Assembly: GCA_903893815.1 (NCBI GenBank)
Contig: CAITNS010000057.1
Span: 1-50,276, forward strand
Reading direction: 5' to 3'
Source of the DNA: an uncultured Bacteroidota bacterium
Lineage (GTDB): Bacteria > Bacteroidota > Bacteroidia > B-17B0 > Aurantibacillaceae
DNA: 50,276 nt
Of this stretch, positions 1-50,276 are shown in pieces. The position numbers and the translations under genes were made by a program. Position 1 is the first letter of the stretch; every line of letters starts with the position of its first letter. The notes below the pieces were generated by a model that saw only the letters and a program-made list of their open reading frames with translations, was not told the origin of the DNA and ran no database searches.

Positions 1-414
1 ATAAGATTTAAATAACATACTTCCTAAAATAGCTTTGTTATTAAAATTAAATCCTTTCAACAATGCTTTTGCAGGAGCAAGAGCAATAGCAGTGCCAACA
101 GTTCGTTCTCCGCGTGCTGAGGTTGTATCAAGATTTTTTATGTCAGTCATCACTTTTGTTAATCGAGATGTAACTCGGTTATCTGAAGCGGTCATTACCA
201 TAGTGCGTAACGAATCTCTCAGAGTTTTTCCAGAGGTGGCTGATGATCCAAATTCAGCACCGTTTTCTCTTGTTCTAACAAATGCTGGGTCGTTAGCTAT
301 TCTGCTAGCATCCACACCGCCTTTTTCACGAGCCAAATGCCCGTCTTGTGTTTTGTAAAAAGATAATTCTCCGATTTTTCCTTTTAGCTTGATTATTCCT
401 TTTTGTATTGCCAT
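1..414 (-). CDS. Conserved Bacteroidota hypothetical protein (partial, C-terminus off window)
   Basis: The minus strand is open for 138 codons from an ATG at 414 to the window edge, so the C-terminus is missing. The protein begins MAIQKGIIKLKGKIGELSF, then has KTQDGHLAREKGGVD and a segment with NDPAFVRTRENGAEFG. I recognise this as a conserved family in Flavobacteria and relatives, usually about 200 residues and often in several copies per genome; its function is unknown. It is basic, has no signal peptide or membrane segment, and its conserved middle is rich in Arg and Gly. The plus-strand reading of the same DNA gives a low-complexity sequence without recognisable features, which is why the minus strand was chosen. 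Family recognition is from memory. Confidence 0.8.
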   Translation of the reverse strand, partial: MAIQKGIIKLKGKIGELSFYKTQDGHLAREKGGVDASRIANDPAFVRTRENGAEFGSSATSGKTLRDSLRTMVMTASDNRVTSRLTKVMTDIKNLDTTSARGERTVGTAIALAPAKALLKGFNFNNKAILGSMLFKSY

Positions 415-677
415 GATTATAATTTTTAAATTTTAGTTTCATTTTGTTGGCTGCTGCGCAGTCAACCACCAAAACGGTCAAAGTTAAATCCTATCGCGAA
501 TAAATTTTTTTGACAATACAAAAGTATATTAGCTTTGAATCACAATGAAATAGCGTGTTCCGCTTATAATCATTTTGTTAATTTTATTCCGATTATGCCA
601 CATTATTCAATAAATGATAATGTTATCTTTGTTATACATAAAGTATAATTAATGTATAGATAAAGCATAGATAGTGT
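415..677. promoter_or_regulatory. Intergenic region with candidate -7 element for the downstream small gene
   Basis: AT-rich spacer between divergent genes. A TATCTTTG at 624-631 matches the Bacteroidota -7 consensus TAnnTTTG and would start transcription about 40 nt before the 66-aa gene. No clear TTG-type -33 element is visible at the usual distance. Nothing else is identifiable. Confidence 0.35.
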
Positions 678-878
678 ATGAAAGTTCTGCAGCGTATTTG
701 TATTTACCCTAAAGATATTATGCGTATAACTGGAAAAAGTGAAAGATATGGTCGTAAACTTCTTGAAAAAATCAGAGAAAAGAATCAAAAAGAAGTACAT
801 CAATTTATTACCATAAAAGAATTTTGTTCTTATACAGGCATTGATATTACTGATGTTCAAGTAAGCTTATCAACTTAA
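678..878 (+). CDS. Small conserved Bacteroidota protein, 66 aa
   Basis: The 66-residue protein begins MKVLQRICIYPKDIMRITGK and contains ERYGRKLLEKIREKN followed by HQFITIKEFCSYTGID. It resembles a short basic protein common in Flavobacteria, in which a segment like KDVMRITGKSERYGR is followed by a short helix-turn-helix-like C-terminus. It may be a compact DNA-binding protein, but no function has been assigned that I know of. A candidate TAnnTTTG promoter lies at 624-631 and a strong hairpin terminator follows at 898-927, so it appears monocistronic. An overlapping minus-strand frame (603-860) is compositionally poor and was rejected. Confidence 0.75.
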   Translation: MKVLQRICIYPKDIMRITGKSERYGRKLLEKIREKNQKEVHQFITIKEFCSYTGIDITDVQVSLST

Positions 879-897
879 AAAAAATATTAAATTCACA

Positions 898-927
898 TTG
901 ATTAAATTTTATTTAATCAATTTTTAT
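898..927 (+). terminator. Rho-independent terminator of the 66-aa gene
   Basis: A perfect 10-bp inverted repeat, TTGATTAAAT / ATTTAATCAA, with a 3-nt loop is followed by a T-rich tract (TTTTTATTTT). It lies 19 nt after the stop codon at 878. Confidence 0.75.
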
Positions 928-981
928 TTTTAACTTCGTTTCAACAAGTTCATTAACAAGCTGAATTGAAGTATTTTAAAA

Positions 982-1002
982 GGTGGCATTTTCGGTGGCA
1001 TT
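982..1002. repeat. Short direct repeat GGTGGCATT x2
   Basis: GGTGGCATT occurs at 982-990 and again at 994-1002, a 12-bp period. Such short direct repeats can be arm-type binding sites of tyrosine recombinases near integration sites. No recombinase gene is present in the window, so any such role is inference. Confidence 0.4.
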
Positions 1003-1074
1003 GATTAATAAAACTGACTCAACTAACTGAAAGCCAAGTGCTATTATATTATAAGTGGTTCCCGTCCGGACCGC

Positions 1075-1110
1075 AAAACCCTGGTAAGAAATTATCGGGG
1101 TTTTTCGTTT
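1075..1110 (+). terminator. Imperfect terminator-like hairpin
   Basis: AAAACCC (1075-1081) can pair with GGGGTTTT beginning at 1097, followed by a T-rich stretch. No plus-strand gene directly precedes it. It may be the remnant of a lost upstream gene or RNA, because the sequence just before it (TGGTTCCCGTCCGGACCGC, 1057-1075) looks like a structured RNA 3' end. Confidence 0.35.
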
Positions 1111-1135
1111 TATATAGTTTCTGTATTCAAAGTTA

Positions 1136-1164
1136 AGGTTCGAGTCCGCAAGGGAATCGAACCT
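1136..1164. repeat. Inverted repeat with tRNA T-arm-like halves
   Basis: AGGTTCGA at 1136-1143 pairs perfectly with TCGAACCT at 1157-1164 across a 13-nt loop. Both halves resemble the GGTTCGA of a tRNA T-arm, but no acceptor or anticodon stem can be assembled, so this is not an intact tRNA. It overlaps the stop codon of the Fic gene and could be a tRNA fragment left at an attachment site. Confidence 0.35.
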
Positions 1165-2263
1165 ATTTCAAAACATAACTCGTGCTTCTTCCTCCACCCT
1201 CTTCTTTTTGTAACATATCTTTTTGCATAAGCGATTGGATATCACGTAACGCTGTATCTGCTGAGCATTTGGTAAGCTTTGCCCATTTAGATGTAGTAAG
1301 TTTTCCATCAAAGCCATCAAATAATTTATTAATCATTAAGCGTTGTCTTTCGTTTATGGTTTCATTGCTGTGCTTATCCCAAAACTGTGCTCTGTGTAAA
1401 ACACCATTTAATGCTTTATCAGTAGTATTTAAAGCACCATCTAGGCAATGCAAATACCATTGCAGCCATTTTGTAACATCTAAATTGCCGCTTTGGGTTT
1501 TCTCGAGGATATCATAATAAGCTTTTCGTTCTACTCTTATTTGAGCCGACATACTGTAAAAACGTTGGTTATCGCCATCTGCTTTTGCTAATAACATATC
1601 GGCTAAAACTCTCGCTATACGGCCGTTTCCATCGTCAAATGGATGTACAGTTACAAACCATAAATGTGCTACCGCAGATTTTAAAACAAAATCAGTTGTG
1701 TGATTAGAATTAAACCAATCTAAAAACAATGTCATTTCTCCATCTAATCTATCAGCCTCTGGCGCTTCAAAATGCACGCGCTCTTTGCCCATTGCACCGG
1801 ATACAACCTGCATAGGTCCCTTTTCATTATCACGCCAATTGCCCACTGTTATTTTGTGCATGCCACTTCTTCCACTAGGAAATAAAGAAGAATGCCACCC
1901 AAATAATCTGTCTTTAGTTAAAGGTTTATCATAATTTTGAGTGGCATCCAACATCATTTCTACAACACCATCTACATTTCTATCGCTTGGAACCAAACCA
2001 GCTATATCCATTCCTAAACGTCGAGCAACAGATGATCGCACCTGATCTGGATTTAAAAATTCTCCTTCTATCTCAGAAGATTTAAGAACATCTAATGATA
2101 AAGTATGTAGCAATTTTTCGCTTTTTAAAGCAAAACCTAAAAAATTGGTATAGCCTTTTAATAAGCCTTGTTTATGGCGCACGTTGGATAACGAAGACAT
2201 AACAGCTTCGCTATCCCAAGTAAAATTGGGCCATTGTTTTAATTGATGTACATACCGTGCCAT
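1163..2263 (-). CDS. Fic/DUF4172 family protein (probable AMP-transferase, self-inhibited)
   Basis: The protein has 366 residues from an ATG at 2263. The N-terminus MARYVHQLKQWPNFTW is typical of DUF4172, found fused to Fic. The Fic catalytic motif HPFDDGNGR is at residues 207-215; Fic enzymes transfer AMP or another nucleotide moiety from a nucleotide to a target hydroxyl. SSEIEG at 62-67 matches the (S/T)xxxE(G/N) inhibitory helix, placing the inhibitor in the same chain. The C-terminal 70 residues look like a winged helix (TTSKWAKLTKCSADTALRDI), which suggests DNA binding. An upstream in-frame ATG would add 33 residues encoded by a tandem repeat array; the array reads better as an operator, so the shorter start was chosen. 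It probably acts as a chromosomal Fic regulator or toxin-like enzyme; the target is unknown. Confidence 0.88.
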   Translation of the reverse strand: MARYVHQLKQWPNFTWDSEAVMSSLSNVRHKQGLLKGYTNFLGFALKSEKLLHTLSLDVLKSSEIEGEFLNPDQVRSSVARRLGMDIAGLVPSDRNVDGVVEMMLDATQNYDKPLTKDRLFGWHSSLFPSGRSGMHKITVGNWRDNEKGPMQVVSGAMGKERVHFEAPEADRLDGEMTLFLDWFNSNHTTDFVLKSAVAHLWFVTVHPFDDGNGRIARVLADMLLAKADGDNQRFYSMSAQIRVERKAYYDILEKTQSGNLDVTKWLQWYLHCLDGALNTTDKALNGVLHRAQFWDKHSNETINERQRLMINKLFDGFDGKLTTSKWAKLTKCSADTALRDIQSLMQKDMLQKEEGGGRSTSYVLK

Positions 2264-2264
2264 A

Positions 2265-2361
2265 TTATTCTCCGCAAATATGCGGTAAAAATACAGCTTA
2301 TTCTCCGCAAAACAAATTATTCTCCGCAAATATGCGGCAATTAAACAATTTATTCTCCGCA
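2265..2361 (-). promoter_or_regulatory. Operator-like array of four TTATTCTCCGCA repeats before the Fic gene
   Basis: TTATTCTCCGCA occurs at 2265-2276, 2298-2309, 2317-2328 and 2350-2361, with spacings of 33, 19 and 33 bp. In the first and third copies the repeat continues into CCGCAAATATGCGG, an inverted repeat (2272-2285 and 2324-2337). The array ends 1 bp upstream of the Fic start codon at 2263. Placement and dyad structure suggest autoregulation, perhaps by the Fic protein's own C-terminal winged helix; that link is inference. Confidence 0.7.
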
Positions 2362-2371
2362 TTTAATAAAA

Positions 2372-2998
2372 TCAAGAATCAATAGCCGACAAAATCATCT
2401 CCTTAATAGTGTAATATTGCTTCATTTTCAAACTTTTCTCTCTCCTCCACCCGCTTGAGGTATTAATATTAAATAATGCAGCCACTTCTTTATAATTCAT
2501 GTGATTTAAAAAAGCTTTTACATATTCAACATCGCCTTTTTTCCAAGAATCTAGGTAATCTTCATAGATTAAAAAAAGGTTATTCAAATGCAAGCTCGCT
2601 TTTTCATCGCTGGTGGCAATTAAAAAGCGACTATCTGTTTTTTTGATAGACTCTAATCGTTGTCGGGCATCAATTAAACTAAAGCCTAAACGCTCATACG
2701 CGGTGTATTTACTTTGAACACTTTTAATAGTATCGTGATAAATGACATGCTTTAGTTTAAAATCGAGGTTGTTTTCAATGAGACATTCTTCAATATCAAA
2801 AATCATTTCTAAGGTTGCCTGTAAACTATTAGTAATGCCTTGAAATTCATTAGGTGGGACTAAATCTAACGACGTGATAAAGTTTTTTTTGTGGATTTTA
2901 TTAATAACCCCAATCACATTTTGAAGTTCATTTTCAATGCCCTCGTTATTACTAGAGCCTAAATGCCTAACGGCAGATATTAGTATAAAGTGATCCAT
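2372..2998 (-). CDS. SatD-like protein, 208 aa
   Basis: The N-terminus (MDHFILISAVRHLGSSN), the internal PPNEFQGITNSLQA and the following FDIEECLIENNLDFKLKHVI resemble the SatD family of Bacteroidota. There the usual pattern is an N-terminal hydrophobic strand ending near D-S-R and a later LGDEFQG motif. Here the Asp of GDEFQG is replaced (PPNEFQG), so any nucleotide-related activity may be altered. The C-terminal 50 residues (NYKEVAALFNINTSSGWRREKS) look like a helix-turn-helix of the kind often appended to this family. It lies 8 bp upstream of the Fic promoter array on the same strand, but the array between them argues for separate transcription of the Fic gene. Assignment is moderate. Confidence 0.55.
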   Translation of the reverse strand: MDHFILISAVRHLGSSNNEGIENELQNVIGVINKIHKKNFITSLDLVPPNEFQGITNSLQATLEMIFDIEECLIENNLDFKLKHVIYHDTIKSVQSKYTAYERLGFSLIDARQRLESIKKTDSRFLIATSDEKASLHLNNLFLIYEDYLDSWKKGDVEYVKAFLNHMNYKEVAALFNINTSSGWRREKSLKMKQYYTIKEMILSAIDS

Positions 2999-3142
2999 TA
3001 TATTTAGCCTGTCGATATAAATCTAATGTTACCGAATAGATTCGAACTGAAATAAACTAGCTTTAGTTGCGGTACAAATTTATATATTTTTGCATAAATA
3101 ACGCAAAAACTAAAAATAATTTAAGAAACTAGGATATTTTAC

Positions 3143-3172
3143 TTGGCTGTAGATAAAAATAGACTATATTTG
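3143..3172 (+). promoter_or_regulatory. Promoter of the rplM-rpsI-rpsB operon
   Basis: TTG at 3143-3145 and TATATTTG at 3165-3172 match the Bacteroidota -33 (TTG) and -7 (TAnnTTTG) elements with a 19-nt spacer. The rplM start lies 35 nt downstream. Confidence 0.75.
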
Positions 3173-3206
3173 CAGCCCAAATTAGAAAAATTAAAACAAT
3201 ACAAAC

Positions 3207-3665
3207 GTGGACGCATTAAGTTATAAAACAAAATTCGTGAACAAAGCTAACTCAGAAAAAGAGTGGTTATTAGTTGACGCAGAAAATGAAGTTGTAGGTC
3301 GTTTGGCCTCTAAACTTGCGTATTTAATACGCGGCAAACATAAAACTAACTTTACACCTCATACTGATTGTGGTGCAAACATCGTTGTTATCAACGCTGA
3401 GAAAGTTCGTTTTACTGGTGCTAAAATGGATGATAAAGAATACGTTCGTTACACTGGTCACCCAGGTGGTCAGCGTTTTGCTACTCCAAAAGAAATGTTA
3501 GCTAAAAAACCTGAAGAAGTAATTAAACATGCAGTGCATGGGATGTTACCTAAAGGACGTTTAGGAAGAACATTAAATACAAATTTATTTGTATTTGCAG
3601 GAGCTGAGCATGATCATGCAGCACAACAACCAAAGAAAGTAGATTTAACAACAATTATTGCATAA
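3207..3665 (+). CDS. rplM: 50S ribosomal protein L13
   Basis: The 152-residue protein starts with GTG (MDALSYKTKF), a usual start for this gene in Bacteroidota. L13 is an early-assembling 23S rRNA-binding protein of the large subunit. Diagnostic segments are EWLLVDAENEVVGRLASKLA, the IRGKHKTNFTPHTDCGANIVV region, RYTGHPGGQR, and the C-terminal MLPKGRLGRTLNTNLFVFAG. Length and motif order are normal for the family. It is first in a three-gene operon with rpsI (4 nt downstream) and rpsB, driven by the promoter at 3143-3172. Confidence 0.98.
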   Translation: MDALSYKTKFVNKANSEKEWLLVDAENEVVGRLASKLAYLIRGKHKTNFTPHTDCGANIVVINAEKVRFTGAKMDDKEYVRYTGHPGGQRFATPKEMLAKKPEEVIKHAVHGMLPKGRLGRTLNTNLFVFAGAEHDHAAQQPKKVDLTTIIA

Positions 3666-3669
3666 TCAA

Positions 3670-4056
3670 ATGGAAGTAATAAACACATCAGGTCGCAGAA
3701 AATGTTCGGTAGCTCGTGCTTATGTATCAAAAGGTACAGGAGTAATCACTATCAACAAAAGAGATTATAAAGAATACTTTAAAACTCCAACTTTACAATA
3801 TTACGTATTACAATCATTAAACAACGCAAAGGCAGTTGGTGAGTATGATGTAAAAGTAAACGTAAATGGTGGTGGAACTACTGGTCAAGCTCAAGCAGTG
3901 CGTTTAGCAATTGCAAAAGCTTTAGTAGAAATCAACCCAGAATTGAAAAAAGCTTTACGTGCAGAAGGTTTAGTTACACGTGATCCACGTATGGTTGAAC
4001 GTAAGAAATTCGGTCAGAAAAAAGCTCGTGCTCGTTTCCAATTCAGCAAACGTTAA
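3670..4056 (+). CDS. rpsI: 30S ribosomal protein S9
   Basis: The protein is 128 residues from the ATG at 3670 (MEVINTSGRRKCSVARAYV). A TTG four codons earlier overlaps the end of rplM and is unlikely to be used. S9 binds 16S rRNA and its C-terminal Arg reaches the P-site tRNA; the C-terminus here is KKARARFQFSKR, the expected basic tail. The Gly-rich VNGGGTTGQAQAVRLAIAKAL segment is typical. It follows rplM after 4 nt and precedes rpsB by 28 nt. Confidence 0.98.
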   Translation: MEVINTSGRRKCSVARAYVSKGTGVITINKRDYKEYFKTPTLQYYVLQSLNNAKAVGEYDVKVNVNGGGTTGQAQAVRLAIAKALVEINPELKKALRAEGLVTRDPRMVERKKFGQKKARARFQFSKR

Positions 4057-4084
4057 TATTTATTTACAATACATTTATACAGAC

Positions 4085-4930
4085 ATGTCAAATACATTCA
4101 ACGAATTATTAGAATCAGGTGCTCATTTTGGTCACTTAAAAAGAAAATGGAATCCAGCAATGGCTCCTTATATTTATGCTGAGAAAAACGGTATTCATAT
4201 TATTGATTTAAACAAAACAGTAGCTAAAATTGATGAAGCTGCTGCAGCGTTAAAACAAATTGCACGTTCAGGTAAAAAAATATTATTTGTAGCTACTAAA
4301 AAACAAGCTAAAGATATCGTTGCTGAAAAAGTAAAAGCTGTTGGTATGCCATATGTAACTGAGCGTTGGCCAGGTGGTATGTTAACTAACTTTGCAACTA
4401 TCCGTAAAGCAGTTCGTAAGATGTCGCAAATTGATAAAATGGCTACTGACGGAACTTTTGATAATATTTCTAAAAAAGAAAAATTACAAATTTCTCGTGA
4501 GCGTGCTAAATTAGAAACTAACTTAGGTTCAGTTGCTGATTTAACTCGTTTACCATCTGCTTTATTTATTGTTGATATCACTAAAGAGCATATCGCAGTA
4601 GCAGAAGCAAAACGTTTAAACATCCCAACGTTTGCAATTGTTGATACAAACTCAAACCCTAATTTTGTTGATTACGCTATTCCAGCTAACGACGATGCTT
4701 CAACTTCTGTTGCTTACATCGTAGATTTAATGTGTAAAGCAATTAACGAAGGTTTAGGCGATCGTAAAATGGATAAAGAAGCTATTGCAGCTGACGAGAA
4801 AGAAGGAAAAAATTCTAAAGAAGAAGCAGAAGAATTAGCAGCAGGCTTAAATTTAAAAGGTGCTAAATCTGATGATGAAGATGGCGCACGTAAACCAGCA
4901 GGTCGTAAAAGAACCACAGCGAAAAAATAA
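4085..4930 (+). CDS. rpsB: 30S ribosomal protein S2
   Basis: The 281-residue protein starts at the ATG at 4085 (MSNTFNELLESGAHFGHLKR). S2 binds late on the 30S subunit near S1 and S8. Diagnostic segments are GAHFGHLKRKWNPAMAPYI, VTERWPGGMLTNF and LPSALFIVDITKEHIAVAEA, followed by NIPTFAIVDTNSNPNFVDYA. The C-terminal ~55 residues form a charged, Lys/Glu-rich tail beyond the core, as in many Bacteroidota S2 proteins. It is last in the rplM-rpsI-rpsB operon; a hairpin at 5066-5102 separates it from tsf. Confidence 0.97.
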   Translation: MSNTFNELLESGAHFGHLKRKWNPAMAPYIYAEKNGIHIIDLNKTVAKIDEAAAALKQIARSGKKILFVATKKQAKDIVAEKVKAVGMPYVTERWPGGMLTNFATIRKAVRKMSQIDKMATDGTFDNISKKEKLQISRERAKLETNLGSVADLTRLPSALFIVDITKEHIAVAEAKRLNIPTFAIVDTNSNPNFVDYAIPANDDASTSVAYIVDLMCKAINEGLGDRKMDKEAIAADEKEGKNSKEEAEELAAGLNLKGAKSDDEDGARKPAGRKRTTAKK

Positions 4931-5065
4931 TTTTTCACTAAGAAGCTTAAAAAAATGATTTCTTGTCGTTGAACTTCATTTTTTAAATGCTCATTTACGA
5001 AAGTAAATTCCGCTTTAAAAAATTTGTTCGCCTAAATAAATCAAGTTTTAAATCTTCTCAAATCT

Positions 5066-5102
5066 AAAACGGCCGTTCCTCCAAAGGGAAGGCCGTTTTT
5101 TT
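5066..5102 (+). terminator. Terminator/attenuator between rpsB and tsf
   Basis: AAAACGGCC pairs with GGCCGTTTT around a loop, and a T-run follows. It lies 136 nt after rpsB and 35 nt before tsf, so it can end the ribosomal operon or attenuate into tsf. Confidence 0.8.
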
Positions 5103-5136
5103 AAATTAAAAAAATAAAACATAAATAATTAAGACA

Positions 5137-5961
5137 ATGGCAATTACAGCACAAGAAGTAAACAAACTACGCCAACAAACCGGAGCAGGTATGATGGATT
5201 GTAAAAAAGCATTAGAAGAAAATAATGGTGATTTTGAACAAGCAATTGATTATCTACGTAAAAAAGGTGCTAAAGTAGCAGCTAACCGTGGAGACAGAGA
5301 TTCTAAAGAAGGAGTTGTTTTAGCTAAAACATCTGCTGACAACAAAAGAGGTATTTTAATTTGGGTTAACTGCGAAACTGATTTCGTAGCAATTAACGCT
5401 GATTTCATTGCTTTTGCTGATTCTATCGCTACTATCGCTTTAGAGAAAAATGCAAAAACAAAAGAAGAGATTTTAACTTTACCATATAACGGCGACATTA
5501 CTGTTGGCGATAAATTTATGGAGCAAGTAGGTAAAATTGGTGAGAAAATTGAAATTGGATATTTTGAAACTATCACAGCTGAAAAAGTATCTGCTTATAT
5601 TCACCCAGGTAACCGTGTTTCTGTAATTGTTGGTTTTAACCAAGTTGTTGCTGATGAAGTTGGACGTAACGTAGCGATGCAAGCAGCAGCTATGGCTCCA
5701 GTAGCTTTAGATAAAGAAGGTGTAACTCAAGATATGTTAGACAGAGAATTAGAAATTGCTCGTGAAGTAATTCGTGCAGAAGGTAAACCAGAAGATATGG
5801 TTGAAAAAATTGCTCAAGGTAAAATTGCTAAATTCTACAAGGAGTCTACTTTATTAAACCAAGAATATATTAAAGATAACAAAATGAACGTTTTACAATA
5901 CTTACAAAGTATTGATAAAGGTTTAACTGCAACAGCTTTCAAACGCTACGCATTATCTTAA
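5137..5961 (+). CDS. tsf: Translation elongation factor Ts
   Basis: The 274-residue protein begins MAITAQEVNKLRQQTGAGMM. EF-Ts is the guanine nucleotide exchange factor of EF-Tu. The N-terminal UBA-like helix bundle carries TGAGMMDCKKALEENNGDF and AIDYLRKKGAKVAANRGDR, both diagnostic. The core has ILIWVNCETDFVAINADFI (the ETDFV signature), and later VAMQAAAMAPVAL and the KFYKESTLLNQ segment are typical. Length is normal. It follows rpsB as in most bacteria, after a terminator, and is closed by its own strong terminator. Confidence 0.98.
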   Translation: MAITAQEVNKLRQQTGAGMMDCKKALEENNGDFEQAIDYLRKKGAKVAANRGDRDSKEGVVLAKTSADNKRGILIWVNCETDFVAINADFIAFADSIATIALEKNAKTKEEILTLPYNGDITVGDKFMEQVGKIGEKIEIGYFETITAEKVSAYIHPGNRVSVIVGFNQVVADEVGRNVAMQAAAMAPVALDKEGVTQDMLDRELEIAREVIRAEGKPEDMVEKIAQGKIAKFYKESTLLNQEYIKDNKMNVLQYLQSIDKGLTATAFKRYALS

Positions 5962-5969
5962 TTTTATTA

Positions 5970-6000
5970 AAATCCCGATTAAAAAATCGGGATTTTTTTT
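5970..6000 (+). terminator. Terminator of tsf
   Basis: AAATCCCGATT pairs with AATCGGGATTT across an A-rich loop and is followed by eight T. It begins 9 nt after the tsf stop codon. Confidence 0.9.
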
Positions 6001-6013
6001 GTTCTTTTTTTAA

Positions 6014-6124
6014 TGTCATTGCGAGTGAAACGAAGCAATCTCAAATATGACGTATGATACACATTGCTTCAGAATTAAACACCAACACCCTCTGCGCTCT
6101 TTGCAAATGCTTTGCGCTCTTTGC
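6014..6124. repeat. Dispersed intergenic repeat fragments before pyrH
   Basis: TGTCATTGCGAGTGAAACGA and the following AGCAATCTC (6014-6042) match a repeat common in intergenic DNA of Bacteroidota and other bacteria. Further on, TGCGCTCTTTGC occurs at 6093-6104 and 6113-6124, a fragment of another dispersed CTTTGCG-type repeat. These identifications are from memory. The second repeat ends 17 nt before the pyrH start. Confidence 0.55.
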
Positions 6125-6141
6125 GGTTAGAAACTTCACAT

Positions 6142-6849
6142 ATGAAATACAAACGCATACTTTTAAAATTATCAGGCGAAGCCTTAATGGGTAACAAAGG
6201 ATTTGGTATCGATCAAGTTCGTTTAATGGAATACGCCAAAGAAATAAAATTAGCCTACGATTCGGGTTGCGAAGTTGCCATTGTGATTGGCGGTGGAAAC
6301 ATTTTTAGAGGCATCCAAGCCGAACAAGGTGGTATGGATCGTGTTCACGGCGATTATATGGGCATGTTAGCCACTGTAATTAATTCTATGGCCATTCAAT
6401 CAGCTTTAGAAGGTTTAGGTGTGCAAACGCGTTTACAAAGCGCTATTAAAATGGAACAAATTTGCGAGCCATTTATTCGCCGAAAAGCTGTTCGGCATTT
6501 AGAAAAAGGACGTGTGGTTATTTTTGGGGCAGGTTCTGGAAACCCCTATTTTACAACTGATTCGGCAGCAGCCTTAAGAGCTATTGAAATTGAAGCGCAA
6601 GTTATTTTAAAAGGAACACGTGTAGATGGTATTTACACAGCTGATCCTGAAAAAGACCCAACCGCTACTAAATACGAAAAAATTAGTTTTGAAGAAGTTT
6701 ATAGCAAAGGATTAGAAGTAATGGATTTAACTGCCTTTACTTTATGTAAAGAAAACAACTTGCCAATCATTGTATTTGATATGAATAAGACTGGTAACTT
6801 ACAAAAATTAATTAATGGTGATAAAATTGGTACGTTAGTTGAAGTATAA
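6142..6849 (+). CDS. pyrH: UMP kinase
   Basis: The 235-residue protein starts at the ATG at 6142 ([20 protein letters not shown]). PyrH phosphorylates UMP to UDP in pyrimidine nucleotide synthesis and belongs to the amino-acid kinase superfamily, unlike eukaryotic UMP kinase. Diagnostic segments are [57 protein letters not shown] and [17 protein letters not shown] longer reading from 6112 adds ten residues encoded by dispersed repeat DNA and was rejected. It is downstream of tsf, a common bacterial order (often with frr), but frr does not follow here. Confidence 0.97.
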
Positions 6850-6893
6850 GAGTGTCGCTTTTATATTACTTCTCATTATATTAAAAACAAACC

Positions 6894-7028
6894 ATGAAAA
6901 TCAATAAATATATTAGTCTTTTAATTGTTAGTATCACAATCATAGCGTTTATTAGCTCGTGCCGAACTCATAGAGATTGTAAAGGAAGAAAGAAAACTGT
7001 AAAAACTGCCATGGGTGGTTGGTTATAG
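6894..7028 (+). CDS. Small lipoprotein, 44 aa
   Basis: The 44-codon frame starts at an ATG and encodes MKINKYISLLIVSITIIAF, then ISSC, followed by RTHRDCKGRKKTVKTAMGGW and a final Leu. The hydrophobic leader followed by S-S-C is a lipobox-like cleavage site, so the mature peptide would be about 22 basic residues anchored by a lipid. I recall very similar short proteins ending in RDCxGRxKxVKTxMGGW from other Bacteroidota, which supports a real gene. A strong terminator follows 17 nt after the stop. Function unknown. Confidence 0.75.
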   Translation: MKINKYISLLIVSITIIAFISSCRTHRDCKGRKKTVKTAMGGWL

Positions 7029-7045
7029 TATCCTTTTAAAAATTG

Positions 7046-7079
7046 AAAGCCCATCTGTCAAAAGCAGATGGGCTTTTTT
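7046..7079 (+). terminator. Terminator of the small lipoprotein gene
   Basis: AAAGCCCATCTG pairs with CAGATGGGCTTT around a short loop, followed by a T-run. Confidence 0.9.
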
Positions 7080-7132
7080 ATTTCTAATAATTACACCTTG
7101 AAAGATTATTTTATGCTATAATATATAATTAG

Positions 7133-7140
7133 TAATTTTG
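7133..7140 (+). promoter_or_regulatory. Candidate -7 element for serC
   Basis: TAATTTTG matches TAnnTTTG 27 nt before the serC start. No -33 TTG is seen at the usual spacing, so the call rests on the -7 element alone. Confidence 0.4.
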
Positions 7141-7167
7141 GTATTCTAAAATCAAATCATAACCACT

Positions 7168-8241
7168 ATGTCAAAAGTTCACAATTTTAGTGCAGGTCCG
7201 GGTATTTTACCTATAGACGTTTTAAAACAAGCTTCTGAGGCTTGCTTAAATTTCGATAATATGAATTTATCGTTATTAGAAATCTCTCACCGTAGTAAAA
7301 ACTACGTGGCAGTTATGGATGAAGCTCGTGCTTTAATTAAAGAATTATTTGAAGTAGGAGATGATTACGAAGTGATGTATTTAGGTGGTGGTGCAAGTAT
7401 GCAATTTGCCATGGTACCATATAATTTATTAACGGAAACTGGTTTCGCAGCATACTTAAACACTGGTGTTTGGGCAAGTAAGGCAATTAAAGAATCTAAA
7501 ATTATTGGAAACACTAAAGTCATTGCTTCTTCAGAAGACAAAAACTTTAGTTACATTCCTAAAGGATATGAAATTCCTAAAGATGCCGACTATTTTCATA
7601 TTACCTCTAACAATACAATTTACGGAACACAATTAAAAAGTTTCCCTAAATGTGATGTGCCTTTAGTTTGCGACATGAGTTCTGATTTATTTAGCAGAAA
7701 CGTAAATGCAAAAGACTTCTCATTAATTTATGCTGGTGCGCAAAAAAATATTGGTCCTGCAGGTAGTACGATGGTGATGGTAAAAAAAGACATCCTTGGT
7801 AAAACAGGACGTAAAATGTTATCGATGTTAGATTATAACGTACACATTAAAGGAGAATCTATGTATAATACACCTCCTGTGTTCCCAGTATATGTTACCA
7901 TGCTTACCTTACGTTGGTTAAAACAAAATGGAGGAATTAGCTGGATTGAAGGGATTAACCAAAAGAAAGCTGATTTGTTATATAACGAAATTGATAGAAA
8001 CTCTCAATTTGTTGGTACAACAGCTAAAGAAGACAGAAGTAACATGAATGCTTGCTTTTTATTAAACAAGCCTGAATTTGAACCTGAATTTGAAAAAGTT
8101 GTAAAAGCTGCAAACATTGATGGTATCAAAGGTCACAGAGATGTGGGTGGATACAGAGCATCTATTTATAATGCGATGCCAATTGAAAGTGTGCAAGTGT
8201 TAGTAGAGGTGATGAAAGCTTTTGAAGCTAAATTTGCCTAG
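7168..8241 (+). CDS. serC: Phosphoserine aminotransferase
   Basis: The 357-residue protein begins MSKVHNFSAGPGILPIDVLK. SerC is a PLP enzyme converting 3-phosphohydroxypyruvate to phosphoserine with glutamate, in serine (and vitamin B6) synthesis. Diagnostic segments are HNFSAGPGILP, MNLSLLEISHRSKNY, LGGGASMQFAMVPYNL and the PLP-lysine region LIYAGAQKNIGPAGSTMVMV. The C-terminal substrate-binding part includes GIKGHRDVGGYRASIYNAMP, also characteristic. Length is normal. serA and serB are not in the window. It probably has its own promoter after the preceding terminator. Confidence 0.97.
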   Translation: MSKVHNFSAGPGILPIDVLKQASEACLNFDNMNLSLLEISHRSKNYVAVMDEARALIKELFEVGDDYEVMYLGGGASMQFAMVPYNLLTETGFAAYLNTGVWASKAIKESKIIGNTKVIASSEDKNFSYIPKGYEIPKDADYFHITSNNTIYGTQLKSFPKCDVPLVCDMSSDLFSRNVNAKDFSLIYAGAQKNIGPAGSTMVMVKKDILGKTGRKMLSMLDYNVHIKGESMYNTPPVFPVYVTMLTLRWLKQNGGISWIEGINQKKADLLYNEIDRNSQFVGTTAKEDRSNMNACFLLNKPEFEPEFEKVVKAANIDGIKGHRDVGGYRASIYNAMPIESVQVLVEVMKAFEAKFA

Positions 8242-8289
8242 TCGCGTTTTCTATAAACAATATTTTAATCAAGCAAACGTTTTGAATTA

Positions 8290-8943
8290 ATGAAGTACAT
8301 TTTGTCATATTTAATTTTTAACGTTTGCTTGTTTTCGTTTGCGCAAGAAAAAGCGCCTGAGTTACCTCGCTTTGCCATAAGAGGAAATGTAAGTATCCCA
8401 AAAGTAGTTTCAAGTCAATCGTTTCGTAATTCATTTTCGGGAGTTATGGCGGGCGATTTGAACATAACTTGCAAACTCGTATCAAACTTTTTTGTGGGTG
8501 TTGGTTATGCTTACACTTATTACAAACCACAAAAAGCATTCAGAGATCAAAATGTAAATACAAATATGCAATCGCAAAATGGTTATTTAAAATTAGGCTT
8601 CGATAAATTTTTTAGTGATAATGGTTTTGCAACTTTCTCGTTAAACGCAGGTTATAATTATAACGAATTTAAAGGCATCAGATATAAGAGTGATACCTTG
8701 ATAGGAAAATACCCAACAAAGTTTAATAGCTCGTTTGTAGAACCTATAATTGGCTTGTATTTTATAGTTGACCCGAATTTTGCTATCGGCGGACACTTAT
8801 CCTATAATTATAATTTCGGACAATTTGATCCTAACTACCCTGGCTTTAAAGGCTGGTTTGATTACACCAAAGTAAAAAACAATTGGAACATGAGTATGAT
8901 TACCCTTGGGTTCGGTTTTTATTATGGGCTGGTAAGGAAATAG
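8290..8943 (+). CDS. Secreted outer-membrane beta-barrel-like protein
   Basis: The 217-residue protein has a signal peptide (MKYILSYLIFNVCLFSFAQ). The mature chain shows alternating aromatic/polar strands with repeated Gly and Tyr, as in VGVGYAYTYYKP, SLNAGYNYNEF and IGGHLSYNYNFG, ending in FGFYYGLVRK. This pattern fits a small eight-stranded outer-membrane beta-barrel of the kind abundant in Bacteroidota. No catalytic motif is visible. It follows serC by 48 nt and might be cotranscribed. Confidence 0.7.
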   Translation: MKYILSYLIFNVCLFSFAQEKAPELPRFAIRGNVSIPKVVSSQSFRNSFSGVMAGDLNITCKLVSNFFVGVGYAYTYYKPQKAFRDQNVNTNMQSQNGYLKLGFDKFFSDNGFATFSLNAGYNYNEFKGIRYKSDTLIGKYPTKFNSSFVEPIIGLYFIVDPNFAIGGHLSYNYNFGQFDPNYPGFKGWFDYTKVKNNWNMSMITLGFGFYYGLVRK

Positions 8944-9016
8944 ATTCTTTATCTTTTCAATCGTTCGAAGTGCCAGATAATTCATGCTTACCATTTTGTT
9001 TCAGTTATAAAATGAA

Positions 9017-10258
9017 CTACTCAAATCTCAAGCTCTCAATCGGATCTAACTGAGAGGCACGTTTTGCAGGTAAGTAACCGCTTACCAATCCTACAATCAT
9101 ACAAATGGTAAAGCCCATAAATATCCAAAACCAAGGAATAAACAATTCAGAACTAAAATAAAGAGAAATAACATTGGCCATAATAATGCCCATTAAAATG
9201 CCGAAGCCTCCGCCAAAAAAACAAATCACCACACTTTCAATTAAAAATTGATTTTTAATTGTTTGAGCAGTTGCCCCCATCGCTTTTCTAATTCCAATTT
9301 CTTTAGTACGCTCTGTTACCGTTACTAGCATAATATTCATTAAACCAATGGCTGCACCTAACAAAGTGATAATGCCGATAATAATAAAACCCATCGACGC
9401 TTTACTTGTTAAGCCAATTAACATGGTAGCTAAACTATCGGCACGAGTAACCTCAAAATTTTCTTCCTCACCTAATGGCACGCTTCTAATTTTACGAAAC
9501 AAACCATTGGCCTCTCCTAAAGCTAAATCTAACCAAGCGGCATTTTTCGCTAAAACACTAATCGTAAAACTCATGTCGGGTTTACTAAAATACTGACGAG
9601 CTGTAGTTAATGGAATAATGCAGACTTTATCTCCACCAAAACCCATACTATTTCCTTTAGCCGCAAGCACTCCAACCACTTTATATTTACCGCCATTAAT
9701 GGTAATAAATTTATCTAAGGCTTTTTGTTTTCCCTTAAATAAAGCAAACTCAACATCTTTACCAATCATCACAATGTGAGTTCCTGTTAAAATTTCTTGA
9801 GGAGAAAAATTTCTTCCTTTTTCTAATTCATATCCACTCGTTAATAAATAATTTTCGTCGCCACCAAACACCTGAATGTTTGGATTTGTTTTTTCGGCTT
9901 CAAACTTTATACGTGAACTAAATGATGCCATTGTAGAAACAGCAGTTGTGACAGGAAAGTTAAATTCGTTTTTAAAGCGCATGGCTTCTTTATAAGTAAT
10001 AGATTGGTATTTTTTTGCACGTTTTCCGTGTCGTCCAACTCTCACACTTACATCTCGATTTCGGATAGTAAAAGAGTTAGCTCCCATACTTGTAAAGTTG
10101 CTATTAATAGAACCTTTAATGGCATCAATAGCAGAGGAAATTCCAACCAAGGCAGTAATTCCTAAAAAAATAATAAGCATGGTGATATATGCTCTTAACT
10201 TATTTCCTTTAATGGAATCCGTTGCAACTTTAATATTTTCTTTAAGCAAAAATGCCAT
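9017..10258 (-). CDS. ABC transporter permease, MacB/FtsX type
   Basis: The 413-residue protein has one N-terminal membrane segment (AYITMLIIFLGITALVGISS), a large periplasmic MacB-PCD-type domain, and three C-terminal segments of the FtsX fold (GFIIIGIITLLGAAIGLMNI onward). VTERTKEIGIRKAMGATAQT is the FtsX signature, and the ending YLPAKRASQLDPIESLRFE is diagnostic of this family. Such permeases work with an ATPase in export or mechanotransmission; the matching ATPase and adaptor are not in the window. The gene stands alone between convergent and same-strand neighbours. Confidence 0.9.
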   Translation of the reverse strand: MAFLLKENIKVATDSIKGNKLRAYITMLIIFLGITALVGISSAIDAIKGSINSNFTSMGANSFTIRNRDVSVRVGRHGKRAKKYQSITYKEAMRFKNEFNFPVTTAVSTMASFSSRIKFEAEKTNPNIQVFGGDENYLLTSGYELEKGRNFSPQEILTGTHIVMIGKDVEFALFKGKQKALDKFITINGGKYKVVGVLAAKGNSMGFGGDKVCIIPLTTARQYFSKPDMSFTISVLAKNAAWLDLALGEANGLFRKIRSVPLGEEENFEVTRADSLATMLIGLTSKASMGFIIIGIITLLGAAIGLMNIMLVTVTERTKEIGIRKAMGATAQTIKNQFLIESVVICFFGGGFGILMGIIMANVISLYFSSELFIPWFWIFMGFTICMIVGLVSGYLPAKRASQLDPIESLRFE

Positions 10259-10327
10259 ACCGTAAAAATAAGCATTTAGAGGTAGTTTTATTTACCGCTT
10301 ATATAGCCTGTTGAGCTATTTATAACA

Positions 10328-11752
10328 TTATTTATCAAGGCCAAACACAGCGCGCTCGTAATCAGGTTTATCTAATAAGGTCGTGTCGATTCTTTTATCA
10401 TCTAAAGTTCCAAATACCTGAACATATTCTTTGGCAGTCATACCATCAAAATCAATGATATTATATTTGTACTGCACCGTTTGAAATATATTTAGTAAAA
10501 CAAATAATATGATAATCGTAAATATGACTTTTTGTTTGTTAACTGACAAATGACTTATCTGAAAAATGAAAGCCGCCAATGGCAATGCTAATAAAGGATA
10601 GATATCAATCATGGAGCGCTGACTAAAAGACCCTCCGTACCACCAACACCACCAACTCGAAACCAAATACAGGTAAATAGGTAATAAAACTAAAACAGAA
10701 GTTTTAAAAGGATGATTAGCTTTCATTTTCGTAATTCCATACAATGCTAATAACATCAATGGGGTATAAATAAACCAACCTTTTCTAAAACTAACTAATA
10801 CATCTAACAGATGAAATTGATTAAAGAAAAATCCTTCTTTCCCATACGAAAACGTAAAGTAATTCCCTGTTACATATTTATAATAAAGTAACTGCGGCAA
10901 GACCATCAAAAAAGTAATAGCAATAAATAACAAAGCGTTTTTATAATGTTTGATTAAAAATGCAAACCTCAATTTTATATCATTAAATGAGCTGACATTA
11001 AAAAACAAAAAAGGCAATATCAATAAGATATTGAGTGGGCGCACTAATAGTATTAAACCAAAGCTAATGGCTAAGACAATCGTATTTTTGAAACTCGCTT
11101 TTTTATAAAAATCGAAAGTGAAATAAAGCAACACCGAAAACAATGAAAAGGTATAAGTGTGAGTCATAGGTGACTCCACGGCTGAGTAGTACAATAAATT
11201 AGTTCCAAAAAAAACCAATCCTAAAGTAATAGCAGTTAATTTCTCATCATAAAACTGTAATAATAATTTCCTCAAATACCATAGACCAATCAGTAAATAA
11301 AACAATCCTGAAAACTCAATAAAAAACTCATAAATAGCCGAATAACCATCAGATGGATATCCTAATGACGATGCTAAAACATGAGCTACAAAAAAGAATG
11401 GCGCATATAATAACGACATTCCCATTGAATATTTAATAATATGGTTTCCTTGTGAGTCATCCACATAACCATATTTAATGCCATTATATTTAATTTTATT
11501 TTCAGGAGTAATAAAACTTAGAGTCACATCTTTTTCAATAAAAGTTGCTGGTAAATAGCTATAGTAGCCAATGACGTCCCACTTAATGACATTATCAAAT
11601 TTATAACGTGCTAAATTCAAATGCACTTGAATAATAGTTAAACATGCCAATATAATGACAGTGATGCTTGGGAACTTATATAAATATGAAAAAAACTTTT
11701 TTATAATTGCCTGCTGTTTGTTACACCAAAAACTGTTCGTAAAATCCTCCAA
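10328..11752 (-). CDS. Polytopic membrane protein, GT-C glycosyltransferase-like
   Basis: The 474-residue protein has about ten hydrophobic segments. The first periplasmic loop has KWDVIGYYSYLPATFIEKDV, and later loops contain HIIKYSMGMSLLYAPFF and SSWWCWWYGGSFSQRSMID. Such Asp-containing first loops and Trp-rich outer loops are seen in GT-C (PMT/ArnT-like) glycosyltransferases and their Bacteroidota relatives, which use polyprenyl-linked sugars. The acceptor is unknown. The start overlaps the 3' end of the upstream peptidase gene by 32 nt; no closer in-frame ATG exists before the first membrane segment, though a non-ATG start is possible. Confidence 0.6.
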   Translation of the reverse strand: MEDFTNSFWCNKQQAIIKKFFSYLYKFPSITVIILACLTIIQVHLNLARYKFDNVIKWDVIGYYSYLPATFIEKDVTLSFITPENKIKYNGIKYGYVDDSQGNHIIKYSMGMSLLYAPFFFVAHVLASSLGYPSDGYSAIYEFFIEFSGLFYLLIGLWYLRKLLLQFYDEKLTAITLGLVFFGTNLLYYSAVESPMTHTYTFSLFSVLLYFTFDFYKKASFKNTIVLAISFGLILLVRPLNILLILPFLFFNVSSFNDIKLRFAFLIKHYKNALLFIAITFLMVLPQLLYYKYVTGNYFTFSYGKEGFFFNQFHLLDVLVSFRKGWFIYTPLMLLALYGITKMKANHPFKTSVLVLLPIYLYLVSSWWCWWYGGSFSQRSMIDIYPLLALPLAAFIFQISHLSVNKQKVIFTIIILFVLLNIFQTVQYKYNIIDFDGMTAKEYVQVFGTLDDKRIDTTLLDKPDYERAVFGLDK

Positions 11753-12398
11753 TTTGTTTTTCTAAATCTACAAAATGTATTTCTAAAATCCATTCACGTT
11801 TAGTACCTAATGCTCCTGGCGAATGCATATCTTTTTGATTGTCTAAATGAATATAATTGTCTCTGCTTTCACTTTCAATTATTTCGTGCGGAAAATTACC
11901 GATTAAATGCCCTGCAATGTCACCACCAAAGGTCCAGTCATACTTGGCTGCTAACTCAACATTATATTGGTAATATTCTGCACCTGTAATCGAAGTCTTA
12001 GTAAAAAACCAATCTCTGGATTCTTTCCAAGCCGCTTCAATGTCTGCTTTTAGTTTTAATTTTAATGAATCATTTCCAATCACATAAGTTCTACCAACAT
12101 CTGCTTCCCAATCTTCAAACACGGGACCGAAATCAAAAAACAAAATATCATCTTCCTCAATTATTAAATTAGGAGGGTTTTCACGATATGGATGCAAGGT
12201 GTTTTTACCAGAACGCACAATACGTTTGTGCCAGTATTTTTTAATACCATATAATTCAAAAGCTAAAACAAAGAGTTCTTCGTTCAATTGCTTTTCGGTT
12301 TTGCCAGCTACAATTAATCCTCTTACCTCGGCTTCATGAAATAAGTTGAGCGCTTTGCGCTCGGCATTTAATAATTCTTCTACTTTATTGTCGTTCAT
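11721..12398 (-). CDS. M24 family metallopeptidase
   Basis: The protein is 225 residues from the ATG at 12398 (MNDNKVEELLNAERKALNLF); a longer reading from 12464 adds 22 residues and runs into the region just before topB. The pita-bread fold metal ligands can be placed: D in FFDFGPV, D in WEADVGRTY, H in IAGHLIGNFPHE, E in LEIHF, and a last E in FYEQF. M24 enzymes include methionine and Xaa-Pro aminopeptidases; this short form lacks the N-terminal creatinase-like domain. The 3' end overlaps the GT-C-like gene, suggesting translational coupling. Substrate unknown. Confidence 0.8.
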   Translation of the reverse strand: MNDNKVEELLNAERKALNLFHEAEVRGLIVAGKTEKQLNEELFVLAFELYGIKKYWHKRIVRSGKNTLHPYRENPPNLIIEEDDILFFDFGPVFEDWEADVGRTYVIGNDSLKLKLKADIEAAWKESRDWFFTKTSITGAEYYQYNVELAAKYDWTFGGDIAGHLIGNFPHEIIESESRDNYIHLDNQKDMHSPGALGTKREWILEIHFVDLEKQIGGFYEQFLV

Positions 12399-12484
12399 CC
12401 TTAAAAAATTGCGAATAACTTTTTTTACAAGTTCTAAATTTAAACTATAATTTAAAGCATTCAAAACAAGCCCTTAATAAAAAC

Positions 12485-14806
12485 GTGAAACTTTGCATTG
12501 CCGAAAAACCTAGTGTTGGAAAAGAAATTGCCCGTATTGTTGGTGCAACTAACCGACGTGATGGTTTTTATGAAGGTAATGGATACTTAATTAGTTGGAC
12601 ATTCGGGCATTTGTGTACCCTAAAAGCACCCGACGATTACAGCGATGATTGGAAACGTTGGGATTTGAATTTCCTACCAATGATTCCACCGAAGTTTCAA
12701 TTAAAAGTGATTGATAATATTGGAGTCACTAAACAATTCAATACTTTGAAATCATTAATAGAACAATGTACTGAAGTAGTAAATTGCGGTGATGCTGGAA
12801 TTGAAGGAGAATTGATACAACGTTGGGTGTTATCTAAAGCATCAAATACAAAACCAGTGAAACGTTTATGGATTTCATCGATGACCGACGAGGCTATACA
12901 AGAAGGTTTTAATAATTTAAAAGACGGAAAAGATTACGATTTGCTATACGCTGCTGGTAATGCACGCGCCATTGGCGATTGGCTTTTAGGAATGAATGCT
13001 AGCAGATTATATACCGTGAAATATGCTGCTGGAAAAGGAGTATTATCTATTGGTAGAGTGCAAACCCCTACTCTAGCGTTAATTGTAAATCGCTACAACG
13101 AAATACAAAATTTTAAACCTGAAATGTATTGGGAATTAAAAACAACGTATAGAGCCGTTATTTTTAATAGTACCAAACGCAAGTTTAGCATAAAAGAAGA
13201 TGCTACTAAAATATTAGAGAGCATTAAAAATCATTTATTCGAAATTATTTCGAGTACAAAAAAAAATGCGAATGAAAGTCCGTTACCTTTATTTGATTTA
13301 ACATCCTTGCAAGTAGAGTGTAATAAGAAATTAAATTTTTCGGCAGATGATACCTTAAAGCATTTACAGAAATTATACGAATCAAAATTAGTCACATATC
13401 CAAGGGTTGATACAACATATCTGCCAGAGAATATGCATCCAAAAATAAAAGGGATCCTAGAAAACATGAAGCCTTATGCTCAGTTTACTCAAGCTATTTT
13501 GGATAGGCCAATTCGTAAAAGCAAAAAAGTATTTGATGATAAAAAAATAACAGACCATCATGCTATTATTCCAACGGGTGTCGTTCCCCCATCCGGGATG
13601 TATTTGCCAGAAAAACAGGTGTATGATTTAATTGCACGTCGCTTTATCGCCGCCTTTTATCCTGATTGCGTGGTTAGTAATACAGTAGTTTTAGGAGATG
13701 TGGAGGGGAATGAATTTAGTGCAACTGGTAAAGTAATATTAGAAGAAGGCTGGCGCGTATTATTCCCTAAAAAAGAATCGGACGCTAAAGAAGACAAGGA
13801 AGATGAAGAGCAGTTAATGCCTTTATTTGTGAAAGGCGAAAAAGGAGAACACACTCCTGATTTGTTGGAGAAACAAACGCAACCACCAAAAATGCATACA
13901 GAAGCTTCATTGCTAAGAGCCATGGAAACAGCTGGAAAGCAAGTGGATGATCCAGAATTAAGAGAAATGATGAAAGAAAATGGCATTGGTCGTCCATCTA
14001 CACGTGCTAATATTATTGAGACATTATTTAAACGTAACTATGTTGTTCGTCAAAAGAAAAATTTAATTCCGACGATTACAGGTATTCAATTAATTAAAAC
14101 GATTAATAATGAATTATTGAAATCGGTAGAGTTAACTGGAATTTGGGAAAAGAAATTACGACAAATAGAAAAAGGAGAATACGACCCGCATTTGTTTTTA
14201 GCAGAAATGAAACAAATGGTGAGCGATTTAACTCATGAAGTAAAATATGAGCATGGGCAATTAATTACTATTGAGGCAGAAGCAAAAAAAGTGACTTCGA
14301 GTGCCGCAGCCACCGAAAACGCTATTGCAAAAAATGATAGCACTGTACCCGAAAAGAAAAAAGAAACTTCTAAAGCCACAGCTAGCAAACCTAAGGCAGA
14401 AGAAATAATGACTTGTCCTCAATGCCAGCAAGGCACAATGATGAAAGGTAAAACGGCTTTTGGTTGTAATCGTTTTAAAGAAGGATGTAGTTTTAAAATT
14501 AGTTTTGAGTTTGGTGGTAAAAAACTAAGTGATAAACAAATTCAAGTATTGATACAAAAAAAGAAAACACCTAGCATTAAAGGTTTTACGATTCACTCAA
14601 AGAAAGTAAACGGACATTTAATTTTAAATAAAGAAAACCTAGTTGAATTTATTGAAGACGCTGTGACTTCGATTACCACTGTCAGCAATAATGTTAGCGA
14701 GGGTCAAACCTGTCCGAAATGTAAACAAGGAACAATTATAAAAGGCAAATCAGCTTTTGGATGTAATCGTTATAAAGAAGGTTGTGATTTTAGAGCAGCT
14801 TTTTGA
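12485..14806 (+). CDS. topB: DNA topoisomerase III
   Basis: The 773-residue protein starts with GTG (MKLCIAEKPSVGKEIARIVG). It is a type IA topoisomerase that passes single strands and resolves recombination or replication intermediates. The TOPRIM domain shows AEKPSVGKEIA and CGDAGIEGELIQRW; the catalytic Tyr is Y305 in KLVTYPRVDTTYLPE; the region NGIGRPSTRANIIETL is also typical. The C-terminus has two copies of a zinc-finger-like topoisomerase repeat, each with CPxCxxGT and a later GCNRxKEGC. It is divergent from the M24 peptidase gene and its last 37 nt overlap the convergent queA. Confidence 0.96.
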   Translation: MKLCIAEKPSVGKEIARIVGATNRRDGFYEGNGYLISWTFGHLCTLKAPDDYSDDWKRWDLNFLPMIPPKFQLKVIDNIGVTKQFNTLKSLIEQCTEVVNCGDAGIEGELIQRWVLSKASNTKPVKRLWISSMTDEAIQEGFNNLKDGKDYDLLYAAGNARAIGDWLLGMNASRLYTVKYAAGKGVLSIGRVQTPTLALIVNRYNEIQNFKPEMYWELKTTYRAVIFNSTKRKFSIKEDATKILESIKNHLFEIISSTKKNANESPLPLFDLTSLQVECNKKLNFSADDTLKHLQKLYESKLVTYPRVDTTYLPENMHPKIKGILENMKPYAQFTQAILDRPIRKSKKVFDDKKITDHHAIIPTGVVPPSGMYLPEKQVYDLIARRFIAAFYPDCVVSNTVVLGDVEGNEFSATGKVILEEGWRVLFPKKESDAKEDKEDEEQLMPLFVKGEKGEHTPDLLEKQTQPPKMHTEASLLRAMETAGKQVDDPELREMMKENGIGRPSTRANIIETLFKRNYVVRQKKNLIPTITGIQLIKTINNELLKSVELTGIWEKKLRQIEKGEYDPHLFLAEMKQMVSDLTHEVKYEHGQLITIEAEAKKVTSSAAATENAIAKNDSTVPEKKKETSKATASKPKAEEIMTCPQCQQGTMMKGKTAFGCNRFKEGCSFKISFEFGGKKLSDKQIQVLIQKKKTPSIKGFTIHSKKVNGHLILNKENLVEFIEDAVTSITTVSNNVSEGQTCPKCKQGTIIKGKSAFGCNRYKEGCDFRAAF

Positions 14807-16023
14807 TTAGATCTAAAAAGCAATGAACCATCACCATAACTCAAAAATCGATAATCATATTCTAAAGCATATTTGTATACCTTGCGCCAATCCTCTCCAA
14901 TAAAAGCAGCAATCAATAAAATTAAAGTGCTTTCTGGCTGGTGAAAATTAGTGACTAAAGCTTTCACAATTTTAAATTGGTATCCAGGTACAATTAAAAT
15001 GCTCGTTTTAGCATACAAATTTTTTAAGCCATTGTGCTTTAAAAAAGCAATGATATGTTGTAATGATTCTTTTGCACTGATTTGATTGTTTGAAGTTTCA
15101 TAAGGTTGCCATTGCTCCACCATTAAATCACTGACTGATAAAGAGGATTGTTTTGAAATTTTTTCACCAATCCAAAATAAACTTTCTAATGTTCTTAAAG
15201 ATGTTGTACCAACTGCTGTAATATCTTTATCGATATTCTTCCACAAAAATTCAATCGTTTCTAAAGGAACATCTATGTATTCGCCATGCATGTCGTGACC
15301 TATCATCGTTTCAGCTTTCACCGGTTTAAAAGTACCAGCGCCCACATGTAAGGTAATGTAGTTGACACTAATTTGTTTTGCTTTCAACTTACCGAAAACA
15401 CTATCCGTAAAATGCAGGCCGGCGGTAGGAGCCGCTACAGATCCCTCTTTTTGAGCATAAATAGTTTGGTAGCGTTCTAAATCAATCTCTTCGGTTGCAC
15501 GTTTTAAGTAGGGAGGAATTGGAATTGCTCCAGCTATTTGTAATACTTCAGCAAAGGTTTTATCTGCTGGTTCCCAAGTAAACTCTAATATAAAAGCGCC
15601 ATTCAAGCGCTCTACTATTTCTGCTTTAACTTGTATTTGGGCTGTACTTAAATTAATAAATTGTTCTTTCCATTTAGCAGCACCACCCACTAAACATTTC
15701 CATCGGGCACTCGCCTGTTGCAACATATTAGCATACACATCGGCATTATCGGAAATTGGCTCTAAACAAAATATTTCTATATCACGTTGATTTGAGTTCT
15801 GAAAAAATAAACGCGCAGGAATAACCTTTGTATTATTAAAATATAATATCGATTCCGTTGGCAAAAAGGTGTCGACATCAATGTATTGCGACTCGCTAAT
15901 AGTTCCATTTTGATACACTAACAACTTCGATAAGTCTCTTTCTTCCCTTGGATATTTAGCAATACGATGATCAGGCAAATCATAATGAAAATCTTTAATC
16001 GAAATATGTCTTTCTGAAGCCAT
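14770..16023 (-). CDS. queA: S-adenosylmethionine:tRNA ribosyltransferase-isomerase
   Basis: The 417-residue protein starts from the ATG at 16023 (MASERHISIKDFHYDLPDHR); an upstream in-frame start adds 16 hydrophobic residues without family support. QueA transfers the ribosyl group of SAM to preQ1 in tRNA, forming epoxyqueuosine. Diagnostic segments are DYDLP-like FHYDLPDHRIAKYP, LYFNNTKVIPARL, SVAAPTAGLHFT, LHVGAGTFKPV, TTSLRTLES and VTNFHQPESTL. The length is longer than the usual ~350 because of an extended central part. The 3' end overlaps topB by 37 nt on the opposite strand. Confidence 0.95.
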   Translation of the reverse strand: MASERHISIKDFHYDLPDHRIAKYPREERDLSKLLVYQNGTISESQYIDVDTFLPTESILYFNNTKVIPARLFFQNSNQRDIEIFCLEPISDNADVYANMLQQASARWKCLVGGAAKWKEQFINLSTAQIQVKAEIVERLNGAFILEFTWEPADKTFAEVLQIAGAIPIPPYLKRATEEIDLERYQTIYAQKEGSVAAPTAGLHFTDSVFGKLKAKQISVNYITLHVGAGTFKPVKAETMIGHDMHGEYIDVPLETIEFLWKNIDKDITAVGTTSLRTLESLFWIGEKISKQSSLSVSDLMVEQWQPYETSNNQISAKESLQHIIAFLKHNGLKNLYAKTSILIVPGYQFKIVKALVTNFHQPESTLILLIAAFIGEDWRKVYKYALEYDYRFLSYGDGSLLFRSNQKAALKSQPSL

Positions 16024-16167
16024 GTAGTTAAAATACACAACAATATTATTAAAAGTTTTAATAGTTACCAATTCGCTTTCAAAGAAATATAAATTTCTTT
16101 TATCTCAATTATCCATTTAATAAACTACCTTTATTAAGCGTCTGTACTTTCAGGCTATAAAGGCCTC

Positions 16168-16764
16168 ATGGAACATGACTTTGAATCGCTTATTTCTGGT
16201 TTTATCAAAGATAATATTGGAATTTCAAAAGATTTTTTGAGTATCGAATTATCGAATCAGCTCAAACAAAATTTACAAGCGCTTATGAAGCAAAATTTGA
16301 TGAAAGCTGCTGGTACTGGCAACAGTGAAATCATTTCTCACGACAAAGCCGTTCGCAGCGATTCTATTTACTGGCTCGATAGAAAACATAATAATGAGTA
16401 CGAAAATGAGTTTTTTGACCAGATAGACGACTTTATAAAGTACTTAAACCGAAGTTGTTTTGCTGGCATAAATAGTTACGAATTTCACTATTCCTTATAC
16501 GAAGCTGGTAGTTTTTACAAAAAACATATCGATAGCTTTAATAATAATCCAAGTCGTAAATTTTCGATGATTAGTTATTTAAACGCAGATTGGAAGGAAG
16601 CCGATGGCGGCCAGTTAATGGTATATCAAAATTACAATAATCAAAAAATAGCGCCAGAGCAAGGTACCACCGTTTTTTTTAAAAGTAATGAATTACATCA
16701 TGAAGTGCTCGTTACGCAACAGCAACGCATGAGCATTACAGGATGGCTGAAAAGAGATAATTAA
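16168..16764 (+). CDS. 2-oxoglutarate/Fe(II)-dependent oxygenase, prolyl-hydroxylase type
   Basis: The 198-residue protein has the double-stranded beta-helix signature: FYKKHIDSF supplies the H-x-D iron ligands, ELHHEVLVT the distal His, and RMSITGWLKRD the Arg that binds 2-oxoglutarate. FSMISYLNADWKEADGGQL is the strand region seen in P4H/PKHD-type enzymes. Length matches small bacterial relatives of prolyl 4-hydroxylases that act on proteins such as EF-Tu. The substrate is not deducible. It stands convergent to the SET-domain gene, 9 nt apart. Confidence 0.85.
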   Translation: MEHDFESLISGFIKDNIGISKDFLSIELSNQLKQNLQALMKQNLMKAAGTGNSEIISHDKAVRSDSIYWLDRKHNNEYENEFFDQIDDFIKYLNRSCFAGINSYEFHYSLYEAGSFYKKHIDSFNNNPSRKFSMISYLNADWKEADGGQLMVYQNYNNQKIAPEQGTTVFFKSNELHHEVLVTQQQRMSITGWLKRDN

Positions 16765-16773
16765 TTCGTTTGC

Positions 16774-17205
16774 TCAGGAATGCTTTTTCCAATAGGCTTT
16801 TCCATAGCCGCAAAATATTTCTTCATTCACTTTAATGTTCCGCGTAGCAATAATGCACACGTTATTATCTTCGTCTAAAGCAATTTTTGAAGAGTTTTTA
16901 AATTTAGATTTAGAATAACCTTCTGCATCATTGGCATATTTAGCAAAGCATGCCACTCGCATCGAATCCATCATGGTGCCATTAGGTAAACTGATAAAAT
17001 ATTTATCATTCCCTTTGTTAGATCTCAATTTAGCTTGTAAGGTGGTTAACACTTCACCTTTAAATAGGGAAATCACTTCATCTTTATAAATAGCGATAGC
17101 TGTAAATAGACCATTACCTGAATTTGGCAATTGAGATGTTGCAATAAATAAGTAATCAGATTCTGATGCCTCAATACTGTTGGCGTGGGGGATTGTGGTC
17201 TGCAA
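16774..17205 (-). CDS. SET-domain protein
   Basis: The 143-residue protein consists of little more than a SET domain. NSGNGLFTAIAIYKDEVISL matches the GxGLFA opening of SET, ACFAKYANDAEGYSK corresponds to the N-H-S cofactor-binding segment (here YANDAEG), and NEEIFCGYGKAYWKK matches the G-Y-G/W C-terminal motif. SET domains methylate lysines with SAM; bacterial single-domain versions are poorly characterised. The Asn-His pair is partly changed (AND), so activity is uncertain. The start at 17205 is divergent from the 124-aa gene, with 49 nt between. Confidence 0.8.
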   Translation of the reverse strand: MQTTIPHANSIEASESDYLFIATSQLPNSGNGLFTAIAIYKDEVISLFKGEVLTTLQAKLRSNKGNDKYFISLPNGTMMDSMRVACFAKYANDAEGYSKSKFKNSSKIALDEDNNVCIIATRNIKVNEEIFCGYGKAYWKKHS

Positions 17206-17240
17206 TAATTATATTTTCTGCGAAGGTAGTTTAAAATCAA

Positions 17241-17248
17241 TAACTTTG
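17241..17248 (+). promoter_or_regulatory. -7 element almost abutting a start codon
   Basis: TAACTTTG matches TAnnTTTG and ends 6 nt before the ATG at 17255, so the transcript would begin at or next to the start codon. No Shine-Dalgarno-like sequence fits in between. Confidence 0.5.
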
Positions 17249-17254
17249 CATTAA

Positions 17255-17629
17255 ATGATTGAAACACAAGAAATAACCAAAACTAAAGTCGAGGTAAAAG
17301 AAGAAGTAAAAACCTTGGAAAGCGAAGAGCGACAAACCATTGTGCATTGCAGTTGCGATGGCGATGGCAATGATGCCTATCGTATTTGGCCAAGCACGTA
17401 TTTAGTAGAACATGGTTCGAATAGAAGAGCGAAATTAATTACCGCCTTTAATATTAGCTTTGCCCCACAATGGACATTAAACGATGGGCGAGGCTTTACC
17501 TTAATTTTTGAAGGATTAAGCAAAGGCTGCAAAAGCTTTGATTTAATTGAGATGATACCACAAGCTGGAGGATTTGAGGTATTTAATATTCCGAGAAACA
17601 ATATGGATGTTTACCAAGTCAGTTTTTAA
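17255..17629 (+). CDS. Hypothetical protein, 124 aa
   Basis: The N-terminal ~30 residues are Glu/Lys-rich (KTKVEVKEEVKTLESEER) and probably disordered. The rest (IVHCSCDGDGNDAYRIWPST, NISFAPQWTLNDGRGFTLIF, FDLIEMIPQAGGFEVFNIPR) is a compact, strand-rich domain with conserved-looking Cys and Trp residues. I do not recognise the family. No signal peptide or membrane segment. The promoter at 17241-17248 would give a leaderless or nearly leaderless mRNA. It lies 43 nt before the alpha/beta hydrolase on the same strand. Confidence 0.65.
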   Translation: MIETQEITKTKVEVKEEVKTLESEERQTIVHCSCDGDGNDAYRIWPSTYLVEHGSNRRAKLITAFNISFAPQWTLNDGRGFTLIFEGLSKGCKSFDLIEMIPQAGGFEVFNIPRNNMDVYQVSF

Positions 17630-17672
17630 AGATTGTTTTTAGCGCACCAAATAATTTTTTTTAAAAAAACAA

Positions 17673-18509
17673 ATGATACAATTACAAAACATAGCTATTG
17701 CAGGCAGCGCCAATAAACACATTTTATTGGATGTGTTTTATAACAACACTGGTGTGGCAAAACCAATTGTTATTTTTTCGCATGGTTTTAAAGGCTTTAA
17801 AGATTGGGGGCATTTTGAAACCGTAGCTAAGCAATTTGCAGATGCAGGTTTTGTATTTATAAAGTTTAATTTTTCACATAACGGTACTACTCCTACCGAC
17901 CCTCTGAATTTGGGTGACTTAGAAGCATTTGGCCATAATAATTATGTAATTGAGCTTGACGATTTAAAATTAGTAATTGATTGGACTTTGGCTGATGAAC
18001 GATTAGAAACTGAGATTGATTCTAATCAATTATTTTTATTAGGTCACAGCCGTGGTGGTGGTATTACTATTTTAAAAGCAGGCGAAGATGAGCGCGTAAA
18101 AAAAATAGTGACTTGGGCATCGGTAAGCGATTTTATAAACAGAAACAAACAACGCACAATTGATACTTGGAAACAAGAAGGAGTTGTGTATGCCATGAAT
18201 GGGCGAACTAAACAAAACATGCCCATGTACTATCAATTTTATCAAACCCTTTTAGATAACAAAGAACGCCTAAACATAAATCACGTTGTTAAGCGATTAC
18301 AAATTCCTTTTTTAATTATTCATGGTACGAGCGACGAAGCAGTGTCATACCATGATGCCGAAGAACTAAAAAAAAGTGCTAAGAAAGGTATTTTATTTAC
18401 CGTCCTCAATGGCGATCATACCTTTGGAGCAAAACATCCATTTAATGGCGTAATGCCTGATGATGCCAAACAGGTTATTGAAAAAACTATCAGCTTTTTA
18501 AAAGAATAA
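17673..18509 (+). CDS. Alpha/beta hydrolase
   Basis: The 278-residue protein has the alpha/beta-hydrolase elements in order: oxyanion region FSHGFKGFKDWGHF, nucleophile elbow LGHSRGGGIT (Ser nucleophile), acid IIHGTSDEAVSY, and His NGDHTFGAKHPF. The FKFNFSHNG segment is seen in cytosolic serine hydrolases of the DUF1749/acyl-peptidase-like groups. No signal peptide, so it acts in the cytoplasm. Substrate unknown. It could be cotranscribed with the 124-aa gene. Confidence 0.88.
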   Translation: MIQLQNIAIAGSANKHILLDVFYNNTGVAKPIVIFSHGFKGFKDWGHFETVAKQFADAGFVFIKFNFSHNGTTPTDPLNLGDLEAFGHNNYVIELDDLKLVIDWTLADERLETEIDSNQLFLLGHSRGGGITILKAGEDERVKKIVTWASVSDFINRNKQRTIDTWKQEGVVYAMNGRTKQNMPMYYQFYQTLLDNKERLNINHVVKRLQIPFLIIHGTSDEAVSYHDAEELKKSAKKGILFTVLNGDHTFGAKHPFNGVMPDDAKQVIEKTISFLKE

Positions 18510-18656
18510 ATAGCTTTTGGGCGTGCCTAAGCATATTTGTGTAAGGATTGAAACGAAAAACGCAGTGCAGTGAAAGCTTGAAGTGAAAGCCTGACGGTGC
18601 CTGTACTAGCTTAATGAGCGGCGCCGAAGTATTGCGACAACAAGACAATAAAATAT
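18510..18656. repeat. Dispersed-repeat-like intergenic DNA
   Basis: The stretch is locally richer in GC than the genes around it. Pieces such as GGCGTGCC, GAAAGCCTGACGG and GAGCGGCGCCGAAGT resemble a family of degenerate Bacteroidota intergenic repeats (also seen at 19560-19700 and 23940-24030). No reading frame or hairpin terminator is convincing. Confidence 0.4.
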
Positions 18657-19256
18657 TTACTTACTAGCGTAATTAATTAACTCAACAGCAATTTCGTTAC
18701 GTCTGTTTACTAGTTCGTAAGGTGGGTTATATCCCAAAAAACTAAATGTATTCCTATGTTCTAGTTTTTCTTTTGCTAAGGCATAGGTTAAAACAGAAGT
18801 GTAGTGTTTAATTTTTTCATCGCTGGCCCAACCATCAAAGCGAATAGCTGCCACAATTTTTTCTTCTTGTTTTTCAAAAGTAATTTTTGAGTTTTTAGGT
18901 TGAGGTAATTGTTCGATTGTATAACCGTCGGGCACCTTAAATAACATTTTAGTTGTATCGCCTAGTTCCATCACTACTGGTGTCGTCATGGCAATTTTCT
19001 GATTCTTTTCGTTATCACCAAATATATAACCAGCCAATATTCTAAAGCCCGAGCCAGATGACTCTTTGTAGCCTTTGCTGGTGAGTTTTACTCCCGAAAA
19101 CAGAGCGGGTTCATACTTTCTAATTTCAAATTGATCATGTACTTCAATTACTTTATAGGCATGTCCTTCTGTTTGTTTAGTGCTTTTAGACACAAACGAT
19201 TGCGTAATAATCATAATCGCTAAAATTAAAATGGTAATAATGATTGTTATTTTCAT
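18657..19256 (-). CDS. SOUL/HBP family heme-binding-like protein
   Basis: The 199-residue protein starts from the ATG at 19256 (MKITIIITILILAIMIITQS); upstream in-frame codons read through repeat-like DNA. The N-terminus is a signal anchor. The body shows YKVIEVHDQFEIRKYEPALF, SGSGFRILAGYIFGDNEKNQ, KIAMTTPVVME and MLFKVPDGYTIEQLPQPKN, the order of SOUL-domain proteins. These bind heme or tetrapyrroles in eukaryotes; in bacteria the role is unclear. Probably periplasmic or membrane-anchored. Confidence 0.9.
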   Translation of the reverse strand: MKITIIITILILAIMIITQSFVSKSTKQTEGHAYKVIEVHDQFEIRKYEPALFSGVKLTSKGYKESSGSGFRILAGYIFGDNEKNQKIAMTTPVVMELGDTTKMLFKVPDGYTIEQLPQPKNSKITFEKQEEKIVAAIRFDGWASDEKIKHYTSVLTYALAKEKLEHRNTFSFLGYNPPYELVNRRNEIAVELINYASK

Positions 19257-19724
19257 TAATATTAAACACTTAAACACACTTAAATGTTTAAAATAAGTAT
19301 GCCTCCGCTCCGCTGCTATCGCCAGATATATGGGCATATAAAGCTGCCGGCATGCGCACTCCCAAATAACTGCCAATACTTTTGCAGCCAAAAGTAATCA
19401 AAAGCTTATGATTTTGTGATAGGCAATTCCTAAAGGACCGCAGATAAAAATAACCGCTTGCACATGCCTACCCTGCTTTATTTTTACTGCTATTGCTGCA
19501 CAAAAACATAGCCTAAATTCGATCGTTTAATTTTCTAATGTAGATATAGATGCAACTAAAACTCCGAACATAATTTAAACCCGCGTGAGGGATGCAAGCG
19601 GAAAGCCTTTTGGGGTAACTGAGCGGAGCCGAAGTTCAGCAAAAGCTTGTAGCGACAGCCCGGCACCGCTGCCTCTTTTGCGGGGACACGCGCATATACC
19701 CTAAATAATTATTACCTTTACTCG
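19257..19724. repeat. Gene-free region with dispersed repeats
   Basis: No supported gene. From about 19560 to 19700 it has GCGTGAGGGATGCAAGCGGA, AAGCCTTTTGGGG, GAGCGGAGCCGAAG, TGTAGCGACAGCCCGGC and GCGGGGACACGCGC in that order. These are elements I recall from a widely dispersed Bacteroidota repeat. A second GC-rich patch lies at 19300-19400. The repeat sits directly before a truncated hrpB, a plausible recombination site. Confidence 0.5.
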
Positions 19725-20030
19725 ATGCCCTTTGATTACAAAAATACCCAACTACCTATTGCAGAAATTATCCCTGAAGTTCAGCAAAAACTAAAGGACC
19801 ATAACACGGTAATTATTGGCGCACCTCCGGGGGCTGGTAAAAGTGCCTTGCTCCCACTCTGTTTATTTGAAGAGAGCTTTTTAGCTGATAAAAAGATCAT
19901 TATGCTCGAACCACGTCGTTTATCAGCGCGAAGTAATTACATGCGCATAGCTGATTTGTTGGGCGAAGAAGTTAACCAAACTGTTGTTAAGCAAAATAAA
20001 TTTATTACTAAATTGTGGGATTACAACTAG
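19725..20030 (+). pseudogene. hrpB: Truncated HrpB-type ATP-dependent helicase
   Basis: The frame encodes only 101 residues. The first ~85 match the N-terminus of HrpB helicases: LPIAEIIPEVQQKLKDHNTV, Walker A APPGAGKSALLPL, MLEPRRLSARSNYMRIADLL and GEEVNQTV. Full-length HrpB is about 820 residues. After GEEVNQTV the expected GYR(V/I)RFE motif is replaced by KQNKFITKLWDYN and a stop, so the DEAH box and everything after are gone. What follows is 84 nt of spacer and then phoD. Called as a 3'-truncated remnant; a functional 101-aa product is unlikely. Confidence 0.8.
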
Positions 20031-20114
20031 TTTGTTTATCTCATTTTTAGATTAAAAGTTAACAATCCATTAATACACCTTTTTATAATTGTTATTAGAT
20101 TTACAGAAAAAACA

Positions 20115-21656
20115 ATGAGAATTATTACTATTGCTATATTTCTGTTTTTAATCACATATTCTGGGTTTTGTCAAAACAATTTAAATATTGATTCTGAGTT
20201 AATCCCTCATTTAAACAAATCCTTAGCACCATTTTATCATGGCGTAGCTAGTGGCGACCCTACTCAAAACTCGGTAGTTATTTGGTCAAAATTAACCTTA
20301 GATAAAAATATATTAGAAGCTAAAGTAACTTGGGAAATAGCAACCGATATAAACTTTAAACAAAATCATCAAACAGGTACCATTACAACCAATACAAATT
20401 CCGATTTCACCACAAAAATAAATGTTAGCAATTTAAAACCTTACACGGCTTACTATTATCGTTTTTCATATGATAATAATAATATCTATTCAATTGTTGG
20501 TCAAACCAAAACCTTGAGCAATCATTTAAACACATCAACCATTGCATTTGCATCCTGCAGTAATTATGAATGGGGCTACTTTAATAATTATCGTTTTATG
20601 GCCGAAGATAAAGCAATTGATATGGTAGTTCATTTAGGTGATTATATTTATGAATATGCCGTTGGCAAATATGGAGATACTACCATTGGCCGATTGAATG
20701 TACCCAATAAAGAAATAATTACCTTAAGCGATTACCGCACCCGTTATTCGCTGTACCGTTTAGATAAAGACTTGATGAAATTACATCAGTTAAAACCTTT
20801 TATGACAACTTGGGACGATCACGAAATTGCAAACAATGCCTATGTAGACGGTGCTCAAAATCATCAAGCTAATGAAGGTGATTGGTATGCGCGCAAGGCA
20901 GCAGCCACTAAAGCCTATTACGAATGGCTTCCTGTAAATAAAAAACCAGAGAGTCATTTATACCGTTCGTTTTCTATTGGTAAACTAATTAACCTGGTAT
21001 TACTCGATACTCGCATTGAAGGACGAACAATGCAAGTTGATAGCTCTGCGGCTATTAATTTTTTAGATACAACGCGCAGCATTTTAGGTAAAGAACAATA
21101 TAACTGGCTAACAAACACCTTAGATAAGTCTTTTAGCTGGAATATTATTGGCAACCAAGTGCCTTTTGGCCCTATGTTTCAACCAGATAAAATAAAAGGT
21201 GCTACATACATGGACGGCTGGGATGGATATCCCTATGAACGTGAAAAATTTGTCAACTACTTAAAAAACACTCAACTCAAAAACATAGTCATTGTCACTG
21301 GAGATTACCATTCATCGTTTGCAATGGAAACGGATTTGCAGGGTACTCAGGATACAAGCGATAATGTTGCCATTGAATTTGTGGTCACCAGTATTACATC
21401 TGCCAATGATGATGAGTATGCCAACGCCAAAGAAGTAGCGGAAGCCAAAGAACTCTATTTAAAAAATAATCCTCACATGAAATATTGCAATAATGAAGAT
21501 CACGGCTATCTTGTTTTAAAAGTGAGTAAGGACGAATTGATTGCTGAATTTAATTATGCCAGCACTGTTAAAAAACCAGAAGCTACCAAAATAACCGAAA
21601 AAGTGTACCACATTAAATCAGGTTCATCCGTTTTGGTAGATAAAACAAAAAAATAA
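20115..21656 (+). CDS. phoD: PhoD-like alkaline phosphatase/phosphodiesterase, secreted
   Basis: The 513-residue protein has a signal peptide (MRIITIAIFLFLITYSGFCQ). PhoD enzymes hydrolyse phosphate mono- and diesters outside the cytoplasmic membrane. The N-terminal Ig-like domain contains FYHGVASGDPTQNSVVIWSK and AYYYRFSYDN; the metallophosphatase core has FASCSNYEWGYFNNY, MVVHLGDYIYEY, MTTWDDHEIANNAY and VIVTGDYHSSF, supplying the metal-binding Asp, Asn and His. Cys in FASC is the expected metal ligand. Length is normal. A helicase remnant precedes it; no Pho-box was identified. Confidence 0.9.
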   Translation: MRIITIAIFLFLITYSGFCQNNLNIDSELIPHLNKSLAPFYHGVASGDPTQNSVVIWSKLTLDKNILEAKVTWEIATDINFKQNHQTGTITTNTNSDFTTKINVSNLKPYTAYYYRFSYDNNNIYSIVGQTKTLSNHLNTSTIAFASCSNYEWGYFNNYRFMAEDKAIDMVVHLGDYIYEYAVGKYGDTTIGRLNVPNKEIITLSDYRTRYSLYRLDKDLMKLHQLKPFMTTWDDHEIANNAYVDGAQNHQANEGDWYARKAAATKAYYEWLPVNKKPESHLYRSFSIGKLINLVLLDTRIEGRTMQVDSSAAINFLDTTRSILGKEQYNWLTNTLDKSFSWNIIGNQVPFGPMFQPDKIKGATYMDGWDGYPYEREKFVNYLKNTQLKNIVIVTGDYHSSFAMETDLQGTQDTSDNVAIEFVVTSITSANDDEYANAKEVAEAKELYLKNNPHMKYCNNEDHGYLVLKVSKDELIAEFNYASTVKKPEATKITEKVYHIKSGSSVLVDKTKK

Positions 21657-21869
21657 AACAAGTTCTAATGCTTACCAAAATACTTTGCTGCCACTACAGC
21701 GAAGGATTTTTTTATACATAAAGTGACTTTGTTTTTGTGAAAAAATTACCAATAATCTTTTTTGGCTTGTCCCTCCTCCGTCGGGTCGAGCTTTCGTCAA
21801 GTCACGCCTTGGATTGTTTTGACAATTCTGGGCTGCCAAAGTAATTGATAACTTCTTTATCGTAAAAAA

Positions 21870-23732
21870 CTACTCTCTGTAAAGCACAAACTTTTGAGAA
21901 GTGATGTGTTTATCATCCAATACAATTTTTATAAAATAAATTCCATTTTTAAAATCTTCCAATGGTATTTGTAAAATTGGTTCTGTTGTTTTTTGCACCA
22001 AAAGTAATTTACCAAACTCATCATATACCTCTATCTTTTTTTCGTTCACTAATTCTTTAAAATCAATCGTTAAAAAATCACTAACAGGGTTGGGAAACAA
22101 CTGAAAATGATTTTTAACCAACTCTTCAATACCAACACAACTCTCTACAGCTATTAACACGACTTTATAGTTTGAACAACCATTTAGTGTTCCAGTAACG
22201 ACTGAGAAAAAAGTAGAAGTAGGCGAAACAACAATAGTTCCAGTTGTTTGCCCGGTGCTCCATGAATAGGCGCTTGCACCAGTCACTTTAATGGTGTCGG
22301 TTTGGCCACTGCAAATCGTATCTTGATCAACCATTAAAGTTGGTAGCGGTATTACCGTAATTGTTTGTGTATGCGCAGCACTAATACCAAAAGCATTAGA
22401 GGCAGTTAATGAAATGGTATAAACACCAGCCGTTGGAAAATTAGCAATCACATGTTGCAAATTTGAGGTGCTTGGTAATGCCCCTGGCAGTGACCAGTTC
22501 CATGCCGAAGGACCGTTAGTAGTATTATCTGTAAAGGTTAAAGTTTGACCAGCACATACTGTATTGCTCAACGCTGTGAAATTAGCTACAGGGGGCGTGT
22601 TTGTTAAAGCATCGTTTCGCGTATACCAAATGGGTGAAGTCCAAATAATATTGCCATCGGCTTGTGTAATTTTTAAATAGTAGTAATACGAACTGTTATT
22701 TGCTAAGTTATGTGTATAAGATAAACTGGCCGTATTAGTAACCGTTGTTAAAACCGTTGGGTTGGCACCACTACCAGGCATACCGTAATAAACCACGATA
22801 GACGAAACCGTTTCCGACACATCAGCATCAGTAACCGAAGCCACTAAGGTGGGTGTTCCTGAATAAGAAAGCATACTACCCATCGGATTATTTTTAATGG
22901 TAAAATTTACTTTGGTATTCCAATCATCCGAACTATAAAAACGCATGTGTCTGAAAGCATCTAAAATATCGCTGCGTGTTAAACTTGTCGCCATTACTAC
23001 CAAACGACCAGCAGTTTGTTTACCAAAAACTGAGTTATGCGAATCATGATCTAAACCAACACCTAGATGGTACCCTCTTTTTAAGGCATCGTTATAACGA
23101 GTAATGTAATTTCCGGTTGATGGATTAGAATAGGTACTATTGGTAGAATTAGCCGGGCCATTGCGTGCCGCTAAACCAACAATAGCATTATCCGCACTTA
23201 AATTAACAGCCGTTGTAAATAAATTATCATAATCCGTATTAGCGGGGTGCGCTAAATAGCCAAAGGCATTAGGTTGCTCATTAATTTTATTCCAAAGCTT
23301 AGCATAATCGTTTTTAGCCACATACACATCATAACCAGTATTATCCCAACCAATTAACGAATCGCAACCATACACAATCACATGGCCTCCGCCCGAAATA
23401 ATACCCCACTCCATACCATACAATGCCACAAACGAACTAGTAGTGGCAGTTAATGCATCGGCAATACCTTGGTAGTAATTCATGGGGTTGGTCATGCCAG
23501 CCGCATAATGGTTATGTTCAGAAATGCCATAAAAATCAATATGCTGAGCGTTTTTAGCATAATTAAAAGCCTGCAAAGGTTTGGTCATATTAGAGGTAGC
23601 GCTATCTTGGTTACCATCCGAATACGAGGAGTGAGCGTGAATGTTACCAAAATAATAATTATAGGTTTGAGCTTTAATGCCTATGGTAATTGAAAGGATA
23701 AACAATAAAGAAAGGGCAATATTTTTTTTCAT
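21870..23732 (-). CDS. Secreted PHP-domain protein with PKD and T9SS sorting domain
   Basis: The 620-residue protein begins with a signal peptide (MKKNIALSLLFILSITIGIK). The first ~280 residues are a PHP-like metallophosphoesterase: NIHAHSSYSDGNQD, IDFYGISEHNHYAAG, MEWGIISGGGHVIVYG and HLGVGLDHDSHNS give His/Asp metal ligands. Then come an Ig-like part and a PKD domain (PVANFTALSNTVCAGQTLTF, WNWSLPGALPS), a second Cys-paired segment, and a C-terminal type A sorting domain (LFPNPVSDFLTIDF to KFVLYRE) for the type IX secretion system. It is therefore probably exported to the surface. Substrate unknown; PHP domains include phosphatases and nucleases. Confidence 0.88.
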   Translation of the reverse strand: MKKNIALSLLFILSITIGIKAQTYNYYFGNIHAHSSYSDGNQDSATSNMTKPLQAFNYAKNAQHIDFYGISEHNHYAAGMTNPMNYYQGIADALTATTSSFVALYGMEWGIISGGGHVIVYGCDSLIGWDNTGYDVYVAKNDYAKLWNKINEQPNAFGYLAHPANTDYDNLFTTAVNLSADNAIVGLAARNGPANSTNSTYSNPSTGNYITRYNDALKRGYHLGVGLDHDSHNSVFGKQTAGRLVVMATSLTRSDILDAFRHMRFYSSDDWNTKVNFTIKNNPMGSMLSYSGTPTLVASVTDADVSETVSSIVVYYGMPGSGANPTVLTTVTNTASLSYTHNLANNSSYYYYLKITQADGNIIWTSPIWYTRNDALTNTPPVANFTALSNTVCAGQTLTFTDNTTNGPSAWNWSLPGALPSTSNLQHVIANFPTAGVYTISLTASNAFGISAAHTQTITVIPLPTLMVDQDTICSGQTDTIKVTGASAYSWSTGQTTGTIVVSPTSTFFSVVTGTLNGCSNYKVVLIAVESCVGIEELVKNHFQLFPNPVSDFLTIDFKELVNEKKIEVYDEFGKLLLVQKTTEPILQIPLEDFKNGIYFIKIVLDDKHITSQKFVLYRE

Positions 23733-24596
23733 AAAAGAAGTTTCAGTTTCAAGTATAAAGATAAACTATATATTATTAAAGCATTGTTTTTATAGGCTTT
23801 TTAACAGTTTATCAAATCAGAATTCCTTCATTATTAGCTACCTTAAAACATAAGAAAGTATGGCAAGGATTACAATTTTATAATCGGTTTTAGGATTTTG
23901 ATTTAAATGATGAGGGCGTTGATTGTAATGTTTATTATTTGAGCGTGCCGGCGCTGCGCCTATGCTAAAACTTCAACTCAAATTAAAACATCGATTGAAA
24001 AACGTGCGTGGGCCTGCCAAAAATGCGAGCAGATGAAGCATTGAATTGAGAAAACAAGATTTTAGTATAGTGCAACAGAATGTAAAAATCGTTGTTTTTC
24101 AAGAGTTGGGTTGAGCATATTTTTGGCTTGTCTTTTTTGATTACTTTTTTCAACAAAGGAAAAAAGTAAAGAGATTAATTTAAGAAGAAGTGTCACGCCA
24201 AGAAGTGATTGGTTCTTTTTTATGGTAAAAAAAAGAATGAAATTAATTTGGTTAACAAAAAAAGTAAGGAGATAATTTGAAGAAGTAATGACCCCGATTA
24301 CTATCGGGAGCTTCACCTCCTAAAGTTAGTTCGCTATAACGTTAAATAAAAATCCGTCTACTTCGGTAGAGGAATTTTCTTACTTTCCGATACAAAATTT
24401 AACTTTGTAGTATTGAAAGCTCTCACGGCACTTTTGTAACACAGAAATGCGACAAGGTTTAACACGTTTCAAGTGTGTTGGAGTTTGTGCAAATATGTTC
24501 ATAACCTTAAAATTTTCCCTGTTCATAACTTTCAATTGTGTGCTATTATGATGGTCGCTATAAATATCAAAAATACCACTTTACATTGTATTAATT
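23733..24596. other. Long intergenic region at the core/island boundary
   Basis: No supported gene in 860 nt. A GC-rich dispersed-repeat patch lies near 23940-24030 (GAGCGTGCCGGCGCTGCGCC and GTGCGTGGGCCTGCC). CCCGATtactATCGGG (24293-24308) is a small hairpin of a kind common in Bacteroidota. AAAATCC/GGAATTTT around TCTAC-TTCG-GTAGA (24347-24380) is a terminator-like hairpin with a T-run on the minus strand. A minus-strand frame at 24062-24316 was rejected as low-complexity. Base composition becomes visibly more AT-rich beyond this region. Confidence 0.5.
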
Positions 24597-24711
24597 ACGA
24601 CAAGCTTGTCAACACAGTAAATTTTAATTGATTTTAAGCAATTTTGTGTCATAATAATTAAAACTCAAAACCCATGAAAAAATATCATTCTCAAAAGTAG
24701 CAGTCATTTCG
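24597..24711 (+). pseudogene. Promoter and 5' remnant of a DUF6717 gene (inverted duplicate of 38250-38363)
   Basis: The palindrome GACAAGCTTGTC (24599-24610), a -7-like CAATTTTG (24639-24646), GTGTCATAATA and then ATG at 24674 with MKKYHSQK followed by a stop. The same ordered elements, on the opposite strand, form the promoter and start of the intact gene ending at 37948. Compared with that gene, this copy has a one-base deletion after the fifth codon and a stop after eight codons, so it is a broken 5' fragment. Homology fades about 35 nt after the ATG. Confidence 0.75.
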
Positions 24712-24875
24712 TAATTTAAAGTTAGCAAATAACCTAACCAATTTTGATAATTACTTTGATTCTTTTTAAAAATTCAGAATGAAGTTCCAAAAATTGGCAA
24801 AAAAAGGAATTTAAAATTTAAACATTCAAATGCATATATTTATTTAATTCAAAAACAACCTACTTGATAAGACCT

Positions 24876-25778
24876 ATGATTAATAGAAACAATATAGAAA
24901 TAGTAAAATTTATGATTCCAGCTGTAATTGATTGCTGCAGAGATGATGGCAATAATTTACTAGCAGGATCGAATTATTTTCTAAATGCAAGGACAAGTGA
25001 TAACAAAAAAATAGGAACAGTAAAACCATCTGTTTTTTCTATTAATGAAATTGAAAAATTACTTACTAAATTAAATATTTTTATTTCTTTGAATGATGTT
25101 ATTTCAGGTGCTTTTATTAATTCTGAAATTTTAAAAATTAGAGGTATAGATGAAAAACAATTTATCTTAAATGTTTTAAAATTAGCATTGAAAAATCCAA
25201 AATTAACAATCGAGACTGATTCAATTATTAGGAGCGATGAATACTTGCTTAAATATTCTGAAAGATTAACATTAGAAGATATCCAAATGTTTTGGAAAAC
25301 AATGTTGGATTATGAAATATTATATTTAATACATGGCATTAAGGACCTTGGGTTTGGCGAATGGAATAATTTTGGTATTGGTATATACAATAAATTAGCA
25401 ACGACAGATAACAAGTCGCCCATTTTCAATGAGGTTAACAAAATTTTAACTTATATTTTATTTCCTCATGATTTGATTTATCCAAATACTATTAAGGATG
25501 AAAGCAAATTTAGAATTAACTTCGCAAATGATATTTTAGAAATAAAATATATTGATCTTGATTCAACTCGCTTTGATAGCCTTAAGCAATTACTCGATTA
25601 TTTATATAAAACATACCTATACAAAATTTTACCAAAATTCTCTTATGAAAAAAATTGGGTTCTCGAGCATGATGGTTGTTTTATAAGAAAAGATTTTAAT
25701 AATAAAGCACTAAGTTTAATTGACTTAGGTATTGAAGACGGTACAGAATTAAATTTATTTAAATTAATTAAATTATAA
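24876..25778 (+). CDS. Unknown protein with ubiquitin-like (beta-grasp) C-terminus
   Basis: The 300-residue protein starts at ATG 24876 (a TTG four codons earlier is possible). I do not recognise the N-terminal ~210 residues, which are Ile/Lys/Asn-rich and mainly helical (LEDIQMFWKTMLDYEILYLI). The last ~80 residues look like a beta-grasp fold: strand DILEIKYIDLD, helix FDSLKQLLDYLYKTYL, WVLEHDGCFIRKD, and the closing ALSLIDLGIEDGTELNLFKL. The pattern LxDLGIxDGTxLxL is typical of YukD/ubiquitin-like domains. There is no terminal Gly-Gly, so conjugation is not indicated. It lies 171 nt upstream of the DUF3127-ATPase pair and is probably transcribed separately. Confidence 0.7.
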   Translation: MINRNNIEIVKFMIPAVIDCCRDDGNNLLAGSNYFLNARTSDNKKIGTVKPSVFSINEIEKLLTKLNIFISLNDVISGAFINSEILKIRGIDEKQFILNVLKLALKNPKLTIETDSIIRSDEYLLKYSERLTLEDIQMFWKTMLDYEILYLIHGIKDLGFGEWNNFGIGIYNKLATTDNKSPIFNEVNKILTYILFPHDLIYPNTIKDESKFRINFANDILEIKYIDLDSTRFDSLKQLLDYLYKTYLYKILPKFSYEKNWVLEHDGCFIRKDFNNKALSLIDLGIEDGTELNLFKLIKL

Positions 25779-25898
25779 AGGGAATTAGAATTAATTCGAA
25801 ACTTCAAGATAAAAATTATATAATTTTCAAATACTCCAAATTGTGCGCATTTTAGACCATAACTTGAATAATTTGACATCCTACTTTAGTTAAAATGA

Positions 25899-25934
25899 TG
25901 TGCAGAAAGATTGCACAACAATTATATAATTTTG
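25899..25934 (+). promoter_or_regulatory. TGTGCA-N7-TGCACA operator with -7 element, before the DUF3127 gene
   Basis: TGTGCA at 25899-25904 and TGCACA at 25912-25917 form a perfect dyad with a 7-nt centre. Nine nucleotides later a TAATTTTG (25927-25934) matches the -7 consensus. The start codon is at 25950. The same operator at the same distance occurs at 39684 and 46479, so a shared regulator is likely. The operator covers the place where a -33 element would lie. Confidence 0.75.
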
Positions 25935-25949
25935 ATAAAAATCTAAAAA

Positions 25950-26306
25950 ATGGAAATCAAAGGAAAAATCATTGAAATACTAAAACTTCAGGAAGGATCA
26001 GGAAAAAATGGACCTTGGAAAAAGCAAGATATCATTATTGAAACTGAATCTAAATATACCCGAAAAATCTGCATAGCTGTTTGGGGAGATAAAATAAATT
26101 ATGAAACATTGCAAATTGGAAATTTTCTCTCCATTAATGCAGATGCTGAAAGTAAAGAATTCAATGGAAAATGGTACACTGAAATAAAAGCTATTTCATT
26201 CAAAACAGAAGATAAAACACAAGAAATAAAGGAATCAAAAAATACTCCATTTGATGACAGTATATTTAGAAGAACAAATGAGGACGATGACTTAGATCCT
26301 TTCTAA
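25950..26306 (+). CDS. DUF3127 protein (predicted OB-fold)
   Basis: The 118-residue protein begins MEIKGKIIEILKLQEGSGKN, then has GPWKKQDIIIETESKYTRKI, AVWGDKINYETLQIGNFLSI and FNGKWYTEIKAISF. I recognise this as DUF3127, a small family widespread in Bacteroidota with an OB-fold-like pattern related to single-strand DNA-binding proteins. The acidic tail (NEDDDLDPF) resembles the SSB C-terminal protein-interaction tip. Cotranscribed with the ATPase gene 32 nt downstream, under the TGTGCA operator. It may be an island-specific paralogue of the chromosomal copy. Confidence 0.88.
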   Translation: MEIKGKIIEILKLQEGSGKNGPWKKQDIIIETESKYTRKICIAVWGDKINYETLQIGNFLSINADAESKEFNGKWYTEIKAISFKTEDKTQEIKESKNTPFDDSIFRRTNEDDDLDPF

Positions 26307-26338
26307 TTAGACAACATAATCTTAAATAAAATAAAAAT

Positions 26339-28165
26339 ATGAAAATATCAATAAAAGGAATAAAATCTTTAAAGGATTACTCTAAAGAAATTGAAATTAA
26401 CAAAATGTCAATTATAACCGGAAAGAATTCATCCGGTAAATCATCTTTCACTTTAGGATTAAGACTCCTAAGTGATAATTTAAAGTATGGTTCCTTTAAA
26501 AGACTGTTGGATTTAATGGAATTAAATTTTAATCCAAAAGTGTTAGGTAAAACTATTTCACTAAACGATATTTCAAATAAAAACGAGCTTCAATATAAGA
26601 TAGAATTGCAGGATGAATCTAATTTATCAATTGAATTTATCTACAAAATCGAGGGCGACATATTTCAACTTTGTTCTCTCATTTGTTACCATAAAAATTT
26701 ACCAGTAATTATAAAAAGAAGAAATCAAAAAAAACACAAAATGGACGAAACCTTCTCCATTCAAGTTTTAGCAGGAAATATAGAAAAACAATACTTTGAA
26801 ATTATTCATCTCGGAATAGAAATTTACAAAAATCTGTCTAATGATAAACAATTTAAGGCAGTTTGCGATGAGTTTGAAAATACTTCTGAGGTAAAGCTCC
26901 ATCAGCACACCAATATGGAATTTATAATTGAAGCGCTTGAGATTGAAAATAAATACATGGCGTATTTTGAAAGTAAAATAGGAAGGGAATTATTGCTAAT
27001 TATAGCAAAACATGTAAAAAATAAAAATACATCTAAAATAAAATATTTATTAAAAAATGGTTTAATAAATCATGAGTACATTAATTCAATCGAGAAAAAA
27101 GAAGTATCTGATTTGATTAAAAAACTTAATTTCATTTATATTACAAAAGATATTAATCCTTTATTATCATTCACAGCAAATTCCATTAATTCTGAAGCAG
27201 AAGCGATACAACACGATATGAACTCAAGGATTGCAAGTTTAAAAGATGAATATGAGTTAAGCGATGCTGTAAAAGAGTATTTAATTAAAAACGAAAATGC
27301 AAAAGAAACAGATTATAATGATATAATGGAAAGTTATAGTCATAACCATTTCATGACTGAAATCGGTAAAATGTCACCGAATTTAGCTATATCAAGTATT
27401 ATTAATGATTGGATTGATAAAATTTTTATTAACGCATTAAATGATATTGCCGACTTTAAATTTGACGATAATTTATTAAGGGAACAAAAAACGTTCTTTA
27501 TAGAAAATGAAAATAATGAACTTTACGATATTGCGAAGTACTTTTTTCCAATTCAAGGATATTTAGACAAATTTAATGACTTAATAACCAAAATAGGAAT
27601 TGGAAAAAAAATCACCTTTGAAAAACAACTACATGGTGCTGGCTACATGATATTTATTGAAAATTTAAAAAATATTAAAGTTAATTATGGAACATTAGGA
27701 TCTGGTCACTATTTTTTGTTAAGATTAATCCTTATAACATTTTATAAAGTATATAGAAGACATGATCATTACCGAGATAAATTCATAAAAACATTTATAG
27801 AAGAAGATGCTTTAGAATTTCCAATTACATTATTATTAAATGAGCCGGAAGTTCATTTACATCCAAGCCTTCAAACAAAATTATGTAATTTACTAGTTAT
27901 TCTCTCAAACAATTTCAAAATAAATTTCATCATAGAAACTCATTCTGAGTATTTAATTCGCGCACTGCAACTTGAAATAAAAAAGGGAAACATAAAAAAT
28001 AATGAATGCAGTTTGTATTATTTTGAAAATGATCCAGAAAGCGATACTCAAATAAAACAAATACGAATTGATCAAAGTGGCTTGTTAATAGACCAATTTG
28101 GAACAGGATTTTTAGATGAATCCCAAAAAATGATGGAAGAGTTATTCAAAACTAAATTAAATTAG
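26339..28165 (+). CDS. OLD/DUF3696-like AAA ATPase
   Basis: The 608-residue protein has Walker A GKNSSGKSS (residues 28-36), then ~460 residues of divergent helical insertion, Walker B LLLNEPEVHLHPS with NEPEVHLHP at 501-509, and a switch His in IETHSEYL (533-537). The C-terminus IDQFGTGFLDESQKMMEEL resembles DUF3696-type ATPases, in which a short tail follows the ABC-like core. No TOPRIM nuclease domain follows, unlike classical OLD proteins. Such ATPases are recurrent sensors in bacterial defence. It is preceded by DUF3127 on the same transcript and is related to the second ATPase at 40333. Confidence 0.88.
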   Translation: MKISIKGIKSLKDYSKEIEINKMSIITGKNSSGKSSFTLGLRLLSDNLKYGSFKRLLDLMELNFNPKVLGKTISLNDISNKNELQYKIELQDESNLSIEFIYKIEGDIFQLCSLICYHKNLPVIIKRRNQKKHKMDETFSIQVLAGNIEKQYFEIIHLGIEIYKNLSNDKQFKAVCDEFENTSEVKLHQHTNMEFIIEALEIENKYMAYFESKIGRELLLIIAKHVKNKNTSKIKYLLKNGLINHEYINSIEKKEVSDLIKKLNFIYITKDINPLLSFTANSINSEAEAIQHDMNSRIASLKDEYELSDAVKEYLIKNENAKETDYNDIMESYSHNHFMTEIGKMSPNLAISSIINDWIDKIFINALNDIADFKFDDNLLREQKTFFIENENNELYDIAKYFFPIQGYLDKFNDLITKIGIGKKITFEKQLHGAGYMIFIENLKNIKVNYGTLGSGHYFLLRLILITFYKVYRRHDHYRDKFIKTFIEEDALEFPITLLLNEPEVHLHPSLQTKLCNLLVILSNNFKINFIIETHSEYLIRALQLEIKKGNIKNNECSLYYFENDPESDTQIKQIRIDQSGLLIDQFGTGFLDESQKMMEELFKTKLN

Positions 28166-28219
28166 ATGTAAAATCTATGAAATTGAAACATCTATTAACA
28201 TTTGAAGAACTATTTGTCT

Positions 28220-28238
28220 TGCGCTAAAATAAAGCGCA
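28220..28238. repeat. Hairpin between convergent genes
   Basis: TGCGCT (28220-28225) and AGCGCA (28233-28238) can pair around a 7-nt loop, with a modest T-run (CTTTTT) beginning about 10 nt later. Possible weak terminator for the ATPase gene. Confidence 0.35.
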
Positions 28239-28272
28239 GAATCTGACTTTTTAAACTAGTGTTATTTGTCGT

Positions 28273-29424
28273 CTAACCGAATAGTGTAGGTTGATCAACT
28301 TGATTTGCCTTTAATATAAATTGATTTGTCCTGCCTTTTTTTACCGTTTGAACGTCCTCCATTTTCTGCAATAGAGTTGTTAGCTTTTTAGTTGTCCAAT
28401 CTAGTCCAGCCTTGTCAAGAATTTCTTTTGCTGAAAGCGGTCTTCCGTTAAAAACTTTTAATATTCTATCATTTATATTGTCAATAGAAACCGTTGGTTC
28501 TTGAAGTAAAGATGTTGAAGTTGATTGTTCAGAATAAACTGCGTTAGAGTTTTCAATTCCATTATAGTTAACAGCAATAGCACCTTTTTGAATTAGAAGA
28601 ATATTTGCGTTTTTTTCATTTAGCTCAGGCTTCCTTACATATATTTTCCTTCCTTTCCTAAGACCATCAATTACTCCTGACCATGTTCCACCTTTTTCGC
28701 TTGATTCAGCAACGAAAATTTCGTCTGCAAGTCCGTAAATGATAGGATTACGAGCCATTGCTAAACCAGCCGACCAAACAGCTTTTGGGTGGAATGTGCT
28801 TAAAACTAAAACGTCACCATCTACAATTTGCTTGTAGTAAGTTTTGAAACCTGAATTGAATGTTGTGATTCCTTGTGGAAGAACGATTATACTCTGACCT
28901 TTATATTTTATTGCTGAATCTAATGCTTGTTTGTCAACACCTTTTGCAAAACCACTAACCACTACCTTAAAATCTTTGCTTGCAAGTTTCGCAATATTAT
29001 CTGTGAACTCTAAAGACTTACCTTCTGCTGCTCTTGAACCAACAATTGCAATTGATTTTTCATGAAGTATTTGTTTGTTGCCTTTTACATACAATAGTGC
29101 TGGTGAATGAGCTGCTTTAAGATTTTGTTTTAAAGTCTTAGAATATTCGGGAGAAGTTATTGGTATTAGTTCATAACCTTGACTAAACAAGTTCTCAGCA
29201 AAAAAAGCATTATTAGGGAGTTCGGATTTTGCTTTTTGTAAATCTGAAATTTCCTTTGAATCAAGTTGGTATTTGCTACTCCAAACTGATTCAGACAAGT
29301 TAAAAAACTCCTCAATTGTTATCTTTTCATCATGAAAGAATTTCACAATTAGACTATTTATCTTTCCGTACCCCCATTTTGGTAAATGGGCTAATGATAT
29401 CCAATATGTTGCTTCGTTTTTCAT
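28273..29424 (-). CDS. DprA/Smf family protein in a RecQ-PRTase operon
   Basis: The 383-residue protein has a short helical N-terminus and a Rossmann-like DprA core: IAIVGSRAAEGKS (GSRAAEG at residues 129-135), VVVSGFAKGVDKQA (156-164), SIIVLPQGITTF, and FVAESSEKGGTWSGV. A C-terminal winged helix follows (RPLSAKEILDKAGLDWTTKK). DprA loads RecA on single-stranded DNA during natural transformation; members linked to phosphoribosyltransferases and helicases may instead sense DNA or nucleotides. The start overlaps the stop of the upstream PRTase gene by 4 nt (ATGA). Probably a specialised paralogue, not the housekeeping DprA. Confidence 0.9.
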   Translation of the reverse strand: MKNEATYWISLAHLPKWGYGKINSLIVKFFHDEKITIEEFFNLSESVWSSKYQLDSKEISDLQKAKSELPNNAFFAENLFSQGYELIPITSPEYSKTLKQNLKAAHSPALLYVKGNKQILHEKSIAIVGSRAAEGKSLEFTDNIAKLASKDFKVVVSGFAKGVDKQALDSAIKYKGQSIIVLPQGITTFNSGFKTYYKQIVDGDVLVLSTFHPKAVWSAGLAMARNPIIYGLADEIFVAESSEKGGTWSGVIDGLRKGRKIYVRKPELNEKNANILLIQKGAIAVNYNGIENSNAVYSEQSTSTSLLQEPTVSIDNINDRILKVFNGRPLSAKEILDKAGLDWTTKKLTTLLQKMEDVQTVKKGRTNQFILKANQVDQPTLFG

Positions 29425-31019
29425 CTTTTATTTCTTGTTTTAGTTATGCATAAAACTTTCACAGTATTTACCTTTCCTTGACTTAATAATTTTTTTGAAA
29501 TCGCATTTAAAGTATCTCCAGACCTATATAAATCATCAAAAATTAAAACATTCTTATTTTTATATCTGTCATCTGTAATTGAAATAGATCTATCTAAAAT
29601 TATATTCCTGTCTTCTTGATTGTTTAAGCTTTTGATTTGTTCCGTTGGTAATTTTATAACATAATTTAAATCTATTGGTATTTTAGTTAGCTCTCCTATT
29701 CTTTTAGCTACTTCGAAAACTGGTTGAAAAGGTCTTTCCAAGTTTGAAGGCGGTGCGGGAATTATTACATCAATATCAGAATAGGCTGATTTAATAACTT
29801 TTGAGCATTTTATCGCAATTTCTTCTATTGTACTTCTATCAAATTTGTATTTAAGTCGAAACAATAATTCTCCTAAATCTGTCCTTGTAGTTTCAAATTT
29901 TCCATCATCTAATAATGTACTTTTAATAGTATGAATATCTAGTGCAAATCCGCTTATTTCATTATTATTAATAGGGATCAACGTCTTTAATTTGACTTCT
30001 TGTTGCTTATGGTTATTCTTGATTTTTGAAGTTAAATTAAATAAATTATCACAAGAAAATTCATAGTCACCAAAAAATAAAATGTCATTTTCAATAAACT
30101 GATTATGTATAGAATCATTAGATATTGAATCTAATTTTAATGAATTAATATATTCTAATACATCAGTTGGCAAATAGTTAAACAAATCAATTTCTTCAAG
30201 GTCTGAAAGTCTGATTAATTTAAAATCTTCATAATGCCCATAATGCGTACTTTGTATGTATGGCTTTACTAACATATAATTCAAACTTATTTCTGTTAAA
30301 AAAGAAGGGTGTATTGGTTTAAAAATGTTGTTTTTATAATTAACAATGTATGATAACTCTTCTGCATATTCGAAATTATAGATTTCTATTAAGACTGTAT
30401 TTTTCAATGGAAAATCCCGAGACCAAATTTTCAAATTACCTCCTCCTGTAAAGTAATTGCCTTTTATTAATTCTAGATTATCTGTATTTATTCCAATTAA
30501 AAAATTAATTGTAAAATATTCTTGATTAAATATATCAAAATCTATTACCCCGATTTTTTGATCAAAATTAGAAATTGGCTTATTAATATTTGGTGCTAAC
30601 ACTTCACCTATTAAATAAATTATTTCATTTTTTAACAGTACATCTGTTAATTTAATCGATTGTGTAATGAAAGAGTGTTTTCTATTTTCAAAATCCTCTA
30701 TAAGACCATTATTAAGTAAGGGGTTCTTGAATTTATCGATTTGAGAATCGTCAGGATTAACAGAATATAAAAATTTGTCTTCTTGTATGTTATTGTATAT
30801 TATGAAAGAATTATCCCAAATGTTTTCAAAAATGATGTTTTGACTTTCTTTGTCAATAATCAGAAGTTTTGCTTTGAATCCTTTGTCTTTAAAAATGGTA
30901 ACATAGGTATTGTTTTGGTAAAAGGATTCCTGTCTGCTAAATTCATCTTTGAATTTAGCACTTAAAATTATCTCATTATACAATTCTGAGATTCTATGTG
31001 AACAAGTCCTTTGTCTCAT
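29421..31019 (-). CDS. Protein with C-terminal phosphoribosyltransferase domain, 532 aa
   Basis: The C-terminal ~150 residues are a type I phosphoribosyltransferase: DVIIPAPPSNLERPFQPVFE, and the PRPP-binding loop VLIFDDLYRSGDTL, with FDDLYRSGDT at residues 494-503. This resembles the ComF-type PRTase. The N-terminal ~380 residues are unrecognised; they are strand-rich, with repeated Phe/Ile/Asp patterns, and could be a sensor or ligand-binding region. The first base of its ATG is the last base of the RecQ-fusion gene, and it overlaps the dprA start by 4 nt, so the three genes are translationally coupled. Catalytic acceptor unknown. Confidence 0.85.
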   Translation of the reverse strand: MRQRTCSHRISELYNEIILSAKFKDEFSRQESFYQNNTYVTIFKDKGFKAKLLIIDKESQNIIFENIWDNSFIIYNNIQEDKFLYSVNPDDSQIDKFKNPLLNNGLIEDFENRKHSFITQSIKLTDVLLKNEIIYLIGEVLAPNINKPISNFDQKIGVIDFDIFNQEYFTINFLIGINTDNLELIKGNYFTGGGNLKIWSRDFPLKNTVLIEIYNFEYAEELSYIVNYKNNIFKPIHPSFLTEISLNYMLVKPYIQSTHYGHYEDFKLIRLSDLEEIDLFNYLPTDVLEYINSLKLDSISNDSIHNQFIENDILFFGDYEFSCDNLFNLTSKIKNNHKQQEVKLKTLIPINNNEISGFALDIHTIKSTLLDDGKFETTRTDLGELLFRLKYKFDRSTIEEIAIKCSKVIKSAYSDIDVIIPAPPSNLERPFQPVFEVAKRIGELTKIPIDLNYVIKLPTEQIKSLNNQEDRNIILDRSISITDDRYKNKNVLIFDDLYRSGDTLNAISKKLLSQGKVNTVKVLCITKTRNKR

Positions 31020-33037
31020 TATACTAAATCTCCTCCAACAGTTCTTGCGATAACAATTGGAGCAATTTTTATAACTCCAAAGGTAGTAAATAATTTCCCC
31101 AATTCTTTAATTGTAGCTCCGCTATCAAATATGTCATCTACGAGTAGAATGCTCTTTCCAGCTAAAATACTAGGATTGTTAAATGAAAATGCTCCGCTAA
31201 CATTATCAGATTTCAAATAACTATTTTCAAATACTTTTTGCTCCTTTGTTTGCCTTGTTTTTACAAGGTCATGCGTTATTGGAAAATTTAAAACTTGCGA
31301 GAGTTTTGTTGCAAAGTTTTTTACAAGGTCTCCCGAAGATGTTGGCGGAACGTAAGCGATAAAATCAAATTTTTCTTTACCAAATTTTTTACGATAAGCT
31401 TTCAAACATAGTTTTAGCAAAAAGTCTGGAAAATCTTCTTTTGTTTCGTATTTACTTCGGTGCAATGCAGCACCAACATTTGAAACTCCGTAGTAGCTTG
31501 CTGCTACTCCATTCACAATATTTGAACCTCTTGCTTCAACTTCAAGGTTTGGGAAATAATCTTCTCTGAAATCTTGAAGTTTCTGCATCCAATCTTCATT
31601 TGGTTTTACAGTAATTTTATTTAAGCCAGTATTGTCGCAATTTGTAAAATTATGAGTTGTTGAATCTCCAAGGAAATCGCATAAAAATTTCATTCTTGAT
31701 TGAGAAGTCTCTACATATTGAATCATTTGCTCCAAATCAGCTTTTTTAGTGTTTCGTAAGTCCTCAAAGGCTTTTGTGTTTAGTGCCGGTGCATTTGTTA
31801 TGTATTCAAATTTTTTGCTTCGTCCAACTGTAACTTCTCTAATAATTCCTTGTTCAACCAAATCTGATTTGATTACTCGTATTTGTGTCTGTTTCAGATT
31901 AGTTTTTCTCATTAATTCTCTTTCACCTAATAGCTCATTACGTATTGCATTGATTACCTTTTCATATTTTGAAATTGAAGGCCTTCCTCCTTCAATAAAA
32001 GCTTCAGGAAGTTTCTTGTCTTCAGGATTATAAAATAGAATGATGTTGGAAGGCTTTCCATCCCTGCCTGCTCTACCAATTTCTTGGTAATAATGAATTG
32101 GGCTTTGTGGAATTTGAGTATGAATAATGAATCTAATATCAGCCTTGTCGATACCCATGCCTAGAGCATTGGTTGATATTACACATTTCCATTTGTTGCT
32201 CATTAATCCATTTTCAATAGCAATTCTTGAATCAGTATCTAAGCCAGCATTATATCCAATAGTTGAAAGTTTAAGGTGTTCAAACCATTTCGAATAAATT
32301 TCAGTATCTACTCTTGTTCCAGTGTATAGTATTCCAGTACCTTCTAGTTTGCCTAAATACTGTCCAAGCCAAACTAGTTTTTCATCTTCCGATTTGACTT
32401 TCACAACATATAATTTGAAATTTTCCCGAAGTAAATTACCTCTTAACACTGAAATATTTCCTCCAATTTGAGAAGCCACATCAGTCTCCACTTTTTTTGT
32501 TGCTGTTGCAGTCGTTGCTAAAACTGGCAATCCAGTTGGAAGTAATTTTACAAGATTAATTATCCTCCTAAAAGCAGGTCTAAAATCATGACCCCAAACA
32601 GAAATACAATGAGCTTCATCAATAACTACCATTGATAAATTCATTTGTCTTGTTGCTTCTATCCATTCACTGTTTTCTTGTCTTTCAGGAGCTATGTATA
32701 ATATTTTGACCTTGCCACTTTTAGCGTCTTCAATTATTTGAGTATTTTCCTCTGGTGTTTGCTCACTGTTTATACATTTTGCGACAATTCCTAAACTATT
32801 TAATTTTTTCACTTGGTCTCTCATTAATGCAATAAGAGGTGAAAAAATAACGGTTGTCCCCTTAAATATAGTTGCAGGATATTGGAAACAAAGTGATTTC
32901 CCAAAACCAGTTTTCTCAATAAGCAAAACTCTTTCACCTTTTAAAATTCGGTCAATCGTTTCCCATTGGTCGTCATAAAAGCTGTCAAAACCAAATGTCT
33001 GTTTTAATTTACTTTCTTCTTCGGGTCTTGTCGTCAT
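31019..33037 (-). CDS. RecQ-type helicase fused to a phosphoribosyltransferase
   Basis: The 672-residue protein has SF2 helicase motifs: Walker A GFGKS (residues 44-48), DEAHCISVWGHDF (DEAH at 140-143), LATTATATKKVE, and motif VI YYQEIGRAGRDGKP. Residues ~440-480 contain FLCDFLGD and TNCDNTG, a degenerate version of the RecQ zinc site. The C-terminal ~200 residues replace the usual RQC/HRDC with a PRTase: FDFIAYVPPTSSGDLVKNFA and VDDIFDSGAT (633-642). First gene of the RecQ-PRTase / PRTase / DprA operon. Two PRTases in one operon suggest a shared small-molecule or nucleic-acid modification step; that is inference. Confidence 0.9.
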   Translation of the reverse strand: MTTRPEEESKLKQTFGFDSFYDDQWETIDRILKGERVLLIEKTGFGKSLCFQYPATIFKGTTVIFSPLIALMRDQVKKLNSLGIVAKCINSEQTPEENTQIIEDAKSGKVKILYIAPERQENSEWIEATRQMNLSMVVIDEAHCISVWGHDFRPAFRRIINLVKLLPTGLPVLATTATATKKVETDVASQIGGNISVLRGNLLRENFKLYVVKVKSEDEKLVWLGQYLGKLEGTGILYTGTRVDTEIYSKWFEHLKLSTIGYNAGLDTDSRIAIENGLMSNKWKCVISTNALGMGIDKADIRFIIHTQIPQSPIHYYQEIGRAGRDGKPSNIILFYNPEDKKLPEAFIEGGRPSISKYEKVINAIRNELLGERELMRKTNLKQTQIRVIKSDLVEQGIIREVTVGRSKKFEYITNAPALNTKAFEDLRNTKKADLEQMIQYVETSQSRMKFLCDFLGDSTTHNFTNCDNTGLNKITVKPNEDWMQKLQDFREDYFPNLEVEARGSNIVNGVAASYYGVSNVGAALHRSKYETKEDFPDFLLKLCLKAYRKKFGKEKFDFIAYVPPTSSGDLVKNFATKLSQVLNFPITHDLVKTRQTKEQKVFENSYLKSDNVSGAFSFNNPSILAGKSILLVDDIFDSGATIKELGKLFTTFGVIKIAPIVIARTVGGDLV

Positions 33038-33254
33038 AGTTTTGATAATAAATCAATTAAATAAAAAATAAATTCATTCCAATTTGCATATTTTAATCTT
33101 AAGTGTGGTGATTTTCAATTTTATATAACTAAATATAATCATTTTGAGTTTATATCCAGATAGAGAATTAGCAAAATATAAATAAATATTAATTTATGTT
33201 TAACACTACTTTAAAATTAAAGCAAAATAGCTATAAAAGGAAATTCATTCAATG

Positions 33255-33842
33255 TTATTTATGATACTCATAATGACCAATTATTTTATAAGCAAATAAA
33301 CAATCTTCTAATACTTGTCCTCTACCTATATTATGGATCATCATATAACGTTTACCATCTTGAGATTTCTTTTTTGATACTAGTCCAATATGTGTAGTGG
33401 CGCCGCCTAAATTCCAACATACAATATCACCCGGCAAATAATCATTTGGTTTTACTGTAATTATTTTTTCTTTTCCGTACTTGGCAAAAAATACCATTAA
33501 GTTTGGTACTCTCCGATGATCAATATTTTTGTCAGGATTTTTTAACCCCCAATTTTTTGGGTATTTATCAAAATTAGCTTTAATATCTTCATGAACTACT
33601 TTTTGTAAATCAATTCCTAATTTGCGATAAGTTCTAATTATCACATCAGTGCAAACTCCTTTGCCAGATGGAACATCTCCATTTGGATATTTTAATTGAA
33701 AATAGGTTGGGTCATATTTCACCTTTTGCTTTGTTATGTTAAAGGCAGAATCTGCTAACCTATTACCAAAATTAGATTGCCCAAAACTTATTTTAACAAA
33801 AAAAGTTAGAAATATGCCAAGTATAATTTTATTTATTTTCAT
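33255..33842 (-). CDS. DUF1287 protein, predicted cell-wall amidase/peptidase
   Basis: The 195-residue protein has a signal peptide (MKINKIILGIFLTFFVKISF). The mature chain matches DUF1287: KYDPTYFQLKYPNGDVPSGK, VCTDVIIRTYRKLGIDLQK with Cys 64, NPDKNIDHRRVPNLMVFFA, and GDIVCWNLGGATTHIGLV with His 151. DUF1287 is NlpC/P60-like, and Cys 64 and His 151 are the likely catalytic pair. Probably periplasmic, acting on peptidoglycan peptides. Last gene of an eight-gene minus-strand operon, 7 nt after the L,D-transpeptidase. Confidence 0.88.
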   Translation of the reverse strand: MKINKIILGIFLTFFVKISFGQSNFGNRLADSAFNITKQKVKYDPTYFQLKYPNGDVPSGKGVCTDVIIRTYRKLGIDLQKVVHEDIKANFDKYPKNWGLKNPDKNIDHRRVPNLMVFFAKYGKEKIITVKPNDYLPGDIVCWNLGGATTHIGLVSKKKSQDGKRYMMIHNIGRGQVLEDCLFAYKIIGHYEYHK

Positions 33843-33849
33843 TTATTTT

Positions 33850-34470
33850 TTAAATAATCCACATTAATATTTTCTTTTGTGAGGCTTTGATTTTTTTATC
33901 TAATACCAACATAGCCTTATTTGAAATTGCAGGGCAACCCCATCCTTCTAAAGTGCCATTAGGATAAATTTCATCATCTGTTACTTTATCCCAGCTATGA
34001 AAAACAATGTCTCTTTTAATGGCGTTACAATTTGTTGAATCTTGTCCGTGTAATAAATATTTGATTTTGATCCCAAAAATACTAACTCCTCGATCTCCAA
34101 TAATATATTTTCCAATAGATGAACAATGGCTTTTATCTATATTGCTAAATTTTGGGTTTTCTTTGGTTTTATCAGATTCCCAAGGAGCATTACCGCAACC
34201 ATGACTTACTAAGTAGCTTTCGCTAATTTGTTTTTGATTAAAATTCCAAACATAAAAACGTTTTAAACCAGAATGGCGATTAAGATCAATGAGTATAAAA
34301 AAATCAGTATTTAAATGATTTCTTTTGCAGTAATCTATTGCCTGAGTTACCTTCAAGTTGTATTGTTCAATAGGTATTTCTTTTGCGCTTTCAACTTTAT
34401 TTGTTGATGGATTACAAGCGATTAAAATACTTAGTGAAATCGCATAGAGTATTATTTTGATTGTTCTCAT
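33850..34470 (-). CDS. Murein L,D-transpeptidase-family lipoprotein
   Basis: The 206-residue protein has a lipoprotein signal (ISLSILIACN, Cys 19). The catalytic domain is the murein L,D-transpeptidase type: ILIDLNRHSGLKRFYVWN, SHGCGNAPWESD, KYIIGDRGVSIFGIKIKYLL, IVFHSWDKVTDDE with His 158, and EGWGCPAISNKAM with the nucleophile Cys 179. L,D-transpeptidases make 3-3 crosslinks or attach proteins to peptidoglycan. It starts 2 nt after the 3-TM protein gene and is 7 nt from the DUF1287 gene, so the cell-wall genes are in one unit. Confidence 0.9.
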   Translation of the reverse strand: MRTIKIILYAISLSILIACNPSTNKVESAKEIPIEQYNLKVTQAIDYCKRNHLNTDFFILIDLNRHSGLKRFYVWNFNQKQISESYLVSHGCGNAPWESDKTKENPKFSNIDKSHCSSIGKYIIGDRGVSIFGIKIKYLLHGQDSTNCNAIKRDIVFHSWDKVTDDEIYPNGTLEGWGCPAISNKAMLVLDKKIKASQKKILMWII

Positions 34471-34472
34471 TT

Positions 34473-34847
34473 TTAAAAATATCCTTTAAAATGTTTACAA
34501 ACAAAAACTCCTAAAACTATATAAATAACAAAGGGCACTGCAACACAAAGCCATACAGATGATTTATAATAATCACCGAAGTAATCTATAAAATCAACTG
34601 ATTTATCAAATAACCAATTGCAAAATTTTGTAAAGTTTTTACAACTTACAACAACAATTATGGATAACAAACTATAGGAGATTGAAAAAATTAATGCTAA
34701 ACTAAAAATATAATCTATCATTATGGCCCAAGTAAATGGAATGAGAAAATAATAAAGTATAATGTTTACTTCATTATATGTACGATGTGTTTTTTTTGCA
34801 ACCCACTCTAAAGATTGTTGCACTATGGAAAAGGTTAAATCTATCAT
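34473..34847 (-). CDS. Small membrane protein with three predicted segments
   Basis: The 124-residue protein has hydrophobic segments at about residues 27-46 (NIILYYFLIPFTWAIMIDYI), 46-68 (FSLALIFSISYSLLSIIVVV) and 97-118 (VWLCVAVPFVIYIVLGVFVC), with a short loop FTKFCNWLFDKSVDFIDYFG between the second and third. No family recognised. A holin-like or scaffold role next to the GH25 muramidase is possible, because holin and muramidase genes are often adjacent, but nothing else supports it. It is 3 nt after the GH25 gene. Confidence 0.75.
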   Translation of the reverse strand: MIDLTFSIVQQSLEWVAKKTHRTYNEVNIILYYFLIPFTWAIMIDYIFSLALIFSISYSLLSIIVVVSCKNFTKFCNWLFDKSVDFIDYFGDYYKSSVWLCVAVPFVIYIVLGVFVCKHFKGYF

Positions 34848-34850
34848 AAA

Positions 34851-35618
34851 TTATTGTATTAGGATATCATTTAAATCTAAGGAATCGCCATTAAAAACAT
34901 TAATATCAACGTATGCATTAATGCCTATCATTTTCCCTGTTTCGGTATATTGCCAAATGTTCCAATTTGTGTTTTTTATTTTATAATCGTTATTCCTGTA
35001 ATTTGCTATCCATAGTTTATTATTCGGAAATTGATCTATTAAATGATCCCGGTAAAAACTTAGATAGGAATAAATCATGATTTCCAGTTTTGTTTTTTGT
35101 TTAAATTCTAGAATAAAATCATTAATTACTTTTATTAAGCGAGTTTTTGATAAATTATGAGCTTTTTCTATATCTAAAACCGGAATTAAATCACCTTTTT
35201 CAAAAATGGAATTTTCTATAAAATAATCTGCTTGTTTTTTACCGCTTATGTAAGGACTTAAATAATGATAAGAACCTTTTTTAAATTGCGGATACTTTTT
35301 TAAATTTTCAATATTTCTGGCATAACTTTCATCGGTATCTAAGCGTCCAAATATATTGGCACAAGTTGACCTGCAATAAGCAAATTTAATTTTGTTGTTT
35401 TGAACAATTTTTTTCCAATTAATTTCTCCTTGCCACTTAGATACATCAATGCCAAGAATTCCGTTTTCGTATGAAGTTGGAATTTTAAGGTCAGATATTT
35501 TGTTTATGATTCCATGTTTATTTTTTATTTTTTTATTGTAATAAATTATAGATGTAATTGCGCCAACTATTATTATAGATAGTATAACTAATAATCTTCT
35601 TTTATTTTTCTTTGTCAT
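34851..35618 (-). CDS. GH25-family muramidase with N-terminal membrane anchor
   Basis: The 255-residue protein starts with a membrane anchor at about residues 9-26 (LLVILSIIIVGAITSIIYY). The catalytic domain is a GH25 lysozyme: GILGIDVSKWQGEINW with Asp 58, KFAYCRSTCANIFGRLDTD, KGSYHYLSPYISGKKQADYF, and LIPVLDIEKAHN with the D-x-E pair Asp 149 / Glu 151. GH25 enzymes cut the glycan strand of peptidoglycan. It is anchored rather than freely secreted, so it probably acts on the cell's own wall. Fifth gene of the operon. Confidence 0.92.
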   Translation of the reverse strand: MTKKNKRRLLVILSIIIVGAITSIIYYNKKIKNKHGIINKISDLKIPTSYENGILGIDVSKWQGEINWKKIVQNNKIKFAYCRSTCANIFGRLDTDESYARNIENLKKYPQFKKGSYHYLSPYISGKKQADYFIENSIFEKGDLIPVLDIEKAHNLSKTRLIKVINDFILEFKQKTKLEIMIYSYLSFYRDHLIDQFPNNKLWIANYRNNDYKIKNTNWNIWQYTETGKMIGINAYVDINVFNGDSLDLNDILIQ

Positions 35619-35628
35619 TTTAAAATTA

Positions 35629-36249
35629 TTAGTTTAAAAAAAGATTAACATAGCTTTGGTTGCTATAATAAAAAGTTTGGCAATAACTTGATTCTTGATT
35701 TTTAGAATATAAAAGTCTTTTGTAATGTCTTGTTTTTTGCTCATGCATAAAAACATTATGGTTTATTGGTTCTTCACCATTTATCCATGCAGGTATAGCT
35801 TCAAAATATTGCCTTAAATAATCTTTTGCTAAATTAAATCCTAATTCACTCGATTTCTCAAAGTCAATTTTCGCTAATTCGTATTTTTCCATTTGATACA
35901 AAACAACCCCTCTTCCAAAATAGTAGCTCTTTTCTTTATTATTATTATTTAATAAGTAATTGTAATCATCCAATGCTTTATCATAAATTTTAGCATCAGC
36001 ATATGCACAAGCCCTATTGCTATAATATAAATTTGTTGGATTTAATATGACGGCTTTGTTGAAATTCTCAATGGCTTTTTGATAGCATTTTAGCTTCATA
36101 TTTTGTAACCCTAAATTATTAAACTCTAATGCTTCGTTTTCTTTTTTTTCATCAGAGTTTGTTTCTTTTTGTTTCGAATAACTATGCAGAGCCTTGATAA
36201 ATAGAAAGATTAGTAAGTATAATATTTGTTGTTTTGAATGATTATCCAT
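35629..36249 (-). CDS. TPR-repeat protein
   Basis: The 206-residue protein has an N-terminal hydrophobic stretch (ILYLLIFLFIKALHSY) that may be a signal anchor, then a charged linker, then about three TPRs: EFNNLGLQNMKLKCYQKAIE, FNKAVILNPTNLYYSNRACA and KSYYFGRGVVLYQMEKYELA. TPRs mediate protein-protein contacts. The C-terminal ~60 residues are unassigned. It separates the vWA/Cys-rich pair from the cell-wall enzymes and could physically link them; this is inference. Confidence 0.85.
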   Translation of the reverse strand: MDNHSKQQILYLLIFLFIKALHSYSKQKETNSDEKKENEALEFNNLGLQNMKLKCYQKAIENFNKAVILNPTNLYYSNRACAYADAKIYDKALDDYNYLLNNNNKEKSYYFGRGVVLYQMEKYELAKIDFEKSSELGFNLAKDYLRQYFEAIPAWINGEEPINHNVFMHEQKTRHYKRLLYSKNQESSYCQTFYYSNQSYVNLFLN

Positions 36250-36269
36250 AACAATTTCACTAATAATTT

Positions 36270-37295
36270 TTAATAAGTTTTATCTTTTATTGAGTTGTAA
36301 TTGATTTTTCTCTTTTCACCTCTTTCTCCTGAAATGATATAGTTTACAGAGATTCGTTCCCCTAATTTTTTCACTATTTCAGCATTGATTTTTGAAATCT
36401 CTTCATGAATTCTCATAGAGTGAGGATCACAGATATTTTTAATTGTTGTACTTAGTTCCTCTGTTGTTTTATTGGGTTGAAAGGATTGGTAAAGCTTTAT
36501 TAATTTACCATCTGAGTCTAATAAATCGGCCATGGTATAGCCTTGTTTTGATTCAAGGAATAATTTATAAATTGCTTTTCGTAACGGAGAAAATTTTAAT
36601 TCAATATTACCATAATCTGTTAGGATAAACCTACCTTTCTGTGTGATTTCTAGTCTGCTCAATTTAGTTTCTAGTTGCAGTCTGTTTCTAAACAGCAATT
36701 GTTTTCTTAAACCTTCAAAAGCATCTAGTATCTGTCCAATAATTCTTCCATCAATATGTTTAGCATGAATATGTTCTAGACATTTATCGCAAATATCTGC
36801 TGTTCTAAGTTTTAATAAAATTTCTCTTTTATGAATACATAAATCCATATAGCATCCTAATGAACTATCTTTATGCATATGACTATACATCATATCATAA
36901 TTTTCATAAACAAAGGACTTTAAAATATTGGAATAGAGTAGGTAGGCATCAGGAAACTCATTGCCTGCATTTGTATATAAACCCCAATCAGCGCTATGGA
37001 TCATGAAATTTTTTAAACCATCACCATGAGTAAAGAAATTATTTGTTAATCGGGTGTTTGTATATAAGCAAACAAAATCTGTTTGAGCTATTTTGTGTGA
37101 CTTTCTAAAATCCGCTATATAAATCATAGCTTCGTCAGGATGAATACTTCCACTGGCAGAAATTGAGGTTGGAATGATATGCTTATGACTATTAAATGTT
37201 AAAGGACCATCATAAGCATTTAAAAGTTCCTCTATTTTTACAAGTGATTTTTCATTAAAATCTTCTGTTCTAACAAGCCAAACATTCATGCTCAA
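36270..37295 (-). CDS. Cys-cluster protein with conserved C-terminal domain, 341 aa
   Basis: The function is unknown. Residues ~25-150 contain ASGSIHPDEAMIYIADFRKS and FFTHGDGLKNFMIHSADWGL. A putative zinc site is made by the Cys pairs in GCYMDLCIHKREILLKLRTA and DICDKCLEHI. The C-terminal part (FSPLRKAIYKLFLESKQGYT, then NKTTEELSTTIKNICDPHSM and HEEISKINAEIVKKLGERI) resembles a domain common in Bacteroidota signalling or conflict proteins, ending in a short basic tail. Directly follows the vWA gene (6 nt). I could not match the N-terminal region to a named family. Confidence 0.75.
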   Translation of the reverse strand: MSMNVWLVRTEDFNEKSLVKIEELLNAYDGPLTFNSHKHIIPTSISASGSIHPDEAMIYIADFRKSHKIAQTDFVCLYTNTRLTNNFFTHGDGLKNFMIHSADWGLYTNAGNEFPDAYLLYSNILKSFVYENYDMMYSHMHKDSSLGCYMDLCIHKREILLKLRTADICDKCLEHIHAKHIDGRIIGQILDAFEGLRKQLLFRNRLQLETKLSRLEITQKGRFILTDYGNIELKFSPLRKAIYKLFLESKQGYTMADLLDSDGKLIKLYQSFQPNKTTEELSTTIKNICDPHSMRIHEEISKINAEIVKKLGERISVNYIISGERGEKRKINYNSIKDKTY

Positions 37296-37301
37296 TTTTT
37301 T

Positions 37302-37910
37302 TTAATTTTTAAATTTATTCCAGTCCATTTCGTTTTTTGCAAGTCCAGTTAAACTATTTCCCATTTTTTTAAAAACAGAATTCATATCTTTTTTATAAAA
37401 TGAATGAGCATGCTCTTCTTTAATATTCATTTTTGTGGCTACATTCTTAGCATCAATTATAGCACCTAAAAACATAAAAATGTAACCTTCATTTTGCATT
37501 TCGAGAATTAATTTACGAATGTTTTCGAAATTAAACAAAAGCGACCTGTTTTCATGTCCGTCTGTAATAATAACAAATACAACTTTCTTTTCTCCTTTTT
37601 TTACGGAGCTTGATGAGTTTAGTCTTTCGGCAGAGGCAATAGTTCCAATGGCATCATACAATGAGGTATTACCACTTGGACAAAAATCGTTTAAATTTAA
37701 TTTGGGCAAATTCATAGGAGTTTGCTGATTTATCATTGTCCTTAAATAATCGTTAAAAAAATGAAGTGATGCTTTAAACTCTTGCTTTTTTTCTTCAATA
37801 GCTAAGTTTTGAATTGTAGCAAATTGTTCGTTTATACAGTTTACTGTAATTTTTTGACAGTCGGACATGGATCCGCTTTGGTCAATGATATAATGATATT
37901 GATTTTTCAT
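37302..37910 (-). CDS. vWA-domain protein, TerY-like
   Basis: The 202-residue protein is almost entirely a von Willebrand A domain. The MIDAS metal site can be placed: D-x-S-x-S in IIDQSGSMSDCQ (Asp 10, Ser 12, Ser 14), Thr 82 in GNTSLYDAI, and Asp 117 in VIITDGHEN. Such cytosolic vWA proteins resemble TerY of tellurite-type stress systems, which often travel with kinase/phosphatase and TPR genes. No signal peptide. Second gene of the operon, 37 nt after DUF6717. Confidence 0.9.
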   Translation of the reverse strand: MKNQYHYIIDQSGSMSDCQKITVNCINEQFATIQNLAIEEKKQEFKASLHFFNDYLRTMINQQTPMNLPKLNLNDFCPSGNTSLYDAIGTIASAERLNSSSSVKKGEKKVVFVIITDGHENRSLLFNFENIRKLILEMQNEGYIFMFLGAIIDAKNVATKMNIKEEHAHSFYKKDMNSVFKKMGNSLTGLAKNEMDWNKFKN

Positions 37911-37947
37911 TTTTTAAATTTTAAGTTTTATTTTTTTAATTTTATTT

Positions 37948-38286
37948 TTAATTACACACTTTAATGTATAGTTCCTTTGGCATTCTACCTAAATAAACAT
38001 AACGCGTAACATTGCAGAGCCACATTTTTTTTGGAAAACCTTGCGGACCTTCAATTTTATAATTACCACCATTTGTTAATTTGTTGGGAGTAATGAGTGA
38101 TACCTTTAAGGAATTATCTTGTGGCGTTTCATAAACTTTTATTTTAACGTAATTACTTTGATGTGATAATTTGTCTAATAGTCTATCAGCGCCCTGAACC
38201 ATTTCTAAGGCTGATTTAGGGCCTAACCAAAATTTTAGATTGATGTACCAGTTTCCTGCTTCTTTTGAGAATGATAATTTTTTCAT
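37948..38286 (-). CDS. DUF6717 protein, first gene of an eight-gene operon
   Basis: The 112-residue protein begins MKKLSFSKEAGNWYINLKFW and has KSALEMVQGADRLLDKLSHQ, then KKMWLCNVTRYVYLGRMPKE. I recall the pattern (W-Y-I-[DN]-L, LEMVxGADxxLD, KKMWLCxVT) as DUF6717, a small strand-rich family in Bacteroidota of unknown function. A promoter with -7-like CAATTTTG (minus strand, 38313-38320) and the palindrome GACAAGCTTGTC (38350-38361) lies upstream. A truncated duplicate of this start region lies at 24597-24711 on the other strand. Confidence 0.78.
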   Translation of the reverse strand: MKKLSFSKEAGNWYINLKFWLGPKSALEMVQGADRLLDKLSHQSNYVKIKVYETPQDNSLKVSLITPNKLTNGGNYKIEGPQGFPKKMWLCNVTRYVYLGRMPKELYIKVCN

Positions 38287-38363
38287 GTTTTTTTGTTTTA
38301 AATATTATGACACAAAATTGCAGTAAACCAGAAAATAATATACTATGTTGACAAGCTTGTCGT
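38250..38363 (-). repeat. Intact copy of inverted duplication, with operon promoter
   Basis: The minus strand contains the palindrome GACAAGCTTGTC, then CAATTTTG (-7-like), GTGTCATAATA and the DUF6717 start. All these elements recur in the same order on the plus strand at 24597-24711. Palindrome-to-(-7) spacing is 29 nt here and 28 nt in the other copy. Confidence 0.75.
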
Positions 38364-38413
38364 TTTTTAATGCTTTTATTATCCACTTCATACTTTATAT
38401 AAAATGGGTATTA

Positions 38414-38515
38414 TTTAAAAAAGATACACATGTTTAAAAATTTAATTGAATTTATAATCAGCACTTTAATAGTTGTTAACCATAGTGATAGTGAAATTTA
38501 TATGGTCTAAATTTG
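38414..38515 (+). promoter_or_regulatory. Duplicated promoter region, copy 1
   Basis: The segment includes AATTTAATTGAATTTATAAT followed by CAGCACTTTAATAGTTGTTA, and ends with a TAAATTTG -7 element (38508-38515). A second copy with the same length and the same 25-nt gap before its -7 lies at 39331-39432. It drives the DnaA-like pseudogene starting at 38530, whose start overlaps a small palindrome CATTGTACAATG (38521-38532). Confidence 0.7.
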
Positions 38516-38529
38516 TATGACATTGTACA

Positions 38530-39305
38530 ATGAATTTTATTGAGCTACTAAATACTAAGCCGAATAGATATTTTTCCTTTGGAAATTATTTCAGTAGCCA
38601 AGAGGATACTGTTAGTATTTATCCTGATATGACTTTTGTAAATCATTTTTTGGTTGTGTCTGGGAAAAAAGGCAGCGGTGTGACACATTTAATCTGTGGG
38701 TTATGTAATACCTATGTTTATAGTAAGCGGAACTCTATATATATATTACAGCTCAATCCCTGCTTTATATTAGTTCATTATTAAAAACAGATAATGATTA
38801 TAATTTATTTTTTTATCATCTGTTACAACAAGAGTTAATTGTTATAGACAATCTTCAATATTGTTATAAAAAATCATCAAAGCATACTATTTTCTTGCTT
38901 CAAATTATTCATTATACTAAATTAAATAAAGTTCCTTTGGTGTTAGGCTGTAGCGATGATAAAAAAGATATTACTAAATCAAAGACTTTTATAAAAGGGC
39001 TTAAGATTAAACGTATTGATTTAAAGGAGAAATCAAGTTATGATATTTATGTTATCCTTAGTAACCTTTGTAGTTTAGAAGATCAAATTCCTAAAGCTTT
39101 GTTATATGCTATTTCTGCCTATAATGGTATGGTACAAGAACATATTAATTGTTTAATTTCTATTAGATTCAATCCATTACTAAAAATTATTTCACATAAA
39201 GCATTGTCAACAGAGGATTTCGATGAATTATTTAATATTAAATCATATTTTCCAACACAACAATTCAGAAAATGTTTTCCTCAAATGCAGTTTGATTTTC
39301 CATAG
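38530..39305 (+). pseudogene. DnaA/Hda-like AAA+ protein, frameshifted at a (TA)5 tract
   Basis: Two frames of one gene. The first (MNFIELLNTKPNRYFSFGNY) has a P-loop VVSGKKGSGVTHLICGL in which the Walker A Lys is Val. It is interrupted in TATATATATA (38736-38745). In the other frame the protein continues ITAQSLLYISSLLKTD and ELIVIDNLQYCY (Walker B-like), then VPLVLGCSDDKKDITKS, ending in CFPQMQFDFP. Removing one TA unit would fuse the parts into about 258 residues. Order and motifs follow the DnaA/Hda ATPase core, without a DnaA domain IV. Either a decayed ATPase or a contingency (phase-variable) gene. Confidence 0.7.
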
Positions 39306-39330
39306 TAAGATTTTAACAGAAACATTGCTT

Positions 39331-39432
39331 TTTAACAAAGATACAGCTGTTCAAAAATTTAATTGAATTACAAATCAGCACTTTAATAGTTATTAACCAA
39401 ACTATTATTTTGCATTTCATGACCTAATTTTG
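39331..39432 (+). promoter_or_regulatory. Duplicated promoter region, copy 2
   Basis: The first 69 nt match copy 1 at 38414-38482 with few substitutions; then, after 25 nt of weaker similarity, a TAATTTTG (39425-39432) stands where copy 1 has TAAATTTG. The next ATG (39452) opens a 36-codon frame. Confidence 0.7.
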
Positions 39433-39451
39433 ATTTAAGAAAATTATAAAA

Positions 39452-39562
39452 ATGAATCAATATTTAAGAGAGTTAAAAAAAATAACTAATAATTACGAGA
39501 ATTATCAGGAAGTTGAAGATCTTCAGCAGCACTTGAATAGTAAGGTACCCTTCTTCTTTTAA
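39452..39562 (+). CDS. Candidate small protein, 36 aa
   Basis: The frame encodes MNQYLRELKKITNNYENYQE, then VEDLQQHLNSKVPFFF. It is amphipathic and Gln/Asn-rich, with no membrane segment. Support comes from its position 20 nt after the -7 element of a duplicated promoter rather than from family recognition. It could also be a remnant of a longer gene. Function unknown. Confidence 0.4.
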   Translation: MNQYLRELKKITNNYENYQEVEDLQQHLNSKVPFFF

Positions 39563-39683
39563 GATTAATACTATTGCGTTTTTTTGATTTAAATAATATA
39601 TACCAAAATTGAAATTAAGGACTAAAAATAGTTTTATTTTAAAGAGCTTATCATATTTAATTATATTTTTTAATATATACAGA

Positions 39684-39719
39684 TGTGCAGATAGGATGCA
39701 CAGTTAGGAGATAAATTTG
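39684..39719 (+). promoter_or_regulatory. TGTGCA-N7-TGCACA operator with -7 element, before the 157-aa gene
   Basis: TGTGCA (39684-39689) and TGCACA (39697-39702) form a perfect dyad; nine nucleotides later TAAATTTG (39712-39719) is the -7 element, and the start codon is at 39740. Geometry is identical to the sites at 25899 and 46479. Confidence 0.75.
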
Positions 39720-39739
39720 TATAACCAAAAAAAATAAAC

Positions 39740-40213
39740 ATGATTAAACACATAGCCAACAAACAAAACTCAGAACAAAAAAAATCTAATGATTTTGCTC
39801 GTTATAATTTCATACTGGCTATGATGAATATGGATGAGAAAATGGTCGGTCCATTACTTAGAGAGAATTCAAAGTTTTTGGGATATATGAATAACTGGCA
39901 ATTATTGCATTGGTTAAAAAATCAGTTTGACACATTAAACACAAGAATGTTTCACTCTAAATTTGAAGAAGGAATATCCCTTGATTATTACCCAGGTTCC
40001 GAAATGTATGAATTTTATTATGCACCAATGACTAATAGTGACAATGATAACTTTCAAACTCATGATGAGTATCAAAACTCAATTTTCAAAGATGATATTA
40101 CATTAAAAATAAAATTAGTGCTACTATTTGAAAATGGTAAGATTTCTGATATTAGGATACCAAATAGGGTTGCAAGTGTTGAAAAAATAACCAAATTTGA
40201 AAATGAAAACTAG
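39740..40213 (+). CDS. Hypothetical protein, 157 aa, under the TGTGCA operator
   Basis: The protein is hydrophilic, with no signal peptide or membrane segment. Visible features are a Lys/Asn-rich N-terminus, a helical part with MMNMDEKMVGPLLRENSKFL and NWQLLHWLKNQFDTLNTRMF, a segment EEGISLDYYPGSEMYEFYYA, and a C-terminal strand pair LKIKLVLLFENGKISDIRIP. I do not recognise the family. It is 119 nt upstream of the second ATPase gene, and may be cotranscribed with it, though a separate promoter cannot be excluded. Confidence 0.75.
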   Translation: MIKHIANKQNSEQKKSNDFARYNFILAMMNMDEKMVGPLLRENSKFLGYMNNWQLLHWLKNQFDTLNTRMFHSKFEEGISLDYYPGSEMYEFYYAPMTNSDNDNFQTHDEYQNSIFKDDITLKIKLVLLFENGKISDIRIPNRVASVEKITKFENEN

Positions 40214-40332
40214 CGTTTTAATTTTAAATTAATAAATTTTAAAAGAATAATTTTATTAATTTTAGATATGTATAGATATCGTAAATATAAATCAAAATAA
40301 GGGTTAAAAATCTATTTAAGAGGATTAGTAAA

Positions 40333-42237
40333 ATGAAAAGCATTTCAGTAAAAGGATATAAAGCAATTAACAAGGAAAAAAAAATTACACTGGCACCAAT
40401 TAATTTAATTATCGGTCCAAATGGCTCTGGGAAGAGTACATTAATTAATTCACTTATTCTAAGTAAAGGTTTTTTTAAAAGAGAGATTAGTGAATTTGGT
40501 AATTTTATAAGTTCACAAACTAAAAATGACAAGTATGATCCAGAAGATATATATACAAAAAGCCAATATGAATTAGCTTTTATGCCTAGGTTAATTAATC
40601 CATATGATAGTGTAGGTAAATTTAAAAAGGCTGATATTAATTATAATTCTAAGAAAAAAGAGTTTTCAATTTCTCTTCCTGTTGACCTGAGACATTTTAG
40701 TGATTTATTTCAAATTGAATTAACGTATTTTATTGAAAAAAATAATAATGCTCTTGTAAAAGGTCTAAAATTGATAAATGAAAGTAATAATTCAATTCTC
40801 TTTTCTGCTGAAATTACTAGTGATATAGTTAATAACTTATGCTCTTGTTTAATGAAAATTGATGTAGATTATTTAAATAATTTCATGAATGACCTTAAAA
40901 ATAAAAATAAAGAATTCAAACCTTTAACTGTCGAAGATTATAAATTTAAACCAGGAATAGATATTTCTTTTAAAGAAATGGCTGATATAGAAGATCAAGT
41001 CCATTCCGAGAATATAGAATTTAAAAGGAAGTTTTTTAAATCATTTAAACAGGAATTAAATTGCTCTTTAAATAATGTACAGGAATCTAATAATTCAAAT
41101 CCTAGTCATTTATTAAATTACTATAATAAAGTATCTAATCTTGATTTTTTTGATTATTCAAAGGAAGGTGACGCCTCTTTTAATATAAAAGACGACAAAG
41201 TATCTTATGATTTAGCAATGGATTTTGAGATTGAATGGATTAATATCATTAAAAATGGCTATGAATTTCAAATTGAAGCTTCTGGTTTTACTTCAATTTG
41301 TTTGAATAGTTGTTTAAATGGAGAATTTCCTTTTTACATTGATAAAGACATTATTAAAAATTCCGAAGCAAAAGTTAATTTATCACTTTTTAATATTAAC
41401 ATATCCAGTTCAAATAAAACTGATTTTATTTTTAATCAACTGTTATTTCGTAATCTCAATTATGCTTTGAAAAGATTAAATAAAGAAACAGAAGATCTTT
41501 TTTATATTCCACCAAATAGAAATCGGAACTACAAAATTAATAAGGACATGTCAGACCAAGATATTATCACATTGCTTATTGTTCGATTAAATAATATGCA
41601 ATATGAGGACAAATGGGCTAAACCCTTTGAGTATTTCGTGAATTATTGGTTAAGGGAATTCAATCTTAAAGACAAGGTTATTTTTAATTCAATTGAAGAT
41701 ATTATTTCATTATTTAATACAGATTTTGAAACAGGTGGAAAATTTGATTTGGGTTATGGAATTAGTCAGTTGATCCCGTTAATCTGTTTATTTTCTCTTT
41801 TTAATGAGAAGTATAAAGTTTCATCTTTAGATCCAGCAATTAGTGACCAATACATACAAACGTGGGGTGCAAGTAATTGTTTTTTAATTGAGGAACCAGA
41901 AGCAAATTTACACCCAAGTTTTCAATCAAAGTTAGCAGATTTATTTATTGATGCTTCATGGAAATTTGGTCATCAGTTTATTATTGAAACTCACAGTGAA
42001 TATATGGTAAGAAAATTTCAATATTGGGTAGCAAAAGGGAAAATTAAACCCTCAGATGTAAATATTTACTATTTTGATAATAAAAACGAAGATCCGGAAA
42101 TTAAAGATTTAATTATAAAGAAAATATCAATTAACAAAGATGGTTCTCTATCTGAGCCTTTTGGTGAAGGTTTTTTTGATGAAGCCACCAATTGGCAATT
42201 TGAGTTATTAAAAATTAAAAACGCCCAAAACAACTAA
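40333..42237 (+). CDS. OLD/DUF3696-like AAA ATPase, second copy
   Basis: The 634-residue protein has Walker A GPNGSGKST (residues 28-36), a long divergent helical/coil insertion, Walker B CFLIEEPEANLHPS with EEPEANLHP at 520-528, and a switch His in IETHSEYM (552-556). The tail EPFGEGFFDEATNWQFELLK matches the tail of the ATPase at 26339. Identity is evident in motif order but low elsewhere, so the two are distant paralogues. It overlaps the downstream 346-aa gene by 1 nt (TAATG), a two-gene ATPase plus effector arrangement seen in several defence systems. Confidence 0.9.
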   Translation: MKSISVKGYKAINKEKKITLAPINLIIGPNGSGKSTLINSLILSKGFFKREISEFGNFISSQTKNDKYDPEDIYTKSQYELAFMPRLINPYDSVGKFKKADINYNSKKKEFSISLPVDLRHFSDLFQIELTYFIEKNNNALVKGLKLINESNNSILFSAEITSDIVNNLCSCLMKIDVDYLNNFMNDLKNKNKEFKPLTVEDYKFKPGIDISFKEMADIEDQVHSENIEFKRKFFKSFKQELNCSLNNVQESNNSNPSHLLNYYNKVSNLDFFDYSKEGDASFNIKDDKVSYDLAMDFEIEWINIIKNGYEFQIEASGFTSICLNSCLNGEFPFYIDKDIIKNSEAKVNLSLFNINISSSNKTDFIFNQLLFRNLNYALKRLNKETEDLFYIPPNRNRNYKINKDMSDQDIITLLIVRLNNMQYEDKWAKPFEYFVNYWLREFNLKDKVIFNSIEDIISLFNTDFETGGKFDLGYGISQLIPLICLFSLFNEKYKVSSLDPAISDQYIQTWGASNCFLIEEPEANLHPSFQSKLADLFIDASWKFGHQFIIETHSEYMVRKFQYWVAKGKIKPSDVNIYYFDNKNEDPEIKDLIIKKISINKDGSLSEPFGEGFFDEATNWQFELLKIKNAQNN

Positions 42238-43277
42238 TGGAGTTTTATTTCGATATTAATTTTATTAATTCTTTAATGACCCAAAAGTTAAATGAATTAG
42301 TTTTTGATGATTTTAAATCATTTATTTCTAAAATTTATAACTCAAAAACTTTTATTTTGTATCATAAGGAATTAGATTTTCATGAAATTGAAGATAACCC
42401 TTTTTACAAAACACTTTTGAATGCTTCCACTCCGACAATAATTGAATACGATAAACTTGAAAATATTCTGACAAATGAAACTGGTACTGGATTTAAATAT
42501 TTCTTTATGAAGGATAATAAATTAGAAAATGATATTTCTAGTGACTACGGATATTTTAATATTAATTCTAATCAGTTAAATGAAAAATGGAAATGTTTTA
42601 GTACAAGAGATGATTTAGAAAAATATATAAGTAGAGATAAGGGTAGATTCAATTTCACTTCTTGGACTGAATTATCTGAATTTATTTTTCCAATAAATTC
42701 TTTAATTATTGTCGATAGATATATTTTTAGTAAACGGTATGGACTAAAATTCAATTTATTTTCCATGTTAGAATCTATTGGACTTAAACCATTAAACAAA
42801 AGAAAAGTAGATATAGTAATTATTGGTAATGAATATTTTGGTTACCTTGAAAAGAAGAAAGAAGCAGAAAAGAAAAACTTAAAGTATTCAGGTAATGACG
42901 AATTTATTGAAGCTTTTGAAATGTTGAATAAAAAATTGACAGAAATATTTGGCAAAAGTGATTGCTACAATTTGACATTTTTAAGAACTGATAAAGAAAC
43001 AATACCAACGGTAATTGAATTACATATGAGGGCAATAATTACAAATACTATAATTATTAAGTGTGGAACTTCATTTACCTTTTTCGAAGATTATAATAAA
43101 GTAAGTCAAAAAAATACAGAATATATTAGTTTTGGCCTATTTCTTAATTCTTCAAGTAGAGGTGTAAATAAAGAGCCTCTAGATTTATTAAAAAGGGCTT
43201 TTAATAAAATTGAAGATAAATCTGATATATTAAAAGTTAAGGTTTATAATTCAAAAGAATGTAGTCTTTTTGATTAG
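42237..43277 (+). CDS. Partner of the second ATPase, 346 aa, unknown effector
   Basis: The protein has no signal peptide or membrane segment. A central strand FPINSLIIVDRYIFSKRYGL is followed by VDIVIIGNEYFGYLEKKKEA, and near the C-terminus comes IELHMRAIITNTIIIKCGTS, followed by FTFFEDYNKV. The pattern hydrophobic strand-D-R-Y-I plus a later H-x-R-x-I-x-T-N is seen in putative nuclease- or phosphodiesterase-like defence proteins, but I cannot assign a family. It starts within the ATPase stop codon, which indicates translational coupling and a joint function. Convergent with xseB, 74 nt away. Confidence 0.7.
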   Translation: MEFYFDINFINSLMTQKLNELVFDDFKSFISKIYNSKTFILYHKELDFHEIEDNPFYKTLLNASTPTIIEYDKLENILTNETGTGFKYFFMKDNKLENDISSDYGYFNINSNQLNEKWKCFSTRDDLEKYISRDKGRFNFTSWTELSEFIFPINSLIIVDRYIFSKRYGLKFNLFSMLESIGLKPLNKRKVDIVIIGNEYFGYLEKKKEAEKKNLKYSGNDEFIEAFEMLNKKLTEIFGKSDCYNLTFLRTDKETIPTVIELHMRAIITNTIIIKCGTSFTFFEDYNKVSQKNTEYISFGLFLNSSSRGVNKEPLDLLKRAFNKIEDKSDILKVKVYNSKECSLFD

Positions 43278-43351
43278 AATAATACATCTAATCACTATTT
43301 AATCTAAGGTCAAAACACCTTAAATAAAAAATAAACTTAATTTACCTTTAA

Positions 43352-43564
43352 TCAGTTAGGTATTGTTTTTGTTTCCATTTGTTTAATAATATTATTTACC
43401 TCTTGTTCAGTAGAACGAAGTTTAGTTTGGCAATAGGTTATAAGTTCAGATGCACGTTTCACCTTGGTTGCTAAAACATCTACTGAAACAGATTCATTTT
43501 CTATTTCACTTGCTATTTTTCTAAGTTCAGCATAGGCTGTTTCATAAGTTAGATTCTGTTCCAT
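43352..43564 (-). CDS. xseB: Exodeoxyribonuclease VII small subunit
   Basis: The 70-residue protein (MEQNLTYETAYAELRKIASE) has the helical hairpin of XseB: ASEIENESVSVDVLATKVKR, then ASELITYCQTKLRSTEQEVN. It binds the large subunit XseA to form exonuclease VII, which degrades single-stranded DNA. It overlaps the xseA 3' end by 23 nt, as is common. Length is normal. Confidence 0.88.
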   Translation of the reverse strand: MEQNLTYETAYAELRKIASEIENESVSVDVLATKVKRASELITYCQTKLRSTEQEVNNIIKQMETKTIPN

Positions 43565-44978
43565 TATTTTTTATTTTAGAGATTACTTTAGTATTTATGT
43601 CGTAAGATTCCATTGTTATTGTTAAATCACTACCAGAATTAATTGATTCAGCATTCGCTAATATTTTACCTTTACTTGATATTATAGCAAATCCTTTTTT
43701 TAATATATTTTTTGGACTCATTAATTTTATTATTGACTGATAATGCCCTAAATATCCTTTCTGGTTTACAAGGTATTTGTTTGAGAAAACTTTCAAGTTC
43801 CCAATTAAATTAGTTAAATCCGTATTTTTATTTGCAGTAATTATTTTTGGTCTAGAAAGTAGTTGGTTTAAAAGTGAAACTAAGTTTGTTTTCCTATTGT
43901 ATAGTATCGTTTTTGTTTTGTTTATTATTATTTGGTTGAATTTATTTACACTTTCTTTATATTGACTGAGGAATATTCGAGATTTATTAATAATTATAAT
44001 ATTTGTTGCATTAACTTTTTGCTGGGAATTACTAAGTAGTTGCTGTGATTTAATAATTATAGTTTTTTGAAGAATTAAAATTAAATCTTCCGTTGCTCTA
44101 TTATGGGATATGATAAATTCAGCAGCTTTTGTCGGTGTTTTTGTTGGTGTATTTGTCATTAAATCCACAATGCTTACATCTTTGTGATGACCAATTCCAG
44201 TTATTATTGGGATTGGAAATTTTGCAATCGCTCTTGCTAAATTGTAAGAATCGAAAACAACTAAATCTGTTTTTGAACCTCCCCCACGTATAATTACCAC
44301 ACAATCATATTTTTTACCCGATTGGTAAATAGCAATTAGAGTTTTTATTAGTTCTTTTTCAGCTTCACCGCCTTGAACTGTAGATTGATAAATATCTATT
44401 GAAAATTTATAATTAAATATGTTTGAATTTATAGTGTGAATGAAATCATTATAACCCTCAGAATTGGGAGAGCCAATTATTGCTAAACTTTGAATTGCAA
44501 GGTTGAATTTTAATTTTTTATTAAGCGTGATAAATTCTTCGCCAACTTTTTGAATAAATAATGGATTTTCAGATACTAGGCGCAATAATGTTTCTCGTTT
44601 TTGTTTCTCAAGATTTCCCAAAGTGAAAGATTGATCTATGTCCTGAAGAATTAATTGTAAGCCAAAAGCAGCATGAAACTCTACTTTTACTTTTGCTAAT
44701 ATTTGCAAACCCGCTGTAAATTTTTGACTAGTAACCTGCTCAAAAAGAGTTATATTTTGAGAGCCAGAACGCCAAGATATACCTTTTACTTTTGCAATTG
44801 GTTCATCCTTCCCTTCCTCCTTCTCTATAAATTCAAAATAATGCCTGTCTTGATTTGGATAAAATTTATGCCCTGAAATTTCAGCCACTATCCAATAACT
44901 ATCGCTAAAGGATTTTGTAATTACATCCGATACATGTTTAGTTAACTCGGATAATTTAATATGTTTTATTTCAGACAA
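43542..44978 (-). CDS. xseA: Exodeoxyribonuclease VII large subunit
   Basis: The 478-residue protein has an N-terminal OB-fold (IKLSELTKHVSDVITKSFSD, YFEFIEKEEG) and the XseA catalytic region SLAIIGSPNSEGYNDFIHTI, VVIIRGGGSKTDLVVFDSYN, and PIPIITGIGHHKDVSIVDLM. A coiled-coil C-terminus (SQQLLSNSQQKVNATNII and on) and KGFAIISSKGKIL finish the chain. Exonuclease VII acts on single-stranded ends. It is AT-rich like the other island genes and probably an island paralogue. Upstream are spacers and the helicase gene. Confidence 0.93.
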   Translation of the reverse strand: MSEIKHIKLSELTKHVSDVITKSFSDSYWIVAEISGHKFYPNQDRHYFEFIEKEEGKDEPIAKVKGISWRSGSQNITLFEQVTSQKFTAGLQILAKVKVEFHAAFGLQLILQDIDQSFTLGNLEKQKRETLLRLVSENPLFIQKVGEEFITLNKKLKFNLAIQSLAIIGSPNSEGYNDFIHTINSNIFNYKFSIDIYQSTVQGGEAEKELIKTLIAIYQSGKKYDCVVIIRGGGSKTDLVVFDSYNLARAIAKFPIPIITGIGHHKDVSIVDLMTNTPTKTPTKAAEFIISHNRATEDLILILQKTIIIKSQQLLSNSQQKVNATNIIIINKSRIFLSQYKESVNKFNQIIINKTKTILYNRKTNLVSLLNQLLSRPKIITANKNTDLTNLIGNLKVFSNKYLVNQKGYLGHYQSIIKLMSPKNILKKGFAIISSKGKILANAESINSGSDLTITMESYDINTKVISKIKNNGTESNL

Positions 44979-45087
44979 TTTTTTTTCTAAATTATTTTAA
45001 ATAGATTTTAAACTAAATACTTACATTGAAATTAATACATAATTCTAATTTTTATTGAAATTATTCTCTTTTTTTGATATTCAGAGT

Positions 45088-46440
45088 CTAATATAAAACT
45101 AAGCTATTAACTGCTCTTGTTATTGCTGTATATTGATACTTCAGTGAAGGGATTTTGAAAGTACCCATGTATACTTTTTGCCATTCGCCACCTTGTGCCT
45201 TGTGGCAAGTGATTGAGTACCCATGTGTCAATCTAATTGCTCCAACATATTTATCATCCTGAGGGAATCCAGATTCACGAAACACTGGGTTTTTGCGATA
45301 TCGTTCACCTCTAAGAGTCTTTTCCTTTTCAATAGGTAGACAACCGGTAGGGAAGGAAATACTATCCAATAAAATATAATCTTCAATTATGATATCTTCT
45401 CCAGCAAGGCTTTTGGCTTTCAATTTTACTGGTGCGAAGTATAGTCCTCCAACATATTCGGCAGAAACTAAATTGATTTCTTCAACTGTTACATGATCAC
45501 CATTGTATAATTCTTGTCCGTTACGCGACCATTTTTGAGTAACCAACATCCAATCACCTTTTTCAATCATTTTTACATTTTTACCAAAAAGCCTTTCTCT
45601 AACCAATTGATTAAATAATTGGTTGCCTTTGTGAAATGGGTTAATAGAAATGCAATAATCTCTTTCGTGGTTGTTGTAATCTTCAACATATTTGGTTGCT
45701 GCACCTGAAATGTAATTGAATTTAAAAGCATCAATTTTTGAGCACTGTTTATTTTCTTCAATGGCTACTCTGGTATTGATTGCATTTTTCATAATGTAAC
45801 TACCATCTTCCTGACGCTTTACTTCTGTAAGAAAATATACGTTTCCTTTTAAATTGAATTCACTTTCTAAATAAGAAGGAACTAGAGCCAATGATTCCGT
45901 TTCATTTATTGGAGGCAATTGATTTCTATCGCCCAAAAAGATGATTTTGTTTTTTGAATTTCCTGCTTTGATAAATTTAATTAAATCCGATAGGAGCGAG
46001 TTGGCGCTTTTAAACAAAGTTAGTTCGTTATTATTAACCAGTGTTGTGATCATAGAAGCCTCGTCAATAATAAAGATGTTTCTATCAGTATCTTCATTCA
46101 ACTTAAGTGAAAAAGTAACTTCTCCTGTTTCAGGACTTACATCCACATTATAAATAAGAGAGTGAATTGTGCTATTTAGACACTTAGTTTTACGTCCAAT
46201 GATTCTGGCTGCTCTTCCTGTTGGTGCAGCAATTTTATAAGAAATATCACGACAGTTTAAATAACCTATCAAGGCAGAAGTGATGGAAGATTTACCAGTA
46301 CCAGCTGCTCCGCATAAGGTTAAGAAGTCCTGAGTATTGTCTTCCTTAACAAAATCAGACATAGCGTTTAACGCCACAACCTGTTCTTTGGTTGGAGAGT
46401 CAAACCCTAAATAATCTAATATGTTAATTTTTGTTTCCAT
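45088..46440 (-). CDS. RecD/Dda-like SF1B helicase
   Basis: The 450-residue protein has Walker A CGAAGTGKSSITSAL, APTGRAARIIG, DEASMITT (motif II), IIFLGDRNQLPPI (motif III), and the C-terminal YSITCHKAQGGEWQKVYMGT and YTAITRAVNSLVLY. This motif order is that of RecD2/TraA/Dda-type 5'-3' helicases. Smaller than RecD2 (no long N-terminal region), similar to compact helicases of Bacteroidota. It is controlled by a promoter with the TGTGCA operator at 46479-46497. With xseAB downstream it could process DNA ends. Confidence 0.9.
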   Translation of the reverse strand: METKINILDYLGFDSPTKEQVVALNAMSDFVKEDNTQDFLTLCGAAGTGKSSITSALIGYLNCRDISYKIAAPTGRAARIIGRKTKCLNSTIHSLIYNVDVSPETGEVTFSLKLNEDTDRNIFIIDEASMITTLVNNNELTLFKSANSLLSDLIKFIKAGNSKNKIIFLGDRNQLPPINETESLALVPSYLESEFNLKGNVYFLTEVKRQEDGSYIMKNAINTRVAIEENKQCSKIDAFKFNYISGAATKYVEDYNNHERDYCISINPFHKGNQLFNQLVRERLFGKNVKMIEKGDWMLVTQKWSRNGQELYNGDHVTVEEINLVSAEYVGGLYFAPVKLKAKSLAGEDIIIEDYILLDSISFPTGCLPIEKEKTLRGERYRKNPVFRESGFPQDDKYVGAIRLTHGYSITCHKAQGGEWQKVYMGTFKIPSLKYQYTAITRAVNSLVLY

Positions 46441-46461
46441 TCTTCCTATTTGTTTCTAATA

Positions 46462-46497
46462 CAAAGTAAGGAAGAATGTGTGCAGTGTAAATGCACA
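46462..46497 (-). promoter_or_regulatory. TGTGCA-N7-TGCACA operator with -7 element, before the RecD-like helicase
   Basis: TGTGCA (46479-46484) and TGCACA (46492-46497) form a perfect dyad. On the minus strand, nine nucleotides downstream, TTACTTTG (plus positions 46462-46469) matches seven of eight -7 consensus positions. The helicase start is at 46440. Geometry equals that at 25899 and 39684. Confidence 0.72.
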
Positions 46498-46505
46498 GTA
46501 ATATT

Positions 46506-47567
46506 TTAAGTTAAAATTTCAATTATGAAATCTAACATGGTATTAATTTTTTTATATCCTTCTGCACTATTTTCGTGCGATTTTAGATTATCACTTAATA
46601 TCGCAGTCGTACTACTGTGGATAAAATCAATTTTATTACGATAACGATTTAATTTTTCTAGAAAATCAGTTCTCACCCTATGATGACTCCAACCTAATTT
46701 AAAGCGTAAAATTCCAACAATTTGATTAGATAAATTTACTTGGTTAGCAAAGACGGAATTAATTTCTTCATTTTTTATAAATTCTTCTTTGATACTTGGA
46801 AATCGTGAATATACCTTTTCATCACTATCAATATATTGTATTATTTCATTATTACTAGCGATAACCCACTTAATATCATCTTCAGTTTTTCTTGAGTAGT
46901 ATTCATGTGATATTTCCTCTAGTATTGACCAGAAAACAATAAATGCAATAATTTCATTGTTAAAGAGAAGATTGTTTTTCTCTAATTGAGAAGTTCTGCG
47001 GAACAATGAGCCGTATGCTATTATTAATTTTTCTTCAATTCTTTTTTTTATATTATTGCTTACTATTCCTTTTGATATTTGATTTAGAATTGTTTGAATT
47101 TTCAACCAGATTTCTTTTCGTTTTAATCCCATGTTGATTAGAATGGGAATTGATTCTTTCAGCCTTTTATAATTTTGTCTTGAAAAATCTAAATCTGACG
47201 CTGTATTTGGATGCTCTTTTATATAAAAGTCATCAACGCCATTTTCAAGCATTTCAACAATATTCCAGGCTTTATTTGATGCCGTTAACAATAAAACTGG
47301 GGTGGAAAAATTTTTGTCCCTAAATGAGTTTCGAATAAAGTTCTTTAGGATTTTATAGCCTCCAAAATGTGTAATATGATCACTTGCATAATCGACTTCA
47401 CCAAATCTTAAATCTAAGATGATTAAATCATATTCTGTTTTATGTAATAGAATTTTTGCAGAGCTTTCATCAAAGGCTACGCTAATAGGTTCTCCATTAA
47501 ATAAAACTTTTTCTAAAATTTCTTTCCATCCTCTACTAGCTTCATCGTCAATTAGCAGCACATTCAT
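46506..47567 (-). CDS. Receiver domain fused to a HEPN-like domain, 353 aa
   Basis: Residues 1-120 are a response-regulator receiver: MNVLLIDDEAS (Asp 7, Asp 8), phosphoacceptor Asp 52 in LIILDLRFGE, Thr 95 in VLLLTASNK, and Lys 117 in FYIKEHP. The C-terminal ~200 residues are helical. Near the end NRYRNKIDFIHSS gives an R-x6-H motif (Arg 310, His 317), the HEPN nuclease pattern. HEPN domains are RNases common in conflict systems. Fusing one to a phosphorylatable receiver suggests that phosphorylation switches the toxin. Overlaps the upstream gene by 4 nt; last of a coupled operon. The HEPN call is moderate. Confidence 0.72.
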   Translation of the reverse strand: MNVLLIDDEASRGWKEILEKVLFNGEPISVAFDESSAKILLHKTEYDLIILDLRFGEVDYASDHITHFGGYKILKNFIRNSFRDKNFSTPVLLLTASNKAWNIVEMLENGVDDFYIKEHPNTASDLDFSRQNYKRLKESIPILINMGLKRKEIWLKIQTILNQISKGIVSNNIKKRIEEKLIIAYGSLFRRTSQLEKNNLLFNNEIIAFIVFWSILEEISHEYYSRKTEDDIKWVIASNNEIIQYIDSDEKVYSRFPSIKEEFIKNEEINSVFANQVNLSNQIVGILRFKLGWSHHRVRTDFLEKLNRYRNKIDFIHSSTTAILSDNLKSHENSAEGYKKINTMLDFIIEILT

Positions 47568-48298
47568 GATTTTCTGTTTTTAGTTGGGAATTTTGAAAGA
47601 TCAATTTTGAATAATACCTTAGGTCCTTTTCCTTGTTCTGAATAGTCTTTTCTTGTTTCTGTAATTTCATCGTTGATAAGTTTACTGTTGCTATTTTTAG
47701 CTACCAACCATTTAAAATAAACACTATTCAAATTAATTGCCTTTGTTTTTAAAGATAAAATATCATCAGAACTGATACCTTCAAGTTCTAATAACCTGTG
47801 CATGCCCCACACATTTGCAACACTATGATTGTTGCCTAAATTGTCAGGTATTTTTAATTCAATTTTATTTAATTCGGATATTAGTTCTTCTTTTTTTAAT
47901 ATAACTGTACTAGTCAATGTTTTATCTTTTATTGATTTTTTATTATAGTCAATTAGATAAACCCCTTTTATTTTTAATATACTAGACATTTCATTTTGAA
48001 ATATTAATTCTAGATTATTTACTCCATACAAAAACAAGTTAGAAATTTGATTCACTCCAACTGATGTGCGTATATGCATAGCCAAGCTTAAACCCAAGAA
48101 ATCAGATAAAATATCCCCGAAGCAAAGTGGTATAAAAATATTACCAACAAAGTGTTTTTGATTTATGACCGAAACAGTATTGCTTATCCAAGCATCAACA
48201 TCAATATTATTATTGAAATCTAATACTTGAATTGTAGACGAATCAAAATCCGAAACATCTATTAACGAACTAGGCGACTTAAGAATTAAATTATTCAT
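47564..48298 (-). CDS. Unknown protein with receiver-like fold, 244 aa
   Basis: The first ~130 residues alternate hydrophobic strands and helices: STIQVLDFNNNIDVDAWISN, GNIFIPLCFGDILSDFLGLS, ISNLFLYGVNNLELIFQNEM, and ILKIKGVYLIDYNKK. This looks like a receiver-like Rossmannoid without clear acid-pocket residues. The rest is unassigned (HSVANVWGMHRLLELEGISS). It overlaps the gene before by 8 nt and the one after by 4 nt. It probably acts as a partner or inhibitor in the signalling operon; unproven. Confidence 0.6.
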   Translation of the reverse strand: MNNLILKSPSSLIDVSDFDSSTIQVLDFNNNIDVDAWISNTVSVINQKHFVGNIFIPLCFGDILSDFLGLSLAMHIRTSVGVNQISNLFLYGVNNLELIFQNEMSSILKIKGVYLIDYNKKSIKDKTLTSTVILKKEELISELNKIELKIPDNLGNNHSVANVWGMHRLLELEGISSDDILSLKTKAINLNSVYFKWLVAKNSNSKLINDEITETRKDYSEQGKGPKVLFKIDLSKFPTKNRKS

Positions 48299-48911
48299 AT
48301 GTAATTTTATTTAGTTGAAACTTCAAATAATCAACTGTTACCGCTTCTTTTAAAACCTTAATGTTTTTTACTTTTTCTAAATCTTCTACTTCTTTATTCA
48401 ACTTTGCTGTCCATTTAATTTGAGATTCAGGGTCTTGCTCATAAAGCAAATCCCAGATTTTGTGTTTCAAAATTAATTCTTCTTCTATCAAATATTCTTT
48501 TCCAAAAACAATATTATTAATAATTATAGAATCTCTTTCATTTCTATACTTCTTGCAAAATTCCAACAAGTTAGAATACAACTTATCGACAGGCATGTGA
48601 GCTATGTTTCCATTTATGGAACGCGAACCAATTGAACCTCCAAAAAAAACCACTAGGATACCTTTTTTCGTGGCGTAATTTATCAGATCCTGCCTAATGT
48701 CAATTACATCCTTTTCTTGTTTATTTAGTGAATTATCAAAAAATGATTCATGAAAGAGAATAATATCATTTTCTGAAATGATGTTATTTATCCCTGTGAT
48801 TTGTTCTAAATTATATATTGCTGTTAAAACATCTTTGAAATCATTTAGTGCCAAATTATCCCACCCAAATTTACTTTGTCTTTCACTTTTATCGTCAATT
48901 AAAAAAATCAT
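48291..48911 (-). CDS. Receiver-like protein, 206 aa
   Basis: The N-terminus MIFLIDDKSERQSKFGW carries the double Asp of a receiver. A strand ENDIILFHESFF sits where the phosphoacceptor loop would be, but with His-Glu-Ser, so the acceptor Asp is absent. ILVVFFGGSIGS and NIAHMPVDKLYSNLLEF stand in the places of the Thr and Lys strands. It therefore looks like a pseudo-receiver. The C-terminal 70 residues are helical. It is 1 nt from the upstream 393-aa gene. Confidence 0.6.
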   Translation of the reverse strand: MIFLIDDKSERQSKFGWDNLALNDFKDVLTAIYNLEQITGINNIISENDIILFHESFFDNSLNKQEKDVIDIRQDLINYATKKGILVVFFGGSIGSRSINGNIAHMPVDKLYSNLLEFCKKYRNERDSIIINNIVFGKEYLIEEELILKHKIWDLLYEQDPESQIKWTAKLNKEVEDLEKVKNIKVLKEAVTVDYLKFQLNKITYE

Positions 48912-48912
48912 C

Positions 48913-50094
48913 TTATCTATAAAATATTAAATTATACAACACTCCTTCAAACGAATCTAGCATTTTATAATTGGCTATTTTAGGCCATATTAAAAGGCTT
49001 GCATATTTATTATTATCAAAATCTGCAATAAGTTCTAAATCGCATAATCCATTAATTTGATTATTAATAATGCCAGTAAATTGCTCCCCATACCTACTTT
49101 TAGTCCATCGAATTGTCTTTTTGAACTTTGAATTAATATGATGTATCTTAAAGTGAATTTGTGTTTCTGTATCGTTTACCTCAATTTCCTCTAAGCTAAT
49201 TTTTATTTTTGGTTTTCCACCTTCCACTGGAGGGTAAAGTATGCACAATTCAAGTATTTTGCAATATGCTTGATATAGTTTTTCTACATCAGTATAAAAC
49301 GCTATATTTTTTGCTTTTTCAAGTAAATCTAAATCAAAATCTATCTTCTCTTTATACTCAAAATTCCAAATCCTACATAAATCATTTAAATTATTATCAT
49401 GCTTAATATTAATTTGATTTTTAAAAAATAGAACAAGTTCATTAAAGTTTTTTATCAATTCTCCGCTCTTCAAGTTAATTTTACTAAAGGTAAATGAATC
49501 TTGCTTTAAATCTGTTCCTGGATTTGGACAAAGGTTAGCATTTCTTGAGGTCCACTCCAATAAAGATTGATTGCTCCATGAAAAACTTATATTATCCTCT
49601 GACCAAAGAGCATCTCCATAAATATAACCCTTAATTTTCTTATACAAATTCTTGCTTATACTGTATTGTTTTGTTAATACTGTAAATTCAGTTTTTATTG
49701 CATCTAAGTGCTTTATAAAATCATATTTCTCAACCTTCAAAAATTCATTAATTGAAATCAATAAATTATTATCAATAGGATGCTGGGTACTTCTTAAAAC
49801 AATATTTTGATTATAGTCCATCAAAAAACTTGAAATTTGTCGTGGGTTTAAGTAATCCGGCAAAGCATCATTTTTATGAACTTTTGTAAGAGCCATTTTA
49901 GTATTCTCAGTCTCGTTTTCAGCAAGACCTATTTTCCTTTTAATTGCTTCAATTTCACTGAACATAATCTTGTCTGTAGACTCCATATTTTTGATCTCCA
50001 TAGCAGTCAATTCAAAAATCCGTTCTTTCAATTTTGGATCAAGCATCTTTCTAGCCAATAAATCACTTATAAAATCAATTTTTGACCTGCTCAT
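48913..50094 (-). CDS. Unknown protein, 393 aa, second visible gene of the receiver-HEPN operon
   Basis: The protein begins MSRSKIDFISDLLARKMLDP. It is largely helical in the first half (KLKERIFELTAMEIKNMEST), contains SFSWSNQSLLEWTSRNANLC in the middle, and ends in a strand-rich part (TQIHFKIHHINSKFKKTIRW, CDLELIADFDNNKYASLLIW). No catalytic motif was recognised. There is no signal peptide. It overlaps neither neighbour but is within 1-2 nt of both, so the genes are coupled. Confidence 0.7.
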   Translation of the reverse strand: MSRSKIDFISDLLARKMLDPKLKERIFELTAMEIKNMESTDKIMFSEIEAIKRKIGLAENETENTKMALTKVHKNDALPDYLNPRQISSFLMDYNQNIVLRSTQHPIDNNLLISINEFLKVEKYDFIKHLDAIKTEFTVLTKQYSISKNLYKKIKGYIYGDALWSEDNISFSWSNQSLLEWTSRNANLCPNPGTDLKQDSFTFSKINLKSGELIKNFNELVLFFKNQINIKHDNNLNDLCRIWNFEYKEKIDFDLDLLEKAKNIAFYTDVEKLYQAYCKILELCILYPPVEGGKPKIKISLEEIEVNDTETQIHFKIHHINSKFKKTIRWTKSRYGEQFTGIINNQINGLCDLELIADFDNNKYASLLIWPKIANYKMLDSFEGVLYNLIFYR

Positions 50095-50096
50095 AT

Positions 50097-50276
50097 TTAA
50101 ATTGTAAATTTATTAATAGCATAACATAACCAATCCTTATTTCCAAATCCATCTATTAAAACAGACCATCTATTTATTTCTTTTTGTTCTAACAAACTTT
50201 CAATATTTATGTGTTTCATGTTTTTTTTAGGTATCTGAATTTTACTAATAATATTATTTCCTATATCATATAAAAC
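50097..50276 (-). CDS. Partial upstream gene of the receiver-HEPN operon (C-terminus only)
   Basis: The minus strand is open for 59 codons from the right edge to TAA at 50097, ending GFGNKDWLCYAINKFTI. The N-terminus is off-window, so no function can be given. In analogous receiver operons a sensor kinase often precedes; this fragment shows no kinase motif, but a C-terminal piece would not be expected to. Confidence 0.7.
   Translation of the reverse strand, partial: VLYDIGNNIISKIQIPKKNMKHINIESLLEQKEINRWSVLIDGFGNKDWLCYAINKFTI

Follow-up and report, generated by a model that had tools for sequence, protein, structure and literature searches.

The eight-gene cluster at 33255-38286 on the minus strand of the window (the whole stretch of 50,276 nucleotides, from an uncultured Bacteroidota bacterium, that was analysed here) is probably a self-contained, autoregulated envelope-remodelling operon placed under a vWA/pseudo-archaemetzincin regulator, and this regulator most likely activates its own operon. 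The reading draws on what was observed in the sequence or in structural models, namely the gene order, the predicted folds, the absence of HExxH, an intact MIDAS, the pairing of two genes and a promoter site with its spacing. The controller would consist of the vWA protein and a one-component factor in which a catalytically dead archaemetzincin domain is joined to an OmpR/PhoB-type winged helix; as a dimer, the factor would bind a palindrome centred some 69 bp ahead of the first codon of DUF6717, immediately 5' of a putatively weak promoter whose sole conserved element is a TTTG box, and once bound would most likely activate transcription. The dead, Cys4-bearing protease domain may respond to zinc, to oxidation or to binding of a peptide, and the factor may be gated by the vWA protein through the latter's metal-dependent binding site. 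Once switched on, the operon would yield a muramidase anchored in the membrane, a lipoprotein L,D-transpeptidase and an amidase-like DUF1287 enzyme and so remodel the wall. The eight co-directional ORFs and the features assigned to them and to their promoter are as follows.

38350..38361, no strand: predicted operator, palindrome GACAAGCTTGTC (exact 12-mer; centred 69 bp upstream of the start of DUF6717)
38313..38316, minus strand: TTTG box, 35 nt downstream of the operator core
37948..38286, minus strand: DUF6717 protein, 112 aa, first gene (PF20475, 6.9e-24)
37302..37910, minus strand: vWA protein, 202 aa, MIDAS residues intact (PF00092, 1.4e-6)
36270..37289, minus strand: Cys-cluster protein, 339 aa, predicted transcription factor (AlphaFold mean pLDDT 86.7; structural alignments)
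36735..37289, minus strand: predicted pseudo-archaemetzincin domain of the Cys-cluster protein, residues about 1-185 (structural alignments; motif counts)
36303..36659, minus strand: predicted OmpR/PhoB-type winged helix of the Cys-cluster protein (boundaries from iterated HMM; structural alignment)
35629..36249, minus strand: TPR protein, 206 aa (TPR_1, 1.8e-14)
34851..35618, minus strand: GH25 muramidase (PF01183 Glyco_hydro_25, 3.5e-35; N-terminal membrane segment 9-27)
34473..34847, minus strand: 3-TM protein, 124 aa (three hydrophobic segments; Pfam families all below cut-off)
33850..34470, minus strand: YkuD_2 L,D-transpeptidase, predicted lipoprotein (PF13645, 2.2e-30; lipobox LIAC)
33255..33842, minus strand: DUF1287 protein with signal-like N-terminus (PF06940, 1.4e-67)

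The gene set and order of the original prediction are borne out by the ORFs, by Pfam and by the gene order in G014, a genome of another species of the same genus, and the single promoter that it placed ahead of the set agrees with the one operator-bearing promoter found before DUF6717. The intergenic gaps measure, in coordinate order, 7, 2, 3, 10, 20, 12 and 37 nt, as predicted in every case except that of 12 nt, given earlier as 6 nt on the basis of a TTG start at 37295 for the Cys-cluster protein where its homologues favour the ATG at 37289. All eight genes would be carried on one transcript. In G014 the same genes occur in identical order, split over two contig edges that presumably adjoin (DUF6717 at the edge of contig C44, the remaining seven at the edge of contig C63), and because genes and order are shared we take the set to be more than a chance assembly. 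The TPR protein is 65% identical to its G014 homologue, the 3-TM protein has a 46% relative in G150 that adjoins another protein with the same winged helix, and close homologues of DUF6717, a family for which our literature search returned zero papers, also lie beside the vWA/Cys-cluster pair in G056 and G009. Membrane and signal assignments come from a simple hydropathy scan with one threshold, at which the TPR, Cys-cluster, vWA and DUF6717 proteins show zero segments; DUF1287 is grouped as NlpC/P60-like in the part of PMC10318531 consulted.

The Cys-cluster protein, for which AmzR is a label of our own coinage, is most likely, on its structural models, a transcription factor carrying a pseudo-protease sensor. 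Models of Pfam (none above cut-off, as for the 3-TM protein), NCBIfam and PHROG did not cover it, and a sequence search of solved structures returned zero relatives (best E 0.41). Since Foldseek gave zero matches at E <= 0.001 for either the full-length or the winged-helix model, the fold calls rest on a second structural aligner, by which the predicted model has an archaemetzincin (peptidase family M54) fold: the top four matches are archaemetzincins (3lmc, Z 13.8; 2x7m, 13.6; 3zvs, 13.4; 4axq, 13.3), with 151-161 residues aligned at an rmsd of 2.9-3.1, and the next group lies at Z 11.5 and below. Likeness to the M54 archaemetzincins extends to a Cys4 site (C146, C151, C167 and C170, spaced C-x4-C-x15-C-x2-C) that is kept in 25 of 28 homologues (absent in L057, L060 and L068); C-x4-C...C-x2-C is an M54 signature according to the section of PMC3427221 consulted. 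Unlike those peptidases, however, the protein has no visible signal sequence, is fused to a winged helix and lacks the catalytic HExxHxxGxxH motif, HExxH being found in none of the 28 homologues in which the region is complete (a count leaving out the partial rows L012 and one L062 piece, both also without it). The signal that sets the switch would be perceived by this protein.

The C-terminal model, of moderate quality (pLDDT 79.3), carries a winged helix of the OmpR/PhoB kind, as do all 50 matches listed for it; the best of these, SaeR (4ixa; rmsd 2.8 over 100 residues), scores Z 8.9, only slightly above the 7-8 that the tool gives as its usual top score for models with no clear counterpart. 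The likeness to OmpR/PhoB response regulators is confined to this DNA-binding fold, the N-terminal half being archaemetzincin-like in place of a receiver domain. We expect the protein to dimerise and to bind the promoter palindrome described below.

The second member of the putative controller is a single-domain vWA protein (29.1 bits against a Pfam cut-off of 23.8; only distant relatives in a sequence search of solved structures), whose MIDAS residues D10, S12, S14, T82 and D117 are invariant across 26 aligned homologues. The original prediction had called it TerY-like, and in possessing one vWA domain with a MIDAS it does resemble the TerY-type proteins, but the TerY-specific models of Pfam and NCBIfam are unmatched, and no Ter/TerD-type family appears among the 20 window proteins scanned with Pfam, nor for the vWA protein with NCBIfam. 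Its gene lies upstream of the Cys-cluster gene and on the same strand at 25 of 27 testable loci, immediately adjacent at 21 and separated by one or two small ORFs at four (L050, L051, L059 and L119); at the other two (L066 and L069) no vWA gene lies upstream. Among the C-terminal relatives or fragments (L070-L075), L072 and L073 place a vWA gene beside the winged-helix gene on the opposite strand. The vWA protein would serve as partner of the regulator, and it is more natural to read the two proteins as paired regulators of transcription than as assembly factors; the earlier suggestion, made for the vWA and TPR proteins, was assembly or stress signalling. Presence is patchy, the match extending beyond the C-terminal domain in 3/20 genomes of the genus. 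Genome matches to the Cys-cluster protein numbered 34, of which 26 pair genomes, several with the locus cut by a contig edge, were kept for counts after weak or C-terminal-only ones were dropped (G037, G157, G191, G197, G214, G221, G406 and G407). True M54 peptidases occur in 11/26 pair genomes against 44/370 others (p 2e-4), a co-occurrence on which we do not rely because by genus the figures are 4/13 with the pair and 32/190 without (p 0.25).

The promoters of the pair share a site that is likely to be the target of the regulator. A palindrome-like RCAASSTTGY, a pattern widened after five variants had been seen, is present in 24/24 pair promoters from 15 genera, lying 58-70 bp ahead of the first gene's start codon in 23 of them and 123 bp ahead in the other, as against 1/307 control genes (L011 8297, bordering the G056 site) and a shuffle mean of 0.04 (maximum 1). 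The exact core CAAGCTTG is found in 19 of the 24; its 8 letters recur before 13/371 control genes, 12 of which either lead the module or are adjacent genes that have their promoter region in common with it, with a single unrelated one (L060 3926). The 14-base form TGACAAGCTTGTCA occurs in G014, G009 and G056. In these comparisons the start codon was shifted downstream, following homologues, in 9/20 promoters led by the vWA gene; L048, L053, L059, L065 and L010 (contig edge) and L066 and L069 (no vWA) were omitted, the G014 promoter being represented by L105 in place of L010. In L066 and L069 the 130 bp ahead of the Cys-cluster start codon contain no core. A row of DUF6717-like, deacetylase-like and Sir2 genes in G015 is headed by the promoter site at an unchanged distance; close deacetylase genes, found in 4/26 pair genomes and 3/370 others (p 4.5e-4, counted by genome and not by genus), carry the site when near the pair, and are without it in G132, G271 and G143, genomes in which no pair turned up. 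Genome-wide, the stricter 14-letter form does not follow the pair: a class-wide scan for TKRCAAGCTTGYMA hit 98/396 genomes, 11/26 with the pair and 87/370 without, and missed the window's own genome (G000) because its site differs in an outer base. Of the first 30 such sites fetched, 27 fall within ORFs and three are intergenic, namely those of the G056 and G219 pair promoters and one other in G310; the G005 site is inside a long ORF. The site could also belong to a factor other than the Cys-cluster protein. A second palindrome of the window (24599-24610) was discarded as an independent target, since by eye it copies, incompletely, the promoter and opening codons of DUF6717.

Downstream of the site stands a box that we take to resemble the Bacteroidota -7 element: TTTG, ATTG or TTTC lies 33-35 nt from the core in 24/24 promoters, and exact TTTG within 29-35 nt in 15/19 exact-core promoters (shuffle mean 0.8, maximum 5). 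Repression by the same pair, with the factor sitting on the palindrome beside the promoter until released by a signal or by the vWA protein, is an unlikely though serious competitor, for only a short and almost constant distance separates the site from the promoter box and palindromes in autoregulated operons are frequently repressor sites. Against it, the site centre falls 37-39 nt upstream of the TTTG-like box and not over it, and OmpR-type domains are commonly activators; moreover, outside offsets 33-36 no TTG position is common to more than 4/19 promoters, so that no -33-like box is conserved, and an activator-dependent promoter therefore fits better. We accordingly favour activation over repression as the probable sign of the switch.

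The distribution of the genes suggests that the wall enzymes are cargo of the regulator pair. Close relatives of GH25, YkuD_2 and DUF1287 lie beside the pair only in the window, G014 and G056 among 35 BLAST-clustered locus stretches, a clustering that covers close relatives of these families only. Since the window and G014 are of one genus and share the order whereas G056 is arranged differently (DUF1287 lies downstream, with DUF5715 and GH25 transcribed divergently from the other side of the operator region), the link between vWA and wall enzymes amounts to at most two independent arrangements. The coupling of a vWA protein to peptidoglycan enzymes originally predicted thus holds in these three genomes but, as judged from close relatives of the enzymes, not in the wider family, where the remaining stretches of the 35 present the very separation of wall genes from vWA that had been named as counting against it. 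DUF1287 relatives occur in 12/60 relatives, and of nine other such loci the four whose neighbourhoods were listed have no pair gene near. Within the window operon the wall enzymes are presumably active and would act jointly.

A phage-defence or abortive-lysis module, in which the vWA and Cys-cluster proteins sense infection and GH25 and the 3-TM protein lyse the cell in the manner of endolysin and holin, seems to us quite improbable. A PsyrT-like helicase adjoins the operon (PADLOC, 1.2e-261), GH25 matches endolysin PHROGs, and the patchy presence in the genus would suit such a module; yet none of the eight proteins has a convincing match in PADLOC-DB (seven unmatched, DUF6717 only to Cas8g at E 0.046), no PsyrT-like gene is present in the G014 stretches read, the pair mostly has no close relatives of the lytic genes nearby, and L,D-transpeptidases cross-link rather than lyse. 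Lysis, abortive infection and wall opening for transport, all raised in the original prediction, are thereby left without support. Least probable of all is a vWA-type chaperone for metal insertion into, or assembly of, secreted enzymes, with a merely structural winged helix: vWA proteins reportedly work with MoxR ATPases in metal insertion, NorD being the example, but the 20 window proteins scanned include no MoxR-type ATPase, most occurrences of the pair have no close relatives of these enzymes alongside, and winged helix and promoter site would go unexplained.

For the preferred reading, that of a self-activating regulator pair, CarG of Myxococcus xanthus offers by analogy the nearest precedent, being, in the sections of PMC3427221 and PMC8156234 consulted, a proteolytically inactive archaemetzincin that acts in transcription with CarD, the product of a translationally coupled neighbour gene. 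CarG retains a His-rich segment (HQxxH), does not itself bind DNA and acts through CarD, whereas the window protein lacks HExxH, has a fused winged helix and neighbours a vWA protein; CarD is missing from the Pfam hits of the 20 window proteins scanned. Tentatively, the pair may represent a new class of bacterial one-component regulator across Bacteroidia, with a dead metalloprotease as sensor and a vWA protein as metal-dependent co-regulator, in which the cassette mostly controls its own promoter and the cargo differs by lineage; that cargo might, no more firmly, be nothing, DUF6717, protein deacetylases or peptidoglycan enzymes. Our literature search returned zero papers on a vWA plus archaemetzincin-like/winged-helix architecture. 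If the reading is true, pseudo-archaemetzincin, OmpR-type winged helix and vWA partner would constitute a new regulator architecture, directly testable through its predicted binding site and promoter geometry; CarG would not be the sole case of a dead archaemetzincin in transcription, and an uncharacterised envelope operon would be tied to a defined switch.

A phage origin was considered and set aside, the Cys-cluster protein being unmatched in the phage collection and unconfirmed in viral contigs. Members of the vWA and DUF6717 families are present in phages, two neighbourhoods of which gave no hint of function when read, and the Cys-cluster protein has partial, C-terminal matches on two Prevotellaceae plasmids.

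The eight minus-strand genes at 33255-38286 (DUF6717, vWA, Cys-cluster protein, TPR, GH25, 3-TM protein, YkuD_2 and DUF1287) were all borne out by ORF and Pfam checks, as the original prediction had claimed, with 2 to 37 nt between one gene and the next; the window corresponds to contig C57 in an assembly of 86 contigs totalling 3.69 Mb. GH25, YkuD_2 and DUF1287 represent three peptidoglycan-enzyme families, predicted by Pfam and a hydropathy scan to be exported or anchored, the grouping of DUF1287 among them following a passage of PMC10318531. The centre of the operon is the Cys-cluster protein, for which no naming model was found in Pfam, NCBIfam or PHROG.

Its structure, predicted from 24 aligned homologues (mean pLDDT 86.7), is matched over residues 1-180 by archaemetzincins in a second structural aligner (Z 13.8, 13.6, 13.4 and 13.3), with venom metalloproteases ranking below (Z 11.5 and less); Foldseek alone returned no more than weak metzincin matches (best E 0.009). 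Archaemetzincins carry the signature HEXXHXXGXXHCX4CXMX17CXXC, as a passage of PMC3427221 gives it; the window protein keeps C-x4-C-x15-C-x2-C and lacks HExxH, and across the family the Cys4 pattern occurs in 25 of 28 members and HExxH in 0/28. True M54 peptidase genes lie near the vWA/Cys-cluster pair in G014 (another species of the window's genus), G009 and G056 (a genome of another family); the window's own genome yielded none. The C-terminal part, modelled separately (pLDDT 79.3), resembles OmpR/PhoB-type DNA-binding domains, which account for 50/50 of the matches listed, at a modest best Z of 8.9; the top Foldseek match was AdeR (E 0.23). The same winged-helix domain forms the C-terminal end of further Bacteroidota proteins, 146-656 aa long, whose N-terminal parts differ (L015, L016, L074, L115, L116, L118), and at locus L074 it adjoins a homologue of the 3-TM protein.

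Of the 27 testable loci (L048, L053 and L065, each beginning at a contig edge, were left out), 25 have the gene for the vWA protein, whose MIDAS residues are complete, on the same strand as the Cys-cluster gene and upstream of it, the exceptions being L066 and L069; the two genes are directly adjacent in 21 loci, and one or two small ORFs intervene in four (DUF6717 in L050 and L119; also L051 and L059). After removal of 8 genomes with weak or C-terminal-only matches, relatives extending beyond the C-terminal domain were found in 26 of 396 Bacteroidia genomes, and in 3/20 of the window's genus; the family is therefore patchily present. In L062 a stop breaks the Cys-cluster gene in two. Both families also occur in phages: 142 phage records, mainly from phages of Streptomyces and Pseudomonas, contain relatives of the vWA protein, and 10, mainly from Cellulophaga phages, contain relatives of DUF6717 (KM652554.1 and KC821609.1 are among these vWA/DUF6717 records).

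Alignment of the promoters of the window, G014 and G009 revealed a conserved palindrome, the predicted operator, of which 14 bases (TGACAAGCTTGTCA) are identical in G014, G009 and G056, the window differing at one outer base. The exact core CAAGCTTG precedes the first gene in 19 of 24 pair operons (15 genera), and the other five promoters carry GCAAGGTTGC or GCAACCTTGC in the same place. The pattern RCAASSTTGY, widened after these five variants had been seen, occurs in 24/24 pair promoters versus 1/307 other genes of the same loci, that one bordering the G056 site, and in shuffled promoters at a mean of 0.04. With nine start codons picked by homology, 23 of the 24 promoters have the site centre 58-70 bp upstream of the start codon, and the remaining one has it at 123 bp. 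TTTG, ATTG or TTTC follows 33-35 nt downstream of the site in all 24, and of the 19 promoters with the exact core, 15 have an exact TTTG at 29-35 nt (shuffle mean 0.8, maximum 5); the box resembles the Bacteroidota -7 element. Because the DNA separating site from gene varies, by eye, between lineages, the palindrome looks to be under selection rather than merely inherited. At 24590-24700, some 14 kb from the operon and on the opposite (plus) strand, its promoter, its operator and the opening codons of DUF6717 recur, by eye, as an incomplete duplicate with a broken reading frame.

When 35 locus stretches, each 4 to 50 kb long, were clustered by BLAST, which detects close relatives and not wall enzymes of other families, both G014 and G056 proved to have relatives of the window's GH25 and DUF1287 genes next to the pair; G014 also has those of YkuD_2 and TPR, and the remaining stretches have none of the four. 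The G056 content is similar and differently arranged: DUF1287 lies downstream, while DUF5715 and GH25 are transcribed divergently from the other side of the operator region. That two families show two such arrangements speaks for a functional connection of the predicted regulator with wall enzymes, in two independent cases at most.

Most likely, the operon is self-activating, with a sensing pseudo-protease domain and a vWA gate. A dimer of the factor would bind the palindrome, which lies upstream of a promoter expected to be weak, and would activate its own operon, activation being favoured over repression by the distance from the site to the TTTG-like box; the dead protease domain would be the sensor and the vWA protein the gate, with zinc or oxidation at the Cys4 site as the first candidate signal, and the wall would be cut and re-linked under control. 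Oxidation of that site is raised as a speculative control of archaemetzincins in a passage of PMC3427221. The principle of an inactive archaemetzincin in transcription is already known, since CarG of Myxococcus xanthus, described in passages of PMC3427221 and PMC8156234 as inactive and archaemetzincin-like, acts in transcription with CarD. The literature searched showed no case of the OmpR-type winged-helix fusion, the vWA partner or the operator.

The factor may also have a target in protein deacetylation: in genome G015 (L232, 3609-5845), DUF6717-like, deacetylase-family and Sir2 genes stand in a row behind this site, with its spacing unchanged; the deacetylase label rests on likeness to a G056 gene that matches PF00850 and lies inside the pair operon. 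A second site in G014 precedes a decayed DUF6717-like stretch (by eye) and the same deacetylase gene, and in L055 and L061 deacetylase genes lie opposite the pair across its promoter. G132, G271 and G143 also have close deacetylase genes, yet no core was found in the stretches retrieved around them, nor was the pair found in these genomes in the search of 396. Genome-wide, the 14-letter form is not linked to the pair (11/26 pair genomes versus 87/370 others) and 27 of the first 30 sites retrieved fall within ORFs, which weakly suggests that the factor serves chiefly its own operon.

Other features noted in the window:

38530-39305: gene for a DnaA-like ATPase, transcribed divergently from the operon and with a broken frame; G014 (L105, 594-1367) has an open-frame 257-aa homologue in the same position.
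28273-33037: row of three genes that looks, from their matches, like a PsyrTA-type defence locus; they encode a PsyrT-like helicase-phosphoribosyltransferase (PADLOC 1.2e-261), a protein whose phosphoribosyltransferase match stays below threshold (E 0.0043), and a DprA-like protein.
26339-28165 and 40333-42237: AAA_15/AAA_21 ATPases with a DUF3696 tail, one on each side of the region.
24864-25778: 304-aa protein with no Pfam match, its C-terminal end ubiquitin-like by eye.
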